This document shows positions 1 to 64,000 of a stretch of 64,000 nt of DNA, piece after piece; within the stretch, counting starts at the first letter, position 1; every line of letters begins with the position of its first letter. The DNA is from Methylocapsa sp. D3K7 (GTDB taxonomy: Bacteria > Pseudomonadota > Alphaproteobacteria > Rhizobiales > Beijerinckiaceae). The stretch covers positions 2,108,001-2,172,000 of the forward strand of contig NZ_CP123229.1 in NCBI RefSeq assembly GCF_029855125.1, read 5' to 3'. The notes under the pieces were generated by a model. That model saw only the letters and a list, made by a program, of their open reading frames with translations, had not been told where the DNA came from and ran no database searches. A program made the position numbers and the translations under genes.

Positions 1-981
1 CGCGCCGCCTGCCGTGACGAGGGCGCGATAGAGAATTCGCGCGTCGGCGGCTTCCTCTTCGACCCTGCGCCGGGGTATGCCATCGATATAGGTTTGCCGG
101 TAGAGCGCGAGTTGTGCGCTTCCTTCAATTCCAGCTTGCCGCGCGATTTTGTCCCAATCCGCGTCCGAATGTGCGAGAATCTCCCTTGCTTCGCCGGCGA
201 TCTTCAGGAAACGGGCGAGCGCATCGGCGTGGGTTCCAGCAAAGCCTTCGTCAAAGACGTAGCCGACCATGGCGACCGGCCCCTTGGCGCCAAGCCGCTT
301 TTCGATCTCCTCCATGTCAATGAGCCGCCGGAACCCGCGCGATTCGAGCGCCACGCAAAAGGTCCAGTAGTTCAATGTGGCGTCTGCCTCACCATTCACG
401 GCTTTCTGGTAGAGCAAGGGAGGGGCGCCATAGATGACGGTTGCCTCGGAGGCGATATCGAAGTGCTGCTCTCGTGCAAAGGCCTGGAGCAACAACCAGC
501 TTTTGTCCAAGGGACCGCCCGCGACCGCGATTTTTTTGCCTTGCAAATCAGTGAGAGCCTTGATCGGCGAAATGGTTTCGACCATGACCGCACCGAGAGC
601 GGTCGAATAGGGGAAAAAGACAGGCCGTCCGCCGAGATTTCTTTGCCGCGCAACCCAAGGCCAGTCGCTGAGAATGATATCTACGGAGCCCCCCAGTAGG
701 GCGACTTTCGAGGCTTCGGGCGCTGCAAGCTCTGTCACCTCGATCTCAAGTCCGGCTTTCTTGTCAAGCCCCCGCGCCTTGATGATTGAAAGCTCCCAGG
801 CAAATGTTCCGGTTTTTTGCACCGCAAGACGAAGCCTGTCCGCCGCCTGAACGGCGGTGCTCGATAAAACTGCCAGCACAAGACAGAATACCGCTTGCCC
901 AAGACAGTGGCTCAGGAGGGAGCCCCATCTGCCTTTGAAGGACGCCAAGGGTCTAGAATGGTCCGGGTTGTCATTTGCCAT
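1..981 (-). CDS. ABC transporter periplasmic substrate-binding protein (NMT1/SsuA-like), 3' end cut by window
   Basis: About 327 codons are visible and the gene runs off the left edge. The N-terminus has a hydrophobic export segment (around residues 30-50, ending VQAADR), followed by a periplasmic-binding-protein fold: a 'VALLGGSVDI' stretch, 'LQGKKIAVAGG', and 'GEADATLNYW', as in NitT/TauT/SsuA-type binding proteins. It probably feeds a membrane permease for a small organic substrate. Its position beside the PQQ-associated ABC genes suggests a role in alcohol or sulfonate-type metabolism, but the ligand cannot be read from sequence. The start is ATG at 981; an in-frame ATG at 996 is the only upstream alternative because a stop lies just before it. 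Confidence 0.75.
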   Translation of the reverse strand, partial: MANDNPDHSRPLASFKGRWGSLLSHCLGQAVFCLVLAVLSSTAVQAADRLRLAVQKTGTFAWELSIIKARGLDKKAGLEIEVTELAAPEASKVALLGGSVDIILSDWPWVARQRNLGGRPVFFPYSTALGAVMVETISPIKALTDLQGKKIAVAGGPLDKSWLLLQAFAREQHFDIASEATVIYGAPPLLYQKAVNGEADATLNYWTFCVALESRGFRRLIDMEEIEKRLGAKGPVAMVGYVFDEGFAGTHADALARFLKIAGEAREILAHSDADWDKIARQAGIEGSAQLALYRQTYIDGIPRRRVEEEAADARILYRALVTAGGA

Positions 982-1100
982 CGTCTCAGGATACATGCTT
1001 TATCGCGTCGGTCCAAAGAGGTGGTTCTTGGGCCATGGTTGCGGGCGATGGCGGGAGCGTGATCGAATGCCCCTCGCGCTTATAGGGAAGGAAACCGGAT

Positions 1101-1496
1101 ATGAAGCTTAAATATGTTTGTCTCGCCGCCGCGGCTGCCTGGGCCGGTTCCGTTGGCGTGGCTTTGGCGGGCGATGCCGCCGCTGGCGAAGAGATCTTCA
1201 CACACAAATGCAAGGTCTGTCATCAGATCGGTGAAGGCGCCAAGAATTTCGTTGGACCCGAATTGAATGGGCTGATCGGGCGCAAGACAGGCTCCGTGGC
1301 CGATTACAATTATTCCGATGCGAATAAGGATTCCGGAATCACCTGGGACGAGGCCAAGCTCAAGACCTATCTCGCCAATCCTAAAGCCGTGATTCCAGGC
1401 ACAAAAATGATTTTCGCCGGACTTCCCAAGGAAACCGATCAAGATAATCTTGTCGCTTATCTCGCCCAGTTCGGTGCCGACGGTAAGAAGAAATAA
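1101..1496 (+). CDS. Class I cytochrome c (c550/c2-type), periplasmic
   Basis: This 131-residue protein has a cleavable signal peptide (cleavage after about residue 23, VALAGD) and one haem-binding motif, CKVCH, at about residues 37-41. The methionine in 'PGTKM' (near residue 100) fits the sixth haem ligand. The length and the 'GPELNGLIGRK' segment match small class I cytochromes that accept electrons from quinoprotein dehydrogenases. A Shine-Dalgarno-like GGAAGGAAA precedes the ATG. It is transcribed toward, and converges with, the PQQ-associated ABC operon. It is probably the electron acceptor of a PQQ alcohol dehydrogenase encoded elsewhere; that partner is inferred, since no dehydrogenase gene is in the window. 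Confidence 0.88.
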   Translation: MKLKYVCLAAAAAWAGSVGVALAGDAAAGEEIFTHKCKVCHQIGEGAKNFVGPELNGLIGRKTGSVADYNYSDANKDSGITWDEAKLKTYLANPKAVIPGTKMIFAGLPKETDQDNLVAYLAQFGADGKKK

Positions 1497-1515
1497 GAAA
1501 TAGGCGTTATAAAAT

Positions 1516-2361
1516 CTATGATCCCTCGCGCCCCTTGAGCATGCTGCGCGAGGGATCATAAGCAACGATCGCAGCGGTGAGAAAGACAGCTCCCGCGCCA
1601 AGCACCACCCCCAAGGCCAGAACATTGATCTGCTCGTAAAAGGCAAAGCGGATCAGCTCGACGGCATGGGTGAACGGATTGAGTTCACAAAAGAAGGCGA
1701 GCCACGGGCTGCCCTCCTTGACCCGCCACAAGGGGTAGAGCGCGGAAGAGGCGAAAAACATCGGGAAAATGACGAAATTCATGACCCCCGCAAAATTCTC
1801 CAATTGCTTGATGAGCGAAGAGAGCAACATACCCAGAGCCCCCAGCATGAGGCCCGCAAGGATAAGCGCGGGCAGCACGGTCAGATAGCCCCAGGGCGAC
1901 GGCGGCTCGATCTCCCAGAAATAGGCAACGGCAAGAAACGCATAGACCTGGACAATGGATACGGCGGTACCCGCCACAAGCTTGGATGTCAGCAGAAACC
2001 AGCGCGGGAACGGACTTACGAGCAGACTGCGCATATTGCCCATCTCCCGGTCATAGACCATCGAGAGAGAGGATTGCATACCGCTGAAAAGCTCAATCAT
2101 CGCAATGAGCCCTGGCGTGATATAAACATCGTAAAGCACATAAGTGTCGTAGGGCGGAATGATCGACACACCGAGCACCGAGCGAAATCCCGCAGCGAAG
2201 ATGAACAGCCAAACGAGCGGCCGCACCAGCGCGGAAACAAACCGCTCCCTCTGGTGCCAAAACCGCAGCGCCTCGCGCCATACGATGCCGTTGAAACAGC
2301 GCGCATATTGAGCGGCGCCGAAGCCCTCGCCTCGCGGCTCCGCGATCACGACTGATCCCAT
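1516..2361 (-). CDS. ABC-2 type permease of the PQQ-dehydrogenase-associated transporter
   Basis: This 281-residue integral membrane protein has about six hydrophobic segments and the ABC-2 layout: a cytoplasmic N-terminus, a 'MYDREMGNMRSLL' loop that contacts the ATPase, and a C-terminal pair of helices. It is the size and type of the permease found in PQQ-dependent alcohol dehydrogenase gene clusters (PedC-like family). The ATG at 2361 overlaps the end of the ATPase gene by 16 bp, so the pair is translationally coupled. Its last residues are encoded by a perfect inverted repeat. The direction of transport and substrate are unknown; ABC-2 permeases are usually exporters, yet this cluster also carries a binding protein. 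Confidence 0.85.
   Translation of the reverse strand: MGSVVIAEPRGEGFGAAQYARCFNGIVWREALRFWHQRERFVSALVRPLVWLFIFAAGFRSVLGVSIIPPYDTYVLYDVYITPGLIAMIELFSGMQSSLSMVYDREMGNMRSLLVSPFPRWFLLTSKLVAGTAVSIVQVYAFLAVAYFWEIEPPSPWGYLTVLPALILAGLMLGALGMLLSSLIKQLENFAGVMNFVIFPMFFASSALYPLWRVKEGSPWLAFFCELNPFTHAVELIRFAFYEQINVLALGVVLGAGAVFLTAAIVAYDPSRSMLKGREGS
1517..1560. terminator. Perfect 15-bp inverted repeat between convergent genes
   Basis: Positions 1517-1531 are the exact reverse complement of 1546-1560, with a 14-nt loop. On the minus strand the stem is followed by GATTTTA, which makes a plausible intrinsic terminator for the ABC operon. The whole structure lies inside the last 15 codons and stop of the ABC permease gene, and about 20 bp after the cytochrome stop, so it may stop transcription from both sides. 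Confidence 0.7.
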
Positions 2362-3155
2362 GATGTCCCCTCGCCTTCGATCCCGGTCAGCTTTTTGAAG
2401 GCGGCGCCAATGTCCTGTACACCCGCGCGGGCGGCGATCTCCGAGGCTTTGCCGCGATCGAGAATCTTGCCTTCGTGTAGCAAAATAGCATCATCCGGTG
2501 GCTCGATCTCATCAATCAGATGGGTCGCCCAAAGCACCCCAATGTTTGTCCCCGCGACAAGGCTCCGGACATGCTTGAGAATATCCGCGCGGGCCTTGAC
2601 ATCCAATCCGACCGTCGGCTCGTCAAGCAAGAGCATGCGTGGGCGATGCAACAACGCGCGAGCAATCTCGACCCGCCGTATCTGACCGCCAGAAAGTGTA
2701 CGCGCCTTATCGTTCGCGCGGCCTAACAGCCCAATTTGGCCGAGAACCTCCTCGGCACGTCGCTGCGTTTCCCGCGCTGGCATTCCGTGCAGTGCCGCGT
2801 GATAGGACAGATTTTGCTGGAGCGTCAGATCGAGATCGAGCGTCCGAGCCTGGAACACGACGCCAAGCCTGCGCAGGGCTTCGCCAGGCGCGTGGTTCAC
2901 ATCGAACCCGAAGATTCGCAGCGTGCCCCGCTGAGCCGCGTAAAGGCGGGTGACAAGACTAAACAGCGTGGTTTTGCCCGCGCCGTTGAGGCCGAGCAGG
3001 ACGCAAAAACTGGCAGGCCTCACACGAAAGGAAACATTGTCGAGTGCCTTGCGCTTACCATAGCTATGGCTCACGCTTGCGACCTCCAATGCGGCGGAGA
3101 TTTCGCCATTTGTGTCGCCGCTCGCGGCTTCCGGATCCGGCAGGCCAAGGCTCAT
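2346..3155 (-). CDS. ABC transporter ATP-binding protein, PQQ-dehydrogenase-associated
   Basis: The protein has 269 residues. Visible motifs are Walker A GLNGAGKTT (about 55-63), signature LSGGQ (154-158), Walker B MLLLDEP (174-180) and the H-loop histidine in ATHLIDE (212). The nucleotide-binding domain is complete and belongs with the ABC-2 permease encoded directly downstream. The ATG at 3155 was chosen because it overlaps the stop of the beta-propeller gene in an ATGA junction. A longer in-frame extension up to 3545 would run through the propeller gene and is not credible. The family regularly accompanies PQQ-dependent alcohol oxidation clusters. Confidence 0.9.
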   Translation of the reverse strand: MSLGLPDPEAASGDTNGEISAALEVASVSHSYGKRKALDNVSFRVRPASFCVLLGLNGAGKTTLFSLVTRLYAAQRGTLRIFGFDVNHAPGEALRRLGVVFQARTLDLDLTLQQNLSYHAALHGMPARETQRRAEEVLGQIGLLGRANDKARTLSGGQIRRVEIARALLHRPRMLLLDEPTVGLDVKARADILKHVRSLVAGTNIGVLWATHLIDEIEPPDDAILLHEGKILDRGKASEIAARAGVQDIGAAFKKLTGIEGEGTSWDQS

Positions 3156-4141
3156 TCGTTGGCGACCGCCACGCCCCAGGGAAAGGCTCCGACGGCGATC
3201 GATTTCAGCACTTTGAGGCTCCCCACGTCGATCACCGAAACATCGTTTGAAACGCCATTGGTGGTCAAAAGATATTTGGCATCCGGGGTGAATGCCATTT
3301 GCCAAACGCGCTGTCCAACGAGCAGATATTTCTCCACTTTTTTTGTCGCGGTGTCGATGACGGCAACCCGGTTGGCCGGACCAAGCGCCACGAATGCAAG
3401 TTTGCCATCGGGCGTAAATCGCAATCCTACCGGTTGGATCGCTTCTTTCGAGAGCCCCGCGACTTCGAAACTGATTTTCTGTTTGACCTTTGGACTGGCC
3501 GCATCGATCACGCTGACCGTGCCGCCGACCTCGGAAGTAACCCATAACTCCGCACCGTTTGGTGTGTATTGGGCGGCGCGCGGCCTCGCGTCAACAAGGA
3601 CATTGGCGAATATTTTGCGTGTTTGCGTATCGATCAAATGCGCCATATTCGTCGTTTCCGACGTGTTGACGAGCACCTTGCCATCTGGGCTCAGCGCCAT
3701 TCCCTCCGGTTCAACACCAACCGGAATTTCAACCACCGGCTTGCGTGTTGCAACATCGATCGCTGTGACCATATTGTCGTTTTCGTTCGAGATATAGAGG
3801 AGCTTGCCATCGGGGCTCAAGATCAATAGCTCAGGGTCAGGCCCCGACTGCAATGTTCCAATGATCGAGAGCGTCTTGGTGTCGAGAATCTGAATGAGAT
3901 CATCATCGCCCGCGCAGATGTAAAGCTCGCTGCCATCCTTGTTCAGAGCAATCCCGCGCGGGCGATGACCCACCGGCACGGTCTTGGTGACCTCCAATTT
4001 ATTGGTATCGATGATGGAGATCGAATTTCCCTTTTCATTGGAAACATAAGCCGTGAATGCAACGGCTGGAGCTGTCATCACCGCCAGCGCGAAGAGAGAG
4101 GCGGCAACGACGGCGAGCCCTGAATGTGTTGAAAACTTCAT
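3152..4141 (-). CDS. YVTN-repeat beta-propeller protein, PQQ catabolism-associated
   Basis: This 329-residue exported protein has a signal peptide (cleavage after PAVAF near residue 29). It then carries about seven repeats of the pattern 'vlDt.t.kv...i.vG..P.g...spDGk.lyv', the YVTN propeller signature. Such propellers are a constant partner of the PQQ-alcohol ABC transporter set, acting in the periplasm with no firmly known biochemical role. The ATG at 4141 overlaps the stop of the upstream binding-protein gene (ATGA), and its own stop overlaps the ATPase start the same way. The four genes from 5313 to 1516 therefore form one operon. Confidence 0.88.
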   Translation of the reverse strand: MKFSTHSGLAVVAASLFALAVMTAPAVAFTAYVSNEKGNSISIIDTNKLEVTKTVPVGHRPRGIALNKDGSELYICAGDDDLIQILDTKTLSIIGTLQSGPDPELLILSPDGKLLYISNENDNMVTAIDVATRKPVVEIPVGVEPEGMALSPDGKVLVNTSETTNMAHLIDTQTRKIFANVLVDARPRAAQYTPNGAELWVTSEVGGTVSVIDAASPKVKQKISFEVAGLSKEAIQPVGLRFTPDGKLAFVALGPANRVAVIDTATKKVEKYLLVGQRVWQMAFTPDAKYLLTTNGVSNDVSVIDVGSLKVLKSIAVGAFPWGVAVANE

Positions 4142-5313
4142 TGCAATTTACATTTCGTTTCGGGCTGATCGAAGCCGAGGGTATCGAGTTCAGAAGTTTG
4201 ATGGAGAAATCCTTCTTGCGGCGAAATCGAGATAATCATGCGTCCATCGCCAAGCAGAATGGGCTGGCGTAATTGCTGGTTCCAGTGGCGCAAAGTTTGT
4301 TTTTGACCCTTGAAGGCGGCAATGGCGAACTCCGGCCCGGTCAGATAATCGCGAATGACTTTGGGATCGTTCGAGCCCGTGCGCGAGGCCGCCTCGCCGA
4401 TCATCCGCATCGCCACCCAGGCATTGTTGTCGCGCGCGTTCATGCGCCGCGAAGCCAGCTTCATAAAGCGGTTTTGCAATTGGATCGCCCCCCATTGCTC
4501 ATGAGTCCCATCCCAACTCACGGGTTTTAAGCCGGCCGAACCCGCAACCGGGCGCGCGTCCCATGTTCGGAACGGAAGATAATTCGCGAAGACCTCGCTT
4601 TCATCGGCGGCGACGAGGACATCATAGGCCGGTGCGTTTTGTGTCGCCACCGGAACAAGCCTTTGCGTCTGCACGCTTCCCGAATCGGAGCGGCGCCCAC
4701 CCCCTGTATCCTCATAGACTCGCTCCTCGACGATCTTGGCACCGAATTTTTTCGCCGAATGCCGGAGTGCTTCGGCAAAGAGCTCATCTTGCGGGTGAGA
4801 GCCTTTCATCAGCAGCCAGCGCTTCCATTGCTTCCACACCAGATATTGCGCAAGCCCATCGGCGAGCATGGAGTAGCTTGGCGCAACGTGAAAGACATTG
4901 GCGCGGCAATTGTCCTCACGCAGCGAATCCTCGGGAGCGCTGGTATTGAAAATCAGGACTCCCTTATCCTTCGCCGCTCCGGCCAGCGCGAGAAGCGCCT
5001 CCGGCGGGAGGTCGGCAAGAACAAAGAAGACGCCTTTCGCGGCAAGGCTATTGAGTGCCGCCACCGGGTCATCGCCCGGCCGCAAGGAGACATCCTCGAT
5101 ACTGAACGTCTGGCCGAGAAAACTTCCAGTTGTGTTGTTGTCCTCGGTGGCAAGCTTCGCACCGGCGATACCATCGTCGGCGGCCGGAACGTCAAGGATC
5201 GAGACGGTCTCCAGCGTGTGCGGCGCGCGAATGAACCCCGCCTTGATGTCGATGTTGTCGGCCGCAGACGCCGGAAGCGGAAACGCCGCGAGCACGATCA
5301 AGCCCACGGTCAT
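4138..5313 (-). CDS. ABC transporter substrate-binding protein, PQQ-dependent alcohol dehydrogenase system
   Basis: This is a 391-residue exported protein: MTVGLIVLAAF...ASAAD is a clean signal peptide with cleavage near residue 18. The mature part resembles leucine/branched-chain type I periplasmic binding proteins ('NSLAAKGVFFVLADLP', 'LIFNTSAPEDSLR', 'VWKQWKRWLLMKG'). It is the expected size for the binding protein of PQQ-alcohol ABC clusters. The start at 5313 lies 7 nt after the hemD stop, with AAGGA of the hemD tail as ribosome-binding site. A longer reading to 5454 has no signal peptide at its start and overlaps hemD. The ligand is unknown. Confidence 0.85.
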   Translation of the reverse strand: MTVGLIVLAAFPLPASAADNIDIKAGFIRAPHTLETVSILDVPAADDGIAGAKLATEDNNTTGSFLGQTFSIEDVSLRPGDDPVAALNSLAAKGVFFVLADLPPEALLALAGAAKDKGVLIFNTSAPEDSLREDNCRANVFHVAPSYSMLADGLAQYLVWKQWKRWLLMKGSHPQDELFAEALRHSAKKFGAKIVEERVYEDTGGGRRSDSGSVQTQRLVPVATQNAPAYDVLVAADESEVFANYLPFRTWDARPVAGSAGLKPVSWDGTHEQWGAIQLQNRFMKLASRRMNARDNNAWVAMRMIGEAASRTGSNDPKVIRDYLTGPEFAIAAFKGQKQTLRHWNQQLRQPILLGDGRMIISISPQEGFLHQTSELDTLGFDQPETKCKLQ

Positions 5314-5320
5314 GAAGATC

Positions 5321-6091
5321 TTATTCCTTGTCTTGCCCAAGTTTTTTATCTTGCCCAAGCGAGAGTTCGGAAAGGCCAGCCAAGGTGTTGACGATAGAGA
5401 ACATCGCCTGCTCGTCCGGGGTTTTGGCAATGAGCACTTCATGAATTTTGGCATCTAAAAGCGGCGCCGCCGCGTCATGCGAGATGCATACATGATTCAG
5501 CCGCTTGAGGTCGAGAGCCGCTTTCCGCGCAAGGCGAAGGAAAATTTCCGTGCTGCGCCGGGAATAATGCAAGACTGCCCCGATTTTTGCTGCCGCTGCA
5601 AGGTCCAGGGCGGCATCACTCAAGGACTCGGCGGGTTGCGCCGCATAGACTTCGACTGGCTCGATGCGGTGTCCTGCTCCGGTAAGGCTCTCCTCGAGAT
5701 CGGGCTTGCGATCGCGTCCCGCGAGATAGACGAAACAGGCAGGAACCTTGCCAAGGGCGTCAATATTCGCGGCGAGGGTCTTGGCGTCTGGAGCGATCAG
5801 CGCCGGGCCTTCAAAGCTCCGCTCGCGGGCGACTTCCCGCGTTCGTTCGCCGACCAGGAACAACGGCAGCAGGCGGCGCGCCTCGGGCAACGGCCAATCC
5901 TCTGCCGCGGAGAACAATTCAAATGCCCGCGCGCTCGTCGCGATGACACCGTCGATGACGCCTGCCGGCCATATCCCTCCGGTGGGCACCATCTCCAGAA
6001 CGGGCGACAACACCGCCTCATGTCCTTCGCGCGCTAGGCTCGCGGCTGTCCGCTTGGATTCCTCAAGGGAGCGAGTGAGGAGAATCAGCAT
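5321..6091 (-). CDS. hemD: Uroporphyrinogen-III synthase
   Basis: The 256-residue product has the HemD two-lobe layout: N-terminal 'ILLTRSLEES' and 'DGVIATSARAFELF', then the second lobe with 'FVYLAGRDRKPDLEESL' and 'VLHYSRRSTEIFLRL'. It catalyses ring closure of hydroxymethylbilane to uroporphyrinogen III in haem, sirohaem and cobalamin synthesis. The gene is not next to hemC or tsaD here. Instead it directly precedes the PQQ-associated operon and shares its strand, so haem supply and cytochrome-linked oxidation may be co-transcribed. The C-terminal tail contains a duplicated LGQDK unit that does not belong to the catalytic fold. Confidence 0.85.
   Translation of the reverse strand: MLILLTRSLEESKRTAASLAREGHEAVLSPVLEMVPTGGIWPAGVIDGVIATSARAFELFSAAEDWPLPEARRLLPLFLVGERTREVARERSFEGPALIAPDAKTLAANIDALGKVPACFVYLAGRDRKPDLEESLTGAGHRIEPVEVYAAQPAESLSDAALDLAAAAKIGAVLHYSRRSTEIFLRLARKAALDLKRLNHVCISHDAAAPLLDAKIHEVLIAKTPDEQAMFSIVNTLAGLSELSLGQDKKLGQDKE
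5324..5359 (-). repeat. 18-bp tandem duplication at the hemD 3' end
   Basis: Two adjacent 18-bp units (5324-5341 and 5342-5359) match at 15 of 18 positions and encode LGQDKE and LGQDKK. They form the last residues of HemD. The distal unit also holds the AAGGA that serves as ribosome-binding site for the next gene. Confidence 0.75.
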
Positions 6092-6299
6092 GAGGTTTGC
6101 AATCCGTCACAGAATTCTGAAATCGGGTTGAGCCCGATCGCGTAGGGAGCAAGGCTACTGTACTTGAGTGGGGGACACGCAAGCAACTCTCACGGATGGG
6201 GCCGCGAAGCCTAACAGAAGCCTAACACATGATGAAGTTTGTCAGGCTGGCTTGCACGGAGGGCGGCCCGCGAATGAAAGCTCGGTGCAACCATAATCT

Positions 6300-6845
6300 C
6301 TATTGTAGGCCGGTCGCTTGCGCGTTGTGATCCTTCACCTGCCCCGAAACATCGCCAAAATATTTGATATCGTCCCCGAGTTTGGCTGTGGGCAGGCATT
6401 GCGGCGCGCAAGAATAGGATTGGCGGTCCAGCCCGCGCTGCACAAGAAAGGCATTCTTGCCGCTGACGACACGGATCAGCGATTGCGCCAATGGCCCCCC
6501 CGCGCCATCAAGCGCGATGAAATTGGTTTCGCCAAAACCCTTGCCGGTCACAACGATCGCGGCGCCCTGCTTCAAGAGCGTCAAGTCGGCGATCGCCGCG
6601 TTCCCGACAATCAGCGTCTCAGTTGCGGGAGGAACCTTCACGATGCGCGCCTGATCGATCGTCACGACCAAGATGTCTTCCATGGCCCGCAGGGGAGTTG
6701 CATGGCAGCAGATGGTAACGGCGATCAGAGCGAGCCAGTTGAACGATCGGGCCGCGACCGGAACGGCGGGAAATTGAGTCAAGCAGGAACGAGGAGCGCG
6801 TGAAGCCATGGATTGCGTTGTCTTGCTGATTCGCACGATGGACAT
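6300..6845 (-). CDS. Secreted protein with pilus-assembly N-terminal (CpaC-N-like) domain
   Basis: About 181 residues. A membrane-spanning export segment (around 35-52) is followed by 'VVTIDQARIVKVP..TETLIVGNAAIADLTLLKQG', the small N-terminal domain found in RcpA/CpaC secretins of Flp pili. No secretin barrel follows, so this is a stand-alone domain with a short C-terminus containing a CAPQC pair. No other pilus gene lies nearby. The start is uncertain: ATG at 6845 is preferred, TTG at 6851 and ATG at 6809 are possible. It may be a periplasmic accessory or pilotin-like factor, but that is inferred only. Confidence 0.7.
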   Translation of the reverse strand: MSIVRISKTTQSMASRAPRSCLTQFPAVPVAARSFNWLALIAVTICCHATPLRAMEDILVVTIDQARIVKVPPATETLIVGNAAIADLTLLKQGAAIVVTGKGFGETNFIALDGAGGPLAQSLIRVVSGKNAFLVQRGLDRQSYSCAPQCLPTAKLGDDIKYFGDVSGQVKDHNAQATGLQ

Positions 6846-7075
6846 TGGCAATTGGAGGCTTCTTGCGTAAAGGAACGCTAAAGCGGCGTAACCTGGCGAC
6901 CTCCTTTCAGCAGAGTGTTTGCAAATCCCGTTAAGAATTAAGACTTGTCAAAAAGGGGCCCTCCGCTTTGCATCCGGTACTTCCCCCCGTCCCGTTTATG
7001 AACAGGTCGCAAGCAATTCAAACATACGCTTTTGGGTTTGCTTAAGTACGCGCAACAAAAAGGCAAAGATTGCAA

Positions 7076-7774
7076 TCAGCCGGATTTAAAATTCCGGCGG
7101 GGTCCATTTGAGCGCAATTCGGCGAGGGCCGTTTCGCCGGCGATCGCCTTCGAGCCGATCGTCACCAAGGGTCTCGCCGTACCCGGCATGTAAACGTCCA
7201 CCCGCGAGCCAAAACGGATCAGACCAATCCGGTCGCCCGCGCCAACGGCTTCGCCCTGACGGGCAAAACAAACGATCCGCCGCGCCACAAAACCGGCGAT
7301 TTGGACGACACCGAACCGGCCACCTTCCGCCTCAATGACGAGTCCATTTCGCTCGTTGTTTTCGCTCGCCTTATCGAGGTCCGCATTGAGAAACAGGCCG
7401 GGCTTATAGGCTATCTTGGTCACCCGTCCGGCAATCGGAGCCCGGTTCACGTGGCAATCAAAGACCGACATGAAAACGGAAATCCGCTGCATCGGTTCCG
7501 TGCTGAGGCCAAGCTCCGGCGGCGGCGTGAAATAACCGACGGAGGAAACGACGCCATCGGCCGGCGACACCACAAGCGCGTCGTCAAGCGGCGTGTACCG
7601 GACAGGATCGCGAAAAAAATAAGCGCACCAGCCGGTCGCGATCGTGCCGATCCAGCCCAAGGGTCCGAAGAACGAACCGAGGATGAGGGTGGCAATGGCA
7701 AAACCCGCCACAAAAATATAGCCCTCCGGGTGAATGGGCGTCATTTGCTTGCGGATCGAATCGATCATCGACAT
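7076..7774 (-). CDS. psd: Phosphatidylserine decarboxylase proenzyme
   Basis: The protein has 232 residues, the length of the short bacterial PSD class. Two N-terminal membrane segments (about 18-52) anchor it. The catalytic region shows 'SPADGVV' (70-76) and 'DCHVNRAP' (106-113). The self-cleavage site is the Gly189-Ser190 pair in 'IRFGSRVD', which creates the pyruvoyl group on the alpha chain. It makes phosphatidylethanolamine from phosphatidylserine in the inner membrane. In many relatives pssA follows directly; here the next gene on the strand is an unrelated pilus-domain protein, so the usual psd-pssA pair is split. Confidence 0.93.
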
Positions 7775-8022
7775 AAGGCAATCCTAGATTGCGAGAAGAA
7801 TGTGTCCAGCGTCCGGCCCTTGTCCGCCACCGCCACAACTATTTCAACGTATTTCGCGCCCCGGTGCATCAATGTCGCCCCTGATGGCGTTTATGGCAAC
7901 GGTTCAGTCTTGCCAATATGCGTCCAAACTGGCAAGGTCCGGCCGCGAGATTGGATCATTGGGCTTATGCTGGCCGAGAACGCAAGCCAAGCTATGCCGC
8001 CGGTCCCCGCATGGAGGGTCGC

Positions 8023-8352
8023 ATGGGTCTGTTCGACGGAATTCTGGGCGGCGTCATTGGCGTGGAAGGAGCTACACTCCTTAACAAGTTCATCGAAAAC
8101 CAAGGCGGCTTGCAAAACATCGTCAGTCAATTCGAGAAGAATGGTTTTGGCGAGACCATGAAGTCTTGGATTTCGTTGGGTCCGAATTCTCCAATCACGA
8201 CGGACCAGATACGTCAGGCGCTTGGCTCCGAAAAGGTGAAGGAGCTCGCGACCAAGCTGGGCCTTCCTGCCGACAAACTCGCCGAATTTCTGGCTCAACA
8301 TTTGCCGGAAGCCGTCGACACGGCGACGCCCGACGGCAAACTCCCGTCATAA
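8023..8352 (+). CDS. YidB-family protein (DUF937)
   Basis: 109 residues. The start is ATG at 8023, with GGAGGG ideally spaced upstream; a longer reading from 7918 begins without such a site. The N-terminus 'MGLFDGILGG' and the body 'NQGGLQNIVSQFEKNGFG', 'SWISLGPNSPITTDQIRQALG' match the YidB/DUF937 family of small soluble proteins. The molecular function is not established. The gene stands alone, convergent with the ABC exporter at 8382. Confidence 0.85.
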   Translation: MGLFDGILGGVIGVEGATLLNKFIENQGGLQNIVSQFEKNGFGETMKSWISLGPNSPITTDQIRQALGSEKVKELATKLGLPADKLAEFLAQHLPEAVDTATPDGKLPS

Positions 8353-8381
8353 CGCCGTTCCCACGCGCAATCATTGGCGCG

Positions 8382-10382
8382 TTATAGTCCGGCGGGCATC
8401 ATGGGGTCCATGGGGTCTTCGTCCAGGGAAGCCTCCTCATCCGAGTCGGCGGTCTCTTCCGTCGATGCTTCCGTCTCGATCTTGATGCTGAGCCTGCCGC
8501 CTTCCTCGATCGCCGCTCGGCGCAAGGTTTCCTCGGCTTGTCGGACTTCGTTCTGGCGCTTCCACATCGCCGCATATAATCCGTTTTGCGCAAGAAGCGC
8601 GGCGTGGGCGCCGCGCTCGACGATTTTCCCCTTATCCAGCACAATGATTTCGTCGGCATTGACGATCGTCGACAACCTGTGCGCAATCACGAGTGTCGTC
8701 CTGCCCTTGGCGACGAGATCGAGCGCGTCCTGAATTTCGCGTTCGGTGAAAGAGTCGAGCGCCGAGGTCGCCTCGTCGAGAACGAGAATGGGGGGCGCCT
8801 TTAAAATCGTCCTGGCGATGGCGACGCGCTGCTTCTCGCCGCCGGATAGTTTCAATCCGCGTTCGCCGACTTGCGCCTCATAACCGCCGGGAGTCTGCTC
8901 GATGAAATGATCGATGCGTGCCAGCCGTGCCGCCTCCCGCACCTCGGCGTCGCTCGCATCGAAGCGGCCGTAGCGGATATTGTAGGCGATCGTGTCGTTG
9001 AAAAGAACCGTATCTTGCGGCACCATGCCAATCGCCGCGCGCAACGAGGCTTGGGTGACCCTCGAAATATCCTCGCCATCGATGGTGATGCGCCCCGACG
9101 AAGGCTCGTAGAACCGGAAAATCAACCTGGAAAGCGTCGATTTCCCGGCGCCGGAATGGCCAACAATCGCGACGGTCTTGCCGGCCGGCACATCAAAGCT
9201 CACATCCTCCAGGATCGCCCGGCGTGGGTCGTAATGGAACGACACATTATCGAACGAAAGGGTGCCATGCCTCACGGCAAGCGGCTTCGCCCCTGGCCGG
9301 TCGTCGATCTCTGGATGCTGGCCGAGAATGGCAAACATCAGCTCGATGTCGATCGTCGCCTGCCTGATTTCCCGATAGACGACACCCATGAAATTCAGCG
9401 GCTGATAGAGCTGCACCATCATCGCATTGATGAGGACGAAATCTCCGACCGTATTGGCACCACTTTTGATCCCGGCGATGCTCATCGCCATCGCCGCCGT
9501 CAACCCGCACGTAAAAATAACCGCCTGTCCCGCGTTGAGCCACGCAAGCGACGTGTAGGTTTTGACGCTCATCCGCTCATAGCGGGCGATGGATTTGTCG
9601 TAGCGCGCTTTCTCCCGTTCCTCGGCGGTGAAATATTTCACGGTTTCAAAATTGAGCAGGCTATCGATCGCCTTGGTATTGGCATCGGTGTCGCTCTCAT
9701 TCATCGCGCGCCTAATGGCGATCCGCCAATTGGTCGCGGCGGCGGTGAAACCCATGTAGGCAAGGATCATCAAGGACACGACGGCGGCATAGCGCCAATC
9801 GAATTGATAAAGAAAGACCGCCAAGATCAGAACAAATTCGACGACGGTCGGAACCGCTGTCAGCATCGTCGTGCGGACGATTGTCTCGATCGAATTGCGG
9901 CCGCGTTCAAGGACGCGAGTCAGACCACCGGTTTTGCGCTCCAGGTGGAAGCGCAGCGAGAGGGAATGCAAATGTGCAAACACATCGCGCGCCAGGCGGC
10001 GTACCGCGTGCATCGCGACATCGGCAAAAGTCGCGTCACGAATTTGCGTCAGGAGCGCCATTGCGATGCGCAGGCCTCCATACAAAAGGGTGAATGCCAG
10101 CGGGCCCGCGATCACGTCCAAGAGGGGCGGGCGCCCCGCGCCGGTCAACGAGTCGGTCGCCCATTTGAACGAGTAGGGAACCGCGATCGTGACAATCTTC
10201 GCGGCAAGCAGCAAAGCCAGAGATACGTAGATACGAATGATCAAGTCGCGCCGCCCGGTTGGCCAAATGTAGGGCCAGAGCTTGCGAAGCATGGAGCCAG
10301 ACGGCAGTTTCGGAGATGACTTGGTGGGGGACGCAAAAACGCCCGGTAAAAAAGAACGCGACATGTGCTCTCTAAGCATCAT
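8382..10382 (-). CDS. Atm1/HMT1-type ABC exporter (fused membrane and ATPase domains)
   Basis: About 666 residues from ATG 10382 (ATG 10379 or 10364 also possible). Six transmembrane segments lie between about residues 50 and 330, followed by a full ATPase domain: Walker A GHSGAGKST, signature LSGGEKQR, Walker B ILVLDEATSALD. The sequence around 'NFETVKYFTAEEREKARYD' is typical of Atm1-like half-transporters. These export glutathione- or sulfur-containing compounds for Fe-S assembly or heavy-metal tolerance; a functional dimer is expected. The C-terminus carries an acidic tail of about 35 residues, rich in E and D, beyond the usual fold. Confidence 0.9.
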   Translation of the reverse strand: MMLREHMSRSFLPGVFASPTKSSPKLPSGSMLRKLWPYIWPTGRRDLIIRIYVSLALLLAAKIVTIAVPYSFKWATDSLTGAGRPPLLDVIAGPLAFTLLYGGLRIAMALLTQIRDATFADVAMHAVRRLARDVFAHLHSLSLRFHLERKTGGLTRVLERGRNSIETIVRTTMLTAVPTVVEFVLILAVFLYQFDWRYAAVVSLMILAYMGFTAAATNWRIAIRRAMNESDTDANTKAIDSLLNFETVKYFTAEEREKARYDKSIARYERMSVKTYTSLAWLNAGQAVIFTCGLTAAMAMSIAGIKSGANTVGDFVLINAMMVQLYQPLNFMGVVYREIRQATIDIELMFAILGQHPEIDDRPGAKPLAVRHGTLSFDNVSFHYDPRRAILEDVSFDVPAGKTVAIVGHSGAGKSTLSRLIFRFYEPSSGRITIDGEDISRVTQASLRAAIGMVPQDTVLFNDTIAYNIRYGRFDASDAEVREAARLARIDHFIEQTPGGYEAQVGERGLKLSGGEKQRVAIARTILKAPPILVLDEATSALDSFTEREIQDALDLVAKGRTTLVIAHRLSTIVNADEIIVLDKGKIVERGAHAALLAQNGLYAAMWKRQNEVRQAEETLRRAAIEEGGRLSIKIETEASTEETADSDEEASLDEDPMDPMMPAGL

Positions 10383-10538
10383 TTCATTCAACTGGCCATC
10401 CGTTCTGATAAATGAGGGCGGCTTGACAAAGTTGCAGGGATAACCCCCGCCTTGCGCCGGCAAACTTAGCAATGAGGCGCACTGCGCGTGTTAGCGGTGC
10501 TACTTGACCCGAGGCGGACACCGCGCCACAAGCACTCC

Positions 10539-11174
10539 ATGTCATCAAAACAGATCGTCGCGGAGACCAGGTCCCGCCTGGTTCGTAATATTTGTGTCTA
10601 TTGTGGCGCCGCCCAAGGTGCCGATCCTCTTTATGAAGCGGCAGCGCGAAAATTTGGCCAGACCTTAGCACAAAATGGTGTTGGCCTCGTCTATGGCGGC
10701 GGTGCCACCGGTCTCATGAGCGCCATTGCCAGTTCGGTTCTTGCCAACGGCGGCCAGGTCACGGGTGTCATTCCGGATTTCTTGGTGAATAGGGAGGGTA
10801 TCCAGCCGGAAATTCAGGAATGCGTTGTCGTTGGCGACATGCATGAGCGCAAGCGTCAGATGTTTGAGCGAGCCGACGCTTTCGTCGCGCTTCCGGGCGG
10901 GATTGGCACCTTGGAAGAACTTGCCGAACAATTGACCTGGGTCCAGCTTGAGCGTCACACGAAGCCGGTGGTGATTGCCGACATCGGGGGTTTCTGGCAA
11001 CCGTTGCTGCAGCTTTTCGCCCATATGCGCGAGCGGCGTTTTATTCAATCACCGTTCGAGGTTCGCTATCTTGTTGCCGAAAAGATCGAGGATATTCTGC
11101 CGATGATCGAGACCGCGGCGGCAAAGGCCGCGCTTCTCGGCCTGCGCAAGGAGACCGTCGATCCACGCTTTTAG
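10539..11174 (+). CDS. LOG-family protein (Rossmann-fold nucleotide monophosphate phosphoribohydrolase)
   Basis: 211 residues from ATG 10539. It shows the family features: 'ICVYCGAAQGADPLY' at the N-terminus, 'GLVYGGGATGLMSAIA', and the catalytic PGGIGTLEEL with downstream arginine contacts. Enzymes of this type release free cytokinin bases from cytokinin riboside monophosphates, or act on other nucleoside monophosphates; many are mis-named lysine decarboxylase. An extended reading to 10488 would add 17 residues lacking similarity. The gene diverges from the ABC exporter. Confidence 0.85.
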   Translation: MSSKQIVAETRSRLVRNICVYCGAAQGADPLYEAAARKFGQTLAQNGVGLVYGGGATGLMSAIASSVLANGGQVTGVIPDFLVNREGIQPEIQECVVVGDMHERKRQMFERADAFVALPGGIGTLEELAEQLTWVQLERHTKPVVIADIGGFWQPLLQLFAHMRERRFIQSPFEVRYLVAEKIEDILPMIETAAAKAALLGLRKETVDPRF

Positions 11175-11269
11175 AGGCGTGTTTCCAGGCGCTTTTACGG
11201 GCGGGAATGATATTATTCCTCAGCCATGATATCGAGGTTACTCGCAACATCCATTGATCGTGGTGAAAC

Positions 11270-12319
11270 GTGACGTCTGGTCCCGAAATCCCCGATGTCA
11301 TCCTCAAGGCAGACCCGGCCGAGCGCCTAGTGCAGCCGCGGCAACGGGCAGCGGAGAGGTTTGCTCTAATAGTCGCGGTGTGTGTGGTGATCCACGCGTT
11401 GCTGGTGGGCTCCCTTTTTCTCTCGGATTTCTACAGGGCCGACGAGCCTGCACACCCAGAAGAGATTCCGATTGAACTTGTCGCCCAGATGCCGCCGGAA
11501 CCGCCGCCGGAACAAAAGACCCAGCCGGTTACGAAACCCCTACCGCCGCCAAAGCCCGATCTTATGACTCCGCCTCCCGTCAAGGCAAAGCCGCCGCCGG
11601 AAAAAGTGCAGCTCGACGACGTCCAAGTCGCGCATGACGCGCCGGTGTCGGGCAATGACGACAAAACCCACAAGGGAGAACCCGACCAGGAAACAAAGGC
11701 GCCGCGCGTCGCGCCGCCACCCAAGCTCGCGATCCCCGAACCTGCGCAAGACAAGCCGGAACAGGAAAAAGCAGCCACCAAATCTGACGAAAAACCCGCT
11801 GCCCCGGCGGCGCCAGCGGAGCCGCAAAAGCTCGCCGATGACAAACCCGATGCGGAGGCGCTCGAGAAGGCGCAGCCAGAGCCACCCGCCAAACCGCAGC
11901 CAAAACCAAAACAGCAGCCAGCCAGCAAGACTTTACCCGGCCAGGGCCAGAAGACGGTTGCGCAGCAACTCGCCGCCTTGGCTCCGGCGCCGTCCTATTC
12001 CTTCGGGTCATCCGCCAAATCGGCGCCGATCGGCGGCGGCCGCGAAAAAGCGAGCTATGAATCCTTGCTGATGGGGCTCATCAACCGGCAACTGCATCTT
12101 CCGGCCGAGGTCCGCGCCCGCCATTTGATCAGCATCGGACAAATCGGCCTCTTCGTGGATGAAATGGGCAATCTGACCCATCAGGCCCTGTATCGCGCCA
12201 GCGGCGACCCGGTTCTCGATACAGCATATCTCACGGCGGTGCGCCGCGCGGCGCCGTTTCCGGCCCCCCCAAGGGGCCTCCCACATGGGTTCATCCTGCA
12301 GTACTCGAACCAGAATTAG
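11270..12319 (+). CDS. TonB-like energy-transducing protein
   Basis: 349 residues. One transmembrane helix (about 30-52) is followed by a long proline/lysine/alanine-rich periplasmic linker (about 65-240) that can span the periplasm. The C-terminal globular region (about 255-349: 'YESLLMGLINRQLHLP', 'GNLTHQALYRASGDPVLDTAYL', 'APFPAPP') matches the TonB C-terminal domain. It would pass proton-motive energy to outer-membrane receptors. No exbB/exbD gene is adjacent. The start is GTG at 11270, with no strong ribosome-binding site. Confidence 0.82.
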   Translation: MTSGPEIPDVILKADPAERLVQPRQRAAERFALIVAVCVVIHALLVGSLFLSDFYRADEPAHPEEIPIELVAQMPPEPPPEQKTQPVTKPLPPPKPDLMTPPPVKAKPPPEKVQLDDVQVAHDAPVSGNDDKTHKGEPDQETKAPRVAPPPKLAIPEPAQDKPEQEKAATKSDEKPAAPAAPAEPQKLADDKPDAEALEKAQPEPPAKPQPKPKQQPASKTLPGQGQKTVAQQLAALAPAPSYSFGSSAKSAPIGGGREKASYESLLMGLINRQLHLPAEVRARHLISIGQIGLFVDEMGNLTHQALYRASGDPVLDTAYLTAVRRAAPFPAPPRGLPHGFILQYSNQN

Positions 12320-12333
12320 GAGGTAGCCGCAAT

Positions 12334-13926
12334 TTACCGCGCGCCGGATTTCAAAAGCTTGTAGGTGATCGCGTCGGTTAGCGCCTGAAACGAGGCGTCG
12401 ATAATGTTGGCTGAGACGCCAACCGTCGACCAGCTCTCGCCTGACCCATCGCGAAACTCGATCAGCACACGCGTCACCGCGTCCGTGCCGCCCTGAAAAA
12501 TCCGGACCCGGAAATCGACGAGTTCGAGATCTTCAATAAAACGCTGATATTTGCCAAGATCCTTGCGCAAGGCGAGGTCCAGTGCATTGACCGGACCCTC
12601 CCCCTCGGCGGCTGAGATCAACGTCTCGCCATCGATCACCACCTTGACGACCGCCTCCGACACCGAGACGAGATCGCCTTGCGCGTTGTGGCGGCGTTCG
12701 ACATCGACGCGAAAGCGCTCGACCTCGAAATAGTCCGGCACTTCACCCAGCATCCGGCGGGCAAGCAGCTCGAATGAGGCATCGGCACCCTCATAGGCAT
12801 AGCCAAGAGCTTCCTTCTGCTTAACCTCGTCGAGCAGGCGCAAAACGCGAGGATCGCCCTTGTCGAGATTAACCCCGATCCGTTCGAGTTCGGCGAGGAT
12901 ATTCGACTTTCCTGCCTGGTCCGACACGAGCAGTCGACGCTTGTTGCCGACCTCTTCGGGCACGATATGTTCGTAGGTCTTCGGCTCCTTCATCACCGCC
13001 GAGGCATGGATCCCCGCCTTGGTCGCGAACGCCGAAGCGCCAACATAGGGCGCGTGCCGGTTGGGTGCGCGATTGAGCAATTCATCGAGTGTGTGACTGA
13101 CCTTGGTCAGTGTCGCCAGCTTTTCGGGCTTTACGCCGATCTCGAAGTGTTCGGCAAAATCACGCTTCAACAAAAGCGTCGGGATCAGCGACACGAGATT
13201 GGCGTTGCCGCAGCGCTCGCCAAGCCCATTCAGCGTGCCTTGGATGTGCCGGGCGCCCGCCCGGACAGCAGCAAGGGAGTTTGCCACCGCATTGCCGGTG
13301 TCGTCATGCGCGTGAATGCCAAGGTGCGAGCCCGGCACATGCAACGCGGCCTCGCCGACGATGCGCTCAATTTCATGCGGCAAGGTTCCGCCATTGGTAT
13401 CGCACAACACGATCCATCGCGCCCCCGCGCCGTGAGCCGTCTTTGCGACGTGCAGCGCGTAATCGCGGTTGGCCTTGAACCCGTCAAAGAAATGCTCGCA
13501 ATCGAGAATCACCTCGCGGCCCGCGCCATGCGCCGCCGCGATCGACTGGCTTATATTTTCGAGATTTTCTTCGAGCGTGCATCCGAGCGCGACATGGACA
13601 TGATAGTCCCACGCTTTGCCCACGAAAGTGATGACACCGGCTCCCGCCGCGAGAAGTCCCGCGATGCCCGGATCATTGGCGGCAGAACGGCCAGCTCTTT
13701 TGGTCATGCCGAAAGCCGCGAAGCGGGCGCTTGTGAGCTTCGGTGGCGCTGAGAAAAACTCCGTATCGAGCGGATTGGCGCCCGGATAGCCGCCCTCGAT
13801 GTAATCGACCCCGAGGCCGTCGAGTAGCACCGCGATATGACGTTTGTCGGCGAGCGAAAAATCGACATCCGCCATCTGTGCGCCATCGCGCAAGGTCGTA
13901 TCCAAAAGTGTCAGTTTTTCGCGCAT
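12334..13926 (-). CDS. cimA: (R)-citramalate synthase
   Basis: 530 residues, a normal length for CimA. The N-terminus 'TLLDTTLRDGAQM' and 'HAHDDTGNAVANSLAAVRAGA' are HMGL-like TIM-barrel motifs with metal ligands. The C-terminal domain (about 370-530) is the LeuA-type regulatory dimer region. It condenses pyruvate and acetyl-CoA to citramalate, giving a threonine-independent route to isoleucine. The ATG at 13926 overlaps the previous stop as TAATG; a longer reading to 13989 is rejected for that reason. It is the third gene of the coupled cysS-GNAT-cimA operon. Confidence 0.9.
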   Translation of the reverse strand: MREKLTLLDTTLRDGAQMADVDFSLADKRHIAVLLDGLGVDYIEGGYPGANPLDTEFFSAPPKLTSARFAAFGMTKRAGRSAANDPGIAGLLAAGAGVITFVGKAWDYHVHVALGCTLEENLENISQSIAAAHGAGREVILDCEHFFDGFKANRDYALHVAKTAHGAGARWIVLCDTNGGTLPHEIERIVGEAALHVPGSHLGIHAHDDTGNAVANSLAAVRAGARHIQGTLNGLGERCGNANLVSLIPTLLLKRDFAEHFEIGVKPEKLATLTKVSHTLDELLNRAPNRHAPYVGASAFATKAGIHASAVMKEPKTYEHIVPEEVGNKRRLLVSDQAGKSNILAELERIGVNLDKGDPRVLRLLDEVKQKEALGYAYEGADASFELLARRMLGEVPDYFEVERFRVDVERRHNAQGDLVSVSEAVVKVVIDGETLISAAEGEGPVNALDLALRKDLGKYQRFIEDLELVDFRVRIFQGGTDAVTRVLIEFRDGSGESWSTVGVSANIIDASFQALTDAITYKLLKSGAR

Positions 13927-14438
13927 TATGTCTGCCCCCGCGCGGGTTTTTGCGGCAATGTTTTTGTCATCCGCGTGTTGCCGAGCCATATACCATCAAT
14001 CTCGATCGTGTTGCGATTCACCGCCTGATAGCCGCGCGCCTCGAATAAAGGTTTTGCGGTATCGCTGGCATTGGTCACGAGCGTTGCGGCGCCGCGCGCG
14101 GCGGCAAGTTTTTCGATCGCATCCACAAGGACGCTCGCGACGCCGGTGCGGGCGACTGCTGGATGGACGTAAAGCTGGTCAATGACACCGCCCTCCTGCA
14201 GCGAGATAAATCCCACCGGGCCGCCGCTGATCAGAGCGATGAGGGTCAATCCTTTGTCGAGAGTGCTTGCCAACGCCTCATCGTCATCGGCCGCCGAAGC
14301 CCAGGCCCGCCTCTGCGCCTCGTCATAATCCTCAACGGTCAATTCCTCGATAGCGGCAAAACGGATTTCGCTGAGAAGCGGGAGATCCGAGGCAAGGTAA
14401 GGCCGCAGCGTTGGTTTCGGGAAGGCGCTCGCGTTCAT
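13926..14438 (-). CDS. GNAT-family N-acetyltransferase
   Basis: 170 residues with a GNAT fold: '[32 protein letters not shown]' holds the acetyl-CoA pyrophosphate-binding loop (R-x-G-V/A-G-type), followed by '[21 protein letters not shown]'. The acceptor substrate is unknown. Its ATG overlaps the cysS stop (ATGA) and its stop overlaps the cimA start, so it is expressed with both. A link to amino-acid or tRNA quality control is possible but only inferred from position. Confidence 0.85.
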
Positions 14439-16027
14439 CGTTTAGGCTCCCACGTTGTGGTGCCGTCCTTATTATCTTTTAATACGATCCCCATTGCGTC
14501 GAGTTCAACGCGGATACGATCAGATTCAGCCCAGTTTTTATTTTTGCGTGCATTTTCGCGGGCAGCTATTAAGCGTTTGATATGATTCTCCGGCGGTCCT
14601 TCATTAGGGAAACTTATTTCGAGCCTGTCTCGGTCAAAGACGGGGGCATCGATCCCTAGTTTGATTATCTTTGCATCAAGTCCATGTTGCCGAATTTTGC
14701 TAAGATGCTCGTTTGCAGAGGATGCAATTCCGTTTGAGCTAAAATTCTTAAAATAACGCAATTCACTGAGCGCTGCGCTATATACACTGATCTTATCGTC
14801 GGGCACATAGGAAACAAAGCTATCGCTCAAAACATTGGGCTTATCGAGATTTTTTAGCCCGAGGAAGGCGGCGCTAACCGCGAAAGTGTCTGCTGCTTCA
14901 TAAACGTTTTTTCTTGTAGATTCGGCCAATTCATGAAGTCGCGCGAAAGCCAACGGCGTATTCAGGTCGTCTTCGAGCGCCGACAATAATTGCTCATCAA
15001 TTAGTGACCAATCTGGTTCATGGTAGCGCTCTTCAGATGCCATGCTCGTTATAACATCTGAGAACGAAAGTAGCTCCCTCCGGCTTCGTTCGAGTTCATC
15101 TGAACGCCAATCAGCCGGCTGGCGATAGTGAGTCTTCATCATATTGTAGCGAATGATCGTCCCAGAATACTGCCCCAACAGTTCGTGGATCGTTACGAAA
15201 TTCCCCAGACTCTTCGACATCTTTTCGCCCTCGACCTGAAGGTGGCCGTTGTGCATCCAGACATTGGCCATGACGTCATGCCCGAAGGCCGAGCAGCTTT
15301 GCGCGAGTTCATTCTCGTGATGCGGAAATACCAGGTCGATGCCCCCCCCATGAATGTCGAAGACCTCGCCAAGATATTGCGAGCTCATTGCTGAGCACTC
15401 GATGTGCCAGCCAGGCCGCCCGCGCCCCCAAGGGCTCTCCCAACCCGGTTCATCCGAGCTTGAAGGCTTCCACAAGACAAAATCCATCGGGTTTCGTTTG
15501 TACGGCGCGACCTCGACCCGCGCCCCCGCGATCATCTCGTCCAGCGGCCGCTTCGAGAGTTTGCCGTAAGCCGGCATCGACGGCACATCGAACAGCACAT
15601 GTCCATCAGCGACATAAGCATGCCCATTGGCGATCAGCTTCCCGATCATCGCGATCATCTGCGCGATATGATCGGTCGCACGCGGTTCGACCGTCGGTGG
15701 TAAGCAGCCGAGCGCGTTGACGTCCTCGTGAAAGATCGCTGTCATTTCGTCCGTCAGCACGCGGATATCGACGCCGCGCTCAGCCGCCCGTGCGTTGATC
15801 TTATCGTCAACGTCGGTGATGTTGCGGACATAGGTGACATGCTCCGCGCCATACTCGTGCCGGAGCAGACGGAACAGCATGTCGAAGACGATCAGCATGC
15901 GGCCGTTGCCGATATGCAAATGGTCGTACACCGTCGGACCGCAGGCGTAGAGGCGGACATTCGCGGCATCGATTGGCGCGAAAGGATCTTTCGAGCGCGT
16001 GAGCGTATTATAGAGCCGCAACGGCAT
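14435..16027 (-). CDS. cysS: Cysteinyl-tRNA synthetase
   Basis: 530 residues, about 70 longer than the E. coli enzyme. The catalytic core is intact: '[15 protein letters not shown]' (HIGH-type signature with the first zinc cysteine), 'WHIECSAM' and 'HHENE' zinc ligands, and [10 protein letters not shown]. The extra length lies between the anticodon-binding helices and the C-terminal '[17 protein letters not shown]' motif. From about 14440 to 15120 (the C-terminal part) base composition drops to roughly 40-50% GC, against about 60% in the 5' half. ATG 16027 has AGGGG upstream. It is the first gene of the coupled operon with the GNAT gene and cimA. Confidence 0.93.
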
Positions 16028-16133
16028 GGGATCCCCTCGTGCCTGCTCTGGCCTGGGGCATCAAGAACGAACTCTTTAGGAGGACGCGACGGCTCCAGCC
16101 AGGGGCAAGGCTAGCCGATACAAATCAAAATCG

Positions 16134-16157
16134 AAAAAAAGGTCCGGCATGTGCCGG
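16134..16157 (-). terminator. Intrinsic-terminator-like hairpin with T7, upstream of cysS
   Basis: On the minus strand the stem CCGGC/GCCGG (16144-16157) is followed after three bases by seven T residues (complement of 16134-16140). It lies about 110 bp upstream of the cysS start on the same strand, and no annotated minus-strand gene ends there. It could be a leader attenuator of cysS or the end of a short RNA; neither is proven. Confidence 0.45.
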
Positions 16158-16313
16158 TCACGTGCGTCATCGCACAACTATGCGCGCGGAATGCAGTATT
16201 GGTCAAGCGAGACGTTATCGCTAGTGAGCCAAACCTCTGCCTTGCGGTTAACACAATTTTCAAGCACTTCGAGTCAAATACCGCCCTGTTCCCGCCAATT
16301 GTCGAGTTCCCCC

Positions 16314-16664
16314 ATGTCCGCGTCAAATATTTCAGCTGATCCGTTAGGCATCTTCTCCAACCGCCGCAAATTATTCCGTTTTGTGCTATTTTCCCTCAGC
16401 GCAATTCTGGCCGCCATCGCCCTCTCCCTCCCGCTTCCATCGAAAGCCGACGGGAGCCGCACCTTGATCATTCCATCGGACGACGGCTACGGTTTCGAGG
16501 AGTGCCTCAAGACCGGATCGGAATGCGGCCTCATCGTGGCGGACGCCTGGTGCAAGGCGCACGGACTTGGCGCCCCCAAGAGCTTTGGACCGGAGACGGA
16601 AGCCACGCCTGACTCGGCACCGGGCGCCTATCACGTGATTTGCGGCGACAACGCCGTCAACTAA
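16314..16664 (+). CDS. Small secreted cysteine-containing protein, conserved in Rhizobiales, function unknown
   Basis: 116 residues from ATG 16314. The export signal (FVLFSLSAILAAIALSLPLP, about 24-43) precedes a short mature domain with 'IIPSDDGYGFEECLKTGSEC', 'VADAWCKAHG' and a final 'YHVICGD'. The four cysteines fit two disulfides in the periplasm. I recognise the pattern as a recurrent small Rhizobiales protein without a known role. A longer frame from 16149 is possible but starts in AT-rich leader sequence without a ribosome-binding site. Confidence 0.7.
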   Translation: MSASNISADPLGIFSNRRKLFRFVLFSLSAILAAIALSLPLPSKADGSRTLIIPSDDGYGFEECLKTGSECGLIVADAWCKAHGLGAPKSFGPETEATPDSAPGAYHVICGDNAVN

Positions 16665-16734
16665 AGCCGTGCGGTCCGGAACGGCTGCCCCAACAGATTG
16701 ATGAAACTGCGGGGGCGCTCGCCTCGCGCATCCT

Positions 16735-19700
16735 CTATTCATGGGCGAGCGCGGGCTCCTCTCCTGGCTTCTTTTCGCGCTTCTTTTTCGAACTGCGCTC
16801 ATCGAGTCTCTGCAACACGACGAAGAACGCCGGGACAAAGACGACGGCAAGGCAGGTCGAGGCGATCATGCCGGTGAATACGCTGATCCCGAGGGACCGG
16901 CGGGCATTGGCGCCTGCCCCCGTCGCCAGCACCAAGGGCAAGACACCGAGGATGAAGGCGAAGGAGGTCATCAGGATCGGCCGGAACCTGGTGCGCGCCG
17001 CGTCCACCGCCGCCTCGAGGATCGGTTTTCCATCCAGGATGCGATGTTCCCGCGCGACTTCAACGATCAGAATGCCGTTTTTGGCCGACAAGGCGATCAG
17101 CAACATTAACCCTATCTGGACATAAAGATTGTTGTCGACCCCAAGGCTGGTCAGCGTCGTCACGGGCCCGAGCAGTGCCAGCGGTACCGCAGAAATCACC
17201 GCGAGCGGCAGGATCCAACTTTCATATTGGCCAGCAAGGACGAGATAGACCAGCAGCACCGACATGGCAAAACCCCAATAAAGTAGATTGCCTGTGACCT
17301 TTTCCTGATAGGACATCGCGCTCCATTCATAGCCGACATCGGCCGGGAGCACCTTGGCGGCAACGGTCTCCATAGTCGTCATGGCCTGGCCTGAACTGAA
17401 GCCCTTCGCCGGCGCTCCGAGGACCGTCGAGGACGGGTAGAGGTTGTACAGGGTGATCAGGGGCGGCGCGGACAGCGCCGTGAGATGGGCGAGCGTGCCG
17501 ATCGGCACCATGTTTCCGTCCTGGCTTCGCACATACATGTTCAATAGGTCGTCCGGCTGCAAACGGTACTGCGCATCCGACTGCGCATAGACCTGCAATG
17601 AGAGACCGAATTTGTTGAACTGATTGATGTAGGTCGAACCCACATAAGAGGTCAGCGCGGATAAGACGTCGCCGACAGGCACCCGAAGGGTTTCCGCTTG
17701 AACGCGGTCGATTGTGAGACCGGCGTGCGGTGCGTCCGGCCGGAAGGTCGTGAGGATCCGCTGGATCTGCGGTTTGGCCTTCGCCGTATTGAGGACATCC
17801 GTCGTCACTTCATCCAGCTTCCTGTAGTCGAAGCTACCGCCGAGCAGCTGGACCTGCATCTGGAATCCGCCGGCGTTGCCGATCCCCTGGATTGGCGGCG
17901 GCACCAGAACGAAAGCCCTCCCGTCGGAAATGGACTCGATCTTTTTCTGTAAGACGGTGAGGAGGGAGACGAGATCTTGCCCCTTTGCCTTGGCGCGCTT
18001 GTCCCAATCATCAAAGATGACGTAATTGACGCCGGCATTGGCAAGCGTGGCGCTATTGTCAAGAACGGAAATTCCGGCAATCGTGATCACTTGTTTGATG
18101 CCCGGAGTCGCAAGCGCGATCTTGGTTGCCTCATTGAGAGAATTCACCGTACGGCCGAGCGCCGCGCCGTCCGGCAATTGCACGGCGATCATGGCGTAGC
18201 CCTGATCCTCATTGGGAATGAAAGCTGTCGGCAGGCGGGCAATTCCCCAAATCCCGAGACCCGAAATAACGAGTCCGACCAGAACGACGAGGCCGCTGTG
18301 TTTGACGAGGAAGCCGATCAGCTTCGCATAGGCGTTTTCCAGGGGATTATAGACCGCATTGAAACTGCGGTAGAAAAGATTGCGCTGCTCTGGCGGCACT
18401 GAGGGACGGAGCCATAGCGCGCATTGGGTGGGCTTTAAAGTCAAGGCATTGATCGCGCTGATAAATGCCGTCACCGCGATCACCATCGCAAACTGCGCGA
18501 GCATCTTGCCGGTAAGCCCTGGCAAAAAGGCAGCGGGCAGAAACACGGCCATCAGAACAAGCGTGATGCCGATGATTGGCCCAATCAATTCCCTCATCGC
18601 CGTAACCGCGGCGTCGTGACCGGACATGCCGCGCTCGATGTGCCGAGACACTGCTTCCACGATGACGATCGCATCATCGACGACAATTCCGATCGCCAGA
18701 ACGATGCCAAACAAGGTCGAGAGATTGACGGTAAAGCCAAGTGCGGCCATGCCGGCGAAGGCGCCGATGATCGTGACCGGAACCGTGGTCGCCGGGATGA
18801 GGGTTGCCCGGAAATTCTGCAAAAAGACCAGGATCACGATGAGGACGAGGATGCCCGCCTCATAGAGGGTGTGATAGACCTCGTCGACGGAAGCCTTGAT
18901 GAAGATCGTGGTATCATAGGGAATTAAGTAAGCGAGGTCTTGCGGGAAGCGGCGGGCCAGTTGCTCCATTTTTGCCGCGACTTCCTTGCCGACCTGCAAC
19001 GAATTGGCGTCCGGCGTCTGATAAATCGCGATCCCCGCGGCCGGCTTCCCATTGAAATTGCAGACTTGCGAGTAGGTCTGCGAACCAAGTTCGATCCGTC
19101 CGACATCCTTGATCCGTATCAGGCGGCCACCTTGGGCAGTTTGTCCTTTGACAATGATGTCCGCGAACTGGCTGGGATCATCCAACCGGGACTGGATGTC
19201 CACGGTATATTGAAAATCCTGGCCCTGCGGGGCCGGCGGCATACCGGTTTGTCCGGCCGCAACCACCTGGCTCTGCTGTTTGACGGCTTTGATGACATCC
19301 TCCGGCACGAGCCCAAAGGAATAGAGCTTGCGGGGATCGAGCCAAATCCGCATCGCATATTCCGCGGCGCCGAAAACCTTGACGTTACCAACGCCCGGCA
19401 ATCGCGCCAGCTCATTGACGAGATTGATCGTCGCGTAATTGCTCAGGAAAAGGGAATCGTAGCTGCCGCCTGGCGAATACAGATTGATGATCTGCAAGAT
19501 AGCGGTTGATCTCTTCTGGACCGATACGCCTTGCGCCTGCACCGCTGGTGGCAATTGGGCAAGCGCGTTCGACACGCGGTTTTGCACCAGCACCTGGGCG
19601 GTATCGGGATCCATGCCGATCTTGAACGTCACGGTCAGCACATAAGTGCCGTCGGCCGCGCTGGTCGACTGCATATAAAGCATATTGTCGACACCGTTGA

Positions 19701-19908
19701 CCTGCAATTCGATCGGTAGTGCAATTGTATCGATCACCGTCTGCGGGCTTGCGCCCGGGTACATCGCGGAGACTTGGACCGTCGGCGGCACGATGTTCGG
19801 GTACTGAGAAACCGGCAAACTGTAGAGGGCGACAGCACCGATCAGCACCAGTACGATCGCCAGCACATTCGCGAGAACCGGGTGCTCGATGAAGAATTTC
19901 GCCATCAC
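16735..19908 (-). CDS. RND multidrug efflux pump, inner-membrane permease (AcrB/MexB-type, HAE1)
   Basis: About 1057 residues. It has the duplicated RND topology of 12 TM helices and two large periplasmic loops. Hallmarks are 'FFIEHPVLANVLAIVLVLIGAVAL' at the N-terminus split across TM1, the proton-relay pair in 'GIVVDDAIVIVEAV', the TM10 lysine in 'ALSAKNGILIVEVA', and the pore-domain 'SQYPNIVPP' motif. It exports hydrophobic drugs by proton exchange. GTG 19908 or ATG 19905 starts the gene; both overlap the adaptor stop. No TetR- or MarR-type regulator is adjacent. Confidence 0.93.
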   Translation of the reverse strand: MMAKFFIEHPVLANVLAIVLVLIGAVALYSLPVSQYPNIVPPTVQVSAMYPGASPQTVIDTIALPIELQVNGVDNMLYMQSTSAADGTYVLTVTFKIGMDPDTAQVLVQNRVSNALAQLPPAVQAQGVSVQKRSTAILQIINLYSPGGSYDSLFLSNYATINLVNELARLPGVGNVKVFGAAEYAMRIWLDPRKLYSFGLVPEDVIKAVKQQSQVVAAGQTGMPPAPQGQDFQYTVDIQSRLDDPSQFADIIVKGQTAQGGRLIRIKDVGRIELGSQTYSQVCNFNGKPAAGIAIYQTPDANSLQVGKEVAAKMEQLARRFPQDLAYLIPYDTTIFIKASVDEVYHTLYEAGILVLIVILVFLQNFRATLIPATTVPVTIIGAFAGMAALGFTVNLSTLFGIVLAIGIVVDDAIVIVEAVSRHIERGMSGHDAAVTAMRELIGPIIGITLVLMAVFLPAAFLPGLTGKMLAQFAMVIAVTAFISAINALTLKPTQCALWLRPSVPPEQRNLFYRSFNAVYNPLENAYAKLIGFLVKHSGLVVLVGLVISGLGIWGIARLPTAFIPNEDQGYAMIAVQLPDGAALGRTVNSLNEATKIALATPGIKQVITIAGISVLDNSATLANAGVNYVIFDDWDKRAKAKGQDLVSLLTVLQKKIESISDGRAFVLVPPPIQGIGNAGGFQMQVQLLGGSFDYRKLDEVTTDVLNTAKAKPQIQRILTTFRPDAPHAGLTIDRVQAETLRVPVGDVLSALTSYVGSTYINQFNKFGLSLQVYAQSDAQYRLQPDDLLNMYVRSQDGNMVPIGTLAHLTALSAPPLITLYNLYPSSTVLGAPAKGFSSGQAMTTMETVAAKVLPADVGYEWSAMSYQEKVTGNLLYWGFAMSVLLVYLVLAGQYESWILPLAVISAVPLALLGPVTTLTSLGVDNNLYVQIGLMLLIALSAKNGILIVEVAREHRILDGKPILEAAVDAARTRFRPILMTSFAFILGVLPLVLATGAGANARRSLGISVFTGMIASTCLAVVFVPAFFVVLQRLDERSSKKKREKKPGEEPALAHE

Positions 19909-21260
19909 GGGCCGCCTTCGCCGTTCGGCTGGTCGAATGGCATCAGTTTCGGCGTCACTTTGGCTCCTGGATTAACCCGCCAGAGATCCCCGATGATGAC
20001 GCGGTCATCCCCATTCAATCCGGACTGGATGACTCGAAGGTCCCCGTTCAATGGACCAAGCTGAACATAGCGCTGCTCGACGACATCGTCTGGATTGACC
20101 ACCAAAAGATAGCGGCCGCCCTGGTCCGATTGCAAGGCCCGGTCCGGAACCAGCAAGGCGTCTGATAGAACGCGTCCCTTGGGAGCCCGGATCCGGACGA
20201 AGAAGCCCGGCAGCAATGTGCGGTTGGGGTTGCGGAGGATACCGCGCACCAGCAACGTTCCTGTCTGGGGATCAATTCCAGGCGCCACATATTGAATGGT
20301 GCCACGATACGGAAAGCTGTTGCCGTTCTCGATGCCGACTTCGACCGGGATATTGAGAAGTTCGGCAAAGGTCAGCCGGTGCTGCCCGAGATTGGCGCGG
20401 ACCTTTAACAGATCCTGTTCGCTCAAATTGGCCTCGACATAGATCGGGTCGAGCTGCAGGATCTCGGCGAGGACAGTCTGTTGCCCGGCCCCGCCAACCG
20501 TATTGCCGGGATCGACCAGATGTTTGCCCATCTGCCCGTCGAAGGGAGCCCGCACCTCCGTGTAACTAAGATTGAGTTTGGCGATATCGACTTGGGCCCG
20601 GGCCGAAGCAAGTTCAGCGGCCGTCTTTTTTGCCTGGAAGTTCCAGTTGTCGACCACGACTTGCGCTGCGGCGCCTTGCTTTTCGAGGGCGGTGTAGCGT
20701 TTCACTTCGACATTTGCGTAATAAAGCGCCGCTTCTTGCGCCTTCGCCTGGGCCTCAGCCTGAATGAGCTGAGCCTTATATTGTTCTTGCTGCACCGTGA
20801 AGAGCAAATCGCCCCGCTTGACGATCTGTCCGTCCTTGAAATGAATGCTGTCGAGATAGCCTTCCACCCGGGCGATTAGTTTCACCGTGTTGACGGACGC
20901 AGCGTTACCCGTGAGCTCAATATATTCCGTCACACTTTGCGTTTTGGGCTGGATCACGGGAACCACGGGGCCTGTTGCTGCCGGCGGGGTATCCTTCGTT
21001 GCATTCGCGGCGGGCGGCGCATTTTTCGGGGTGCCGGGCGCCTCGTTCTTAGGGGCTGCATCCGGCGCTGGCGCAGGCTGTCCAGGGGTCGCGCCCTTGC
21101 CCATCATTTTTTCCCACCAAGATTCGGAAAATCCTGGCCCAGCCGATCCACCGAGGAAGGCGAAGGCGACCGCCAAAGCGGCGGCGCTGTGCCGCCGGCT
21201 TGTCTTGCCCCGAGCCCGCAACCAGCCCCTGCTTATTGCTGCACAAAACCTCGATCTCAT
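19905..21260 (-). CDS. RND efflux periplasmic adaptor (AcrA/MexA-type)
   Basis: 451 residues from ATG 21260, with AGGGCGG upstream. A signal or anchor segment (about 21-37) is followed by a Pro/Ala-rich stretch, the biotinyl-lipoyl hairpin ('ARVEGYLDSIHFKDGQIVKRGDLLF'), a long alpha-helical hairpin with 'VEVKRYTALEKQGAAAQ', and the beta-barrel region 'LPGFFVRIRAPKG'. It bridges the pump and the outer-membrane factor. Longer readings to 21449 run into the neighbouring gene and lack an export signal. It overlaps the pump gene by 1-4 bp. Confidence 0.9.
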   Translation of the reverse strand: MRSRFCAAISRGWLRARGKTSRRHSAAALAVAFAFLGGSAGPGFSESWWEKMMGKGATPGQPAPAPDAAPKNEAPGTPKNAPPAANATKDTPPAATGPVVPVIQPKTQSVTEYIELTGNAASVNTVKLIARVEGYLDSIHFKDGQIVKRGDLLFTVQQEQYKAQLIQAEAQAKAQEAALYYANVEVKRYTALEKQGAAAQVVVDNWNFQAKKTAAELASARAQVDIAKLNLSYTEVRAPFDGQMGKHLVDPGNTVGGAGQQTVLAEILQLDPIYVEANLSEQDLLKVRANLGQHRLTFAELLNIPVEVGIENGNSFPYRGTIQYVAPGIDPQTGTLLVRGILRNPNRTLLPGFFVRIRAPKGRVLSDALLVPDRALQSDQGGRYLLVVNPDDVVEQRYVQLGPLNGDLRVIQSGLNGDDRVIIGDLWRVNPGAKVTPKLMPFDQPNGEGGP

Positions 21261-21291
21261 AGCAGACCGCCCTTTTTCTTTCCGCTGTGTC

Positions 21292-22941
21292 TCACCATTC
21301 CGGCGCTCGAACTGTTGGGCCGCGATCCTCGGGTCCGGGCAAGCCCGGAGCCGGAAGCGGCGGCTCGCCAGCAGGCGGCAGCAGCTGACCCCAGTTGGTG
21401 CGCTGGCGCATTTCCTCGCTTGTCGCGACGTTGACGAAACCGTTGCCATCCCGGATCTGCCAGCCGCCGCCGAGCGCCCGGAAGACTGAAACCAAGCCCG
21501 TCGAAATATTGCCTGTGGCCATGACGAGATTGTTCTGCGCCTGATAGAGATTTTGCTCCGCCGTCAAGACCGTCACGAAATCGCGTGTCCCTTGTTGATA
21601 TTCGAGCGTTGCTATGTGGAGAGCCCCGCTCGCCGCGACAACGCTGCGCCGCAAATACTCTGCCTGGACGCGCGACAATAGGAAACTGGAAATTCCGTTC
21701 TCGACCTCCTGTTGCGCTTTCAGAACGGTATTCTGATAATCGACGAGATATTGCTGCAAGGTCGCGTCCTGCAGCCTTACGTTGTTGGTGATCTGTCCGT
21801 AATTCAAAAGATTCCATTGGAACGCCGGGCCAACCGAGAAGGACCGGCCGATGGGCTGGAAAACCTGCAGCAGATTGTGGCCGCCGACATTGTTGGCGAT
21901 GCCTCCAAAACTTCCCGTGATGCTGATCGCGGGATAGAGATCTGCTTCGGCCACGCCGATTTGCGCGCTTTGCGCCGCTGCGCGCAATTCGGCGGTGCGA
22001 ATGTCGGGGCGCCGGCGCAACAAATCGGCCGGAACACCAACGACGACTTTCTGAGGCGCGACGGGGATCCGGCCCGTCCCCCTAGCGAGCAAGAAGCCCA
22101 GGGGTTCTGGGGCAATCCCGAGCTGCACGCGGAGCGCATTCAAGCCCTTTTGCAATTGGATTGTCAGCTGCGGGACCGTTGCTTGCGTCGCTCCAAGGAC
22201 GTTTTGCGCCTGGTAGACGTCGAGCATTGTCGCGGCGCCGCCCTTATATCGATCGCGCGCGATGGTCAGAATTCCTTGCTGCTTGACGATGTTTTCGCGG
22301 GCGATCGCAATTTGCGTTTCAAGCGTGCGGATACCTGTATAAGTGGTTGCGACATCGCCAAGGAGAGTCACAAGGACATCGTCATAGCTAGCGATGGAAG
22401 CCAGATAGGCGGAATCGGCGGATTCGACTCCCCGGCGAAATTTACCCCAAAAGTCCAATTCCCAAGCTGCCTTGACGCCGATCGCATCGGCCCAAAAATT
22501 GACGATCCCCGTCGTCGGATTGGCGGCCGGATTGGCCTGACTCAGGAGATTGTAGGTGACCGCGCCGACGGCCTGCTGCTTCTGTGGAAAGAACTCGCCA
22601 ATCGCAACGCCAAGTTCCGCGCGGGCTTGCAGAACCTTGGTGCCGGCGCTCAAAAGCGTCAGATTTTGCGAATAAGCGATGTCGATCAACCGGTCGAGAA
22701 TCGGATCGTGGAAAACGCCCCACCAATCCCTGTATTCCTCCGGCCCCGATTGCAGCGATTTGTTGCGCCATTCAAGCCAATGATCGGCGACAGGCGCAAC
22801 CGGCGGCGCGAAATCGGGTCCGACGGCGCAGCCGGTCAACCCAGCGAGCAGCACCGCGGCGAGCCCCGGGCCAACGCCAGAGTGAGTACCCCGCCGCCAA
22901 AAAAAGCCAGCAGCTACCCGCTTTCGGATATTCTCGAGCAT
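21292..22941 (-). CDS. Outer-membrane efflux lipoprotein (NodT/OprM-type)
   Basis: About 549 residues from ATG 22941. A lipobox (LLAGLTGC) marks a lipidated cysteine near residue 38. The remainder has the duplicated OEP architecture: helical barrel segments around 'AYSQNLTLLSAGTKVLQARAEL' and a second copy around 'VPADLLRRRPDIRTAELRAAA'. It forms the outer-membrane exit duct for the RND system. It is first in the OMF-adaptor-pump operon, with 31 bp to the adaptor. A slightly longer start at 22989 exists but lacks a ribosome-binding site. Confidence 0.9.
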   Translation of the reverse strand: MLENIRKRVAAGFFWRRGTHSGVGPGLAAVLLAGLTGCAVGPDFAPPVAPVADHWLEWRNKSLQSGPEEYRDWWGVFHDPILDRLIDIAYSQNLTLLSAGTKVLQARAELGVAIGEFFPQKQQAVGAVTYNLLSQANPAANPTTGIVNFWADAIGVKAAWELDFWGKFRRGVESADSAYLASIASYDDVLVTLLGDVATTYTGIRTLETQIAIARENIVKQQGILTIARDRYKGGAATMLDVYQAQNVLGATQATVPQLTIQLQKGLNALRVQLGIAPEPLGFLLARGTGRIPVAPQKVVVGVPADLLRRRPDIRTAELRAAAQSAQIGVAEADLYPAISITGSFGGIANNVGGHNLLQVFQPIGRSFSVGPAFQWNLLNYGQITNNVRLQDATLQQYLVDYQNTVLKAQQEVENGISSFLLSRVQAEYLRRSVVAASGALHIATLEYQQGTRDFVTVLTAEQNLYQAQNNLVMATGNISTGLVSVFRALGGGWQIRDGNGFVNVATSEEMRQRTNWGQLLPPAGEPPLPAPGLPGPEDRGPTVRAPEW

Positions 22942-23147
22942 CGGCCATCCTGTTGGTAACGCGCGGCACGCATGTGCCTGCGGGATCACCGGTGAGGGCG
23001 ACTCACGATGTTGTCGCGCAGCATGAAACCTAACATACGGTCACCAAGAGAGCTGTGACATATCCGCAACCGTTGTCCTGATTTCGCTCGCTTCACAGCC
23101 GTGCGGATGAATTCGCCAGCGAGTCCGCATCCTGCGGCACAACGCCA

Positions 23148-23160
23148 GGTATTTGATACC
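23148..23160. promoter_or_regulatory. 13-bp inverted repeat, possible operator
   Basis: GGTAT-TTG-ATACC is a perfect 5-bp inverted repeat in the divergent space between the efflux operon and the SDR gene, 80 bp before the latter. It could bind a small dimeric regulator. With 5-bp arms chance cannot be ruled out. Confidence 0.25.
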
Positions 23161-23239
23161 ATGCGACGATGGTGCATTATGCAAAGCACAATAGGCCACT
23201 CGAACCGCCGCTTCGAGCCGTGCCGTCAGGAGATTAAAG

Positions 23240-24001
23240 ATGAAGCTGCTCGTCACCGGGGCAACCGCCGGCTTTGGCGCCGCGATCGTCAAACGCTTCG
23301 CCGCCGGTGGTCACAAGATTGTTGCAACGGGACGCCGGAGCGATCGTCTCGAGGCGCTTGTGCGAGAATTCGGACCCGATCGCCTGCATGCATTAACGCT
23401 CGATGTCCGCGACCGCAACGCCGTCGAAGCAGCGATCGAGGGACTTCCGTTGGAGTTTGCCGACATCGACCTGCTGGTCAACAACGCAGGCCTCGCGCTC
23501 GGTCTTGATCCCGCCCAAAGTGCCGATCTCGACGCCTGGGAAGCGATGGTCGATACCAATATCAAGGGCCTGATGTATGTCACCCGTGCGGTGCTGCCGG
23601 GCATGGTCGCACGCAACCACGGGCTCATCGTCAACCTCGGTTCGATTGCCGCGACCTACCCCTATCCGGGCGGGAATGTCTATGGGGCGACCAAAGCTTT
23701 CGTCCGGCAATTTTCTCTAAATCTGCGCGCTGATTTGCTCGGGACGAGGGTCCGGGTCACCGATGTCGAACCCGGTCTCGTTGGGGGAACAGAATTCTCC
23801 ACCGTGCGGTTTCGTGGCGACGGAGCAAAAGCGGCCAAGCTTTATGCAGGGGCAGATGCGCTGACACCAGAAGACATCGCCGAGACGGTGCATTGGATTG
23901 CAACGCTGCCGCCCCGAGTCAATATCAACGCGATCGAACTCATGCCGGTGACGCAGGCGTTCGGGCCGCTCCCCGTCCATCGCGAGGAGAAGCCCACGTA
24001 G
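23240..24001 (+). CDS. Short-chain dehydrogenase (YdfG-like NADP-dependent 3-hydroxy acid dehydrogenase)
   Basis: 253 residues. It has the cofactor loop TGATAGFGAA (6-15), NNAG (about 82-85), the catalytic Ser in 'NLGSIAATYPYPGG' and Tyr-x-x-x-Lys in 'VYGATKAFV'. The final segment 'PRVNINAIELMPVTQAF' is typical of YdfG, which oxidises serine, allo-threonine and 3-hydroxypropionate-type acids. A good ribosome-binding site (AGGAG) precedes ATG 23240. It is a single gene, divergent from the efflux operon. Confidence 0.88.
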   Translation: MKLLVTGATAGFGAAIVKRFAAGGHKIVATGRRSDRLEALVREFGPDRLHALTLDVRDRNAVEAAIEGLPLEFADIDLLVNNAGLALGLDPAQSADLDAWEAMVDTNIKGLMYVTRAVLPGMVARNHGLIVNLGSIAATYPYPGGNVYGATKAFVRQFSLNLRADLLGTRVRVTDVEPGLVGGTEFSTVRFRGDGAKAAKLYAGADALTPEDIAETVHWIATLPPRVNINAIELMPVTQAFGPLPVHREEKPT

Positions 24002-24037
24002 TACCGGAAAACGCGGAGGATAAATTTCTCCCGCGCG

Positions 24038-24565
24038 TTAGGTTGGGGCGCCTGTCACGGGCGCGGCCGGGCTGGACGCCACTGCACCGGCAAGAGCATT
24101 GCGAAGCGCGAGTTCCTTGGCGTCATCGAGTGACGTCTTCAACACGACGCCGCCGTAGTCCTTGATCTGTTCCACCACTTTGTCCGCCGTCATCTCCTTG
24201 ATCAGCACAAACAGAGCGGCGTTGCCAGGCTGGATGCTTTCGGCAAGCTGCTTCATGAAATCGTCATTGATGCCGAAGTCTGTCATAGCCCCGCCCAGCG
24301 CGCCCCCTGCCGCTCCTAAGGCCGCTCCGAGAATCGGATTGAGGAACAGCACTCCGATCAGCAGCCCCCAGAAACTGCCCGAAACAGCACCGGCTGCTGT
24401 CGTGTTGACGACTTGATGCAGCTGAATTTGGCCATCGGCCGATTTGGTGGCAACGACCGCATCAGCGAGTTTGATCAAATATTCCTTCTGCAGTTCGAAG
24501 AGCCGCTTTCTCACCTCTTCGGCTTTTTCCTGGGTCGGATAGACGATGACGACAAGATCGGACAT
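24038..24565 (-). CDS. DUF1269-family membrane-associated protein
   Basis: 175 residues. The N-terminus 'SDLVVIVYPTQEKAEEVRKRLFELQKE' and the central glycine-zipper membrane hairpin ('GSFWGLLIGVLFLNPILGAALGAAGGALGG', about 62-95) define DUF1269. The C-terminal half resembles a ferredoxin-like fold: 'GNAALFVLIKEMTADKVVEQIKDYGG'. The function is unknown; the family is often found with stress and acid-response genes. GGGAG lies 7 nt before ATG 24565. It is on the same strand as the membrane-protein group up to 27 kb. Confidence 0.85.
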   Translation of the reverse strand: MSDLVVIVYPTQEKAEEVRKRLFELQKEYLIKLADAVVATKSADGQIQLHQVVNTTAAGAVSGSFWGLLIGVLFLNPILGAALGAAGGALGGAMTDFGINDDFMKQLAESIQPGNAALFVLIKEMTADKVVEQIKDYGGVVLKTSLDDAKELALRNALAGAVASSPAAPVTGAPT

Positions 24566-24702
24566 TGCAAATCTCCCTAGTTTCGTACGAGCCCGGCAGC
24601 ATATGTACCATTAACTGCGCTGTTTCAAGGCGCGCGCCGTTTCCGATGCAATGCTTATGATGCTCATTAAGGACACTTCAAACAATTGAGCTGGGACGGG
24701 AG

Positions 24703-25272
24703 TTAATGCCGCCCGGCGTCGGAAACGCGATTCATAACCGCCACCAGAACTCCGGTAAGAACAAGAACGAGGAGGATGCCGACACTCCACGCAAGCTCGC
24801 GATCGCTTGACTGATCGATATTCATGAAGCTCTCCAGCAAATGAACAGCTGAAATGGCGACGATCGATGTCAAGAGCTTGAGCTTGAGATCTCCAAAGTT
24901 GACGTGGCCCAACCAGGAAGGCTTATACTTCTGATCGCTGAGTTCGAAGCGCGACACAAAGTTCTCGTAGCCGCTGAACATGACAATCAGTAAAAGGTTG
25001 GCAATCAGGGAAAGATCGATCAGAGACAAGACCCCGGTGATCGCGTCAGCGCCACCAGCAAAAAAGGCGTTAGTGATCAGCGCTCCCATCTTCTGGCCAA
25101 ATTTGGCCAGCAATACGAGCAAACTGACAGCGAGACCAAGATAAAAGGGCGCCAGCAGCCAGCGGCTGGCAAAGATCGTCCGCTCCACAAAGCGCTCGAC
25201 ACGCCCGTGCGGTTGACTGGTGACCGGCGTGTTGTCCATCGCCTTCTCGTGACGGGTCACGCTCCCAGGCAC
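24703..25272 (-). CDS. UPF0114 (YqhA-family) inner-membrane protein
   Basis: 189 residues, or 178 if ATG 25239 is used. It matches UPF0114: 'VERTIFASRWLLAPFYLGLAVSLLVLL', 'LIDLSLIANLLLIVMFSGYENFVSRF', 'LKLLTSIVAISAVHLLESFM', giving three to four TM helices. The role is unknown. A GTG at 25272 directly abuts the stop of the upstream six-TM gene (TAAGTG), so the pair is probably co-translated. Confidence 0.87.
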   Translation of the reverse strand: MPGSVTRHEKAMDNTPVTSQPHGRVERFVERTIFASRWLLAPFYLGLAVSLLVLLAKFGQKMGALITNAFFAGGADAITGVLSLIDLSLIANLLLIVMFSGYENFVSRFELSDQKYKPSWLGHVNFGDLKLKLLTSIVAISAVHLLESFMNIDQSSDRELAWSVGILLVLVLTGVLVAVMNRVSDAGRH

Positions 25273-25824
25273 TTACGCTATGTTATTTTTGCTTCCTCGT
25301 GGCCAAAAGGTGATGCCAACCCCGATGAGAAGCACCGCTGCCAACAGCAAAAAGAGGGCAGATTGCTTGAGCCATGCGATCGCTGGCACTGAAAGTGCCA
25401 TGGCAAGACCAAGAAAACAGATTTGCACCGAGAAGAGATTGATCCCCGCGAGAAACGTTCCAAGCGCCAGCAACATCAAAAGCACGAGACTGGTTGCCGG
25501 CGCTGGCAGCAATCTCTGAAAACTGGGCAATAGCACGAGGTTCATTGTAACCAAAAAAGTCACCCAATGGGCAGCTTGCATCCACATCAACCGAATGCGA
25601 GCTTCTCTGTTGGGAGCGCGCGGCCATCCCGTGGCGACGCAGAGAAATCCGATGGCCACAGCCATAAACTCCCAATAACCATTGAGTGGCTGGTGCGAAA
25701 TATTGGTATAGGCGACGCCAAAAACTGCTAGTGCTAGAACGGCAACGTAGGGCAGTTTGCGTCGCAAAAAGCTGATTATGCCGGACCTGGCCGGAGGCGC
25801 AAATGTGTCTTCCGGTTCGCTCAT
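25273..25824 (-). CDS. Hypothetical six-TM membrane protein, paired with UPF0114
   Basis: 183 residues from ATG 25824. About six hydrophobic helices are visible: 'VAVLALAVFGVAYT', 'FMAVAIGFLCVATG', 'VTFLVTMNLVLLP', 'LVLLMLLALGTFLAGI', 'CFLGLAMALSVPAIAWL' and 'ALFLLLAAVLLIGVGITF'. No catalytic motif was seen and I do not recognise the family. It ends immediately before the UPF0114 start, which suggests that the two proteins work together in the inner membrane. Confidence 0.75.
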   Translation of the reverse strand: MSEPEDTFAPPARSGIISFLRRKLPYVAVLALAVFGVAYTNISHQPLNGYWEFMAVAIGFLCVATGWPRAPNREARIRLMWMQAAHWVTFLVTMNLVLLPSFQRLLPAPATSLVLLMLLALGTFLAGINLFSVQICFLGLAMALSVPAIAWLKQSALFLLLAAVLLIGVGITFWPRGSKNNIA

Positions 25825-25984
25825 CGACAATCCAATCCGGACACCCAGCCCTCCATGCTGCGGCCCCAATCACAGCAGCATTGGCAAATGGCGAAACTTT
25901 ATGCGGTAACAGTAGCGTGCGCTTATCGACGATGTCAATTGCGAGCGCCATGCAATGCTTCGATGCAACATAAGCGCACCCGGC

Positions 25985-27067
25985 TTAGACTCCACTGGTC
26001 TTTGTGAATTGCGTATCGGGTGCAGTTACGGATGTTGACATGAGGTTCGCGATCCAGCGCGTCGAGGGATTTTGTTCCCAAATCGTGAAGAGCGCGATTG
26101 TTACGGGAAGTCCGATAAAGGCACCCGGCATGCCCCATAGAAAATCCCATATTAAAAATGCAAACAGCATCACGAAGGGCGAAATTGCAAGAGCATTGCC
26201 TGTCAAAATCGGCTCTACGTAATTACCAATCACAAATTGGATCAGGTACAAGCTTCCGAAAATGATGGCGGCCATCTGCCACGATTCGAATTGCGCGGTT
26301 GCGAAGATCACCGGAAGGACGACAGCGACCAGCGGGCCGACATAGGGAATGTAATTTAACACAAACGATATGACGCCCCATGCGACGGCAAGGTCGAGCC
26401 CGATGGCAAGCGTGAAGATGAAGACCGCCAAGCCCGTCACGGCACTCGCCAGAGTGCGTATGAGCATATATTTCCGGATTTTTTGGGCGATCCGGCCGCT
26501 CGTTTCCAACAAGCTCCAGCCGCTCATTTTCTTGTCTACGGCGATAAGCTTGGATTTGAACTCATCCATTTCCGCCAGGCCGAAGGCCAGAAACAAAAAT
26601 ACGAGAAGAGCAAACCCCATGAGGGAATTGACATACACAGCGATTGTCTGAAACACGCTCGCGAAAGAGAATGACCCCAGGCTTTCCACATCCCCTACAA
26701 AAAGATCTTTCTCCTGGAGCCATAGCGATGTCCGTGCGTACAGGGATTGGAATCGCTCAACATTTGCCAAGCCCCAATGAATAATATCGCTAATACTCCA
26801 AACAATCGCGCCTACGAGAATCATAATGACGAGGAGGGTCAAGAGAATCGTGAGGATGAGCGCAACCGTCTTCCCAAACCTAGCCTCGGCCGCTTTCTGA
26901 AATGGCTCGACAAGAGCCATGGTGAACAGCATGAAGGCAATCGGCTCTAACACGATGCGGCCAAAATAAAGAGCGGCAGAAACGAGAACCACGGCGAAAA
27001 CAGCGACGATGAATCGATTCCGTGCGGCGTCGGTAACAATTCTTACAATGGCCTGCTCATCGCTCAT
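25985..27067 (-). CDS. AI-2E family transporter (PerM/TqsA-like)
   Basis: 360 residues from ATG 27067, with GAGGGGG ideally placed; a longer start at 27121 adds nothing recognisable. The family pattern is clear: N-terminal TM pair 'FIVAVFAVVLVSAALYFGRI', a long soluble segment, then 'FVLNYIPYVGPLVAVVLPVIFA', 'GNYVEPILTGNALAISPFVMLFAFLIWDFLWG' and 'PGAFIGLPVTIALFTIWE'. Members are trimeric permeases linked to autoinducer or ion export; the substrate here is unknown. GC in this gene is lower (about 45-52%) than in the surroundings. Confidence 0.88.
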   Translation of the reverse strand: MSDEQAIVRIVTDAARNRFIVAVFAVVLVSAALYFGRIVLEPIAFMLFTMALVEPFQKAAEARFGKTVALILTILLTLLVIMILVGAIVWSISDIIHWGLANVERFQSLYARTSLWLQEKDLFVGDVESLGSFSFASVFQTIAVYVNSLMGFALLVFLFLAFGLAEMDEFKSKLIAVDKKMSGWSLLETSGRIAQKIRKYMLIRTLASAVTGLAVFIFTLAIGLDLAVAWGVISFVLNYIPYVGPLVAVVLPVIFATAQFESWQMAAIIFGSLYLIQFVIGNYVEPILTGNALAISPFVMLFAFLIWDFLWGMPGAFIGLPVTIALFTIWEQNPSTRWIANLMSTSVTAPDTQFTKTSGV

Positions 27068-27495
27068 TGTGTTGCCCCCTCGGTCATTTGATCCCAACAC
27101 GGGAATGAGATTGCGCCGCAAAATAGCACCGGACTTGCGAAGGGCTCCTGTAAGGTAAAACGACAGCCCCCTTACTCCCTACCGTCCGCAATGACATGGA
27201 ACTACGCGTCATATGACGCCGGAGTGACGATCCGCGTTATATACGCCAGAGTCGGCAATCCGTCCATTATCGCGAAGGTATCCGCTCCTTAAACACCTTC
27301 GAACAGATAACGAAATATTGCTCCGGTCAAATGTTTTGAGTCAAGGCTGAGAACGCGCCATGATCGAGGCGTTGGGACTGGACGCACTGATACAGGGCAC
27401 CACCTCCGCAATCCGCCGCATCGATTTCGGCTTTTCCTTGATGAAGGGCCACGGGGTCACGGCACCTTTTATGTTTGGTGGATTTATGACGCCGA
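27068..27495. other. Intergenic region upstream of the AI-2E gene
   Basis: 428 bp between the AI-2E start and the HD-hydrolase stop. It holds the 14-bp palindrome at 27206. Short readings on both strands near 27341-27577 have no start signal or family resemblance. No convincing RNA gene was seen. Confidence 0.5.
27206..27219. promoter_or_regulatory. 14-bp perfect palindrome, possible operator
   Basis: GCGTCATATGACGC is its own reverse complement. It lies about 140 bp upstream of the AI-2E transporter start, in the promoter-side leader. A dimeric regulator could bind here; no matching regulator gene is next to it. Confidence 0.35.
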
Positions 27496-28212
27496 TTAAT
27501 CCAGAGAGTGAGCGGCTATTCTTTTTTTCAAGTCGGCGATGCACCGCTCGAGATTGACCTTGGCGGCTATGAGCCATTTTCCATTGGTCTCTGCACGGCG
27601 ATAAAGCCGGGCATCCTCTTTGGCAAAATTCTCAAGAATTCGAAGGTGCGCCGAACAAAAGACGATCTCGGGCGCCCAAGAAAACTCCCTTCGAATCCGG
27701 GCAAGGTGGTCGGCGAACTTCTCCCAAGGCGCAGCCAGGGAACTCAAATCCAAATCCAAAAAGAGATCCAGATCTCCGGCAAACCCTGCGTAATAAAATT
27801 TCTCCGCTCGGGCCTGCATATGATTAGTGGTCGCCATGATCATATCATAGACAGCGCCGGCGTCGGGTTGGTTCAGCAATGAGTATCGGCGAAACAACTC
27901 GGCACTGTCATGAACATTGTCATAATCCGAGCGGGGATTGCCATCGTGATTCTGAGTCCGGTACACAGAATCATGCCAAAATGCCGAGATGGCAATAAGG
28001 TCCGGCCGGGCAGCCAGATTAGAGAAAACACTTAACTTTTCGAGCAGGCCGCCGATGTGTTCCCAGGTATGGTAGGCACGGTGAGATTCGCTGTAGCAGG
28101 CATCGAGAACCTCCCATGCGCCCGTCTTATGGCGCGCCTCCAGCGGCATCCAATATTTTTCTTTGATCTCCTCGCGGCGCGGCAGTCCTTGAGAGGGGAT
28201 TAAGCGCTCCAT
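27496..28212 (-). CDS. HD-domain metal-dependent hydrolase
   Basis: 238 residues. The metal-binding pattern is H (in 'YHTWEHIGGLLE', about 47-51), HD in 'SAFWHDSVY' (about 79-80) and a later Asp in 'DNVHDSAELFRRYS', consistent with the HD superfamily of phosphohydrolases. Relatives are often mis-labelled as an NMDA-receptor-like protein. The substrate is unknown. It stands alone between two intergenic gaps. Confidence 0.78.
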   Translation of the reverse strand: MERLIPSQGLPRREEIKEKYWMPLEARHKTGAWEVLDACYSESHRAYHTWEHIGGLLEKLSVFSNLAARPDLIAISAFWHDSVYRTQNHDGNPRSDYDNVHDSAELFRRYSLLNQPDAGAVYDMIMATTNHMQARAEKFYYAGFAGDLDLFLDLDLSSLAAPWEKFADHLARIRREFSWAPEIVFCSAHLRILENFAKEDARLYRRAETNGKWLIAAKVNLERCIADLKKRIAAHSLD

Positions 28213-28562
28213 CGGTCATATTCTCTCTTTTACTGCTGCCTGCCCGGGAGTTAAAAACAAACCTCGATGGCCGTGCACGCGCTTCCGGCGGCGGCCGTTT
28301 CACAGGCCTCGATTTCTGTCATATCTTCACTCCTGTTGTCTGCATGGAATATGCCGAAGCGGGCTTGTGCCAAAGTTTCCGGCGTGGGGATATACCAGTC
28401 CAGGCGAGCCCCCGGATAGAAAAACAGAAACAGAGTTTCAACCCGGTCAATTTGTGTGACCCCGGTCACAGTAACAGATGAGCTTTGGTGCCAATAGTAC
28501 GCGGACCTTGGGAATGCCCCGTCGCATCGGCGTTCACCAAAGTCTCTGGACAGGAGGGCGTC
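28213..28562. other. Intergenic region with an unconvincing minus-strand reading frame
   Basis: 350 bp between the HD gene and the small secreted protein. A minus-strand frame (28251-28589) could encode about 112 residues, but it has no family resemblance and its start overlaps the plus-strand gene. I see no promoter or RNA that I can support. Confidence 0.4.
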
Positions 28563-28841
28563 ATGAAAGCAAATCGAGCCGAATTCCATACCGTTCTGCG
28601 CGCTGCGGCCCCTTTCGCCGCCGGGCTTGCACTCTCTTTTTATGCGACCGCGAGCTTCGCGCTCGTCACCGCCGAGCAGCGGATCGCCTGCACTCCCGAC
28701 GTGTTCAGGCTCTGCAGCTCGGAAATCCCCAATGTCAATAATATAATTGCCTGCATGATGGCCAAAAAGGCCAGCCTCAGCCAGGCTTGCCGGGTCGCAA
28801 TTGACACGGCCATGTCAAAAAAGACGGCTTCAAATGAGTAA
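28563..28841 (+). CDS. Small secreted cysteine-rich protein of unknown function
   Basis: 92 residues from ATG 28563, with CAGGAGGG at ideal distance. The signal peptide is 'APFAAGLALSFYATASFA' (about 15-33). The mature part 'ACTPDVFRLCSSEIPNVNNI', 'CMMAKKASLSQACR' carries four cysteines spaced like small Rhizobiales periplasmic proteins of unknown role. It is on the same strand as, and 51 bp before, the DUF2147 protein. Confidence 0.72.
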   Translation: MKANRAEFHTVLRAAAPFAAGLALSFYATASFALVTAEQRIACTPDVFRLCSSEIPNVNNIIACMMAKKASLSQACRVAIDTAMSKKTASNE

Positions 28842-28892
28842 AAAACCGACGTATCAATCTCGGACAGCATACTCGATCGTCCGGAGGTTCCG

Positions 28893-29711
28893 ATGAAAAC
28901 GCTCGGATTGGCCATGGCCATCGCTTTGCTGGGCGGCGCCGTCCACGCTGGTACCGTATTCGAAATCCCGATCAATGGAGGAACTGCCCGGATTCAGCTT
29001 GATGACAACTGCGAAGAGTCGATGTGTGCATCGCTATCCTGGACAGGCAATGACGGGCGCCAAGATCATAAGGAACGCAATCGCAAGGAGCGCGCCAAGC
29101 CGTCCACTACCTTGGACACGGAGCCATCCGCCAACGGGACGCCGGCCGCTCTCTCCCCCACGCCTGGCAACGCCCCGGAACCGGGCGCCAAAGCTCCCCC
29201 GGCAACTTCTCCAGCGGCGGCCGCAAGCGGCGGCCCAGCGGTAAGCGAGCGTGTCGAAGAACGGCCCGTGATGGTCAGCGGGGAGCCCGATGCGAATGGC
29301 GCGCCCGCCCCTGTTTTGGCGCCCGCCGCCAAAGCCGCCAGCAAGCCAAGCGCCATCAAGGCGGCGGCGAGCCCTGTCGGCGAGTGGCTGGTCGAGGATG
29401 GTGATGCGCGGATCCGCATCCAAGAATGCGGAAACAATTTGTGTGGTGTCGTCTCCGCCGCGAAAAATGCGCAAGACACGGATCGCAAGAATCCCAATCC
29501 TGAACTGCGCCATCGGCCCATCCTTGGAATGCCGGTGCTGCTTGATATGAAGCCCGCCAAAGGCAACCATTGGGAGGGCCAGATCTACAATGCAAAGGAT
29601 GGACAAACCTATACAGCCAACATCTCCTTGAACGACCCGCAGAGGCTGCGAGTCGAAGGGTGTGTGTTCGGTTTTCTATGCGGCGGCCAGAACTGGACCC
29701 GCGTAAACTAA
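28893..29711 (+). CDS. DUF2147-domain secreted protein with long Ala/Pro-rich linker
   Basis: 272 residues. A signal peptide (cleavage near residue 19, VHAGT) and a short Cys-containing N-terminal module ('DDNCEESMCASL', around 37-48) are followed by an Ala/Pro-rich linker (about 60-158). The DUF2147 domain sits at 160-272: 'PVGEWLVEDGDARIRIQECG', 'DTDRKNPN', 'WEGQIYNAKDGQTYTANISL'. DUF2147 proteins are small periplasmic beta-sheet proteins of about 110 residues; here the domain sits behind an extra N-terminal module. CGGAGG precedes ATG 28893. Confidence 0.8.
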   Translation: MKTLGLAMAIALLGGAVHAGTVFEIPINGGTARIQLDDNCEESMCASLSWTGNDGRQDHKERNRKERAKPSTTLDTEPSANGTPAALSPTPGNAPEPGAKAPPATSPAAAASGGPAVSERVEERPVMVSGEPDANGAPAPVLAPAAKAASKPSAIKAAASPVGEWLVEDGDARIRIQECGNNLCGVVSAAKNAQDTDRKNPNPELRHRPILGMPVLLDMKPAKGNHWEGQIYNAKDGQTYTANISLNDPQRLRVEGCVFGFLCGGQNWTRVN

Positions 29712-30071
29712 GAGCGGCTGGGCGCCTGGCGGGTGCGCGCAAAGACGGCAGGCGAGCGTTTCACGTGGAAATTCATTCCAGGCGGAGCCTCTATCCCAGA
29801 GCGGGAACGCCCCCTGTCTGTGCGCATCGGCACCGAACAGTCATTATGTTTGCCCTATGAACATATATAATGAATGAGACGGTGGAGGCGGTTTCGTCAC
29901 GGCCAGCCAAAGTACTGAAGGAAAAGCCGTGAACCTCACCGCCTCAGCAGCGGGGGTACGTTATGAAGTGCCGCCTTCTGTTGCGCCTGCGGTTTAATAG
30001 GCGTAAACTTGGTTTTTTAAAGTATTTTTATTATCTCTCCTGTGCCTCCGGCAGCTGGAATTGCGAGCGTG
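29712..30071. other. Intergenic region upstream of the caspase-like gene
   Basis: 360 bp. It holds a TATAAT hexamer (29866-29871) without a clear -35, an imperfect hairpin (29885-29945) and an AT-rich tract (30010-30035) just before the caspase-like gene. No open reading frame of interest was found. Confidence 0.45.
29885..29945. other. Imperfect hairpin in the leader of the caspase-like gene
   Basis: GAGGCGGT...TCACGG (29885-29902) pairs with CCGTGA...ACCGCCTC (29927-29945) around a 24-nt loop. It may be an mRNA leader structure or terminator-like element; there is no T-run. Confidence 0.35.
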
Positions 30072-32579
30072 GTGAAGAAGATTTCAACCATTGCCGTGCG
30101 ATTTTTAGGCGTATTGGTTATGACCTTTTGGGTCGGAACCGCGCTGGCGGATAAGCGCGTCGCTCTCATTATAGGAAATAGCCAATACGCGCATCTTTCG
30201 CCCAAGCTCGTTAATCCAGCCAACGATGCTCATGATATTGCTCAAGCTTTGGGAAGCATTGGGTTCGAGGTCATCCTGAGGACTGATCTTGGTCAGGGCG
30301 AATTTGAGCACGCGCTTGCCGAATTCGCGCGCAAAGCGACGGACGCTGACACGGCACTCTTTTTTTATGCTGGCCATGGTCTCCAAAACAAAGGGAGGAA
30401 CTATTTTCTTCCAACGGACATCGAGGTCCAGGACGCCGTCGACGTCGAATACCGGGCCATAGATCAGGGCCACATATTGAGCGCGGTTGAGCGCGCGAAA
30501 GGCGTAAAAGTCGTCATTCTCGATGCCTGCCGTGACAATCCTCTCGCAAGGCAGCTCATCGCGACCCGCAGTTGGGGCGGAGGTGGCGAAACGCACGGGT
30601 TGGCGCGCATCGATAACGCGGAGGATACGATCGTCGCCTATGCGACCGCGCCAGACCATGTCGCCAATGACGGGGAGGGCCGAAACAGCCCGTTCACGGC
30701 AGCCCTCCTCAACCGCATCAAGGAACCTGGCCTTGAAATTACAACGATGTTCCGCCGCGTCGCCAATGATGTTTACGAGCGGACTAAGGGAACTCAGCAT
30801 CCCGAGGTGACGACCTCGCTGCGCACCGACTACTATTTGAATCCAAGCGAAAGCGACAGCGCCGCTTGGAGCCGCGTCCGTGATTCGACCGATCCGGCCG
30901 ATTTTATAGAATTCATCCGCAAATTCCCGGCATCGCCGTTTGCGCGTGAAGCGCAATTTCGTATTGACCTTTTTGAACGCATTCGCCGCGAAAATGCGGA
31001 GACAGCGAAGAGGGAGCGTGACCGTATCGCCTTGGAGGCCGAACAGAAACGGCACGCCGAGGAAGCCAAGAAAGAATCCGAGCGCAGCGCCCTCGAAGCC
31101 GAGCAAAAACGCCACGCCGAGGAAGCCAAGAAAGAAGCCGAGCGCAGCGCCCTCGAAGCCGAGCAAAAACGCCACGCCGAGGAAGCCAAGAAAGAAGCCG
31201 AGCGCAGCGCCCTCGAGGCCGAGCAAAAACGCCGCGCCGAGGAAGCAAAGAAAGAAGCCGAGCGCAGCGTCCTTGAGGCCGAGCAAAAACGGCAGGCAGA
31301 GGAAGCCAAGAAGGAAGCCGAACTCATCGCCCAACAGAAAAACGAAGCGGCACGCTTGGAAATGGAAAAGGCCGCCGCTCTACGCCGCGAAGCCGAGCGG
31401 CTGCAAGCCGAAAACCGCGCCGCCGCGGAGCGCGCCAAAGTCGCGGCGCTCGAGGAGGAAAATCGCAAGACTCAAGAGCTGGAGCGGGAAAAACAGCGTA
31501 TCGCTGGAATTTGCACGGGTGACCTGGCCAAATTGAAGGGTTTCACGGCGGCACAGCAAACCCCAGCCATCCAAAATTTGGCGAAGGAGTCGGCTTGTCC
31601 GACGATCCAGCCCGCCATCCAGACCGCTTTGCGTGAGGTGACCCGGGCGATCAAACAGGCTTGCGACGCGGATCGCAAGACCCTTACCTCGCTCAAGGGT
31701 TCCGATATCGAATCTCTCAAAAGCGCGGCGGGACGTATGAGCTGCGAACCGGTTCGTACCGAGGCGCAGCAGCGTGTCGCCAAATTTGAGGACGATATGC
31801 GGCGCGAGCAATCCGTTTGCGCGGACGAAAAGACAAAATTGGGCGCGATCGATGCGAGCGCGGCTGGGGCGCGCCAGCAATTGGTTGAGTTTTCGGCGCA
31901 TGCCGCGTGCCCGTCTCTCCGTACCGAAATCACTGGCAACATCAAAAAAATTGAGGCGCGGGTGACGGAGGCACAAACCGAATTGACCCGGCTCGGCTGT
32001 TATAATGCGCCGGTCAACGGCAAATTTGATGAGGCAACCAAAGCATCTTTGACGCTTTATCACACCAAGAAGGGTTCCCTGGCGGATAATGATCACCTCA
32101 CGGACGGCCTTCTCTCCGAATTGAAGCAGCAAAACCTTGCCTTGTGCCCCCCGGCGCAACCCGCGGCGCCAGCTGTCGCAATGCCAAGCAAGAAGGAAGA
32201 GGTGGCTCCGCCCAAACAGCAAACGATTGAGCACGCCAAGCGGGAGGAAGAGGCTCGCCCAGAGCGTCCCCGGCAGAAGATCGAGACCGGCGCGAAGGAA
32301 GAAGAGCCAGCTGCCAAGCCATCCAGACGGCATAGGGTTCACGATGCCGTACGGGAAGAAGAACCCGCTGAACCGGCGCCGAGACACAGGATACGGAGAG
32401 CCGAGCGGGAAGAAGCGCCGGCGCCACGGGTCCATCAAAGGCCGCATCCGTCCTATGCCAGCGAACGGCCCAAATCTTATGCCGTCCAGAGAGTAAGACG
32501 CGCCCCAAGCATGCCCATGAGTTCGACGGCGACGTCCGGTTCGGGACATAGCGGCGCAACTGTTGGCGTGGGTTTTTAA
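30072..32579 (+). CDS. Caspase-fold (peptidase C14) protein with coiled-coil repeat region
   Basis: About 835 residues from GTG 30072 (GTG 30042 or 30069 possible). A signal peptide (about 1-26) precedes a caspase-like domain. Its catalytic His lies in 'FFYAGHGLQ' (about 102) and Cys in 'ILDACRDNP' (about 153), so the active site looks intact. Residues 310-500 form a charged coiled coil with five 20-residue repeats (ALEAEQKRxAEEAKKEAERS). Beyond it are a short peptidoglycan-binding-like motif ('GCYNAPVNGKFDEATKASL') and a basic Pro-rich tail. It is probably a periplasmic orthocaspase; substrate and partners are unknown. Confidence 0.85.
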   Translation: MKKISTIAVRFLGVLVMTFWVGTALADKRVALIIGNSQYAHLSPKLVNPANDAHDIAQALGSIGFEVILRTDLGQGEFEHALAEFARKATDADTALFFYAGHGLQNKGRNYFLPTDIEVQDAVDVEYRAIDQGHILSAVERAKGVKVVILDACRDNPLARQLIATRSWGGGGETHGLARIDNAEDTIVAYATAPDHVANDGEGRNSPFTAALLNRIKEPGLEITTMFRRVANDVYERTKGTQHPEVTTSLRTDYYLNPSESDSAAWSRVRDSTDPADFIEFIRKFPASPFAREAQFRIDLFERIRRENAETAKRERDRIALEAEQKRHAEEAKKESERSALEAEQKRHAEEAKKEAERSALEAEQKRHAEEAKKEAERSALEAEQKRRAEEAKKEAERSVLEAEQKRQAEEAKKEAELIAQQKNEAARLEMEKAAALRREAERLQAENRAAAERAKVAALEEENRKTQELEREKQRIAGICTGDLAKLKGFTAAQQTPAIQNLAKESACPTIQPAIQTALREVTRAIKQACDADRKTLTSLKGSDIESLKSAAGRMSCEPVRTEAQQRVAKFEDDMRREQSVCADEKTKLGAIDASAAGARQQLVEFSAHAACPSLRTEITGNIKKIEARVTEAQTELTRLGCYNAPVNGKFDEATKASLTLYHTKKGSLADNDHLTDGLLSELKQQNLALCPPAQPAAPAVAMPSKKEEVAPPKQQTIEHAKREEEARPERPRQKIETGAKEEEPAAKPSRRHRVHDAVREEEPAEPAPRHRIRRAEREEAPAPRVHQRPHPSYASERPKSYAVQRVRRAPSMPMSSTATSGSGHSGATVGVGF
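31021..31320 (+). repeat. Five tandem copies of a 60-bp coding repeat
   Basis: Units begin at 31021, 31081, 31141, 31201 and 31261. Units 2 and 3 are identical over 60 bp and the others differ at a few positions. The repeat is in frame (20 residues) and encodes the heptad-like coiled coil of the caspase-fold protein. Such arrays expand and contract by slippage. Confidence 0.95.
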
Positions 32580-32804
32580 GAGCAGTTCCCCGGTTGGACA
32601 AGGCCCCCGAACCTGCCTAGCCAGAGGACACCGCAGACCGGCGTAACCAATTCGCTCGCCATTCAATACCGCTACGCAGGATAAAGATCTTAGGTTCGGC
32701 TGAGTTCCGCCGTTGTTGTGTCTCAACCCATCCGCGAATTTTCGTCGTGTCGGTGCGGATTGGCGGTGAGACTCCTCAGTGAGACGCAGGTTTCGCTTGT
32801 CGCG

Positions 32805-32825
32805 CACGGCGGGCCCGCCGCCGTG
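32805..32825. other. GC-rich 8-bp hairpin
   Basis: CACGGCGG pairs perfectly with CCGCCGTG around a 5-nt loop. It has no T-run on the plus strand. It sits just beyond the porin terminator and could stop read-through from the plus strand. Confidence 0.4.
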
Positions 32826-32830
32826 GCCAC

Positions 32831-32869
32831 AAAAAAATCGGCCTGGAACGGCGAGCGTTCCGGGCCGAT
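32831..32869 (-). terminator. Intrinsic terminator of the double-barrel porin gene
   Basis: A 14-bp stem with one G-U pair (32837-32850 with 32856-32869, 5-nt loop) is followed on the minus strand by seven T residues (complement of 32831-32837). It lies 20 bp after the porin stop. Confidence 0.85.
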
Positions 32870-32889
32870 GGTACTTTTGATACCGAGGT

Positions 32890-34881
32890 CTAATATTTTG
32901 CGACGACGGCGGCGGGCTCACCGAATCCGGTAAAACGGTAGTTCAAACCGATGGTGGAGATCCAGCCGCTGCGGCTAATGTTTGCCCCTGCCGGCGCCAG
33001 GCTGTTAAATGCATAGTGTGCGCTTCCGAGATTAAAGTAGCTTGTTTCCGCCTTGACCGACCAATTATCAGTCAAGCCGAGTTCGCTGCCGCCGCCGACG
33101 GTCCAACCGATGTCGGTGCGCGTCGTGCCTTGCGAAGGGCAACCGGGATTAAGAATGCCGCCTGCGCCAACGAACGGTATGACGGTCTGGCTATCGGTGT
33201 TGCAGCGTCCTTGCGCCCGGGTCTCAGCGATGGCCAAGCCTCCCTTCGCATACCACAGGACCCGGTCTGGATAGGTGTAACCGATCCGGCCTGTCACCGT
33301 GTACAGCGAATTCACGCCGAATTCACAGTTGAAGAAGAAACCGTTCGGGCAGGCACGAGATCCATGCGCATTGGTCCAGCCAGCATCCCCTTCGACGCCG
33401 AAGACCCACTTATCATATTGATAGTTGTAGCCCACCTGGCCCCCAGGGAGGATTCCGGCGAAGCGAGGGTAGGTTTTGGTGCCGATGCCCGTGAACGTCC
33501 AATTGGTATAGCCCCAATCAACGCCAAGTGAGGGCCCAACATAGAAACCGGTCCAATTATAGACAGGAATGACGACAGGTGCCCCTGGGACATCGGCGCT
33601 GCGCCCGGTGAAGACGGGGTGAGACGAACTCAATTGGTAACGAATCCCGCCATTCATGCTCCAGCCGTCGATATGATCGCCTGTCCGGTAGTCACCGCGA
33701 ACATAGGCAAGCCATCCGGTGTTGGGAATGAGAGCCACAACACCGAGGCCGAATTGGCCATAGGTCCCAATGTTGGTAGCGGAGAGATTTCCGCCCAAAA
33801 AGCCGTTAACGCCGACTTGGGGGAATTGGGTCGCGAGCGTTGCGCTATTGTTGCCCTGGAATTCCCGAAAGCCGCTCACCGTGACGAAAGGCTGCAGCAC
33901 CCAATCAGGCGTGCTGAAGCTCGTTCCTACCCGCAAACTCACGCGACCGAGCGCGCTATAGATATTGTTGATATAAACCGTGCCAGGGGGCGCGGTACCA
34001 GCGCTTTGCGCCAAAGCAAATGTCCCGGAGGTACTCAAAGGATCGATGGAGACATCCGACCAGAGGAAGCCTGCGGAGGGCTCGATAAACCAAGTATCCG
34101 CAAAGCCGTAATTGTAACCAATATTGCCGTTTATCGAGATGCCGCGCGCGTCGAGATTCTGACCGAACAAGCCATTTGAAGTGTCCGAAAGCTTGTTCTG
34201 ATAGTAATTCCACCGGACCTGGCCGTCGAGGAAGAACCCGCCCTTGGTGATCGCACCATAAAGTCCGACGAACGGAACCTGCAAAGTGTCGTTGAAGGTG
34301 CCCCCGGTGGCCGAATCGTTGGCGTTGGCGCCCAAATACCCGAGCGTGGACCCACCATGAATATTCCATCCGTTGTAGTTCAATAGGGAGGTGTCGGTGC
34401 CGATCTGGACGCCAGAAAAACTTAGCTTCGTCGTCGTGTTGCAGTTGGCGCTTCCAGAAAGCGGGTTTCCGTTCAACGAAAAGGTCGACGTCGATGTGCT
34501 TTTGAAGTCCGTCTGACCGCCAATGCCGCGGGCCCAGACACCGCCGCCCAATTGGTCAGGTTCCGGATTCGGCGGGCTGCCGATAAACGCCGAGGATTGG
34601 CTCAGAAAGGCGGTGTTGGCGGCGTCGATCGCCGAGACGAGGGAATTGATCGACCCACCGGAGGCAAAGGGCAGTAGATTGGTGGCCGGCGTACCTTCGC
34701 CGCCAAGAAAAAGAGGTTGGACAGATGAGGTGCAGGGCGTCTGCGCCGCAACCGGCGTCGCTAGCGCCGCCGCGACGGCGAAGCCGCTGACGATCGCGCC
34801 GATACGTACCGCTTGAGCCAATCCCTTGTTAGCGGCCACGCTCGCTGGAGCGGATTTGGCGCCCAAAAGTTGCTTAGTCAT
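32890..34881 (-). CDS. Double beta-barrel outer-membrane protein (autotransporter-type barrel plus Omp31-like barrel)
   Basis: 663 residues from ATG 34881, with GGGGGTGAAACA upstream. A signal peptide (about 1-46, ending PVAAQ) is followed by a first beta-rich region (about 110-420) resembling an autotransporter beta-domain ('GVWARGIGG', 'GYLGANANDS', 'GFFLDGQVRWNYY', 'IEPSAGFLW', 'YVRGDYRTGDH'). A second region (about 441-663) opens with YNWTGFYVGPSLG, the Omp25/Omp31 signature, and ends 'STIGLNYRF'. Each part is the size of a complete barrel, so the protein may be a fusion of two outer-membrane barrels. No passenger domain of note is present. It is followed by a strong terminator. Confidence 0.85.
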   Translation of the reverse strand: MTKQLLGAKSAPASVAANKGLAQAVRIGAIVSGFAVAAALATPVAAQTPCTSSVQPLFLGGEGTPATNLLPFASGGSINSLVSAIDAANTAFLSQSSAFIGSPPNPEPDQLGGGVWARGIGGQTDFKSTSTSTFSLNGNPLSGSANCNTTTKLSFSGVQIGTDTSLLNYNGWNIHGGSTLGYLGANANDSATGGTFNDTLQVPFVGLYGAITKGGFFLDGQVRWNYYQNKLSDTSNGLFGQNLDARGISINGNIGYNYGFADTWFIEPSAGFLWSDVSIDPLSTSGTFALAQSAGTAPPGTVYINNIYSALGRVSLRVGTSFSTPDWVLQPFVTVSGFREFQGNNSATLATQFPQVGVNGFLGGNLSATNIGTYGQFGLGVVALIPNTGWLAYVRGDYRTGDHIDGWSMNGGIRYQLSSSHPVFTGRSADVPGAPVVIPVYNWTGFYVGPSLGVDWGYTNWTFTGIGTKTYPRFAGILPGGQVGYNYQYDKWVFGVEGDAGWTNAHGSRACPNGFFFNCEFGVNSLYTVTGRIGYTYPDRVLWYAKGGLAIAETRAQGRCNTDSQTVIPFVGAGGILNPGCPSQGTTRTDIGWTVGGGSELGLTDNWSVKAETSYFNLGSAHYAFNSLAPAGANISRSGWISTIGLNYRFTGFGEPAAVVAKY

Positions 34882-35268
34882 TGTTTCACCCCCCGAAAGC
34901 TGTTGTCGCGATTCCCGTTGCTTTGGCCTCAAAACCGGCACGTTTCGGAAAGTTAACAAGGGGCGATTCAAAAGTCTGTGTCACGCTTGCCACAGCACCC
35001 GGCGAAATAAGGGCAGATTGCGGCGAAAGAGCCTCCCGCAACGGTCCCGGCAGCCTCGAAGGGTTCTATTTCAACAGCTTGTTTGGACTATTGCATCAAA
35101 GTGACAGCTCACATATGTTTTGAACGGCAATGGGATTTTGGGCGGAATGCCGCCAGAGATCGAAATAGTTTGCAGTAAGATTCCTAAGCTATATGATTCG
35201 TGATTGACTCTCCGGAGCCCTAGCAGCTTCAGTCTTCCGGCCTCGGCTTTCAACAGAGGTATCGCGCC
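34882..35268. other. Divergent promoter region of the porin gene
   Basis: 387 bp between two divergent genes. It must hold the porin promoter. I could not identify a convincing -35/-10 pair on either strand, and no RNA gene was seen. Confidence 0.4.
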
Positions 35269-35745
35269 ATGCGCCACGCCACGATGTTTTTCGCTGCCGC
35301 TACGGTCTTTTTCGGGGTCCCGATCGCACTTCAGGCAGAGCCTCTCCCGGCCGGAAATAACACGGAGGTTGCCGCGCGCGACATCGCTCCCGCACCCGTC
35401 GCCACACCGGCGAGCGATACAGCGCACGCGCCCGCCGCCGTGCCACCCGCACCGCCCGTCGCCGGGATCACGGCCGACGCAGGGATAAAAGACGCGCCGC
35501 AAGAGGCAAAGCCCGACCCTATTCAGCACGCGGCGCCTCCAGTTCGGCCGCCACACCGGATGGTCACGCATCACGCGGGGCCCGGGTGTAAATCCCCGCA
35601 TCATCACTTGGCACAGGTGATGAGACCGGCACGGCCCGCCCACATTGCGGCACCTCGGGCCACGATGTGGCTGGCTGCGTCGAGCGAATCGCGGTGCAGC
35701 CCTGGTCTCTGTTCAAAATTCGTGCTGCTTGGGGTCGGCTATTAG
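35269..35745 (+). CDS. Hypothetical secreted Ala/Pro/His-rich protein
   Basis: 158 residues. A credible signal peptide (FFAAATVFFGVPIALQAEP, about 7-24) precedes a low-complexity stretch rich in Ala, Pro and His ('HRMVTHHAGPGCKSPHHH') and three C-terminal cysteines. AGAGG lies upstream of the ATG. No family was recognised. The composition could also arise by chance from GC-rich DNA, so this is a moderate call; an antisense frame (35071-35643) is less convincing. Confidence 0.5.
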   Translation: MRHATMFFAAATVFFGVPIALQAEPLPAGNNTEVAARDIAPAPVATPASDTAHAPAAVPPAPPVAGITADAGIKDAPQEAKPDPIQHAAPPVRPPHRMVTHHAGPGCKSPHHHLAQVMRPARPAHIAAPRATMWLAASSESRCSPGLCSKFVLLGVGY

Positions 35746-35782
35746 ATCATAACCCGTGCCGGTCCAAATGAAGGCGCTGAGC

Positions 35783-36754
35783 TTATTTCCAAATGTCGGC
35801 GTCCTCGACGACAACGGGGATAACCCGATCTCCGTCCCGCAAGAATGCCCCCGCACGTGCAACGACCATATCTCCTTCTACGATACCTTGGAGGATTTCG
35901 ACTTTTCCGTCGGATTGTAGACCGGTTGTGACAATCCTTGACTCAACTCTCTCGTCGCGGACTACTTGCACAACGGTACCATCCTCACCGTAAAGCAAGG
36001 CCGATTGGGGAATTGCCGCTCTGTCGCATCTTCGTCCCAAGTTGATGGTGGCCCTGGCAAACATGCCGGGTTTCAGCCGTTCATCGTGGCCGGTCGAGAC
36101 ATGGACTTCGCCCAGTTGGGTTGCTGGATCGACGGTGTTGGAAACAAATCGCACACGGCCCCCCGGCAGTTCTCCGACCCCAACGACCTTGATCTTCGCT
36201 GGAAGGCCGGCGGAGAGTTTCGAAAGGTTCTTTGTCGTGATTTGTGCCGACAGTTCCAACTCCCCGCCAGCGATAATTTGGAATAGCGGCTCCGCTCTCG
36301 CCGACGCCATGGTTCCCACCACAGCACTTGCCTTGCCGACAAGTCCAGCGACAGGAGCTTGAACCGAAACCGGATCTCCCGATCCCTGCTGAACTTCAGG
36401 ATTTGCAAGTTGCGCGAGCGCCTGACCGGCATTCACTTTCGCGCCGGCCTCAACGAGAACCTTCGAGATTAGGTAGCCTTCCCGATCCGGCCGCACCAGG
36501 ACTTCGGCTTTCGGAACGAGCCCGCCGGTGATCTCCTCTGTGTCATCGAAGCAGGTCTTCTTCGCCCTTGTCACGCTGACTGCCGCGCCCTTGGAAACCT
36601 TGGTTTCGGGCACGCTGGCGGCAAACACTTGCGACGCCGCACTCAAAAAAAGGCCAGTTGGGACGACCAACGCTGACAATCCAAGCGTTGCGATCCGAGA
36701 TCGGAGAAACATAGTCATGACGGGAGCTCTCATGCTGTCCTTCAGCCTGCTCAT
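35783..36754 (-). CDS. Orphan RND-type efflux periplasmic adaptor (HlyD/MFP family)
   Basis: 323 residues with an export signal (about 20-45). The core has the lipoyl-like half motifs 'VRPDREGYLISKVLVEAGAKVNAGQALAQL' and 'VQAPVAGLVGKASAVVGTMAS', then 'RLKPGMFARATINLG' of the barrel domain. The alpha-hairpin is very short. It resembles the adaptor at 43726-44661, sharing 'RAxKxCFxDT' and 'GxLVPxxE' near the start, but no pump gene follows. It may share the RND pump at 40611 or serve another. Confidence 0.82.
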   Translation of the reverse strand: MSRLKDSMRAPVMTMFLRSRIATLGLSALVVPTGLFLSAASQVFAASVPETKVSKGAAVSVTRAKKTCFDDTEEITGGLVPKAEVLVRPDREGYLISKVLVEAGAKVNAGQALAQLANPEVQQGSGDPVSVQAPVAGLVGKASAVVGTMASARAEPLFQIIAGGELELSAQITTKNLSKLSAGLPAKIKVVGVGELPGGRVRFVSNTVDPATQLGEVHVSTGHDERLKPGMFARATINLGRRCDRAAIPQSALLYGEDGTVVQVVRDERVESRIVTTGLQSDGKVEILQGIVEGDMVVARAGAFLRDGDRVIPVVVEDADIWK

Positions 36755-36925
36755 TTCATCCCGGATCCTGCCTTACCCGCATTTCAGACGCCTGCAATAT
36801 ATTATGGGGCCTCGAAGCCGCAGCCAAGCCCCGAACGGTCCTGGCTGCAATGTCCCACCACCCCGGGTTGGCGTTTCCGGTACTCGTGATCTCGCAACTG
36901 CGCGGGGAAACGAAGAGCTGCCGCA

Positions 36926-39397
36926 TCATACAGTGTTGGCGGCTGAGGGAGGGACAAAAACCCGTTCTTGGCATTGCGATTCGTCCCGCCATGCCCGGAT
37001 CTCGTAGGCCGGCATGGGTCTGTTGAAGCCTTTCAGGTTCAGTGCGCCAATAGGCGCGGCGTCGACGCATTGCTCAACCAAGCCAAATGCCCGTTGGCTG
37101 ATCACGATCTGGCCGGCCTTTGCCTCGTCGCAGAGCCGCGATGCAAGATTGGTAACGCTTCCCACCGCCGCATATTCCAGGCGGCGGTCAAATCCAACTT
37201 GACCAAGAGTAGCATAGCCCAGGGCAATTCCAATTCCAAAACCCAGCGAGTGTCCGCGGCTGCGCCAATTCTCGGAAAGCTTGCCCACGCTATCGCGCAT
37301 CTCCACCGCCATCCGGACAGCACGCTGAGTATGGTCCGGATAAGGGATCGGATCGTTGAACAAGATCAAAATGCCATCCCCGGCGAAGCGGTCCAAGGTT
37401 CCTTCGAACCGGAAAATGATTTCTCCCAATACGGCGTGGTACTCGCGAAGCACTTTCATGACTTCTTCGGGCTCGGTGCTTTCGGTAAAGGCTGTGAATC
37501 CTCTCAAGTCGCAGAACACCACCGTTACCTCGCGGCGGTGACTCGCAAGCAGCGAGGCATTCTCGTCGGAGGAAGCAATCACTTGCGCCAATTGGGGTGC
37601 CAGGAACCGCCGCAACCGGCCGATCCGTTCAATTTCCGCCAATTGCGTCGCCACCCGCTCCTCCAGCAAAAGGTTCCATGATCCCAATTGCTCGGTCTGT
37701 TCCATGAGCTTCGTTGCTTGCTGCTGGACGGTATCATGCGCTTTCGCCAGCTCACGGCCTTTCTGATCTATTTCATGGAAAAGCCGGGCGTTCTGCATGG
37801 CGAGAACCGACTGGTGGGCAAAGGTTTGCATCGAGCCAACCGTATTCGACGCCAAGGCCCCGGCCGCTTTGCGCTGCACCACCAGTGCGCCAAGAACCTC
37901 GTCCTGGCCCGCGAGCGGAACGATGAGTATTGAGCTTATTCCATCGATCAGCGGCAGGCTTTTCAAAGGAGAGCCGGGCGCATTCAACACATCCGCGACG
38001 AATATAGATTCTCGCTTTTTGCAAGCAGTACTTATGAGACTGTCGTCCTCGTCAATCCGGACGAAACGCGCGGCATCCCCCTGGGACTTCTCGATACCAA
38101 AAGTTTGTGCGAGTTCGAAGACCCCCGAGGAGCTATCATAACAGTAAATGGCCCCGGCATCGGCTTGCGTGATTTGGACCGCGTTGGTGACGATCGTCCG
38201 AAGCACCGAATCTAGGTCGAGCGAGGAGTTGATGGCACGCCCGGTCTCCTCGAGTACTTTCAATTCACTCACTGTTTGAGCAAGATCGCGGGTTCGCTCC
38301 TCGACTTTCTGTTCGAGGCGCGAGTAGGATTCCTGGAGCTGACCGGCCATCCGGTTGAAATGGTCCGCGAGTTCCTCAACCTCGTCTCCGGTTTTCACGT
38401 CGATGCGGTGGCCAAATTCGTTCGCGCCAAGCTCACGCGCTCCGGCTTGAAGCTTCCGTATCGGAACGACCATTCGGCGCGCCAGCAGCGTTCCAGCGCC
38501 GATTGCAAGCATAAGACCCAACGCCATCAATAAGCCAACCCGCGCAAGCATAGCGTAGATCGGCGCCAATACCTGGCTCAAGGGCTCCTCGTAGAAAACA
38601 AACCAATTCAATTGCGGAACCGGCGCGGACGCTGTCAGCACCGATCGCCCACTTAGGTCTTTGCCGATGGAGAGGGGACTTGCGTTGGGATTCAGCACGG
38701 CTGCGACCTGGGGAAGCCCGGAGAGATCCGTAGCGGGACTTTGGGTCGCATCGGAATCCGCGAGCAGCCGACCGCTCTGATCGACCAGATAAGCCGTGTT
38801 CGACTTCCCGGCCTCTGTCGCGCTCACAAAATCCGAAAGAAATTTCAGATTGATCTCGGCAACCGTAACACCGGCGTTGCGGCCCAAATGGGCCAAGGCG
38901 ATCAACGTGAAGGGATCGCGCCCATGGAAATAGACGGGCGACCACCATACACCCTTGCCGAGCGCTGCCGTAAATCTTGGATCGTGCGAATAATCGGTTC
39001 CTTTCCCAATCGTAAAGGTCTTGCGCAAGGATCTCAGCTGCTCATGACCCGTTGCGTCGATCTGTACGAGCTCCTCGATCGCCGGTATCTGGTCCAGCAG
39101 CTCCGCATAGTCCGACTGCCGCTGTTCAATCGTGACGACGCTCGCTCGCGTCACCCAGCTGATATGGCGTTCGATATCGGACATGGTCTGTTCGATACGG
39201 CGCGCCGTCGCCACTGCCCTTTGGGATTGCGCACCAACCAGCGCCGTCGTTGTCTCGCGATACATAAACCATGTTTCGACAGCACCGTTCACGACGAGAA
39301 CAAATATGACCAGGCCGACAAACGAGACGACGAATTTGGTGAACACACCTCCCCGGCGCATCCATCCCCCGCGCGGCGCCTTGTCCATTTCATTCAC
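36926..39397 (-). CDS. Membrane class III nucleotide cyclase (Cache-HAMP-GAF-cyclase)
   Basis: 823 residues from GTG 39397 (ATG 39388 possible). TM1 at about 22-42, a periplasmic sensor of Cache type (about 50-275), TM2 (about 283-305), HAMP (about 306-358), coiled coil, GAF (about 395-545), a second coiled coil and a cyclase domain (about 620-800). Metal ligands Asp630 (FCDLRGF) and Asp674 (AGDG) and the Asn750/Arg754 pair are present. The purine-selecting positions appear as Arg670 and Ser747 rather than the usual Lys and Asp/Thr, so cAMP versus cGMP cannot be decided. It is divergent from a Crp-type regulator gene. Confidence 0.88.
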   Translation of the reverse strand: MNEMDKAPRGGWMRRGGVFTKFVVSFVGLVIFVLVVNGAVETWFMYRETTTALVGAQSQRAVATARRIEQTMSDIERHISWVTRASVVTIEQRQSDYAELLDQIPAIEELVQIDATGHEQLRSLRKTFTIGKGTDYSHDPRFTAALGKGVWWSPVYFHGRDPFTLIALAHLGRNAGVTVAEINLKFLSDFVSATEAGKSNTAYLVDQSGRLLADSDATQSPATDLSGLPQVAAVLNPNASPLSIGKDLSGRSVLTASAPVPQLNWFVFYEEPLSQVLAPIYAMLARVGLLMALGLMLAIGAGTLLARRMVVPIRKLQAGARELGANEFGHRIDVKTGDEVEELADHFNRMAGQLQESYSRLEQKVEERTRDLAQTVSELKVLEETGRAINSSLDLDSVLRTIVTNAVQITQADAGAIYCYDSSSGVFELAQTFGIEKSQGDAARFVRIDEDDSLISTACKKRESIFVADVLNAPGSPLKSLPLIDGISSILIVPLAGQDEVLGALVVQRKAAGALASNTVGSMQTFAHQSVLAMQNARLFHEIDQKGRELAKAHDTVQQQATKLMEQTEQLGSWNLLLEERVATQLAEIERIGRLRRFLAPQLAQVIASSDENASLLASHRREVTVVFCDLRGFTAFTESTEPEEVMKVLREYHAVLGEIIFRFEGTLDRFAGDGILILFNDPIPYPDHTQRAVRMAVEMRDSVGKLSENWRSRGHSLGFGIGIALGYATLGQVGFDRRLEYAAVGSVTNLASRLCDEAKAGQIVISQRAFGLVEQCVDAAPIGALNLKGFNRPMPAYEIRAWRDESQCQERVFVPPSAANTV

Positions 39398-39817
39398 CGA
39401 AATCTGTGGGACGCAACATTGAGCTTATCCCGAATATAGCTAAAGCCAGGAGGGCTGCACGACCGCAACACGCTTTAAGAAAAATGTTTTCCCGATTGGC
39501 CCCCTCGGTTTGGGCGATTTTACAGGTTATTTTCTGTAATATCCGCCTGTAACGCAGTCGCGTCTCATGTGTCAACGGCGCAATCCAAAATCTGCGTTGG
39601 CACTTCGGATGACGCGAGCCCGGCGGCTGCGAGAGACTCATGGCGTCGTCTCTACCTATCATTCCTGGAATTGAAGACCGGCTTTGGCTGTTCCAAAAAA
39701 TCCGGAAATATGGAATTTTGGGACGCGGAAGGGCGTTCCCGTAATCGAGCAATGATTGACTGGCGGCGCAAGCTGTCCATAGGTCTTGTATCGTCCCCGC
39801 ATGAACATCCTTGGATC
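39398..39817. other. Divergent regulatory region between cyclase and Crp-type genes
   Basis: 420 bp. It holds the TTACAG/CTGTAA half-sites at 39520-39552. A longer frame of the Crp gene back to 39569 has no similarity and no ribosome-binding site, so it is treated as leader. TTGACT at about 39758 with a weak ATAGGT 17 bp later could be the regulator promoter. Confidence 0.45.
39520..39552. promoter_or_regulatory. Cluster of three TTACAG/CTGTAA half-sites
   Basis: TTACAG (39520-39525) and CTGTAA (39534-39539) form an inverted repeat with an 8-bp spacer. A third CTGTAA follows at 39547-39552. They lie between the cyclase and Crp-type genes and look like an operator; the half-site is not the classic Crp TGTGA. 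Confidence 0.4.
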
Positions 39818-40498
39818 ATGGCGATGAGCAAGCAGTCTGAATTTGCGGTGCTCCTCGGGTTAAATCCCCTCTTCTCCGGCTTGGGCAGCGATTCGATCAA
39901 CAAGATCGCCGCATTGTGCCATACGCGTTATCTCGCCACTGGCGAGTTCCTGTTCCAAAAAGGCGACAGTGGCGACGCGTTGTTTGGGATTCGACGAGGA
40001 CAGATTCGCATCGAGACCGGCTCGGCCGCTGGCGGGCGGGTCACGATGAATGTGCTCGGTGCGGGTGATCTCTTTGGAGAAATTGCGGTGCTCGATGGTC
40101 AAAACCGCACCGCCGACGCAACGGCGGGAGAACCGAGCGAACTTTTCGTTGTCCGCCGGAATGATTTCCTGGCCTTTCTTGAGAGCGAGCCCCGGGTGGC
40201 CGTGAAACTTATCGCACTGCTCTGCCAGCGGATCAGATGGGCCAGCGGCCGCTTCGAAGAGGCGGTCTTGTTACCCCTTAAGGTTCGGCTGGCGCGACGG
40301 CTCTGCGGCCTTGCCAGCGATTTCGGATCGGAGATTCACATTTCTCAGGAACAGTTGGGAATCTATGTGGGGGCGGCACGCGAAAGCGTTAACCGTCAAT
40401 TGCAGCAATGGCGGCAGCAAGGAATCCTCGAGATCCACCGTGGCCGTATTTTGTTGTTGAATGCCAGCCGTCTCAGGGCGGCGGCACGCGAGAACTGA
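39818..40498 (+). CDS. Crp/Fnr-family transcription regulator
   Basis: 226 residues from ATG 39818 (ATG 39824 possible). The cyclic-nucleotide-binding fold is seen in 'LATGEFLFQKGDSGDALFGIRRGQIRI' and 'GAGDLFGEIAVLDGQNRTADATA'; the latter is the phosphate-binding cassette with Gly-Glu and a downstream Arg. The C-terminal winged helix has 'ISQEQLGIYVGAARESVNRQLQQWRQQG'. There are no Fnr-type N-terminal cysteines. It likely binds the cyclase product made by its divergent neighbour and controls the surrounding efflux genes; both points are inferred from position. Confidence 0.88.
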   Translation: MAMSKQSEFAVLLGLNPLFSGLGSDSINKIAALCHTRYLATGEFLFQKGDSGDALFGIRRGQIRIETGSAAGGRVTMNVLGAGDLFGEIAVLDGQNRTADATAGEPSELFVVRRNDFLAFLESEPRVAVKLIALLCQRIRWASGRFEEAVLLPLKVRLARRLCGLASDFGSEIHISQEQLGIYVGAARESVNRQLQQWRQQGILEIHRGRILLLNASRLRAAAREN

Positions 40499-40610
40499 AT
40501 TCCTCGTTCGAGACCTTCTCATCTGATCGAAAAGAAAGCACCAGATTCAAAAATTTGAGCGCGTTCCATGTTCCGATTGAAAAAGCCGAGCAACTTTTTC
40601 AAAACATGCT

Positions 40611-43600
40611 CTAATCAGCGGCAGGATACGTAGGCTCGCTTTTTTTCGATTGCTCGATCTCCTGTCCCACGCTGAGGAGGCGTTTACCGAGCCGCCACGT
40701 CAACCGCGAAATATCGTCCATCAGCGTGAAAACGGCCGGAACGAAGACGAGCGACAGCGCGGTTGAAACAAGCAGTCCGCCGATCACGGCAATCGCCATG
40801 GGCGACCGGAATTCCCCCCCAGCGCCAAATGCAAGCGCGCTCGGGACCATGCCGGCAATCATGGCGACCGTCGTCATGATGATCGGCCGCGCCCGCTTCT
40901 GACCAGCATCGATGATTGCGGCATCGCGCTCCATGCCATGGCGAATAGATTCAATTGCAAAGTCGACCAGCATGATCGCATTTTTCGTGACGATGCCCAT
41001 CAGCATCAGGATTCCGATCCAGACGGGCGTGGTGAGCTGTTTGCCGGTCAGCAGAAGCGCAAGGATCGCCCCGCCGATCGAGAGCGGCAGTGAAAATAAG
41101 ATTGTAACTGGCTGCAAGAAACTTCCAAACAGAAGCACAAGCACCGCATAAACCATCATCAAGCCGTAGCTCATGGCGTTGGCAAAGCCATCGGCCAGCT
41201 CATTGAGGCTCTCCGCGTCGCCCGACTGGTTGACGATGATTCCCTTGGGAAGGCTCTTCATCACCGGCAGAGCATTGATCTCCAGCATCGCATCGCCGAG
41301 CGCGGAACTGCCCGCGAGATCCGCCGCGACCGTAGCCTGGCGCTCGCGGTCATAACGGTTGATACTGGTCGGTCCCTGATAAAATTGGATATCGGCGATT
41401 GTTGATAGCGGAACCCCGCCTCCGCGGCCTGTGGGCACCCGCAGCTGCTCAATCACCTGTTGGTCGGCACGGGCGTTGGCCTCGAGCTGGACACGAATAG
41501 GAACCAGGCGATCGCCCGCGTTGAACCTCGCCAGCGCCGGACCGACGTCACCAATCGTTGCGACCCTGATCGTCTCCGCCAAGCTCTCCGTCGGCACGCC
41601 AAGGCGAGCTGATAGGTCTGTCCGCGGACGAATGCGAAGCTCTGGCCGGTCAAGCGACATGTCCGTCGTAACATTTTCAACGAGCGGTATGGCCTTCATC
41701 TCATTGGCAAGCTCGCTGGCGACATTCACGACGGTCATGCCGTCTCCTCCGGTCACCACCAGAGAGATTGCCCGCAGCCCGTTCTCGTCAGTAAACCAGT
41801 ACCGAATGTCAGGAACGCCATCAAGCTCGCGGCCTATGGACAATTCCAGGTCCCGCTGGCTGATCGCCCGCTCGGATTTCGGTTTGTAATTGATGATCAA
41901 CCCAGCCCGGCGGATCTCATTCGCCCGTTGCGGTGTTCTTCCGCCATCGACGAAGACGCTTCTGACTTCCGGCCGCTTACGCAAGCGGGCGGCGATAGCC
42001 TCCGTCGCTTTTTCCGTGTCGGAGAGTTGCGAGCCGGGGGGCAGTTCGATCGCCAGGACCGAGCGCGCCGAATCCTGCGCTGGCAGGAAACCCTTGGACA
42101 ACAAACCCACGCTCCAAATCGACAGAGCGAACAACAGCAAACCCGTGAATACGGTCACGAAATGGTGCTGAACCGACCAGGTCACCAGACGAACATAAGC
42201 CTTAGATAGGCGCCCCGGCGGTTTTTCCGGCTGATGATGCGGGCGGAGGAAATAGGCGGCCAGCATCGGAGTGACAAGGCGCGCCGACAGCAGGGAGAAC
42301 AAAACCAGCGCTGAGACGGTGATGCCGAACTGCTTGAAGAACTGGCCCGCGATCCCGGACATGAAGCTTGCGGGCGCAAAAATCGCAACAATCGTCAAGC
42401 TAATTGCGATGACCGCAAGGCCAATCTCATCGGCGGCTTCGAGGGCCGCCTGATAGGGCGATTTTCCCATCAGCATATGACGCACAATGTTCTCGATCTC
42501 GACGATCGCGTCATCGACGAGAATGCCGGTGCTCAGCGTAATCGCGAGAAAACTCACAAGGTTGAGAGAAAACCCCAGAACATCCATCACCCAGAATGCC
42601 GGGAATATCGAAAGCGGCAGGGAGATCGCCGCGATCACCGTGGCCCGAAAATCGCGCAAGAACAGGAACACGACGATAACCGCCAAAGCGGCGCCTTCGA
42701 ACAGTGTCTGTATCGCCGCTTCGTAATTGCCCTGGGTAAAGTCGACCGAGGTGTCAATCAGCCTGAGTTCGACATCTGGATTGGCCCGTTTGAGTTCATC
42801 GACGCGTTTTTGCACCGCCTCGGCGACGACGACATCACTCGCCCCCTTCGAGCGTTTGATCCCGAACGCCACGATGGGCTCACCATTGAGCCGTGCGAAA
42901 GTTCGCCGGTCGGCAATTGTGTCGGTCACTATGCCAAGATCATCAAGCCGGACCTCGCCGCCCCCGGGCAGGCTGATCATCGTCGCCGCCAGTTCATTTA
43001 GAGTCTGCGCCGAGGCAAGCGTACGGATCGTCTGATCGCGGCCACCGATTTCGGCGCGGCCGCCAGCAAGATCCACATTTGTGCCGCGCAAGCGATGGCT
43101 CACATCGGCCGCCGTCAAGCCAACCGCCTGCAGCCTGTCGGGATCAAGCGAAACAAGGATTTCCCGCTCGACGCCACCGATACGCTCGACTTGCGCAACG
43201 CCACGGACTCCCTGCAGGGAGCGGGTGACGGTGTCGTCCACGAACCATGAGAGCTGCTCCGGTGTCTTCCCTGGAGCGATCGCCGCATAGGTGACGATCG
43301 GCAAGCCGACCACGTCAACGCGCTGAATCAGCGGCTCCTCGACATTTCGCGGAAGCTTCGCGCGAACGCGGGTGACTGCATCCTTGACATCATTGAGGGC
43401 GCGATCAGTATTTGTCTCGAGCCTAAACATGACGGTTGTGACCGAAACTCCGTCGCTGATCGACGACGCGATGTGACGGACTCCCTCCACGCCGGAAACG
43501 CCGTCTTCGATCGTCTTCGTGACCTGCGATTCGAGTTCGGCCGGCGCTGCTCCGAACTGGGCCACGACCACGGATATCACTGGGATATCGGCGTTTGGCA

Positions 43601-43715
43601 GGCGGGTCACCGGCAGTCTGTTGAAGCTCGTCCAGCCAAGCACCAAAAGGATGATCGACAAAACGATCGAGGGGAGCGGCCGGCGGATCGACCAGGCCGA
43701 AATGTTCAGCGCCAT
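40611..43715 (-). CDS. RND efflux permease (HAE1/AcrB-like)
   Basis: 1034 residues from ATG 43715, 10 bp after the adaptor stop. It has 12 TM RND architecture: 'NISAWSIRRPLPSIVLSIILLVLGW' at TM1 and 'TLSTGILVDDAIVEIENIV' with the proton-relay Asp pair; the TM10 motif is 'VTKNAIMLVDFAIE'. It is closer to the broad 'hydrophobe/amphiphile' branch than to the pump at 16735. It forms an operon with the adaptor at 43726. No outer-membrane factor gene is nearby, so one must be borrowed. Confidence 0.92.
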   Translation of the reverse strand: MALNISAWSIRRPLPSIVLSIILLVLGWTSFNRLPVTRLPNADIPVISVVVAQFGAAPAELESQVTKTIEDGVSGVEGVRHIASSISDGVSVTTVMFRLETNTDRALNDVKDAVTRVRAKLPRNVEEPLIQRVDVVGLPIVTYAAIAPGKTPEQLSWFVDDTVTRSLQGVRGVAQVERIGGVEREILVSLDPDRLQAVGLTAADVSHRLRGTNVDLAGGRAEIGGRDQTIRTLASAQTLNELAATMISLPGGGEVRLDDLGIVTDTIADRRTFARLNGEPIVAFGIKRSKGASDVVVAEAVQKRVDELKRANPDVELRLIDTSVDFTQGNYEAAIQTLFEGAALAVIVVFLFLRDFRATVIAAISLPLSIFPAFWVMDVLGFSLNLVSFLAITLSTGILVDDAIVEIENIVRHMLMGKSPYQAALEAADEIGLAVIAISLTIVAIFAPASFMSGIAGQFFKQFGITVSALVLFSLLSARLVTPMLAAYFLRPHHQPEKPPGRLSKAYVRLVTWSVQHHFVTVFTGLLLFALSIWSVGLLSKGFLPAQDSARSVLAIELPPGSQLSDTEKATEAIAARLRKRPEVRSVFVDGGRTPQRANEIRRAGLIINYKPKSERAISQRDLELSIGRELDGVPDIRYWFTDENGLRAISLVVTGGDGMTVVNVASELANEMKAIPLVENVTTDMSLDRPELRIRPRTDLSARLGVPTESLAETIRVATIGDVGPALARFNAGDRLVPIRVQLEANARADQQVIEQLRVPTGRGGGVPLSTIADIQFYQGPTSINRYDRERQATVAADLAGSSALGDAMLEINALPVMKSLPKGIIVNQSGDAESLNELADGFANAMSYGLMMVYAVLVLLFGSFLQPVTILFSLPLSIGGAILALLLTGKQLTTPVWIGILMLMGIVTKNAIMLVDFAIESIRHGMERDAAIIDAGQKRARPIIMTTVAMIAGMVPSALAFGAGGEFRSPMAIAVIGGLLVSTALSLVFVPAVFTLMDDISRLTWRLGKRLLSVGQEIEQSKKSEPTYPAAD

Positions 43716-43725
43716 TGCGGCATTC

Positions 43726-44661
43726 TCAATTGTCCGGCTCGTCGACAAGAATTGTTTGCACTCGATCGCCATCATGCAGCGACGTGCCAGCATTGGCGAC
43801 GACGATGTCGCCCTCGTTGAGGCCTTCGCTGATTTCAAAACGGGTATCGGAAGAAAGCCCGACGCGAACCCGACGCGTCTCGACCATCTGGCCTCGCACC
43901 ACCTGCACGCTGGTTCCCTCGGTCTGATTTAAGATGGCCTCGCGCGGCACGGCCACACCACAGCTTTGGCTGGCATCAATCGTTGCCTCGGTGAACATTC
44001 CAATCCGCAGCGAGGGAGCCTGCGCAACCGAAAGACGCGCCCGGCCGAGTTGTGTCGTTCGATCGATTTGGGCCGGCACAAGGCGGACTTGTCCGATCAG
44101 TTCCGTGCCGTCTTCTAACTTGATCCGCGCGGTTTCCTCCGGTTTGAGTTTCGGCACATGGATGCCCGGCACGTCGGCTTCGAGTTCGATTTCATTGTCG
44201 ACCATAATTCGGAACAGCGGCTCGCCACGCGGCGATAACACCGCCCCGACCGTTGCGGCCGATTGGGTCACAAGGCCAGCAGCAGGAGCCTTCAAGGTAA
44301 TGGTGTTAGATGCCAGCTTTGCTGACGCGGACGCGCCGGCGGACGGGCCTGGGACCAGTCTTGTCCCGCGTGCAAGGACTTGCCCAGTTATTACTAGATC
44401 ACCTGCCGCGGCCAAGACTTCAGTGACTCGGGTTCCCTCGTCGAGACTTACGACGGCTTCCTGTCTGGGTACGAGGATGCCGGAGACGTAAATCGTGTCA
44501 GAGAAGCATTCCTTGGTGGCACGAACGAGCTTCACAATGACGCCGCCCCCGAACTCCGGCGGCGCGGCAAATGCGCCTCCGCGCTCAGACCCGCAAAGAA
44601 CCGCCCCGGCGAGAAAAGTTGCCGATGCGACACCGATCTTAATCAGGACGGAGGATTTCAT
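43726..44661 (-). CDS. RND efflux periplasmic adaptor
   Basis: 311 residues from ATG 44661. The export segment 'IGVASATFLAGAVLC' leads to a possible lipid or signal site. Conserved halves 'VSLDEGTRVTEVLAAAGDLV' and 'LKAPAAGLVTQSAATVGAVL' form the lipoyl domain; 'SLRIGMFTEATIDAS' marks the barrel. It is shorter than classical AcrA. It resembles the orphan adaptor at 35783, including the Cys in 'TKECFSDT'. It is the first gene of the adaptor-pump pair. Confidence 0.87.
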   Translation of the reverse strand: MKSSVLIKIGVASATFLAGAVLCGSERGGAFAAPPEFGGGVIVKLVRATKECFSDTIYVSGILVPRQEAVVSLDEGTRVTEVLAAAGDLVITGQVLARGTRLVPGPSAGASASAKLASNTITLKAPAAGLVTQSAATVGAVLSPRGEPLFRIMVDNEIELEADVPGIHVPKLKPEETARIKLEDGTELIGQVRLVPAQIDRTTQLGRARLSVAQAPSLRIGMFTEATIDASQSCGVAVPREAILNQTEGTSVQVVRGQMVETRRVRVGLSSDTRFEISEGLNEGDIVVANAGTSLHDGDRVQTILVDEPDN

Positions 44662-44796
44662 CACAAGACCATGCCATAGCCCGAAACACATTGCTGATCG
44701 CTGCGAGACTCCATATCCGCTCTCCGCATCCGGAGGGAGAGCCATGGACGACTTCCTCCCAGGGTGGAGTCACGTTTCAAAGCTTGCTCTCGTCTC

Positions 44797-45447
44797 TTAT
44801 CTATTCGCCACATTGGCCGCTGTGTTGACGACCCTGACGCGGCGGTTTTCCGGTCCAAAAGGATTGTCTGGGTTCTTCAGCCTGGTTTTGCCATAGCCAA
44901 CGGCCACCAAATCCGCAGCCGGGATGTTATACTGCAAGACGAGGAATTTCTTGACCGCGTCCGCCCGCCGCTCAGAGAGCTTCTGATTGGACGCATCGCC
45001 ACCCTTGGCGTCCGTGTAACCTTCGATGATAAAGGTGCTTCCCTTCAAAATCGCACTCGAGAGCGCCACGCCAAGGGCCTTGGCGTTACCCATGGCCGGG
45101 GATGCAATCTTGGCCGAATTGTAATCGAAGTTAATATCGTTATCGTAACCCTTCTTAACCTGATCGAGGGTAGCGATCTTTTCACGCTCATTGAGCGTAA
45201 TCGAACGGGACGGCCGGTTCCTTAAACTGTCGATGAACTGCGATTCCGCCGCGTTCGGCGCCTGTTCGGAGGGCCCCCCCGTGAGGCTGCGTGTCAATGG
45301 CTTTGGGGTCAACGCCTGGATGATTTGATCGGCCAATGGCTGCTGTTCGGCCGCGGGCGCCGATCGTATAAAGGTGCCCCAGCCCAAACCTATGACCGGC
45401 ACCGAAAAGGCTAGAACACGCATGAATTTGGCAAGATTTACGGACAT
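44797..45447 (-). CDS. OmpA-family envelope protein
   Basis: 216 residues. A signal or anchor segment (about 10-30, ending APAAEQ) and a mostly unstructured middle are followed by an OmpA-like peptidoglycan-binding domain (about 95-216): 'NDINFDYNSAKI', 'IIEGYTDAKGGDASNQKLSERRADAVKKFL' and 'YGKTRLKNPDNPFGPENRRVRVV'. The conserved Asp and Arg that hold the diaminopimelate side chain are present. GGGAGA precedes the ATG. It follows the caspase-fold gene by 65 bp on the same strand and is probably co-transcribed. Confidence 0.86.
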   Translation of the reverse strand: MSVNLAKFMRVLAFSVPVIGLGWGTFIRSAPAAEQQPLADQIIQALTPKPLTRSLTGGPSEQAPNAAESQFIDSLRNRPSRSITLNEREKIATLDQVKKGYDNDINFDYNSAKIASPAMGNAKALGVALSSAILKGSTFIIEGYTDAKGGDASNQKLSERRADAVKKFLVLQYNIPAADLVAVGYGKTRLKNPDNPFGPENRRVRVVNTAANVANR

Positions 45448-45512
45448 GATTGGTCTCCCAGTTTATTTGAAATAAAAGTCTGAAAAAATCCGTGCAACAC
45501 TAATGCTTGCTC

Positions 45513-47033
45513 TTAATGAATGCCACTCCTATCAAATGCCGCGGCAATGGCGGGATCGATCTGTTTCGCCGCGGTGATATCGCTGTCCCCGCCGGTGGAA
45601 TCGCCGGTCTGTTTCTTGGCTATGCCACGCCCATACAACGATGATGCTTGTTTCTTGATCTGCAGCGCCGCTTCATAATCGCCGATCGCGCTCGATGGCT
45701 CGCCAATTTTCAATTTGACAAAGCCGCGGCTGTCCAAGGCATCGGCATAAACCGGCCGAAGCTGAAGCGCCTCGTTACAGTCCTTGAGCGCTGTCTTGGA
45801 ATCGCCGACCATGGCGCGGGCCCAGCAGCGATTGTTGAGCGCCTCGGCATCCTTTGGATGGAGCCGAAGCGTCTCGTCGAAATCCTCAATGGCGCGGGAA
45901 AACTCACCGGTCTTCGCATAAAGTTGACCCCGCCTGTAGAACGCGGCGGCATCCTTTGGATTCTTTTGAAGATATTTATCTAGATCCTTTATCGCATCGC
46001 GGTCCTTGGGATCGGCGCTCGCTTCCTCCACCGGCAGCTTCGGAACTGGCGCCGCATCCGGCGCCACGGGAACGTCGAGCTTCGCCAATTGGTCTTGCGC
46101 AGGTCCTGCATAGTTTCCGGATGGATATTTGCGGAGGAAATCCTCCCATGCTTGTCGCGTTCCCAGTTGCTGAGCAAGCTCGTAATCGTGCTTCTCTTCG
46201 GCTGCCGCATCAGCCGCCGGTGCTGGCGTGTTTGCCTTCCCAATCAGATTGACCGCAGCTACCTGGCCGAAGATGAAATCCTCATTCAGCGAGGAATAAT
46301 TCGAAGGGTTCTGCTCGCCCTGGCTTGCTCGCAAGACGCCCATGCGCGTGCGGTTGAAGACCTCTTCGGCGGGAACGCCGGGCGCCCGCATTTCATTAAG
46401 CAATTCGCTGACAAACAGGCTCCGGTCCGCCGCTGAATCTCGAACCACGCTGCCCGATCCAGCCGAGTACATGACCAGCGTTCCACTCGGCGGATTGGCA
46501 GGCAACGCAAGCCCAAGGGGAACCGGGCGGAAATTGCCTTCAAACCGGTTGCGCCGCGAAGCGTCGAGAATGGCGATTTTGACGTTGGCGCCCTTTTTGT
46601 TCATCTCGGACAAAACATTGTCCACACTCATTCCATCATGCCGAACGTCGTTTTCTTTGTAGATCTGTCCATCGACTGGGATCATGTAGCTCTGCCGGTT
46701 CGACTGAATCCCGAAGCCGCTGAAGAAGAGCAGGGCGACCGTACCCGGCTGTATTTTGTCGAACAAACGGGTGAAGGCGCGTTGCATCTCCTCTTTCGTC
46801 AGGTTCTCTCCTTCCTCTACTTGAAATCCATCGCGCGTGAGTTCATCGCCCAAAGCACGGGCGTTGCCGATGGGCTGGGTCAATTTGGGGTCGGCGTTGG
46901 GATAATTGGCATTACCAATGATCAAGGCCACGCGTGCACCCCGCCCCCCTGCATCGGCCTGCTGCGCGAAAGCATCGTGGGCGGCGGCCGGCATGAGGAG
47001 GGTCGAAATAACAAGAATAAAGGCTCTGCGCAT
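45513..47033 (-). CDS. Caspase-fold pseudoenzyme with TPR repeats
   Basis: 506 residues. A signal peptide (about 1-23) precedes a caspase-like domain (about 33-265) with the typical start 'RVALIIGNANYPN'. The catalytic His position reads Phe107 (FFSGFGIQ, not GHG) and the Cys position reads Ser159 (ILDASRRN, not DAC), so proteolysis is not expected. About four TPR units follow (about 350-490: 'DAAAFYRRGQLYAKTGEFSRAIEDFDETLRLHP'). It probably acts as a periplasmic scaffold or decoy partner of the OmpA protein encoded 65 bp downstream. A TTGACG/TGTAAT promoter-like pair lies upstream near 47080. Confidence 0.84.
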   Translation of the reverse strand: MRRAFILVISTLLMPAAAHDAFAQQADAGGRGARVALIIGNANYPNADPKLTQPIGNARALGDELTRDGFQVEEGENLTKEEMQRAFTRLFDKIQPGTVALLFFSGFGIQSNRQSYMIPVDGQIYKENDVRHDGMSVDNVLSEMNKKGANVKIAILDASRRNRFEGNFRPVPLGLALPANPPSGTLVMYSAGSGSVVRDSAADRSLFVSELLNEMRAPGVPAEEVFNRTRMGVLRASQGEQNPSNYSSLNEDFIFGQVAAVNLIGKANTPAPAADAAAEEKHDYELAQQLGTRQAWEDFLRKYPSGNYAGPAQDQLAKLDVPVAPDAAPVPKLPVEEASADPKDRDAIKDLDKYLQKNPKDAAAFYRRGQLYAKTGEFSRAIEDFDETLRLHPKDAEALNNRCWARAMVGDSKTALKDCNEALQLRPVYADALDSRGFVKLKIGEPSSAIGDYEAALQIKKQASSLYGRGIAKKQTGDSTGGDSDITAAKQIDPAIAAAFDRSGIH

Positions 47034-47290
47034 GCTCGCATTATACCATTATTACATAAATTATATGATCACGCGTCAAAACTTAGCGCTGGGAATGACC
47101 TCAGGTTTTAAAACTATCATAATTTGGGGGATCTCACCAGACGAAGTCAACAAAACAGCGGCTCCACGCCCTGGCTTCACGCCGCAACGGCGGCTGTCAT
47201 GAATTAGCTTGAACAAAGTGAAGGCCAGAAATCGGCCCCGAGGCGAAACGCTTGGCAACACGGCACCGTGCGAGAACCAGCGAAGTTTGA

Positions 47291-48709
47291 TTACGCGCTC
47301 AAAGGCCCCGCGCTCCGTGGGCGCGCCATGCGATTCCAGGCGTCGAGACCGGCAATCTTATAGGCTTCCGCCAGCGTTGGATAATTAAACGTGTTTTCGA
47401 TGAAATAGTCGATCGTGCCTTTGAGATTGAGCACGGCCTGGCCGATATGAATCAATTCCGTCGCGCCTTCGCCGACGATGTGGACGCCAAGGAGACGGCG
47501 GGTCCTGGTTGAGAAGATCATTTTCATCATCCCGGAATTAAGACCCATGATATGGCCGCGCGACGTCTCGCGAAACCGGGCGACGCCGCATTCATAGGCG
47601 ATCTCCCGTTTTCTCACCTCCTCCTCGGTCATTCCCACGGTTGATATCTCAGGCACGGAATAGATGCCATAGGGGAAGAATTCCGGCGGCGCCGCCGGTT
47701 CTAGCCCGAAGGCATGGCAAGCGGCGACGCGGCCTTGCTCCATCGAAGTCGAGGCAAGGCTCGGGAACCCGATGACATCCCCGGCGGCGTAAATATGGGG
47801 GACGGAGGTTTGCAATGTGGCCGGCGTGACCGCGATGCGGCCGCGATGGTCCGTCGCGATGCCCGCCGCTTCGAGATTGAGCGCATCGGTCGCGCCAACC
47901 CGCCCAGCCGCGAAGAGCAACATCTCCGCTTGGACGACTCGGCCATTGGCGAGCGCAACAACCGGCCGGCCGGCCTCGCTGAGTTTGATGGAATTAACAG
48001 CGGAGCCGAGCCGCAAAGCGACATTACAGTCGCGCAGATCATGCGTGAACTCCTCGATCAGTTCCTTGTCGATGAAATCGAGAAAAGTCGGGCGCGGCTC
48101 GATCAGCGTGACCGCGACGTCGAGTGCGCTGAAGATGGTGGCATATTCGACGCCAATGACACCGGCTCCGATGACCGCAAGACTGCGCGGCAGCTTCTTC
48201 AAATCGACGATCTCGTCACTGTCGAGCACGTTCACCCCGTTGAAGGGCACATAGTCAGGCCGGAATGGCCGCGTGCCGCAAGCGATCAAGATAGTCGCGG
48301 CCGTGTACACGCGCGTTTCGCCGCTCTCGCTCGTCACTTCGATCTCATGGGGGCCGGCAAAACGTGCCTTCCCCCACCGCGTTCTCACGGCATTGCGGTG
48401 GAACTGATGCTCCAATACCTCGACCTCGTGATCGAGCGTTTTGTGCATCCGCATCATCAGGTCGCTGGCTTCGATCTCCTGCTTCACGCGATAGGAACGC
48501 CCATAGAACCCGCGCTCGCGCCAGCCGGAGAGGTTCAGGACTGTTTCGCGCAGCGTTTTCGATGGGATTGTGCCCGTATGGACGGAGACGCCGCCAACCC
48601 GGCGGCCCTTCTCAATGACGAGAACGGACTTGCCCAGTTTCGCCGCCTGGATCGCCGCCCGCCGCCCCGAGGGGCCGCTTCCGATGACGATCATTTCGTA
48701 CTCGTGCAT
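47291..48709 (-). CDS. sthA: Soluble pyridine nucleotide transhydrogenase
   Basis: 472 residues. The FAD loop GSGPSGRRAA (11-20) and the NAD(P) loop GAGVIGVEYA are visible. At the flavin site the sequence is 'GVSVHTGTIPSKTLRE' with no redox-active CxxxxC, which separates SthA from lipoamide dehydrogenase. It interconverts NADPH and NAD+, here likely helping balance reductant from the glucose-6-phosphate pathway encoded nearby. ATG 48709 is supported by similarity; the ribosome-binding site is modest. Confidence 0.9.
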   Translation of the reverse strand: MHEYEMIVIGSGPSGRRAAIQAAKLGKSVLVIEKGRRVGGVSVHTGTIPSKTLRETVLNLSGWRERGFYGRSYRVKQEIEASDLMMRMHKTLDHEVEVLEHQFHRNAVRTRWGKARFAGPHEIEVTSESGETRVYTAATILIACGTRPFRPDYVPFNGVNVLDSDEIVDLKKLPRSLAVIGAGVIGVEYATIFSALDVAVTLIEPRPTFLDFIDKELIEEFTHDLRDCNVALRLGSAVNSIKLSEAGRPVVALANGRVVQAEMLLFAAGRVGATDALNLEAAGIATDHRGRIAVTPATLQTSVPHIYAAGDVIGFPSLASTSMEQGRVAACHAFGLEPAAPPEFFPYGIYSVPEISTVGMTEEEVRKREIAYECGVARFRETSRGHIMGLNSGMMKMIFSTRTRRLLGVHIVGEGATELIHIGQAVLNLKGTIDYFIENTFNYPTLAEAYKIAGLDAWNRMARPRSAGPLSA

Positions 48710-49323
48710 GGGACCGACTTTGTAATATGGAAGCTGTGATTGAGGCTCGATCGCAGCGGGAAGCCTTCAACAGCAAAGCAAATAACGCGCCAGCGATAGG
48801 CTCTGGTTTGCGGGGAGCATTCGTATCCAGCTTAAACTCCAGTGTATTCCGTCGGAGACAGCCGGTAGCGGTTAAGGTTTTGGCGGTCCGTCGCAGCCGT
48901 CCCGTCAATGCTGCCGGAGCCGTTCCCTCATTCACCTCACCGTTTCCAGTGGGTTGGGCGACTGCCTTATTTCGGCCGTCCTTTTTTCCTGATATAAGAA
49001 GCTGAGGGTATTCGCTTCTTCGCAAACTAGAACTTACGTGAAACCGTTCGAGAACGGATAGCTTGGGTAAAGAACTCACTAAGATGAGGGATCCGGTGTC
49101 GAGCCCGTCGCCTTTGCTGAGTACTAAACGGATATTTCGACTTGTCCTGTGTATTTAGGATTTCGCCTTCCATCGCGCGCCGCCTTTCGGCCGCCAGAAC
49201 TTTCATGCAATGCGCCGCCGCAAGTCATTGCGGAAAGACGAGACCGCCGGCGACGGTTCGAGAGGTTTCTACCAAGCGCTTCGAGGTTCTTGTAGAGGCG
49301 CACGATTGGAATTAGGACCGTTC
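48710..49323. other. Long intergenic region before chvI
   Basis: 614 bp. Overlapping frames exist on both strands (48612-49079 minus, 48727-49005 plus), but neither has a ribosome-binding site or family signature. The section 48840-48990 is rich in short self-complementary pieces (GCAGC/GCTGC) and could be structured RNA. The rest must hold the divergent sthA and chvI promoters, which I could not pinpoint. Confidence 0.4.
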
Positions 49324-50019
49324 ATGCCAACCATCTCCCTGGTCGACGATGACCGCAATATTCTGACCTCCGTGGCAATCGCCCTCGAAGGGGAAGGCTA
49401 TCGCGTCCAGACCTATACGGACGGCTCGACGGCGCTCGACGATCTTAAGAGCAACCCTCCCGATCTCGCGATTTTCGATATTAAGATGCCGAGAATGGAC
49501 GGCATGGAATTGCTCCGCCGGTTCCGCCAGAAGTCCGATGTGCCGGTGATCTTCCTGACCTCGAAGGACGAGGAAATCGATGAATTGTTCGGCCTCAAAA
49601 TGGGTGCCGACGATTTCATCCGGAAACCCTTTTCGCAGCGCCTGCTCGTCGAGCGCGTCAAGGCGATTTTACGGCGCGCCAATCCTAAGGAACCCGGTAG
49701 CCAAAAAGAATCTGAGGCGAAGATTCTCGAACGCGGCTTTCTCAAGATGGACCCGGAGCGCCACGCCTGCACTTGGAAAAACGATCAGGTAACACTGACC
49801 GTCACCGAGTTCTTGATCCTTCAGGCGCTGGCGGCGCGGCCAGGCGTCGTCAAAAGCCGCAACGCGTTGATGGACGCGGCCTATGACGATCAGGTCTATG
49901 TCGATGATCGTACGATCGACAGCCATATAAAGCGGCTGCGCAAGAAGTTTAAGGTCGTTGACGACGACTTCGAAATGATTGAGACCCTCTATGGGGTTGG
50001 CTACCGGTTCAAGGAATGA
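49324..50019 (+). CDS. chvI: ChvI-type response regulator (OmpR family)
   Basis: 231 residues from ATG 49324. The receiver domain has the acidic pocket 'SLVDDDRN' and phospho-acceptor Asp52 in [10 protein letters not shown], the Thr in 'FLTSKDEE' and Lys in 'IRKPFS'. A winged-helix domain follows ('[22 protein letters not shown]', '[16 protein letters not shown]'). It partners the ChvG kinase encoded next and controls acid and envelope responses in Rhizobiales. An upstream extension to 49210 has no similarity. Confidence 0.93.
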
Positions 50020-50355
50020 ACCCGCCGAACCCGCAGCCTTGATTTCCCCGGCCCGCCGGCAACTCCTATATGTTTCGCGAACAGGATGAACCGCCTGGAT
50101 GCACGCGCACCGGACCGTGACCGCACTTTGCCATGCAATCCAAGGGCCGTCGGGGGGCATGCGGGCGGCTGCATTTATCGGGCGTGCTCTTTTTGGCGAC
50201 ATCCTCTATAGTGGTTCCATGAATGGCCTTGACATGTGCCGCTGAGCACGGGGACCGGTTTGATCTGACCGGCGTCCCGGTGCGCAAGCAAAACGGGGCT
50301 GAGATTACGGGCAATTGCTATAAATTTTATGCCCCTAGGAGGGGATCGCCGGTCA
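50020..50355. other. Intergenic leader between chvI and chvG
   Basis: 336 bp. A bulged hairpin (GGGACCGG 50251-50258 with CCGGCGTCCC 50269-50278) and a TATAAA-like tract at about 50316 lie here. The kinase ribosome-binding site AGGAGGGG is at 50337-50344. No gene was found. Confidence 0.45.
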
Positions 50356-52191
50356 ATGAGTCTTGAGGCACGCGAAGGAATGGGCTTCGAACGGGCGCCT
50401 GGCATGGCGCGGCGGGCGAAGCGAATCCGGCGGAACCTTGGCCTGCGATTGCGCGCGTTCGTTCGCGTCGCTAGCGGGCGGTTTGCGTCTCCCTTGGCGC
50501 GGCGGATCGTGTTTCTTAACCTTGGCGGGCTCGCGGCGCTTCTCATTGGATTTCTTTATCTCAATCAATTCCGCGAAGGGCTGATTGACGCGAGAGTGCT
50601 GAGCCTGCAAGTGCAGGGCGAGATTATCGCCGCGGCCATCGCATCCTCCGCTACTGTCGAAACCGACTCGATCGCCATCGATCCGGACAAGCTGCTGCAG
50701 CTCGCCCCAGGTCAGAGTTATGCGCTGGCCGACGAAACCGCACCATCGCTCGAGTTTTCGATAAATCCCGAGCGAATCGGGCCAGTCCTGCACAGACTGG
50801 CTTCCCCGACCCGGACACGCGCGCGCATTTACGACCGCGATGGTTATTTGCTGCTTGACTCGCAATCGGTGACAAGCCGTTCCAATATCATGCGCTTCGA
50901 TCTGCCGCCGCCTGCGCAAGATGAATCCAAGTCTGTCTGGATGCGCATCGGAAGCGCCTTAAAGAGCCTAACCGGCAGCCCAAGTTTACCCCTTTACGAA
51001 GATATTGGCGTCGCCAATGGCAAGACCTATCCGGAAGTCGCGCGCGCCCTGAATGGCGGCGAACAATCCATCGTACGGATCGATCCCAAGGGAGAAACCA
51101 TAGTCTCGATCGCCGTGCCGATCCAACGTTTCCGGGCAGTGCGCGGCGCCCTGCTGTTGTCTACCCAAGGCGATGACATCGACAAGATCATTGGCTCGGA
51201 ACGCGCCGCCATCGTCCGCATCTTTCTGGTTTCCGCCGCCATCATGCTGTTGCTCTCTTATTTCATCGCTGGAACTATCGCCGAGCCGATCAGGCGGCTG
51301 GCGGAGGCGGCCGAGCGGGTGCGCCGGGGGACCAAGGCACGCCGGGAAATCCCCGATTTCACCAACCGCTCGGATGAGATCGGCCATTTGTCCGGAGCGT
51401 TGCGCGATATGACCAAGGCACTTTACGATCGAATCGAGGCGATCGAAAGCTTCGCCGCCGATGTCGCGCATGAATTGAAGAATCCGCTGACCTCCTTGCG
51501 AAGCGCGGTCGAGACGATGCCTGTCGCGCGCACGCCGGAATCCCGCCAGCGTCTATTGTCGATCATCGAGCATGATGTTCGCCGGCTCGACCGGCTCATC
51601 AGCGACATCTCCGATGCTTCGAGACTTGATGCGGAGCTGGCGCGCGACGACGTCGATCTCGTCGATCTGATGCGCTTACTTGATACGGTTGTCGCCGTCG
51701 CCAACCTCGTCAAAGATCAAGGCGCGAATCAGGTTGAGCTCGTCATTGCCCGCCACGGCAAGGATGATAATCGCAGAGCGCCGTTCATGATCCTCGGGCA
51801 TGATTCCAGGCTTGGTCAGGTTTTCAACAATCTTATCGATAACGCACGCTCGTTTTCGGGTCCCGGCGGAAGCGTCCGCGTGCTGTTACGCCCGGCCAAA
51901 GATTATACGCCGCAGGGCCATGTGCGGGACGGTTATGAGATCGTCATCGATGACGATGGGCCGGGCATTCCCGCCGATGCCTTCGAACGCATCTTCGAAC
52001 GGTTTTATACCGACCGCCCCGGTCAAGGCTTCGGGCAAAACTCCGGCCTTGGACTGTCCATCTCGCGACAAATCATCGAAGTCCATGGCGGCCACATACA
52101 GGCGCTCAACCGTGTCGGGCCTCCCGGCCCCGACGGGGTCATTCCGGTGCTTGGCGCCCGTTTCCTCGTGTTTCTGCCGCAGGTTCAATAA
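50356..52191 (+). CDS. chvG: ChvG-type sensor histidine kinase
   Basis: 611 residues from ATG 50356, preceded by AGGAGGGG. It has TM1 (about 51-70), a periplasmic sensor (about 70-285), TM2 (about 288-310) and HAMP. The dimerisation/phosphotransfer box 'DVAHELKNPLTSLR' carries His372, and the ATPase has N-box 'NLIDNARSF' and G-boxes 'DDDGPGIP', 'GLGLSIS'. It phosphorylates ChvI. The starts at 50329 and elsewhere lack a ribosome-binding site. Confidence 0.92.
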   Translation: MSLEAREGMGFERAPGMARRAKRIRRNLGLRLRAFVRVASGRFASPLARRIVFLNLGGLAALLIGFLYLNQFREGLIDARVLSLQVQGEIIAAAIASSATVETDSIAIDPDKLLQLAPGQSYALADETAPSLEFSINPERIGPVLHRLASPTRTRARIYDRDGYLLLDSQSVTSRSNIMRFDLPPPAQDESKSVWMRIGSALKSLTGSPSLPLYEDIGVANGKTYPEVARALNGGEQSIVRIDPKGETIVSIAVPIQRFRAVRGALLLSTQGDDIDKIIGSERAAIVRIFLVSAAIMLLLSYFIAGTIAEPIRRLAEAAERVRRGTKARREIPDFTNRSDEIGHLSGALRDMTKALYDRIEAIESFAADVAHELKNPLTSLRSAVETMPVARTPESRQRLLSIIEHDVRRLDRLISDISDASRLDAELARDDVDLVDLMRLLDTVVAVANLVKDQGANQVELVIARHGKDDNRRAPFMILGHDSRLGQVFNNLIDNARSFSGPGGSVRVLLRPAKDYTPQGHVRDGYEIVIDDDGPGIPADAFERIFERFYTDRPGQGFGQNSGLGLSISRQIIEVHGGHIQALNRVGPPGPDGVIPVLGARFLVFLPQVQ

Positions 52192-52194
52192 GTC

Positions 52195-52692
52195 TTGCCC
52201 GGCGAAGAAGACCGGCTCACCGCCGGCATGGAAAAATTCTATCTCCATGCAACCGCTGCCGTTATCGGCGAGGCTGGCATCCTCATCATGGGGCGGACGG
52301 GAGCCGGCAAAAGCAAATTGGCGCTCGCCCTGATCGCGGCGGCCGAAGCCGCTGGCACTTTCGCTAGGCTTGTCGGAGACGACCGGATCGGCATTGAGCG
52401 CAGAGGTGACCGGATCATTGCCCGAGGGCATCGCGCGATCCTCGGAAAAATCGAACGCCGCGGACACGGTATCGGCGAAATACCATTCTTGGCCGCGGCT
52501 GTTGTCCGCCTTGTTGTCTCACTCGGCGGCCAAGGCCATGCGTGCCCGCCCCGGCTCCCGGATGAGGCCGAAGCCAACACCGTCCTGGCGGGCCTGCGAC
52601 TGCCTTTTACAAGCCTGCGGCAAGACGCCGCAGCCTGCGATCTAGCCGCCAGCGTTCTGGCCGATCCTCGATTGTATGGAAAAGGCCGCTAA
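52195..52692 (+). CDS. hprK: HPr kinase/phosphorylase, short alphaproteobacterial form
   Basis: 165 residues from TTG 52195 (ATG 52228 also plausible). The Walker A is GRTGAGKS and the signature area 'LVGDDRIGIERRGDRIIARGH' follows. Only the catalytic C-terminal domain is present, as is usual in this group. It phosphorylates a serine of HPr and links PTS state to ChvG/ChvI. It starts 3 bp after chvG and is coupled to it. Confidence 0.85.
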   Translation: MPGEEDRLTAGMEKFYLHATAAVIGEAGILIMGRTGAGKSKLALALIAAAEAAGTFARLVGDDRIGIERRGDRIIARGHRAILGKIERRGHGIGEIPFLAAAVVRLVVSLGGQGHACPPRLPDEAEANTVLAGLRLPFTSLRQDAAACDLAASVLADPRLYGKGR

Positions 52693-53256
52693 GTCTGCCA
52701 AACACCCTCCATTTCCCTCGCGAATGGCAAATCTAAGATTTCCCAGACAGGGCTTCGTTCCGATTCGTTTCCGTCCGAGTGCACGAATGGGATACGAGAG
52801 CGATCGCCGTCGAGGCGCGTCATTTTACTTGCCAATTCAGGTGCGCTGCACAAAATGCCCCGGACTCCGGTCCTGGCTGGGTCATTCCAGCAAGGATCAT
52901 CCGCAAGACCGCTGCTTGCTATCTCGTGTTTTTGCCTTATCACGAATGAGCTTTCCGGAGGAGGAATGGGATGGCGGCGGCTGGTCCATGGAATGAAACA
53001 GCCATACCCGCGAGAGGCCATTAGGCTTTTGCAGCGGGTTTGTTCTATGAAGCCATTCCTTAACAAGGCTCTTCGGGCTGACGTGGAATTTTGTGATCGA
53101 GACGCAAATCCTTCAAACGCTGGGAGCATGCTGGAATCGAAAAAGCCTCACGGTTTTTCCGGCCTTGCGCACGTCTGGTCACCCTGCTTCCCATGACGAA
53201 ACCCTCTCACATAAGTGCCGACGGGCACGAAGTTCCTGAATGAACAGGTCCCTTTG
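52693..53256. other. Gap between hprK and the EIIA gene
   Basis: 564 bp, unusually long inside this normally compact PTS cluster. It contains one small frame with a near-perfect ribosome-binding site (52966-53196). No RNA or repeat was recognised. Confidence 0.5.
52966..53196 (+). CDS. Possible small protein, unrecognised
   Basis: 76 residues from ATG 52966, which follows GGAGGAGG by a few bases. The product is basic with four cysteines, no signal peptide and no recognised family. It may be a chance frame; only the ribosome-binding site supports it. Confidence 0.25.
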   Translation: MGWRRLVHGMKQPYPREAIRLLQRVCSMKPFLNKALRADVEFCDRDANPSNAGSMLESKKPHGFSGLAHVWSPCFP

Positions 53257-53658
53257 ATGATTGGAATCGTCCTCGTGACCCATGGCCGCCTCGCGTCGGA
53301 ATTCCGCGCGGCGCTCGAGCATGTGGTCGGTCCGCAAAAGCAGATCGAATCGGTGGGCATCGGACCCGATGATGATATCGAACAGCGACGCCAGGATATT
53401 ATTTCAGCCGTCGCGCGGGTGGACAGCGGCACCGGGGTCGTCGTCCTCACCGATATGTTTGGCGGCACTCCTTCCAATCTGGCGATCTCCATCATGAACG
53501 GTGCAAATATCGAGGTGATCGCGGGCGTCAATCTGCCGATGCTGATAAAACTTGCCTCGGTGCGCGATAGCGCGAACCTCGATCAGGCGGTGTGTCAGGC
53601 GCAGGATGCCGGCCGCAAATATATTTACGTCGCAAGCAAGTTCTTGGGCGGCAAATGA
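53257..53658 (+). CDS. PTS EIIA component of the mannose/fructose family (regulatory)
   Basis: 133 residues from ATG 53257. The N-terminus IGIVLVTHGRLA carries the phosphoryl-accepting His9, and 'GVVVLTDMFGGTPSNLA' is the EIIA-Man hallmark. No EIIB/EIIC follows, so it is a regulatory PTS component as in other Rhizobiales. An extended start at 53215 has no better signal. Its stop overlaps the HPr start. Confidence 0.9.
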   Translation: MIGIVLVTHGRLASEFRAALEHVVGPQKQIESVGIGPDDDIEQRRQDIISAVARVDSGTGVVVLTDMFGGTPSNLAISIMNGANIEVIAGVNLPMLIKLASVRDSANLDQAVCQAQDAGRKYIYVASKFLGGK

Positions 53659-53990
53659 GCGGCGACGATACAAACAAGGTTGATCCAGGCGATTGTCCGG
53701 ATTTCGAGCCGCCGCCGGATGTCCTCGTGCGCACCCTCGAAATCATCAATCGCAAGGGGCTGCACGCGCGTGCCACCGCGAAACTCGTGCAATGTATCGA
53801 TGGGTTCGACGCGGCGGTCACCGTGAGCCGCTGCGGAGAAACCGTCGGCGGAACCTCGATCATGGGCATTTTGACTCTCGGCGCCGGGCCTGGAATGACG
53901 ATTACCATTACCGCGGAGGGAACCCAGGCAGCCGATGTGTTGGAAGCCGTCGCTGCACTCGTCGCCAACCGCTTCGGCGAGGACGAGTAA
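53655..53990 (+). CDS. HPr phosphocarrier protein
   Basis: 111 residues from ATG 53655, overlapping the EIIA stop as ATGA. Catalytic His37 lies in 'KGLHARATAK', and Ser68 in 'GGTSIMGILTLG' is the HprK target. About 22 residues precede the usual HPr fold. It receives phosphate from enzyme I, not encoded in the window, and passes it to the neighbouring EIIA. Confidence 0.92.
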   Translation: MSGDDTNKVDPGDCPDFEPPPDVLVRTLEIINRKGLHARATAKLVQCIDGFDAAVTVSRCGETVGGTSIMGILTLGAGPGMTITITAEGTQAADVLEAVAALVANRFGEDE

Positions 53991-54011
53991 GCCCGGCAGA
54001 AATTTACCAGG

Positions 54012-55484
54012 TCAGCTGCCCGCGCGGTTGGGGTCGCGCCATTCCCGCTCGAAAGGTAGCCGCCAGGCATGCGGGGCGACGAGTTGATGGATCGATTTTG
54101 GTCCCCACGAACCAGGCGGGTACAGGCGAACCGGAGGCGGCGCTTCCAGCAAAGGGATCGACACTTCCCAGAGCCGTTCAATCCCCTCGGCGGTCGTAAA
54201 CAGCGTGTGGTCGCCGCGCATCGCGTCGAGGATCAAGCGCTCATAGGCTTCGAGGACGTCGCCGATCAGGCCGGTGTCATGCATGGCAAATTGCAAGCTC
54301 AGCTTATCGAGCCGCATGCCGGGCCCAGGGCGCTTGCCGTAGAAGGACAGCGACATCTTTGAGGCATCCGCCAAGTCGAACGTCAAATGGTCCGGGCCTT
54401 GCGCGCCAACCCCCGACCCCACGGGGAACATGCTTTTGGGGGGTTCCCGGAAGGCGATGGAAATGATCCGTTGCCCCTCCGCAAGCCGCTTGCCGGTGCG
54501 CAGGAAGAACGGCACGCCGGCCCAGCGCCAATTGTCGATCGAGCATTTCAACGCGATGAACGTCTCGGTATCCGACTCGGGGTCCACCCCCTCCTCGGCC
54601 CGGTATCCGGTGTATTGCCCGCGGATGACATCCTTCGGCTCGATCGGCAACATGCTGCGAAAGACCTTGTTCTTTTCCTCGCTGATCGGCGCCGGTTCCA
54701 AGGCTGTTGGGGGCTCCATCGCCATGAAGGCGAGAATCTGAAACAAATGGGTCACCACCATATCGCGGAAGGCGCCGGTCGCCTCGTAGAACCCGGCGCG
54801 TGAGCCAAGCCCCAGCGTCTCCGGCACGTCGATCTGCACATGGTCGATGAAATTGCGGTTCCAGATCGGTTCGAACAGCCCGTTGGCGAAACGGAAGGCA
54901 AGGATGTTTTGCGCCGGTTCCTTGCCAAGGAAGTGGTCGATCCGGAAGATCTGGTCTTCGGAGAAGACCTCATGCAATTCGGTATTCAGTCGCACCGCGC
55001 TGGCGAGGTCCGTGCCAAACGGCTTTTCCATGATGATTTGTGAGCGCTCGACAAGCCCTGCTTCGTCCAGCAAGCGGACCGCCGACAAGGCGGCATTGGG
55101 CGGCACGCTCAGATAGTGCAAACGGCGACAGTTAGCGCCCAGCTCCTGTTCAGCCCGTTCCACCGCTGCCTTGAGGCCGCTGGCGCCCGCGGCCAGCGGG
55201 ACATAATCTAAGGTCTCCGCGAAGGCGTCCCAGGCGGCCCCATGGTTCTTACGCGTGGCGAATTGATCGAGGGCGCCGCGCGCGAGCGTCCGGAAACCAT
55301 CGGCGTCGAGGTCGTCGAGCGAGACGCCAATGATCCGGCAGCCGGGGATGACCCCGGCGCTCGACAGATGGAACAGGCCCGGCAGCAGCTTCCGCCGGGC
55401 GAGGTCTCCGGTGGCGCCAAAGAGAACGACGGCTTGCGGATATTTCGGACCAACCCCTGGAGGAATCTTTGCCAATGTGCGCAT
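54012..55484 (-). CDS. zwf: Glucose-6-phosphate 1-dehydrogenase
   Basis: 490 residues. The cofactor motif GATGDLARR (about 24-32) is followed by the substrate motif 'RIDHFLGKE' with the catalytic His and Lys. The length is normal. It supplies NADPH and 6-phosphogluconolactone for the pentose phosphate or Entner-Doudoroff route. It is 22 bp convergent with the HPr gene and downstream of pgi on the same strand (74 bp). Confidence 0.93.
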   Translation of the reverse strand: MRTLAKIPPGVGPKYPQAVVLFGATGDLARRKLLPGLFHLSSAGVIPGCRIIGVSLDDLDADGFRTLARGALDQFATRKNHGAAWDAFAETLDYVPLAAGASGLKAAVERAEQELGANCRRLHYLSVPPNAALSAVRLLDEAGLVERSQIIMEKPFGTDLASAVRLNTELHEVFSEDQIFRIDHFLGKEPAQNILAFRFANGLFEPIWNRNFIDHVQIDVPETLGLGSRAGFYEATGAFRDMVVTHLFQILAFMAMEPPTALEPAPISEEKNKVFRSMLPIEPKDVIRGQYTGYRAEEGVDPESDTETFIALKCSIDNWRWAGVPFFLRTGKRLAEGQRIISIAFREPPKSMFPVGSGVGAQGPDHLTFDLADASKMSLSFYGKRPGPGMRLDKLSLQFAMHDTGLIGDVLEAYERLILDAMRGDHTLFTTAEGIERLWEVSIPLLEAPPPVRLYPPGSWGPKSIHQLVAPHAWRLPFEREWRDPNRAGS

Positions 55485-55558
55485 CCCATGCCCAGCCGCT
55501 TAGGCCGGCAGCGCAGCGCCCCAGCGGCAAAATCCGAACTGTCACTTTCAGAAGGCGA

Positions 55559-57205
55559 TCAGCCTCCACGATAGGCGCGCGCTGCCGCGATGAGGCCGGC
55601 GGTCGAGGCGTCGAAGCCTTCCGTCGAGCGGCTCGCGTCGGTGACGACAGGGGTCAGCTTATTGGCGAGTTCCTTGCCAAGTTCGACGCCCCATTGATCG
55701 AAGGAATTGATGTTCCAAATCACGCCTTGAACGAAAACCTTATGCTCATAAAGCGCGATCAATTGGCCGAGCAGGCGCGGCGCCATCTGTTTATAAAGAA
55801 ACGTGCTGGAGGGCCGGTTGCCGTCGAAAACCTTGTGCGGCGCGAGCGCCTCGATCGCATCGGTGCTCAATCCTTGCCCGGCCAATTTCTGCTTCACCTC
55901 GGCAAGCGGCCGTCCCTGCATCAACGCCTGGCTCTGAGCCAGGCAATTGGCGAACAGCAAATTGTGATGCTCAATATCCGCGCACAAAGGTAGGACCGCG
56001 ACGAGGAAATCGATCGGCACGATTTGGGTGCCCTGATGCAACATTTGGAAAAAGGCATGCTGACCGTTGGTTCCAGGTTCGCCGAAAATCACCGGGGCGG
56101 TTTCGATTCGCGCGCGGGCGCCGGTTAAGTCCACCGACTTGCCGTTCGACTCCATTTCGAGCTGTTGCAGATAGGCCGGAAACCGCGCCATCCGCTCGTC
56201 ATAGGGGATAACGGCATGCGCCGCGCAGCCCCAAAAGTCGCGATACCAGACTCCGAGGAGAGCCATCAGCACCGGAATGTTGCGCTCCAGGGGCGCTTCG
56301 ACGAAATGGCTGTCGATGTCTTGTCCGCCGCGCAGAAATTCCTCAAATTTCTCCTTGCCGATTCCGATCGCAAGCAAGAGCCCAATCGACGACCAGATCG
56401 AATAGCGGCCGCCGACCCAATCCCAAAAGCCGAACACGCGATCGCTTCTGATGCCGAATGCGGCGATTTTATCGAGCTGGGTGGACACGGCACAAAAATG
56501 ATCGCCGACCGCCGCCTCGCCGAGCGTCGCCGCGATGGCTTTCCGCGCGGTGGCGGCATTCGTCATGGTCTCGATCGTCGTGAAGGTTTTTGAACAGACA
56601 ATGAAAAGCGTCGTTTCGAGCGGCACCCGTTTCAAGGTATCGCCGAGATCGGCGCCATCGACATTGGAAACCGTGTGCAGTCTCAGACGGTTGGGAACGA
56701 AGGGCGCGAGCGCCCGCGCGGCCATGGCGGGGCCAAGATCCGAGCCGCCGATCCCGATATTCACGATATCGGTGAATCTCTCCCCGCTCGCCGACTTTGC
56801 GTCACCATTATGGATGGATTCCGCAAAAGCTTCCATCTTGTCCCGCTCGGCCAGCACCTCCGGCATGACATCATGGCCTTCGGCGAACATGGGTCTGCCC
56901 GAAAGATTGCGCAAAGCCATGTGCAGGGCGGGACGGTGTTCGGTGCTATTGACCGGTTCGCCAGCAAAGAGCGCCGCACGGCGCTCTTCGACACCGGCGG
57001 CCCGAGCGAGATCAAGGAGCAGCCCGAGCGTTGTTGTGGTGATGCGGTGTTTCGAATAGTCGAAAAGGAGATCGTCGAGTTCGACGTGAAACCGCGCGAA
57101 CCGGTCCGGGTCATCGCGGAAAAAGTCAGCGATCGATTGCCCCGCCAAGGATTGTTTGTGCGCGTCGAGCGCGGCAAGGGCGGCTTCGATATTATGTGTA
57201 GCCAT
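55559..57205 (-). CDS. pgi: Glucose-6-phosphate isomerase
   Basis: 548 residues, standard PGI length. The signatures 'DWVGGRYSIWSSIGL' and 'GQLIALYEHKVFVQGVIWNINSFDQWGVELGK' (second PGI signature) are present, as is the phosphate loop 'FIVCSKTFTTIET'. It interconverts glucose-6-phosphate and fructose-6-phosphate. It lies directly upstream of zwf on the same strand and probably shares its transcript. Confidence 0.95.
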   Translation of the reverse strand: MATHNIEAALAALDAHKQSLAGQSIADFFRDDPDRFARFHVELDDLLFDYSKHRITTTTLGLLLDLARAAGVEERRAALFAGEPVNSTEHRPALHMALRNLSGRPMFAEGHDVMPEVLAERDKMEAFAESIHNGDAKSASGERFTDIVNIGIGGSDLGPAMAARALAPFVPNRLRLHTVSNVDGADLGDTLKRVPLETTLFIVCSKTFTTIETMTNAATARKAIAATLGEAAVGDHFCAVSTQLDKIAAFGIRSDRVFGFWDWVGGRYSIWSSIGLLLAIGIGKEKFEEFLRGGQDIDSHFVEAPLERNIPVLMALLGVWYRDFWGCAAHAVIPYDERMARFPAYLQQLEMESNGKSVDLTGARARIETAPVIFGEPGTNGQHAFFQMLHQGTQIVPIDFLVAVLPLCADIEHHNLLFANCLAQSQALMQGRPLAEVKQKLAGQGLSTDAIEALAPHKVFDGNRPSSTFLYKQMAPRLLGQLIALYEHKVFVQGVIWNINSFDQWGVELGKELANKLTPVVTDASRSTEGFDASTAGLIAAARAYRGG

Positions 57206-57335
57206 GCGTCACACCCCAATGATTACTGGACGCAAGCGAGCCGCTTCAAAATGGCAAAAGAAAGTGCGGAGGTTCCGCCACTGCCAATCCGGTGATGAAT
57301 TTTGGCGGCGGACGCGGCCATCCCCGATCCGGCGG

Positions 57336-57366
57336 AACCAGGGACCGCGGAAAGCGGCCCCTGGTT
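57336..57366. terminator. Hairpin downstream of amtB, terminator-like
   Basis: AACCAGGG-CCGC pairs with GCGG-CCCTGGTT (13-bp stem with one mismatch, 5-nt loop), 60 bp after the amtB stop. There is no T-run on either strand, so it may be a processing or Rho-assisted site. Confidence 0.45.
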
Positions 57367-57425
57367 TCTATTCGCATTGTCAATACAACCAGGCGCCGGA
57401 GCAAAGCCCAGACAGCCCAGCCCCG

Positions 57426-58964
<1,539 letters not shown>

Positions 58965-59004
58965 ATTCAACTCCTGCGATACAACAAATTGGAAGGAAGG
59001 CACC

Positions 59005-59478
<474 letters not shown>

Positions 59479-59574
59479 TTATGAAACCACCTAAGCTACA
59501 GTCACGAGATTGTGAAAGCCTATGCTCATGGAGGAATGATGGATATCGCGTTTTGACAACCGCAAGATTTTCTC

Positions 59575-60441
59575 TTAGCGGGCTCCTGACTTCGGCCGCA
59601 TCAAACCTTCCTGCGCGACCGACGCGATAAGCCGGCCATCATGCGAGAAGATGAGTCCACGGGCGAACCCGCGCGCGCGGCCGGAATTTGGACTGTCCTG
59701 CGCATAGAGCAACCACTCATCGGCGCGAAATGGCCGGTGGAACCACAAGGCGTGATCGAGGCTGGCGACCTGCAGGCCCGTATCGAAGACGGAATGACCA
59801 TGCGCGCCAAGTGCGGCGTCAAGAAGCGTCATGTCGGACAGGTAAGCGAGCACCGCACGGTGGATGGCCGGATCATCCGGGAGCGGCCCTGTCGCGCGGA
59901 GCCACACATATTGTTCGGTGGCGCCTGCTTCATGCGTGACATAGCGGGCAAGATCGACCGGCCGCAGCTCGATGGGGCGCTCCCGCGCGAACCAGCGTCG
60001 AATGGCATCCGGCATCGAGTCCCCAAAACGCCTTAGCATTTCGGCTTCGCTTGGCAGGCTTTCTGGCAACGGCACCTTGGGCATTGGAACCGCATGTTCA
60101 AGACCCGGCTCCTCGATCTGAAAGGAAGCAGAGAGCGAGAAGATCGCGCGCCCGTGTTGGATCGCATTGCAACGCCGCGTCGTAAAACTCTTGCCGTCCC
60201 GGATCCGGTCCACCTCATAGACGATGGGCACCGCCGGATCGCCCGGCAAAAGAAAATAGCCATGCAAGGAATGCGGCGGCCGCGCCTCGACCGTGCGCGC
60301 TGCCGCGACGAGGGCTTGCGCGACCACAAGGCCGCCAAAGACGCGCTGCCAGCCAACCTGCGGACTCCGCCCGCGAAAGATATTTTCCTCGATCCTCTCA
60401 AGATCGAGGATCGTCAAAAGCTGGTCGACCGCATGGGACAT
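59575..60441 (-). CDS. tesB: Acyl-CoA thioesterase II
   Basis: 288 residues from ATG 60441. It has the double hot-dog architecture with 'QRVFGGLVVAQALVAAARTV', 'HSLHGYFLLPGDP', 'YVTHEAGATEQYVWLRA' and 'LDHALWFHRPFRADEWLLYAQDSP'; the Asp-Gln-type catalytic positions appear kept. It hydrolyses medium- and long-chain acyl-CoA. Longer readings to 60522 lack similarity. It lies upstream of glnK on the same strand but is probably transcribed separately. Confidence 0.9.
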   Translation of the reverse strand: MSHAVDQLLTILDLERIEENIFRGRSPQVGWQRVFGGLVVAQALVAAARTVEARPPHSLHGYFLLPGDPAVPIVYEVDRIRDGKSFTTRRCNAIQHGRAIFSLSASFQIEEPGLEHAVPMPKVPLPESLPSEAEMLRRFGDSMPDAIRRWFARERPIELRPVDLARYVTHEAGATEQYVWLRATGPLPDDPAIHRAVLAYLSDMTLLDAALGAHGHSVFDTGLQVASLDHALWFHRPFRADEWLLYAQDSPNSGRARGFARGLIFSHDGRLIASVAQEGLMRPKSGAR

Positions 60442-60612
60442 TGACGCCGCGCTTCCGTTCCTAAATCCACGCATTCGGGGGCAGCGGTTGTCACATGAGA
60501 AGTGTGGCTGGCCCCGGCTCACGAATCAAGCGGAACCAGTAGCGAACCCGTTGGGCATAATTGCGGTCGCCGCGCGGCTCCGCCCCCGTGTTCGCGAGGA
60601 TGTCCCTTTCCC

Positions 60613-61689
60613 CTATTTGGAAATATCTTCGATAGGCTGTTTCGAATCCATCTTGATGATTTTCGTTTTGCCTTTTGCGGCGGCGATCGCGGCAGGAAGA
60701 TCGACGGCGCGGATCGATTGATCGTTGTAAGTTTTGAAATACCATTTGAGGTTCTTTAGATCGGCGACGCTCGTCCAAAGCGTATAATCCGCCTCCGCCA
60801 CGCCGCCCTCGGCCTGGCGGACGGCGCCGAGCGGAATGTCGAAGGCATTGAGGATATGGAACGCCTGGAGCACGGATTCCGGCGCGGTTTGCGATGGGAT
60901 CGCGGCTTGTGTAAAGGCAACCGCCCGAACCAATCGCGACGGCGGCGTGAAATCGCCCGGAAGGCCATGCATGCCGCTTCCTTGGCCGAACTGCGCGAGC
61001 TGGAGTTTGCCAAGATCGACGGGCGGCACATTGGTGGCCGTCAGATTGATGTAATTGCGCAAATTGGTCATGTGCCAATCGAATGTCGGCGCGTTGGACA
61101 TGACCCCGAGCGGATTGTCATAAATCTTGAGTTTTTGATCGACGGGCTCGATGACGAGGGATTTGCCGCTGCGGTCATGCACGACGAAATGCACGGGCGG
61201 TGCCTGCTTTATGGCTTCGACGACGACCGGGACCAGCACGACCTTGTCGAAATTCGCTTTCACCTCGTCAATATTTGCGAAATTCCCAAGAATCCAATTG
61301 GCGTATTCATGCGGGGCCATCGCATGCGGCGTATTTTCGGGGGTCGCATCCGGATAGGAGGCGTAGCCAGGAAAATAGAAAAGGCCGACGTAAAGCCCCT
61401 GGTCATTGATGCCATCTATGATGACCGGCAAATCAACTGCATTGGCGCCCAGCATGCCATATTTGGTCTTGTAGGTAAGTCCCTTGCCGCCATCCGGCGT
61501 CGAGCCGGTGATCGTTGTTCCCTTTGGAATGACGATGACGTTCGATTTGAGATCGAAGCCGAATTCCAAGGTGCGGCCCGGAACCACCCCGCCATCTTCC
61601 GCGATAAGTCGGACGCCGGTGCAGGCTTGCGCCTGGGCAATGAGCATAGCCGCTGCCGCCAAGGCAGCGGCTGCACAGTTGCGGATCAT
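60613..61689 (-). CDS. Choloylglycine hydrolase-type Ntn amidase (linear amide C-N hydrolase), secreted
   Basis: 358 residues from ATG 61689, with GGGAGGAAA upstream. The signal peptide 'AAAALAAAAMLIAQAQ' ends directly before Cys23, the N-terminal nucleophile (ACTGVRL). Further motifs: 'GRTLEFGFDL', 'DGINDQGLYVGLFYF', 'NAPTFDWHMTNLRNY'. It belongs with penicillin V acylase/bile-salt-hydrolase relatives; in a free-living bacterium it may cleave N-acyl amides such as acyl-homoserine lactones. The substrate is unknown. A longer frame to 61842 has no export signal at its start. Confidence 0.86.
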   Translation of the reverse strand: MIRNCAAAALAAAAMLIAQAQACTGVRLIAEDGGVVPGRTLEFGFDLKSNVIVIPKGTTITGSTPDGGKGLTYKTKYGMLGANAVDLPVIIDGINDQGLYVGLFYFPGYASYPDATPENTPHAMAPHEYANWILGNFANIDEVKANFDKVVLVPVVVEAIKQAPPVHFVVHDRSGKSLVIEPVDQKLKIYDNPLGVMSNAPTFDWHMTNLRNYINLTATNVPPVDLGKLQLAQFGQGSGMHGLPGDFTPPSRLVRAVAFTQAAIPSQTAPESVLQAFHILNAFDIPLGAVRQAEGGVAEADYTLWTSVADLKNLKWYFKTYNDQSIRAVDLPAAIAAAKGKTKIIKMDSKQPIEDISK

Positions 61690-61777
61690 TCTTTTCCTCC
61701 CAAATTGATATAAAACGCCATTCATCAATAGACCGGATCGATCCGATCGAACAGGCGTTTTGGGAGGCTGAAAGGGA

Positions 61778-61996
61778 TTACTCGAGAGGCCGCGCCTCTT
61801 CGGGCAGCATAATCGGGATGCCATCGCGGATTGGGTAGGCAAGCTTGGCCGCGCGGGAAATCAATTCCTGGTTCTGCGCGTCATATTCGAGAGTGGTCTT
61901 GGTGCGCGGACACACCAAAATTTCCAGCAGCCGCGGGTCTATCCGCGATGGCTCCGGCGCTTTGTTCCCGCCCGAACCTTTCGGTTTTTCCGTCAT
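61778..61996 (-). CDS. Trm112/UPF0434-family protein
   Basis: 72 residues from ATG 61996. The body '[29 protein letters not shown]' and '[22 protein letters not shown]' is the full Trm112-like fold, with only one of the usual cysteines. It may be an activator of methyltransferases. Long upstream frame readings to 62365 overlap the next gene antisense-style and are rejected. Confidence 0.88.
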
Positions 61997-62049
61997 AACT
62001 CGATGCTCCAGATTTTGGGTTTCCGGTGACTGTCGCGCCGGACTTGCCG

Positions 62050-62718
62050 TTAGTGGAGGGGCGCGGATGCGTTTTTGCCGCGCGCAAGTTCGATTTCGGT
62101 AATCGCGACGAGCACGTCCGCCCGCCGTTTGAGATCCCGCGCCTCGAGCAGTGCCTGTTTTTCCTTGGGACTGCAAGGGCTCATCATGGAGAGCGCGTTG
62201 ACAAGCGCCTCGTTCGGCGCGCTGTTGATACTCTTCCAGTCGACTTGGAGATGGTTGGTCTCGGCAAAATCGCGCAACGTGCGCAGGACGCCATCCCGGT
62301 CGACCTGATCCTCGCCCACGCGGGGACTGAAATCGGTGGTGAAGGGGCTGAAATCGGGGCGGCATTGGCGGTATGGCGTCGTCCCGGCAAGTTCCTCGGC
62401 GATCTTGAACCTAGCAATCCCCGTGAGCGTGATCAGATAGCGCCCGTCCCCGGATTCGGCGAATTGGGTGATCCGGCCGGCACAGCCGACCGGAAACAGC
62501 ACCGGCGCGCCCAAGCCGGCGCCAGCCTCGGGATCTGGTTGGATCATGCCCACGATCCGATGGCCTCTAAGGGCGTCATCCACCATGGCAAGATAGCGAT
62601 CCTCAAATATATTGAGAGGCAGTTCGCCGCGCGGCAGCAGCAAGGCGCCCGCGAGCGGAAAGATTGGAAACGCCCCCGGGAGTTCGTCCAGGCCGCTATA
62701 AGCATGGTTCATGCTCAT
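62050..62718 (-). CDS. Lon N-terminal (LON substrate-binding) domain protein
   Basis: 222 residues from ATG 62718. The domain is visible from '[34 protein letters not shown]' through '[28 protein letters not shown]'. There is no ATPase or protease domain, so it is a stand-alone LON-N protein of the YcaR neighbourhood type. It sits 53 bp upstream of the UPF0434 gene on the same strand. Function unknown. A longer reading to 62883 is possible but less likely. Confidence 0.87.
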
Positions 62719-62940
62719 GGTCCAATCCTCCTCCGGCCTATTCGGACGATCACACGACTCATTTAACATCATCCTATTTAAACCCACAAATTGCCGGGTC
62801 CAGCCTCCGGAAAAGGAAAATACAGCTTTGTCACGAAGTCGCAGTCTTAATTTGACCTCGTTTCGGTTCATCTTTGTAACCAACAGCCCTCTTATTGAGC
62901 ATATGCCTAATATATAAGCATTCAGATTTGCCCATAAAGC

Positions 62941-64000
62941 TTAAGCTGTACTGCGTAAGCGCGCGAATCCAGCGTCGAGATCGGCCTTGAGATCCTCAAT
63001 GTCCTCAAGCCCCACGGAAAAGCGCAAGGCGGGTCCTGGCGGATCCCACTCCGTCACGCTGCGATAGCTCCGGCAATCAAAGGGAATGACAAGGCTTTCA
63101 AAGCCGCCCCAAGAGAAGCCCATACCAAACAATTTCAGCCCGTCGAGCATTGCCGCGAGGGCGGCGGGGGAACAAGGCTGCAAAAGGACTGAAAATAATC
63201 CGGACGAGCCGAGAAAGTCCCGTTTCCAATAAATATGACCTGGACAGGAGGGAAACGCCGGATGCAGAACCTGGGCAACTTCCTTGCGCGCGGCGAGCCA
63301 GCGGGCGAGGTCGAGTGCCTGCCGTTCGGCTTCCTTGAGACGAAGTTCAAGCGTGCGCAAGCCGCGCAAGCTCAAGAAGACGTCCTCCGGCCCGGCGCAC
63401 ATCGAAAACGCGTCAAACGTCGCCCGGAGCCTTGGAAACCAATCCGCGTTGGCGGATACGAGCCCTATCAAAAGGTCGGAATGGCCGCCGAGATATTTGG
63501 TCCCGGCCTCGACCGCCATATCAGCACCACGCGTGTGCGGCGGAAACAGCAAGGGCGTCGCCCACGTATTATCGAGAATCAGGCAAAGCTTTTTGGCCCG
63601 CGCCAATTCAGCAATCGCGGGAACGTCCTGAACTTCGAACGTCTGGGAGCCCGGTGTCTCGACGAAGATCACGCTGGTGTTCGGCCGGATCAAGGATTCG
63701 ATCGCGGCCCCAAGCGCTGGATCATAATAGGTCGTCTCGACTCCCATCCGGCGCAAAACCGTATCGCAAAAGATACGGGAGGGGCGATAGACCGCGTCCG
63801 TCACCAGAATATGGTCACCGGCTTTGACCGCCGCGAACAGCGCGAGGGTAATCGCGGCAAGGCCCGACGGGGCAAGCACGGTTCCAGCGGCACCCGACAA
63901 TTCCGTCCACGCCGTTTCCAGCGCCGCTGTTGTCGGGGTCCCCTGCGTGGCGTAGGTGAACCGTGCCGTACGCTTCGAAAAAGCCTCCACGGTCGGAAAG
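62941..64000 (-). CDS. metC: Cystathionine beta-lyase-like PLP enzyme, 5' end cut by window
   Basis: About 353 residues are visible; the frame continues past the edge (FPTVEAF precedes the visible Met-like GTG), so about 40 N-terminal residues are missing. The PLP-binding Lys lies in 'EAGTKYLGGHSDLLIG', with 'LDNTWATPLLFPPHTRGADM' before it, as in MetC/PatB-group Cys/Met-metabolism enzymes. It would release homocysteine from cystathionine. The stop is TAA at 62941-62943. Confidence 0.85.
   Translation of the reverse strand, partial: FPTVEAFSKRTARFTYATQGTPTTAALETAWTELSGAAGTVLAPSGLAAITLALFAAVKAGDHILVTDAVYRPSRIFCDTVLRRMGVETTYYDPALGAAIESLIRPNTSVIFVETPGSQTFEVQDVPAIAELARAKKLCLILDNTWATPLLFPPHTRGADMAVEAGTKYLGGHSDLLIGLVSANADWFPRLRATFDAFSMCAGPEDVFLSLRGLRTLELRLKEAERQALDLARWLAARKEVAQVLHPAFPSCPGHIYWKRDFLGSSGLFSVLLQPCSPAALAAMLDGLKLFGMGFSWGGFESLVIPFDCRSYRSVTEWDPPGPALRFSVGLEDIEDLKADLDAGFARLRSTA

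Follow-up and report, generated by a model that had tools for sequence, protein, structure and literature searches.

The locus described here raises a simple question: what does a bacterium do with a caspase-fold protein whose catalytic residues are gone? The gene lies in a 64,000-nt stretch of the Methylocapsa sp. D3K7 genome (NZ_CP123229.1, positions 2,108,001 to 2,172,000; hereafter the window). A sequence-only reading had proposed that its product is a caspase-fold pseudoenzyme with a signal peptide and C-terminal TPR repeats, and that it forms a periplasmic scaffold module with an OmpA-like protein. Below, dyads are written as the two residues at the catalytic His and Cys places, HC being the intact form, and the features of the window are collected in the table.

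Searched against Pfam, the protein matched Peptidase_C14 (PF00656) with an E-value of 5e-34 together with several TPR models, and these two types of model were its only matches (the set holds no separate p10 model). The proposed caspase fold and C-terminal TPRs are thus backed by domain matches, and the signal peptide is likely by eye, as the N-terminus reads like a Sec signal ending in DAFA-QQ. The motif FFSGFGIQ starts at residue 103 and puts Phe107 at the His position, while ILDASRR, starting at residue 155, puts Ser159 at the Cys position. When the protein was aligned to the solved paracaspase MALT1 (3v4o; E 4e-13), the same two residues lined up with the GHG His and the DMC Cys, the catalytic residues of MALT1. 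Motif positions and the alignment to MALT1 agree with the dyad assignment made earlier. Judged from its sequence, the window protein is probably an exported, catalytically dead caspase-fold/TPR protein.

Table. Features of the window, with positions counted from its first letter.
Feature	Position	Strand	Basis
FS-dyad pseudo-orthocaspase with C-terminal TPRs, 506 aa	45513..47033	-	ORF, Pfam, dyad alignment
Likely signal peptide, residues 1-23	46965..47033	-	By eye from translation
Caspase p20 domain, residues 34-253	46275..46934	-	PF00656
Asn57 codon, place of pocket Asp	46863..46865	-	Alignment of 121 sequences
Phe107 codon, catalytic His place	46713..46715	-	Dyad and MALT1 alignments
Ser159 codon, catalytic Cys place	46557..46559	-	Dyad and MALT1 alignments
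TPR region, residues 345-500	45534..46001	-	Pfam
OmpA-domain protein, 216 aa	44797..45447	-	PF00691, E 3.5e-15
MFP1, RND periplasmic adaptor without alpha-hairpin	43726..44745; likely start 44661 (inferred)	-	Pfam, alignment, model
Short linker of ~21 aa between the lipoyl halves of MFP1	44302..44364	-	Alignment
RND permease	40611..43838; likely start 43715 (inferred)	-	ACR_tran, E 1e-230; motifs
Crp-type regulator between cyclase and RND genes	39569..40498	+	Domain match
Cache-HAMP-GAF-nucleotide cyclase	36926..39397	-	Pfam; same locus in relatives
MFP2, second hairpinless adaptor, no adjacent RND gene	35783..36754	-	Alignment
Intact HC caspase	30042-32579	+	ORF and dyad

The loss of the dyad is a property of the family. 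A protein search scored 7998 candidates, of which 2970 matched, and we took the best 120 of these 2970 (one being the window's own protein). In the resulting alignment of 121 sequences (these 120 plus the query) every sequence carries Phe or Tyr plus Ser (FS 94, YS 27) and His/Cys occurs in none. Both other sampled genomes of the genus have a YS protein as their best homologue, and not the His/Cys form that would have spoken against the earlier reading. As the substitutions are found family-wide, a pseudogene or a read error is ruled out, in line with the earlier argument that two separate codon changes do not come from one sequencing error. Among the loci that were fetched, we counted 123 distinct ORFs with a match at E below 1e-50, a set that comes partly from a genome scan biased toward dyad residues; 122 of them read FS (82), YS (29), YA (6), VS (2), IS (1), LS (1) or IA (1), and the last (L109) owes its match to its TPRs and carries an HC p20 in another part of its sequence. 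As this named-genome scan used patterns that contain dyad residues, the conservation of the dyad cannot be judged from its loci; it can be from the protein and family-genome searches. The scan's best 80 of 485 loci were kept, and the sets of loci (L numbers) and genomes (G numbers) overlap in part.

A quick, midpoint-rooted tree of caspase proteins, built on 69 representatives out of 170 usable rows and keeping the dyad columns, placed the window protein in a clade of 37 rows, none of them HC (SH-aLRT 100). With a dead dyad throughout this clade, the dyad was most simply lost before the clade spread, and the description of the protein as a pseudoenzyme holds for the clade as it does for the 121 sequences. 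A second dead lineage, mostly YA and about 800 aa long, falls among the HC side of the tree. The strict retention of Ser in 121 of 121 close relatives could be read as a sign that Ser159 is a new nucleophile and the protein a serine-type hydrolase. We find this scarcely credible and rejected it: Ala stands at 159 in two members linked to the pump described below (L221 from G219, and L086/L117 from G071), which argues against a Ser nucleophile, and position 107 holds Phe, Tyr, Ile, Leu or Val, none of which is a general base of the caspase kind.

C-terminal TPRs are common as well, with TPR models in 34 of the 37 rows of alignment A3; a cruder check for 'DSRG' was positive in every locus but five cut by contig or flank ends, and is uninformative. 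One pump-linked FS pseudocaspase (L230, from G262), its adaptor about 2.2 kb away, has nine Sel1 stretches that replace most of the TPR matches, a swap which hints that having a solenoid may matter more than its exact kind. In a search for plasmid-borne copies, 343 records matched, none covering 80% of the query and all under 60% identity.

As reported earlier, an OmpA gene follows the pseudocaspase gene after 65 bp, and its domain was confirmed as PF00691. A gap of 51 bp separates it from the adaptor gene MFP1, and the RND permease gene comes next on the same strand. The OmpA-domain protein has Asp146 and Arg161, which we take to be the wall-binding pair and which are kept in 67 of 68 rows (the other has a gap); no lipobox-like motif was seen in it. 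In the permease ORF, DDAIV occurs at 442 and KNAIM at 952, presumably the RND proton-relay motifs. The two gaps, of 65 and 51 bp, are free of terminator-like sites. One such site separates the transhydrogenase gene upstream from the pseudocaspase gene; over the region, terminator-like sites are not rarer than in shuffles (14 vs 8.1). A search just upstream of the pseudocaspase gene gave no sigma-70-like promoter. None of the 12 OEP-domain matches of the genome falls in the operon, which thus encodes no outer-membrane channel; many RND pumps share a channel that is encoded elsewhere. Among 646 ORFs with any hit, we found no fusion of a caspase with OmpA, adaptor or RND. An anti-phage defence island was considered and rejected, since PADLOC returned only weak caspase/MotB and generic cyclase-domain matches among 7 proteins. 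The window also holds a canonical RND pump at 16735-22989 with its own outer-membrane factor; its adaptor (19905-21449) keeps a long insert by eye, so that the pump serves as a contrast within the same stretch.

We then asked how widely this layout is kept, using the best 80 of 485 loci from the named-genome scan, of which 65 offer 4 kb or more of downstream sequence. Since neighbours were identified with phmmer from the window's proteins, genes that have diverged may escape detection. In 44 of the 65 loci, adaptor and RND genes lie downstream (FS 29, YS 14, IS 1, with dyad residues being part of the scan patterns), and in 40 of these 44 the OmpA gene is directly downstream of the pseudocaspase gene. 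The four exceptions are L022 and L025, without OmpA there, and the Nitrobacter loci L027 and L032, with OmpA upstream. Pump-linked loci occur in Bradyrhizobium, Rhodopseudomonas, Nitrobacter, Tardiphaga and Methylobacterium, genera of which cultured and for the most part harmless members exist. The other 21 loci form a paralogue group (FFDG 20, FFGG 1) with none of OmpA, adaptor or RND nearby. The OmpA pairing that had been proposed is therefore conserved in the pump-linked loci, and a periplasmic scaffold module is plausible as far as it goes; as a description it is incomplete, the most widely kept neighbours being the hairpinless adaptor and the RND pump.

Searches from the adaptor side gave a similar picture, with counts that come from related genomes and are not independent, so that a Fisher p-value, which ignores relatedness, carries no weight here. 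In f36, the family of genome G133, 100 genomes were searched in this way; MFP1 was found in 28, and all 28 also have a match to the pseudocaspase family. In 22 of the 28 the two genes share a strand and are no more than 3.5 kb apart. Of the other six, five have them on separate contigs; in the sixth, G296, about 8 kb lies between them, and the one match there is of the TPR-less kind described below. In the window's family, f1, the hairpinless MFP1 is present in 10 of 99 genomes and a pseudocaspase in 7 of these 10, the one in G048 being no more than a fragment of 112 aa, with the motif FSGFGIQ, at the edge of a contig. The remaining three f1 genomes (G009, G050 and G007, the last a fragmented assembly) have a hairpinless adaptor and RND, with no pseudocaspase or OmpA detected. 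Conversely, pseudocaspase-family genes occur without MFP1 in G308 and G294 of f36. Among the matches listed for an order-level sample of 121 genomes, those that run long and unbroken come from three genomes only, namely the window's own, G133 and G208.

Such partial loci bear on the possibility that pseudocaspase and OmpA form a separate wall-bound module and that the pump next to them, though conserved, has a function of its own. This would account for G308 (L245), where the pseudocaspase has OmpA beside it and no pump, for the three f1 genomes with a pump and neither pseudocaspase nor OmpA detected, and also for the paralogues that have neither pump nor OmpA. It fits less well with G040 and G076, two genomes of the window's genus: here a YS pseudocaspase (41-42% identity) still adjoins adaptor and RND, although OmpA was not detected in the 18-kb stretches searched, in which the pump genes are present. 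Nor does it fit with a second, TPR-less pseudocaspase that lies within 1.5 kb of MFP2 in 14 of 28 MFP2 rows, and we consider a separate module unlikely on the whole. At the G040 and G076 loci (L116 and L115 between them) the RND protein is 65% identical to that of the window and adaptor and pseudocaspase only 41-45%, which suggests fast divergence or replacement.

Canonical RND adaptors dock the outer-membrane channel through an alpha-hairpin. MFP1 is without it. An AlphaFold2 model of MFP1 (33 rows, mean pLDDT 86.3) is predicted to consist of strands and an unstructured linker, with no hairpin helices, as expected from the short linker seen in the alignment. Adaptors fall into two classes with no intermediate lengths: 130 rows in 115 loci have a linker of 3-34 aa, and 48 rows in 48 loci bear a hairpin in a linker of 104-105 aa. 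A caspase hit was found in 97 of the 115 hairpinless-adaptor loci vs none of the 48 hairpin-bearing loci, a count in which the loci differ in length, many flanks are about 1.5 kb and some genes are repeated between rows. The caspase itself had been the way into many of the 115 loci, which makes the searches from the adaptor side the fairer test. In a tree of 33 adaptors with the linker columns removed, the hairpinless ones of both kinds lie on one side of a single branch (support 100/98). Hairpin loss is thus one event in the sampled adaptors, the link to the pseudocaspase is not independently replicated, and the co-occurrence may reflect shared ancestry.

The second adaptor, MFP2, is conserved near MFP1 in many relatives. 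The TPR-less pseudocaspase near it is in the opposite orientation (convergent); in L232, L242, L244 and L248 it is an ORF of 290-335 aa with a YS or FS dyad, and the match covers p20 only. This short form is absent from the window's genome. Distances from MFP1 or MFP2 range from 155 bp to 7.1 kb for the 11 best f36 homologues of the cyclase, which makes the cyclase a putative member of the pump system; the Crp-type regulator would be a further candidate. In G294, which is without MFP1, a cyclase homologue stands beside an FS pseudocaspase (L247).

If the pseudocaspase works with an exporter, its dead pocket might still be of use. C39-like domains linked to some type I secretion systems bind cargo, and by analogy the dead protease pocket could bind a peptide-like substrate and present it to the exporter. 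RND pumps mostly carry small molecules, and no substrate gene was noticed in the operon, which speaks against such a cargo receptor. The pocket itself gives a mixed answer. Asp157 is kept in 121 of 121 sequences, in favour of a receptor. The other pocket place, column 57, holds Asp in 83 sequences, Asn in 37 and a gap in one; Asn is the residue of the window's group. By our reading, column 57 matches the pocket Asp of TbMC2, the role of which has been described (Klemencic et al., 2019; PMC6426788). In the 37 clade rows, variation is lower near the dead dyad than in the rest of p20 (mean entropy 1.10 vs 1.45, regions chosen by eye), which would favour a retained surface; in 17 HC rows the difference is larger still (1.06 vs 1.72), so that the low variation may be only a remnant. 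Non-proteolytic C39-like domains have been described (PMC8277102) and provide a precedent. Weighing these points, we regard the cargo receptor as distinctly improbable.

The window's genome has four caspase-domain genes, two HC, one FS (that of the window) and one YA; the YA caspase (L083, G000:C1:4023590-4024249) lies in an 879-aa open frame and belongs to a separate tree lineage. The sequence-only reading had pointed to a catalytically intact caspase-fold protein 15 kb away and to a possible link with it. The intact protein is present, at about 13 kb end to end rather than 15. The link is borne out in part, and more so than a single pair at that distance would suggest. HC caspases are near the pseudocaspase gene in a subset of loci, and most of the 80 loci show none in the flank: one was found in the upstream flank of 4 of the 80, 68 of which have 5 kb or more upstream. 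In addition, an HC caspase lies beside the pseudocaspase gene in G071, G226 and G308, and within about 2-4 kb of it in G258, G288, G289, G266 and G292. Within f36, HC-motif caspases near the pseudocaspase were noted in L251, L252, L253, L254, L255, L228 and L245. Of 7 loci compared, the one in G071 alone has an HC caspase related to the window's HC protein over its full length, and on the tree the HC neighbours fall into more than one lineage.

These neighbours invite an alternative in which the pseudocaspase is a stress or death regulator that acts on an intact caspase, or takes part in a death pathway as proposed for SyOC, the Synechocystis pseudo-orthocaspase. The four flanks and eight genomes listed above could be taken in its favour, as could G308, where HC caspase, pseudocaspase and OmpA follow one another without the pump, and the finding that deletion of SyOC raised oxidative-stress tolerance (PMC7889975). 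The mixed lineages of the HC neighbours and the many loci without one, pump linkage being commoner, argue against it, and regulation of true orthocaspases has been judged unlikely (Klemencic et al., 2019; PMC6426788). We hold a regulator of this kind to be a long shot. Still, the HC caspases found near the gene in several genomes raised our estimate for it a little and slightly lowered that for a role with the pump.

We give a little over an even chance to the reading that the pseudocaspase is a functional, non-enzymatic accessory of an unusual, hairpinless RND exporter. Its gene is associated with those for OmpA, hairpinless adaptor and RND; how the products would bind each other can be outlined as follows. 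The RND protein would sit in the inner membrane with the hairpinless adaptor round it, joined by the OmpA-domain protein and by a dead caspase whose solenoid would bind proteins. The p20 pocket and the TPR solenoid may bind peptides or partners (adaptor, RND head, channel tip or OmpA). Arg161, Glu165 and Trp125 (the last in 35 of 37 rows, with Tyr in the window protein) are conserved in the clade and not in HC proteins, and lie near the dead site in the sequence, as would be the case for a re-used surface. Since OmpA binds peptidoglycan, the pseudocaspase-OmpA pair would hold the hairpinless pump at the wall, and could help it to reach or recruit an outer-membrane channel encoded elsewhere. 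A bolder version, in which dead caspase and OmpA are a structural substitute for the hairpin, spanning or sealing the gap from RND and adaptor to the channel, is tentative and on balance doubtful. If true, hairpin substitution would be a role for the caspase fold that we have not seen described, and would explain how a hairpinless pump is assembled.

Several observations count against an accessory role. The pump occurs without a detected pseudocaspase (G007, G009, G050) and the pseudocaspase without MFP1 (G308, G294), 21 of 65 loci have no OmpA, adaptor or RND nearby, fusions were not found, and HC caspases are near the gene in a subset of loci. No sigma-70-like promoter marks the start of the proposed operon and terminator-like sites are no rarer than in shuffles. 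Furthermore, BesA of Borrelia works hairpinless, with no such partner known in the available parts of its description (PMC3807786).

How does the locus compare with known systems? The window protein is of the same class as the FS/TPR pseudo-orthocaspases of Klemencic et al. (2019; PMC6426788), sharing p20, His to Phe, Cys to Ser, C-terminal TPRs and the order Rhizobiales, in which FS-dyad pseudo-orthocaspases are reported to carry TPRs consistently. According to the same source YS proteins are mostly without identifiable domains, whereas YS members with TPRs are common here (YS accounts for 14 of the 44 pump-linked loci, and TPR models match 34 of the 37 rows of A3). The parts of that paper available to us tie pseudo-variants to photosynthesis and mention no pump linkage, and 'OmpA' occurs 0 times in the main text. 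We found no Photo_RC (PF00124) match in the window's genome, the one genome searched, and the published photosynthesis guess for this group misfits a genome without a reaction-centre match. SyOC is likewise a dead orthocaspase, but a cyanobacterial one with an oxidative-stress phenotype (PMC7889975). OmpA has been reported in 14 of 217 operons of caspase homologues (Asplund-Samuelsson et al., 2012; PMC3501461); the available sections of that work list transporters among cell-surface operons, name no RND adaptor and do not specify which operons have dead dyads.

For the adaptor the closest parallel is BesA, which likewise has lipoyl, barrel and membrane-proximal parts and no alpha-hairpin (PMC3807786). 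Our adaptor profile A2 matches BesA (4kks) along positions 37-312, and scores 6vej, MexJ and ZneB above it, 7 of the 33 rows in A2 being hairpin-bearing. The bes operon includes a TolC-like gene and, in the available parts of its description, no known substitute for the hairpin, and the authors could not exclude an unidentified factor that compensates for it (PMC3807786). For such a factor the pseudocaspase, either alone or together with OmpA, is a candidate here. The operon of the window differs from bes in that it has no channel gene, but a pseudocaspase and an OmpA protein. Our literature searches of open-licence PMC papers did not find the linkage of pseudocaspase, OmpA, adaptor and RND. 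The protein class is already known. What is new, and can be put to the test, is its conserved association with a hairpinless RND pump, which gives the question of what prokaryotic pseudo-caspases do a concrete partner to start from.
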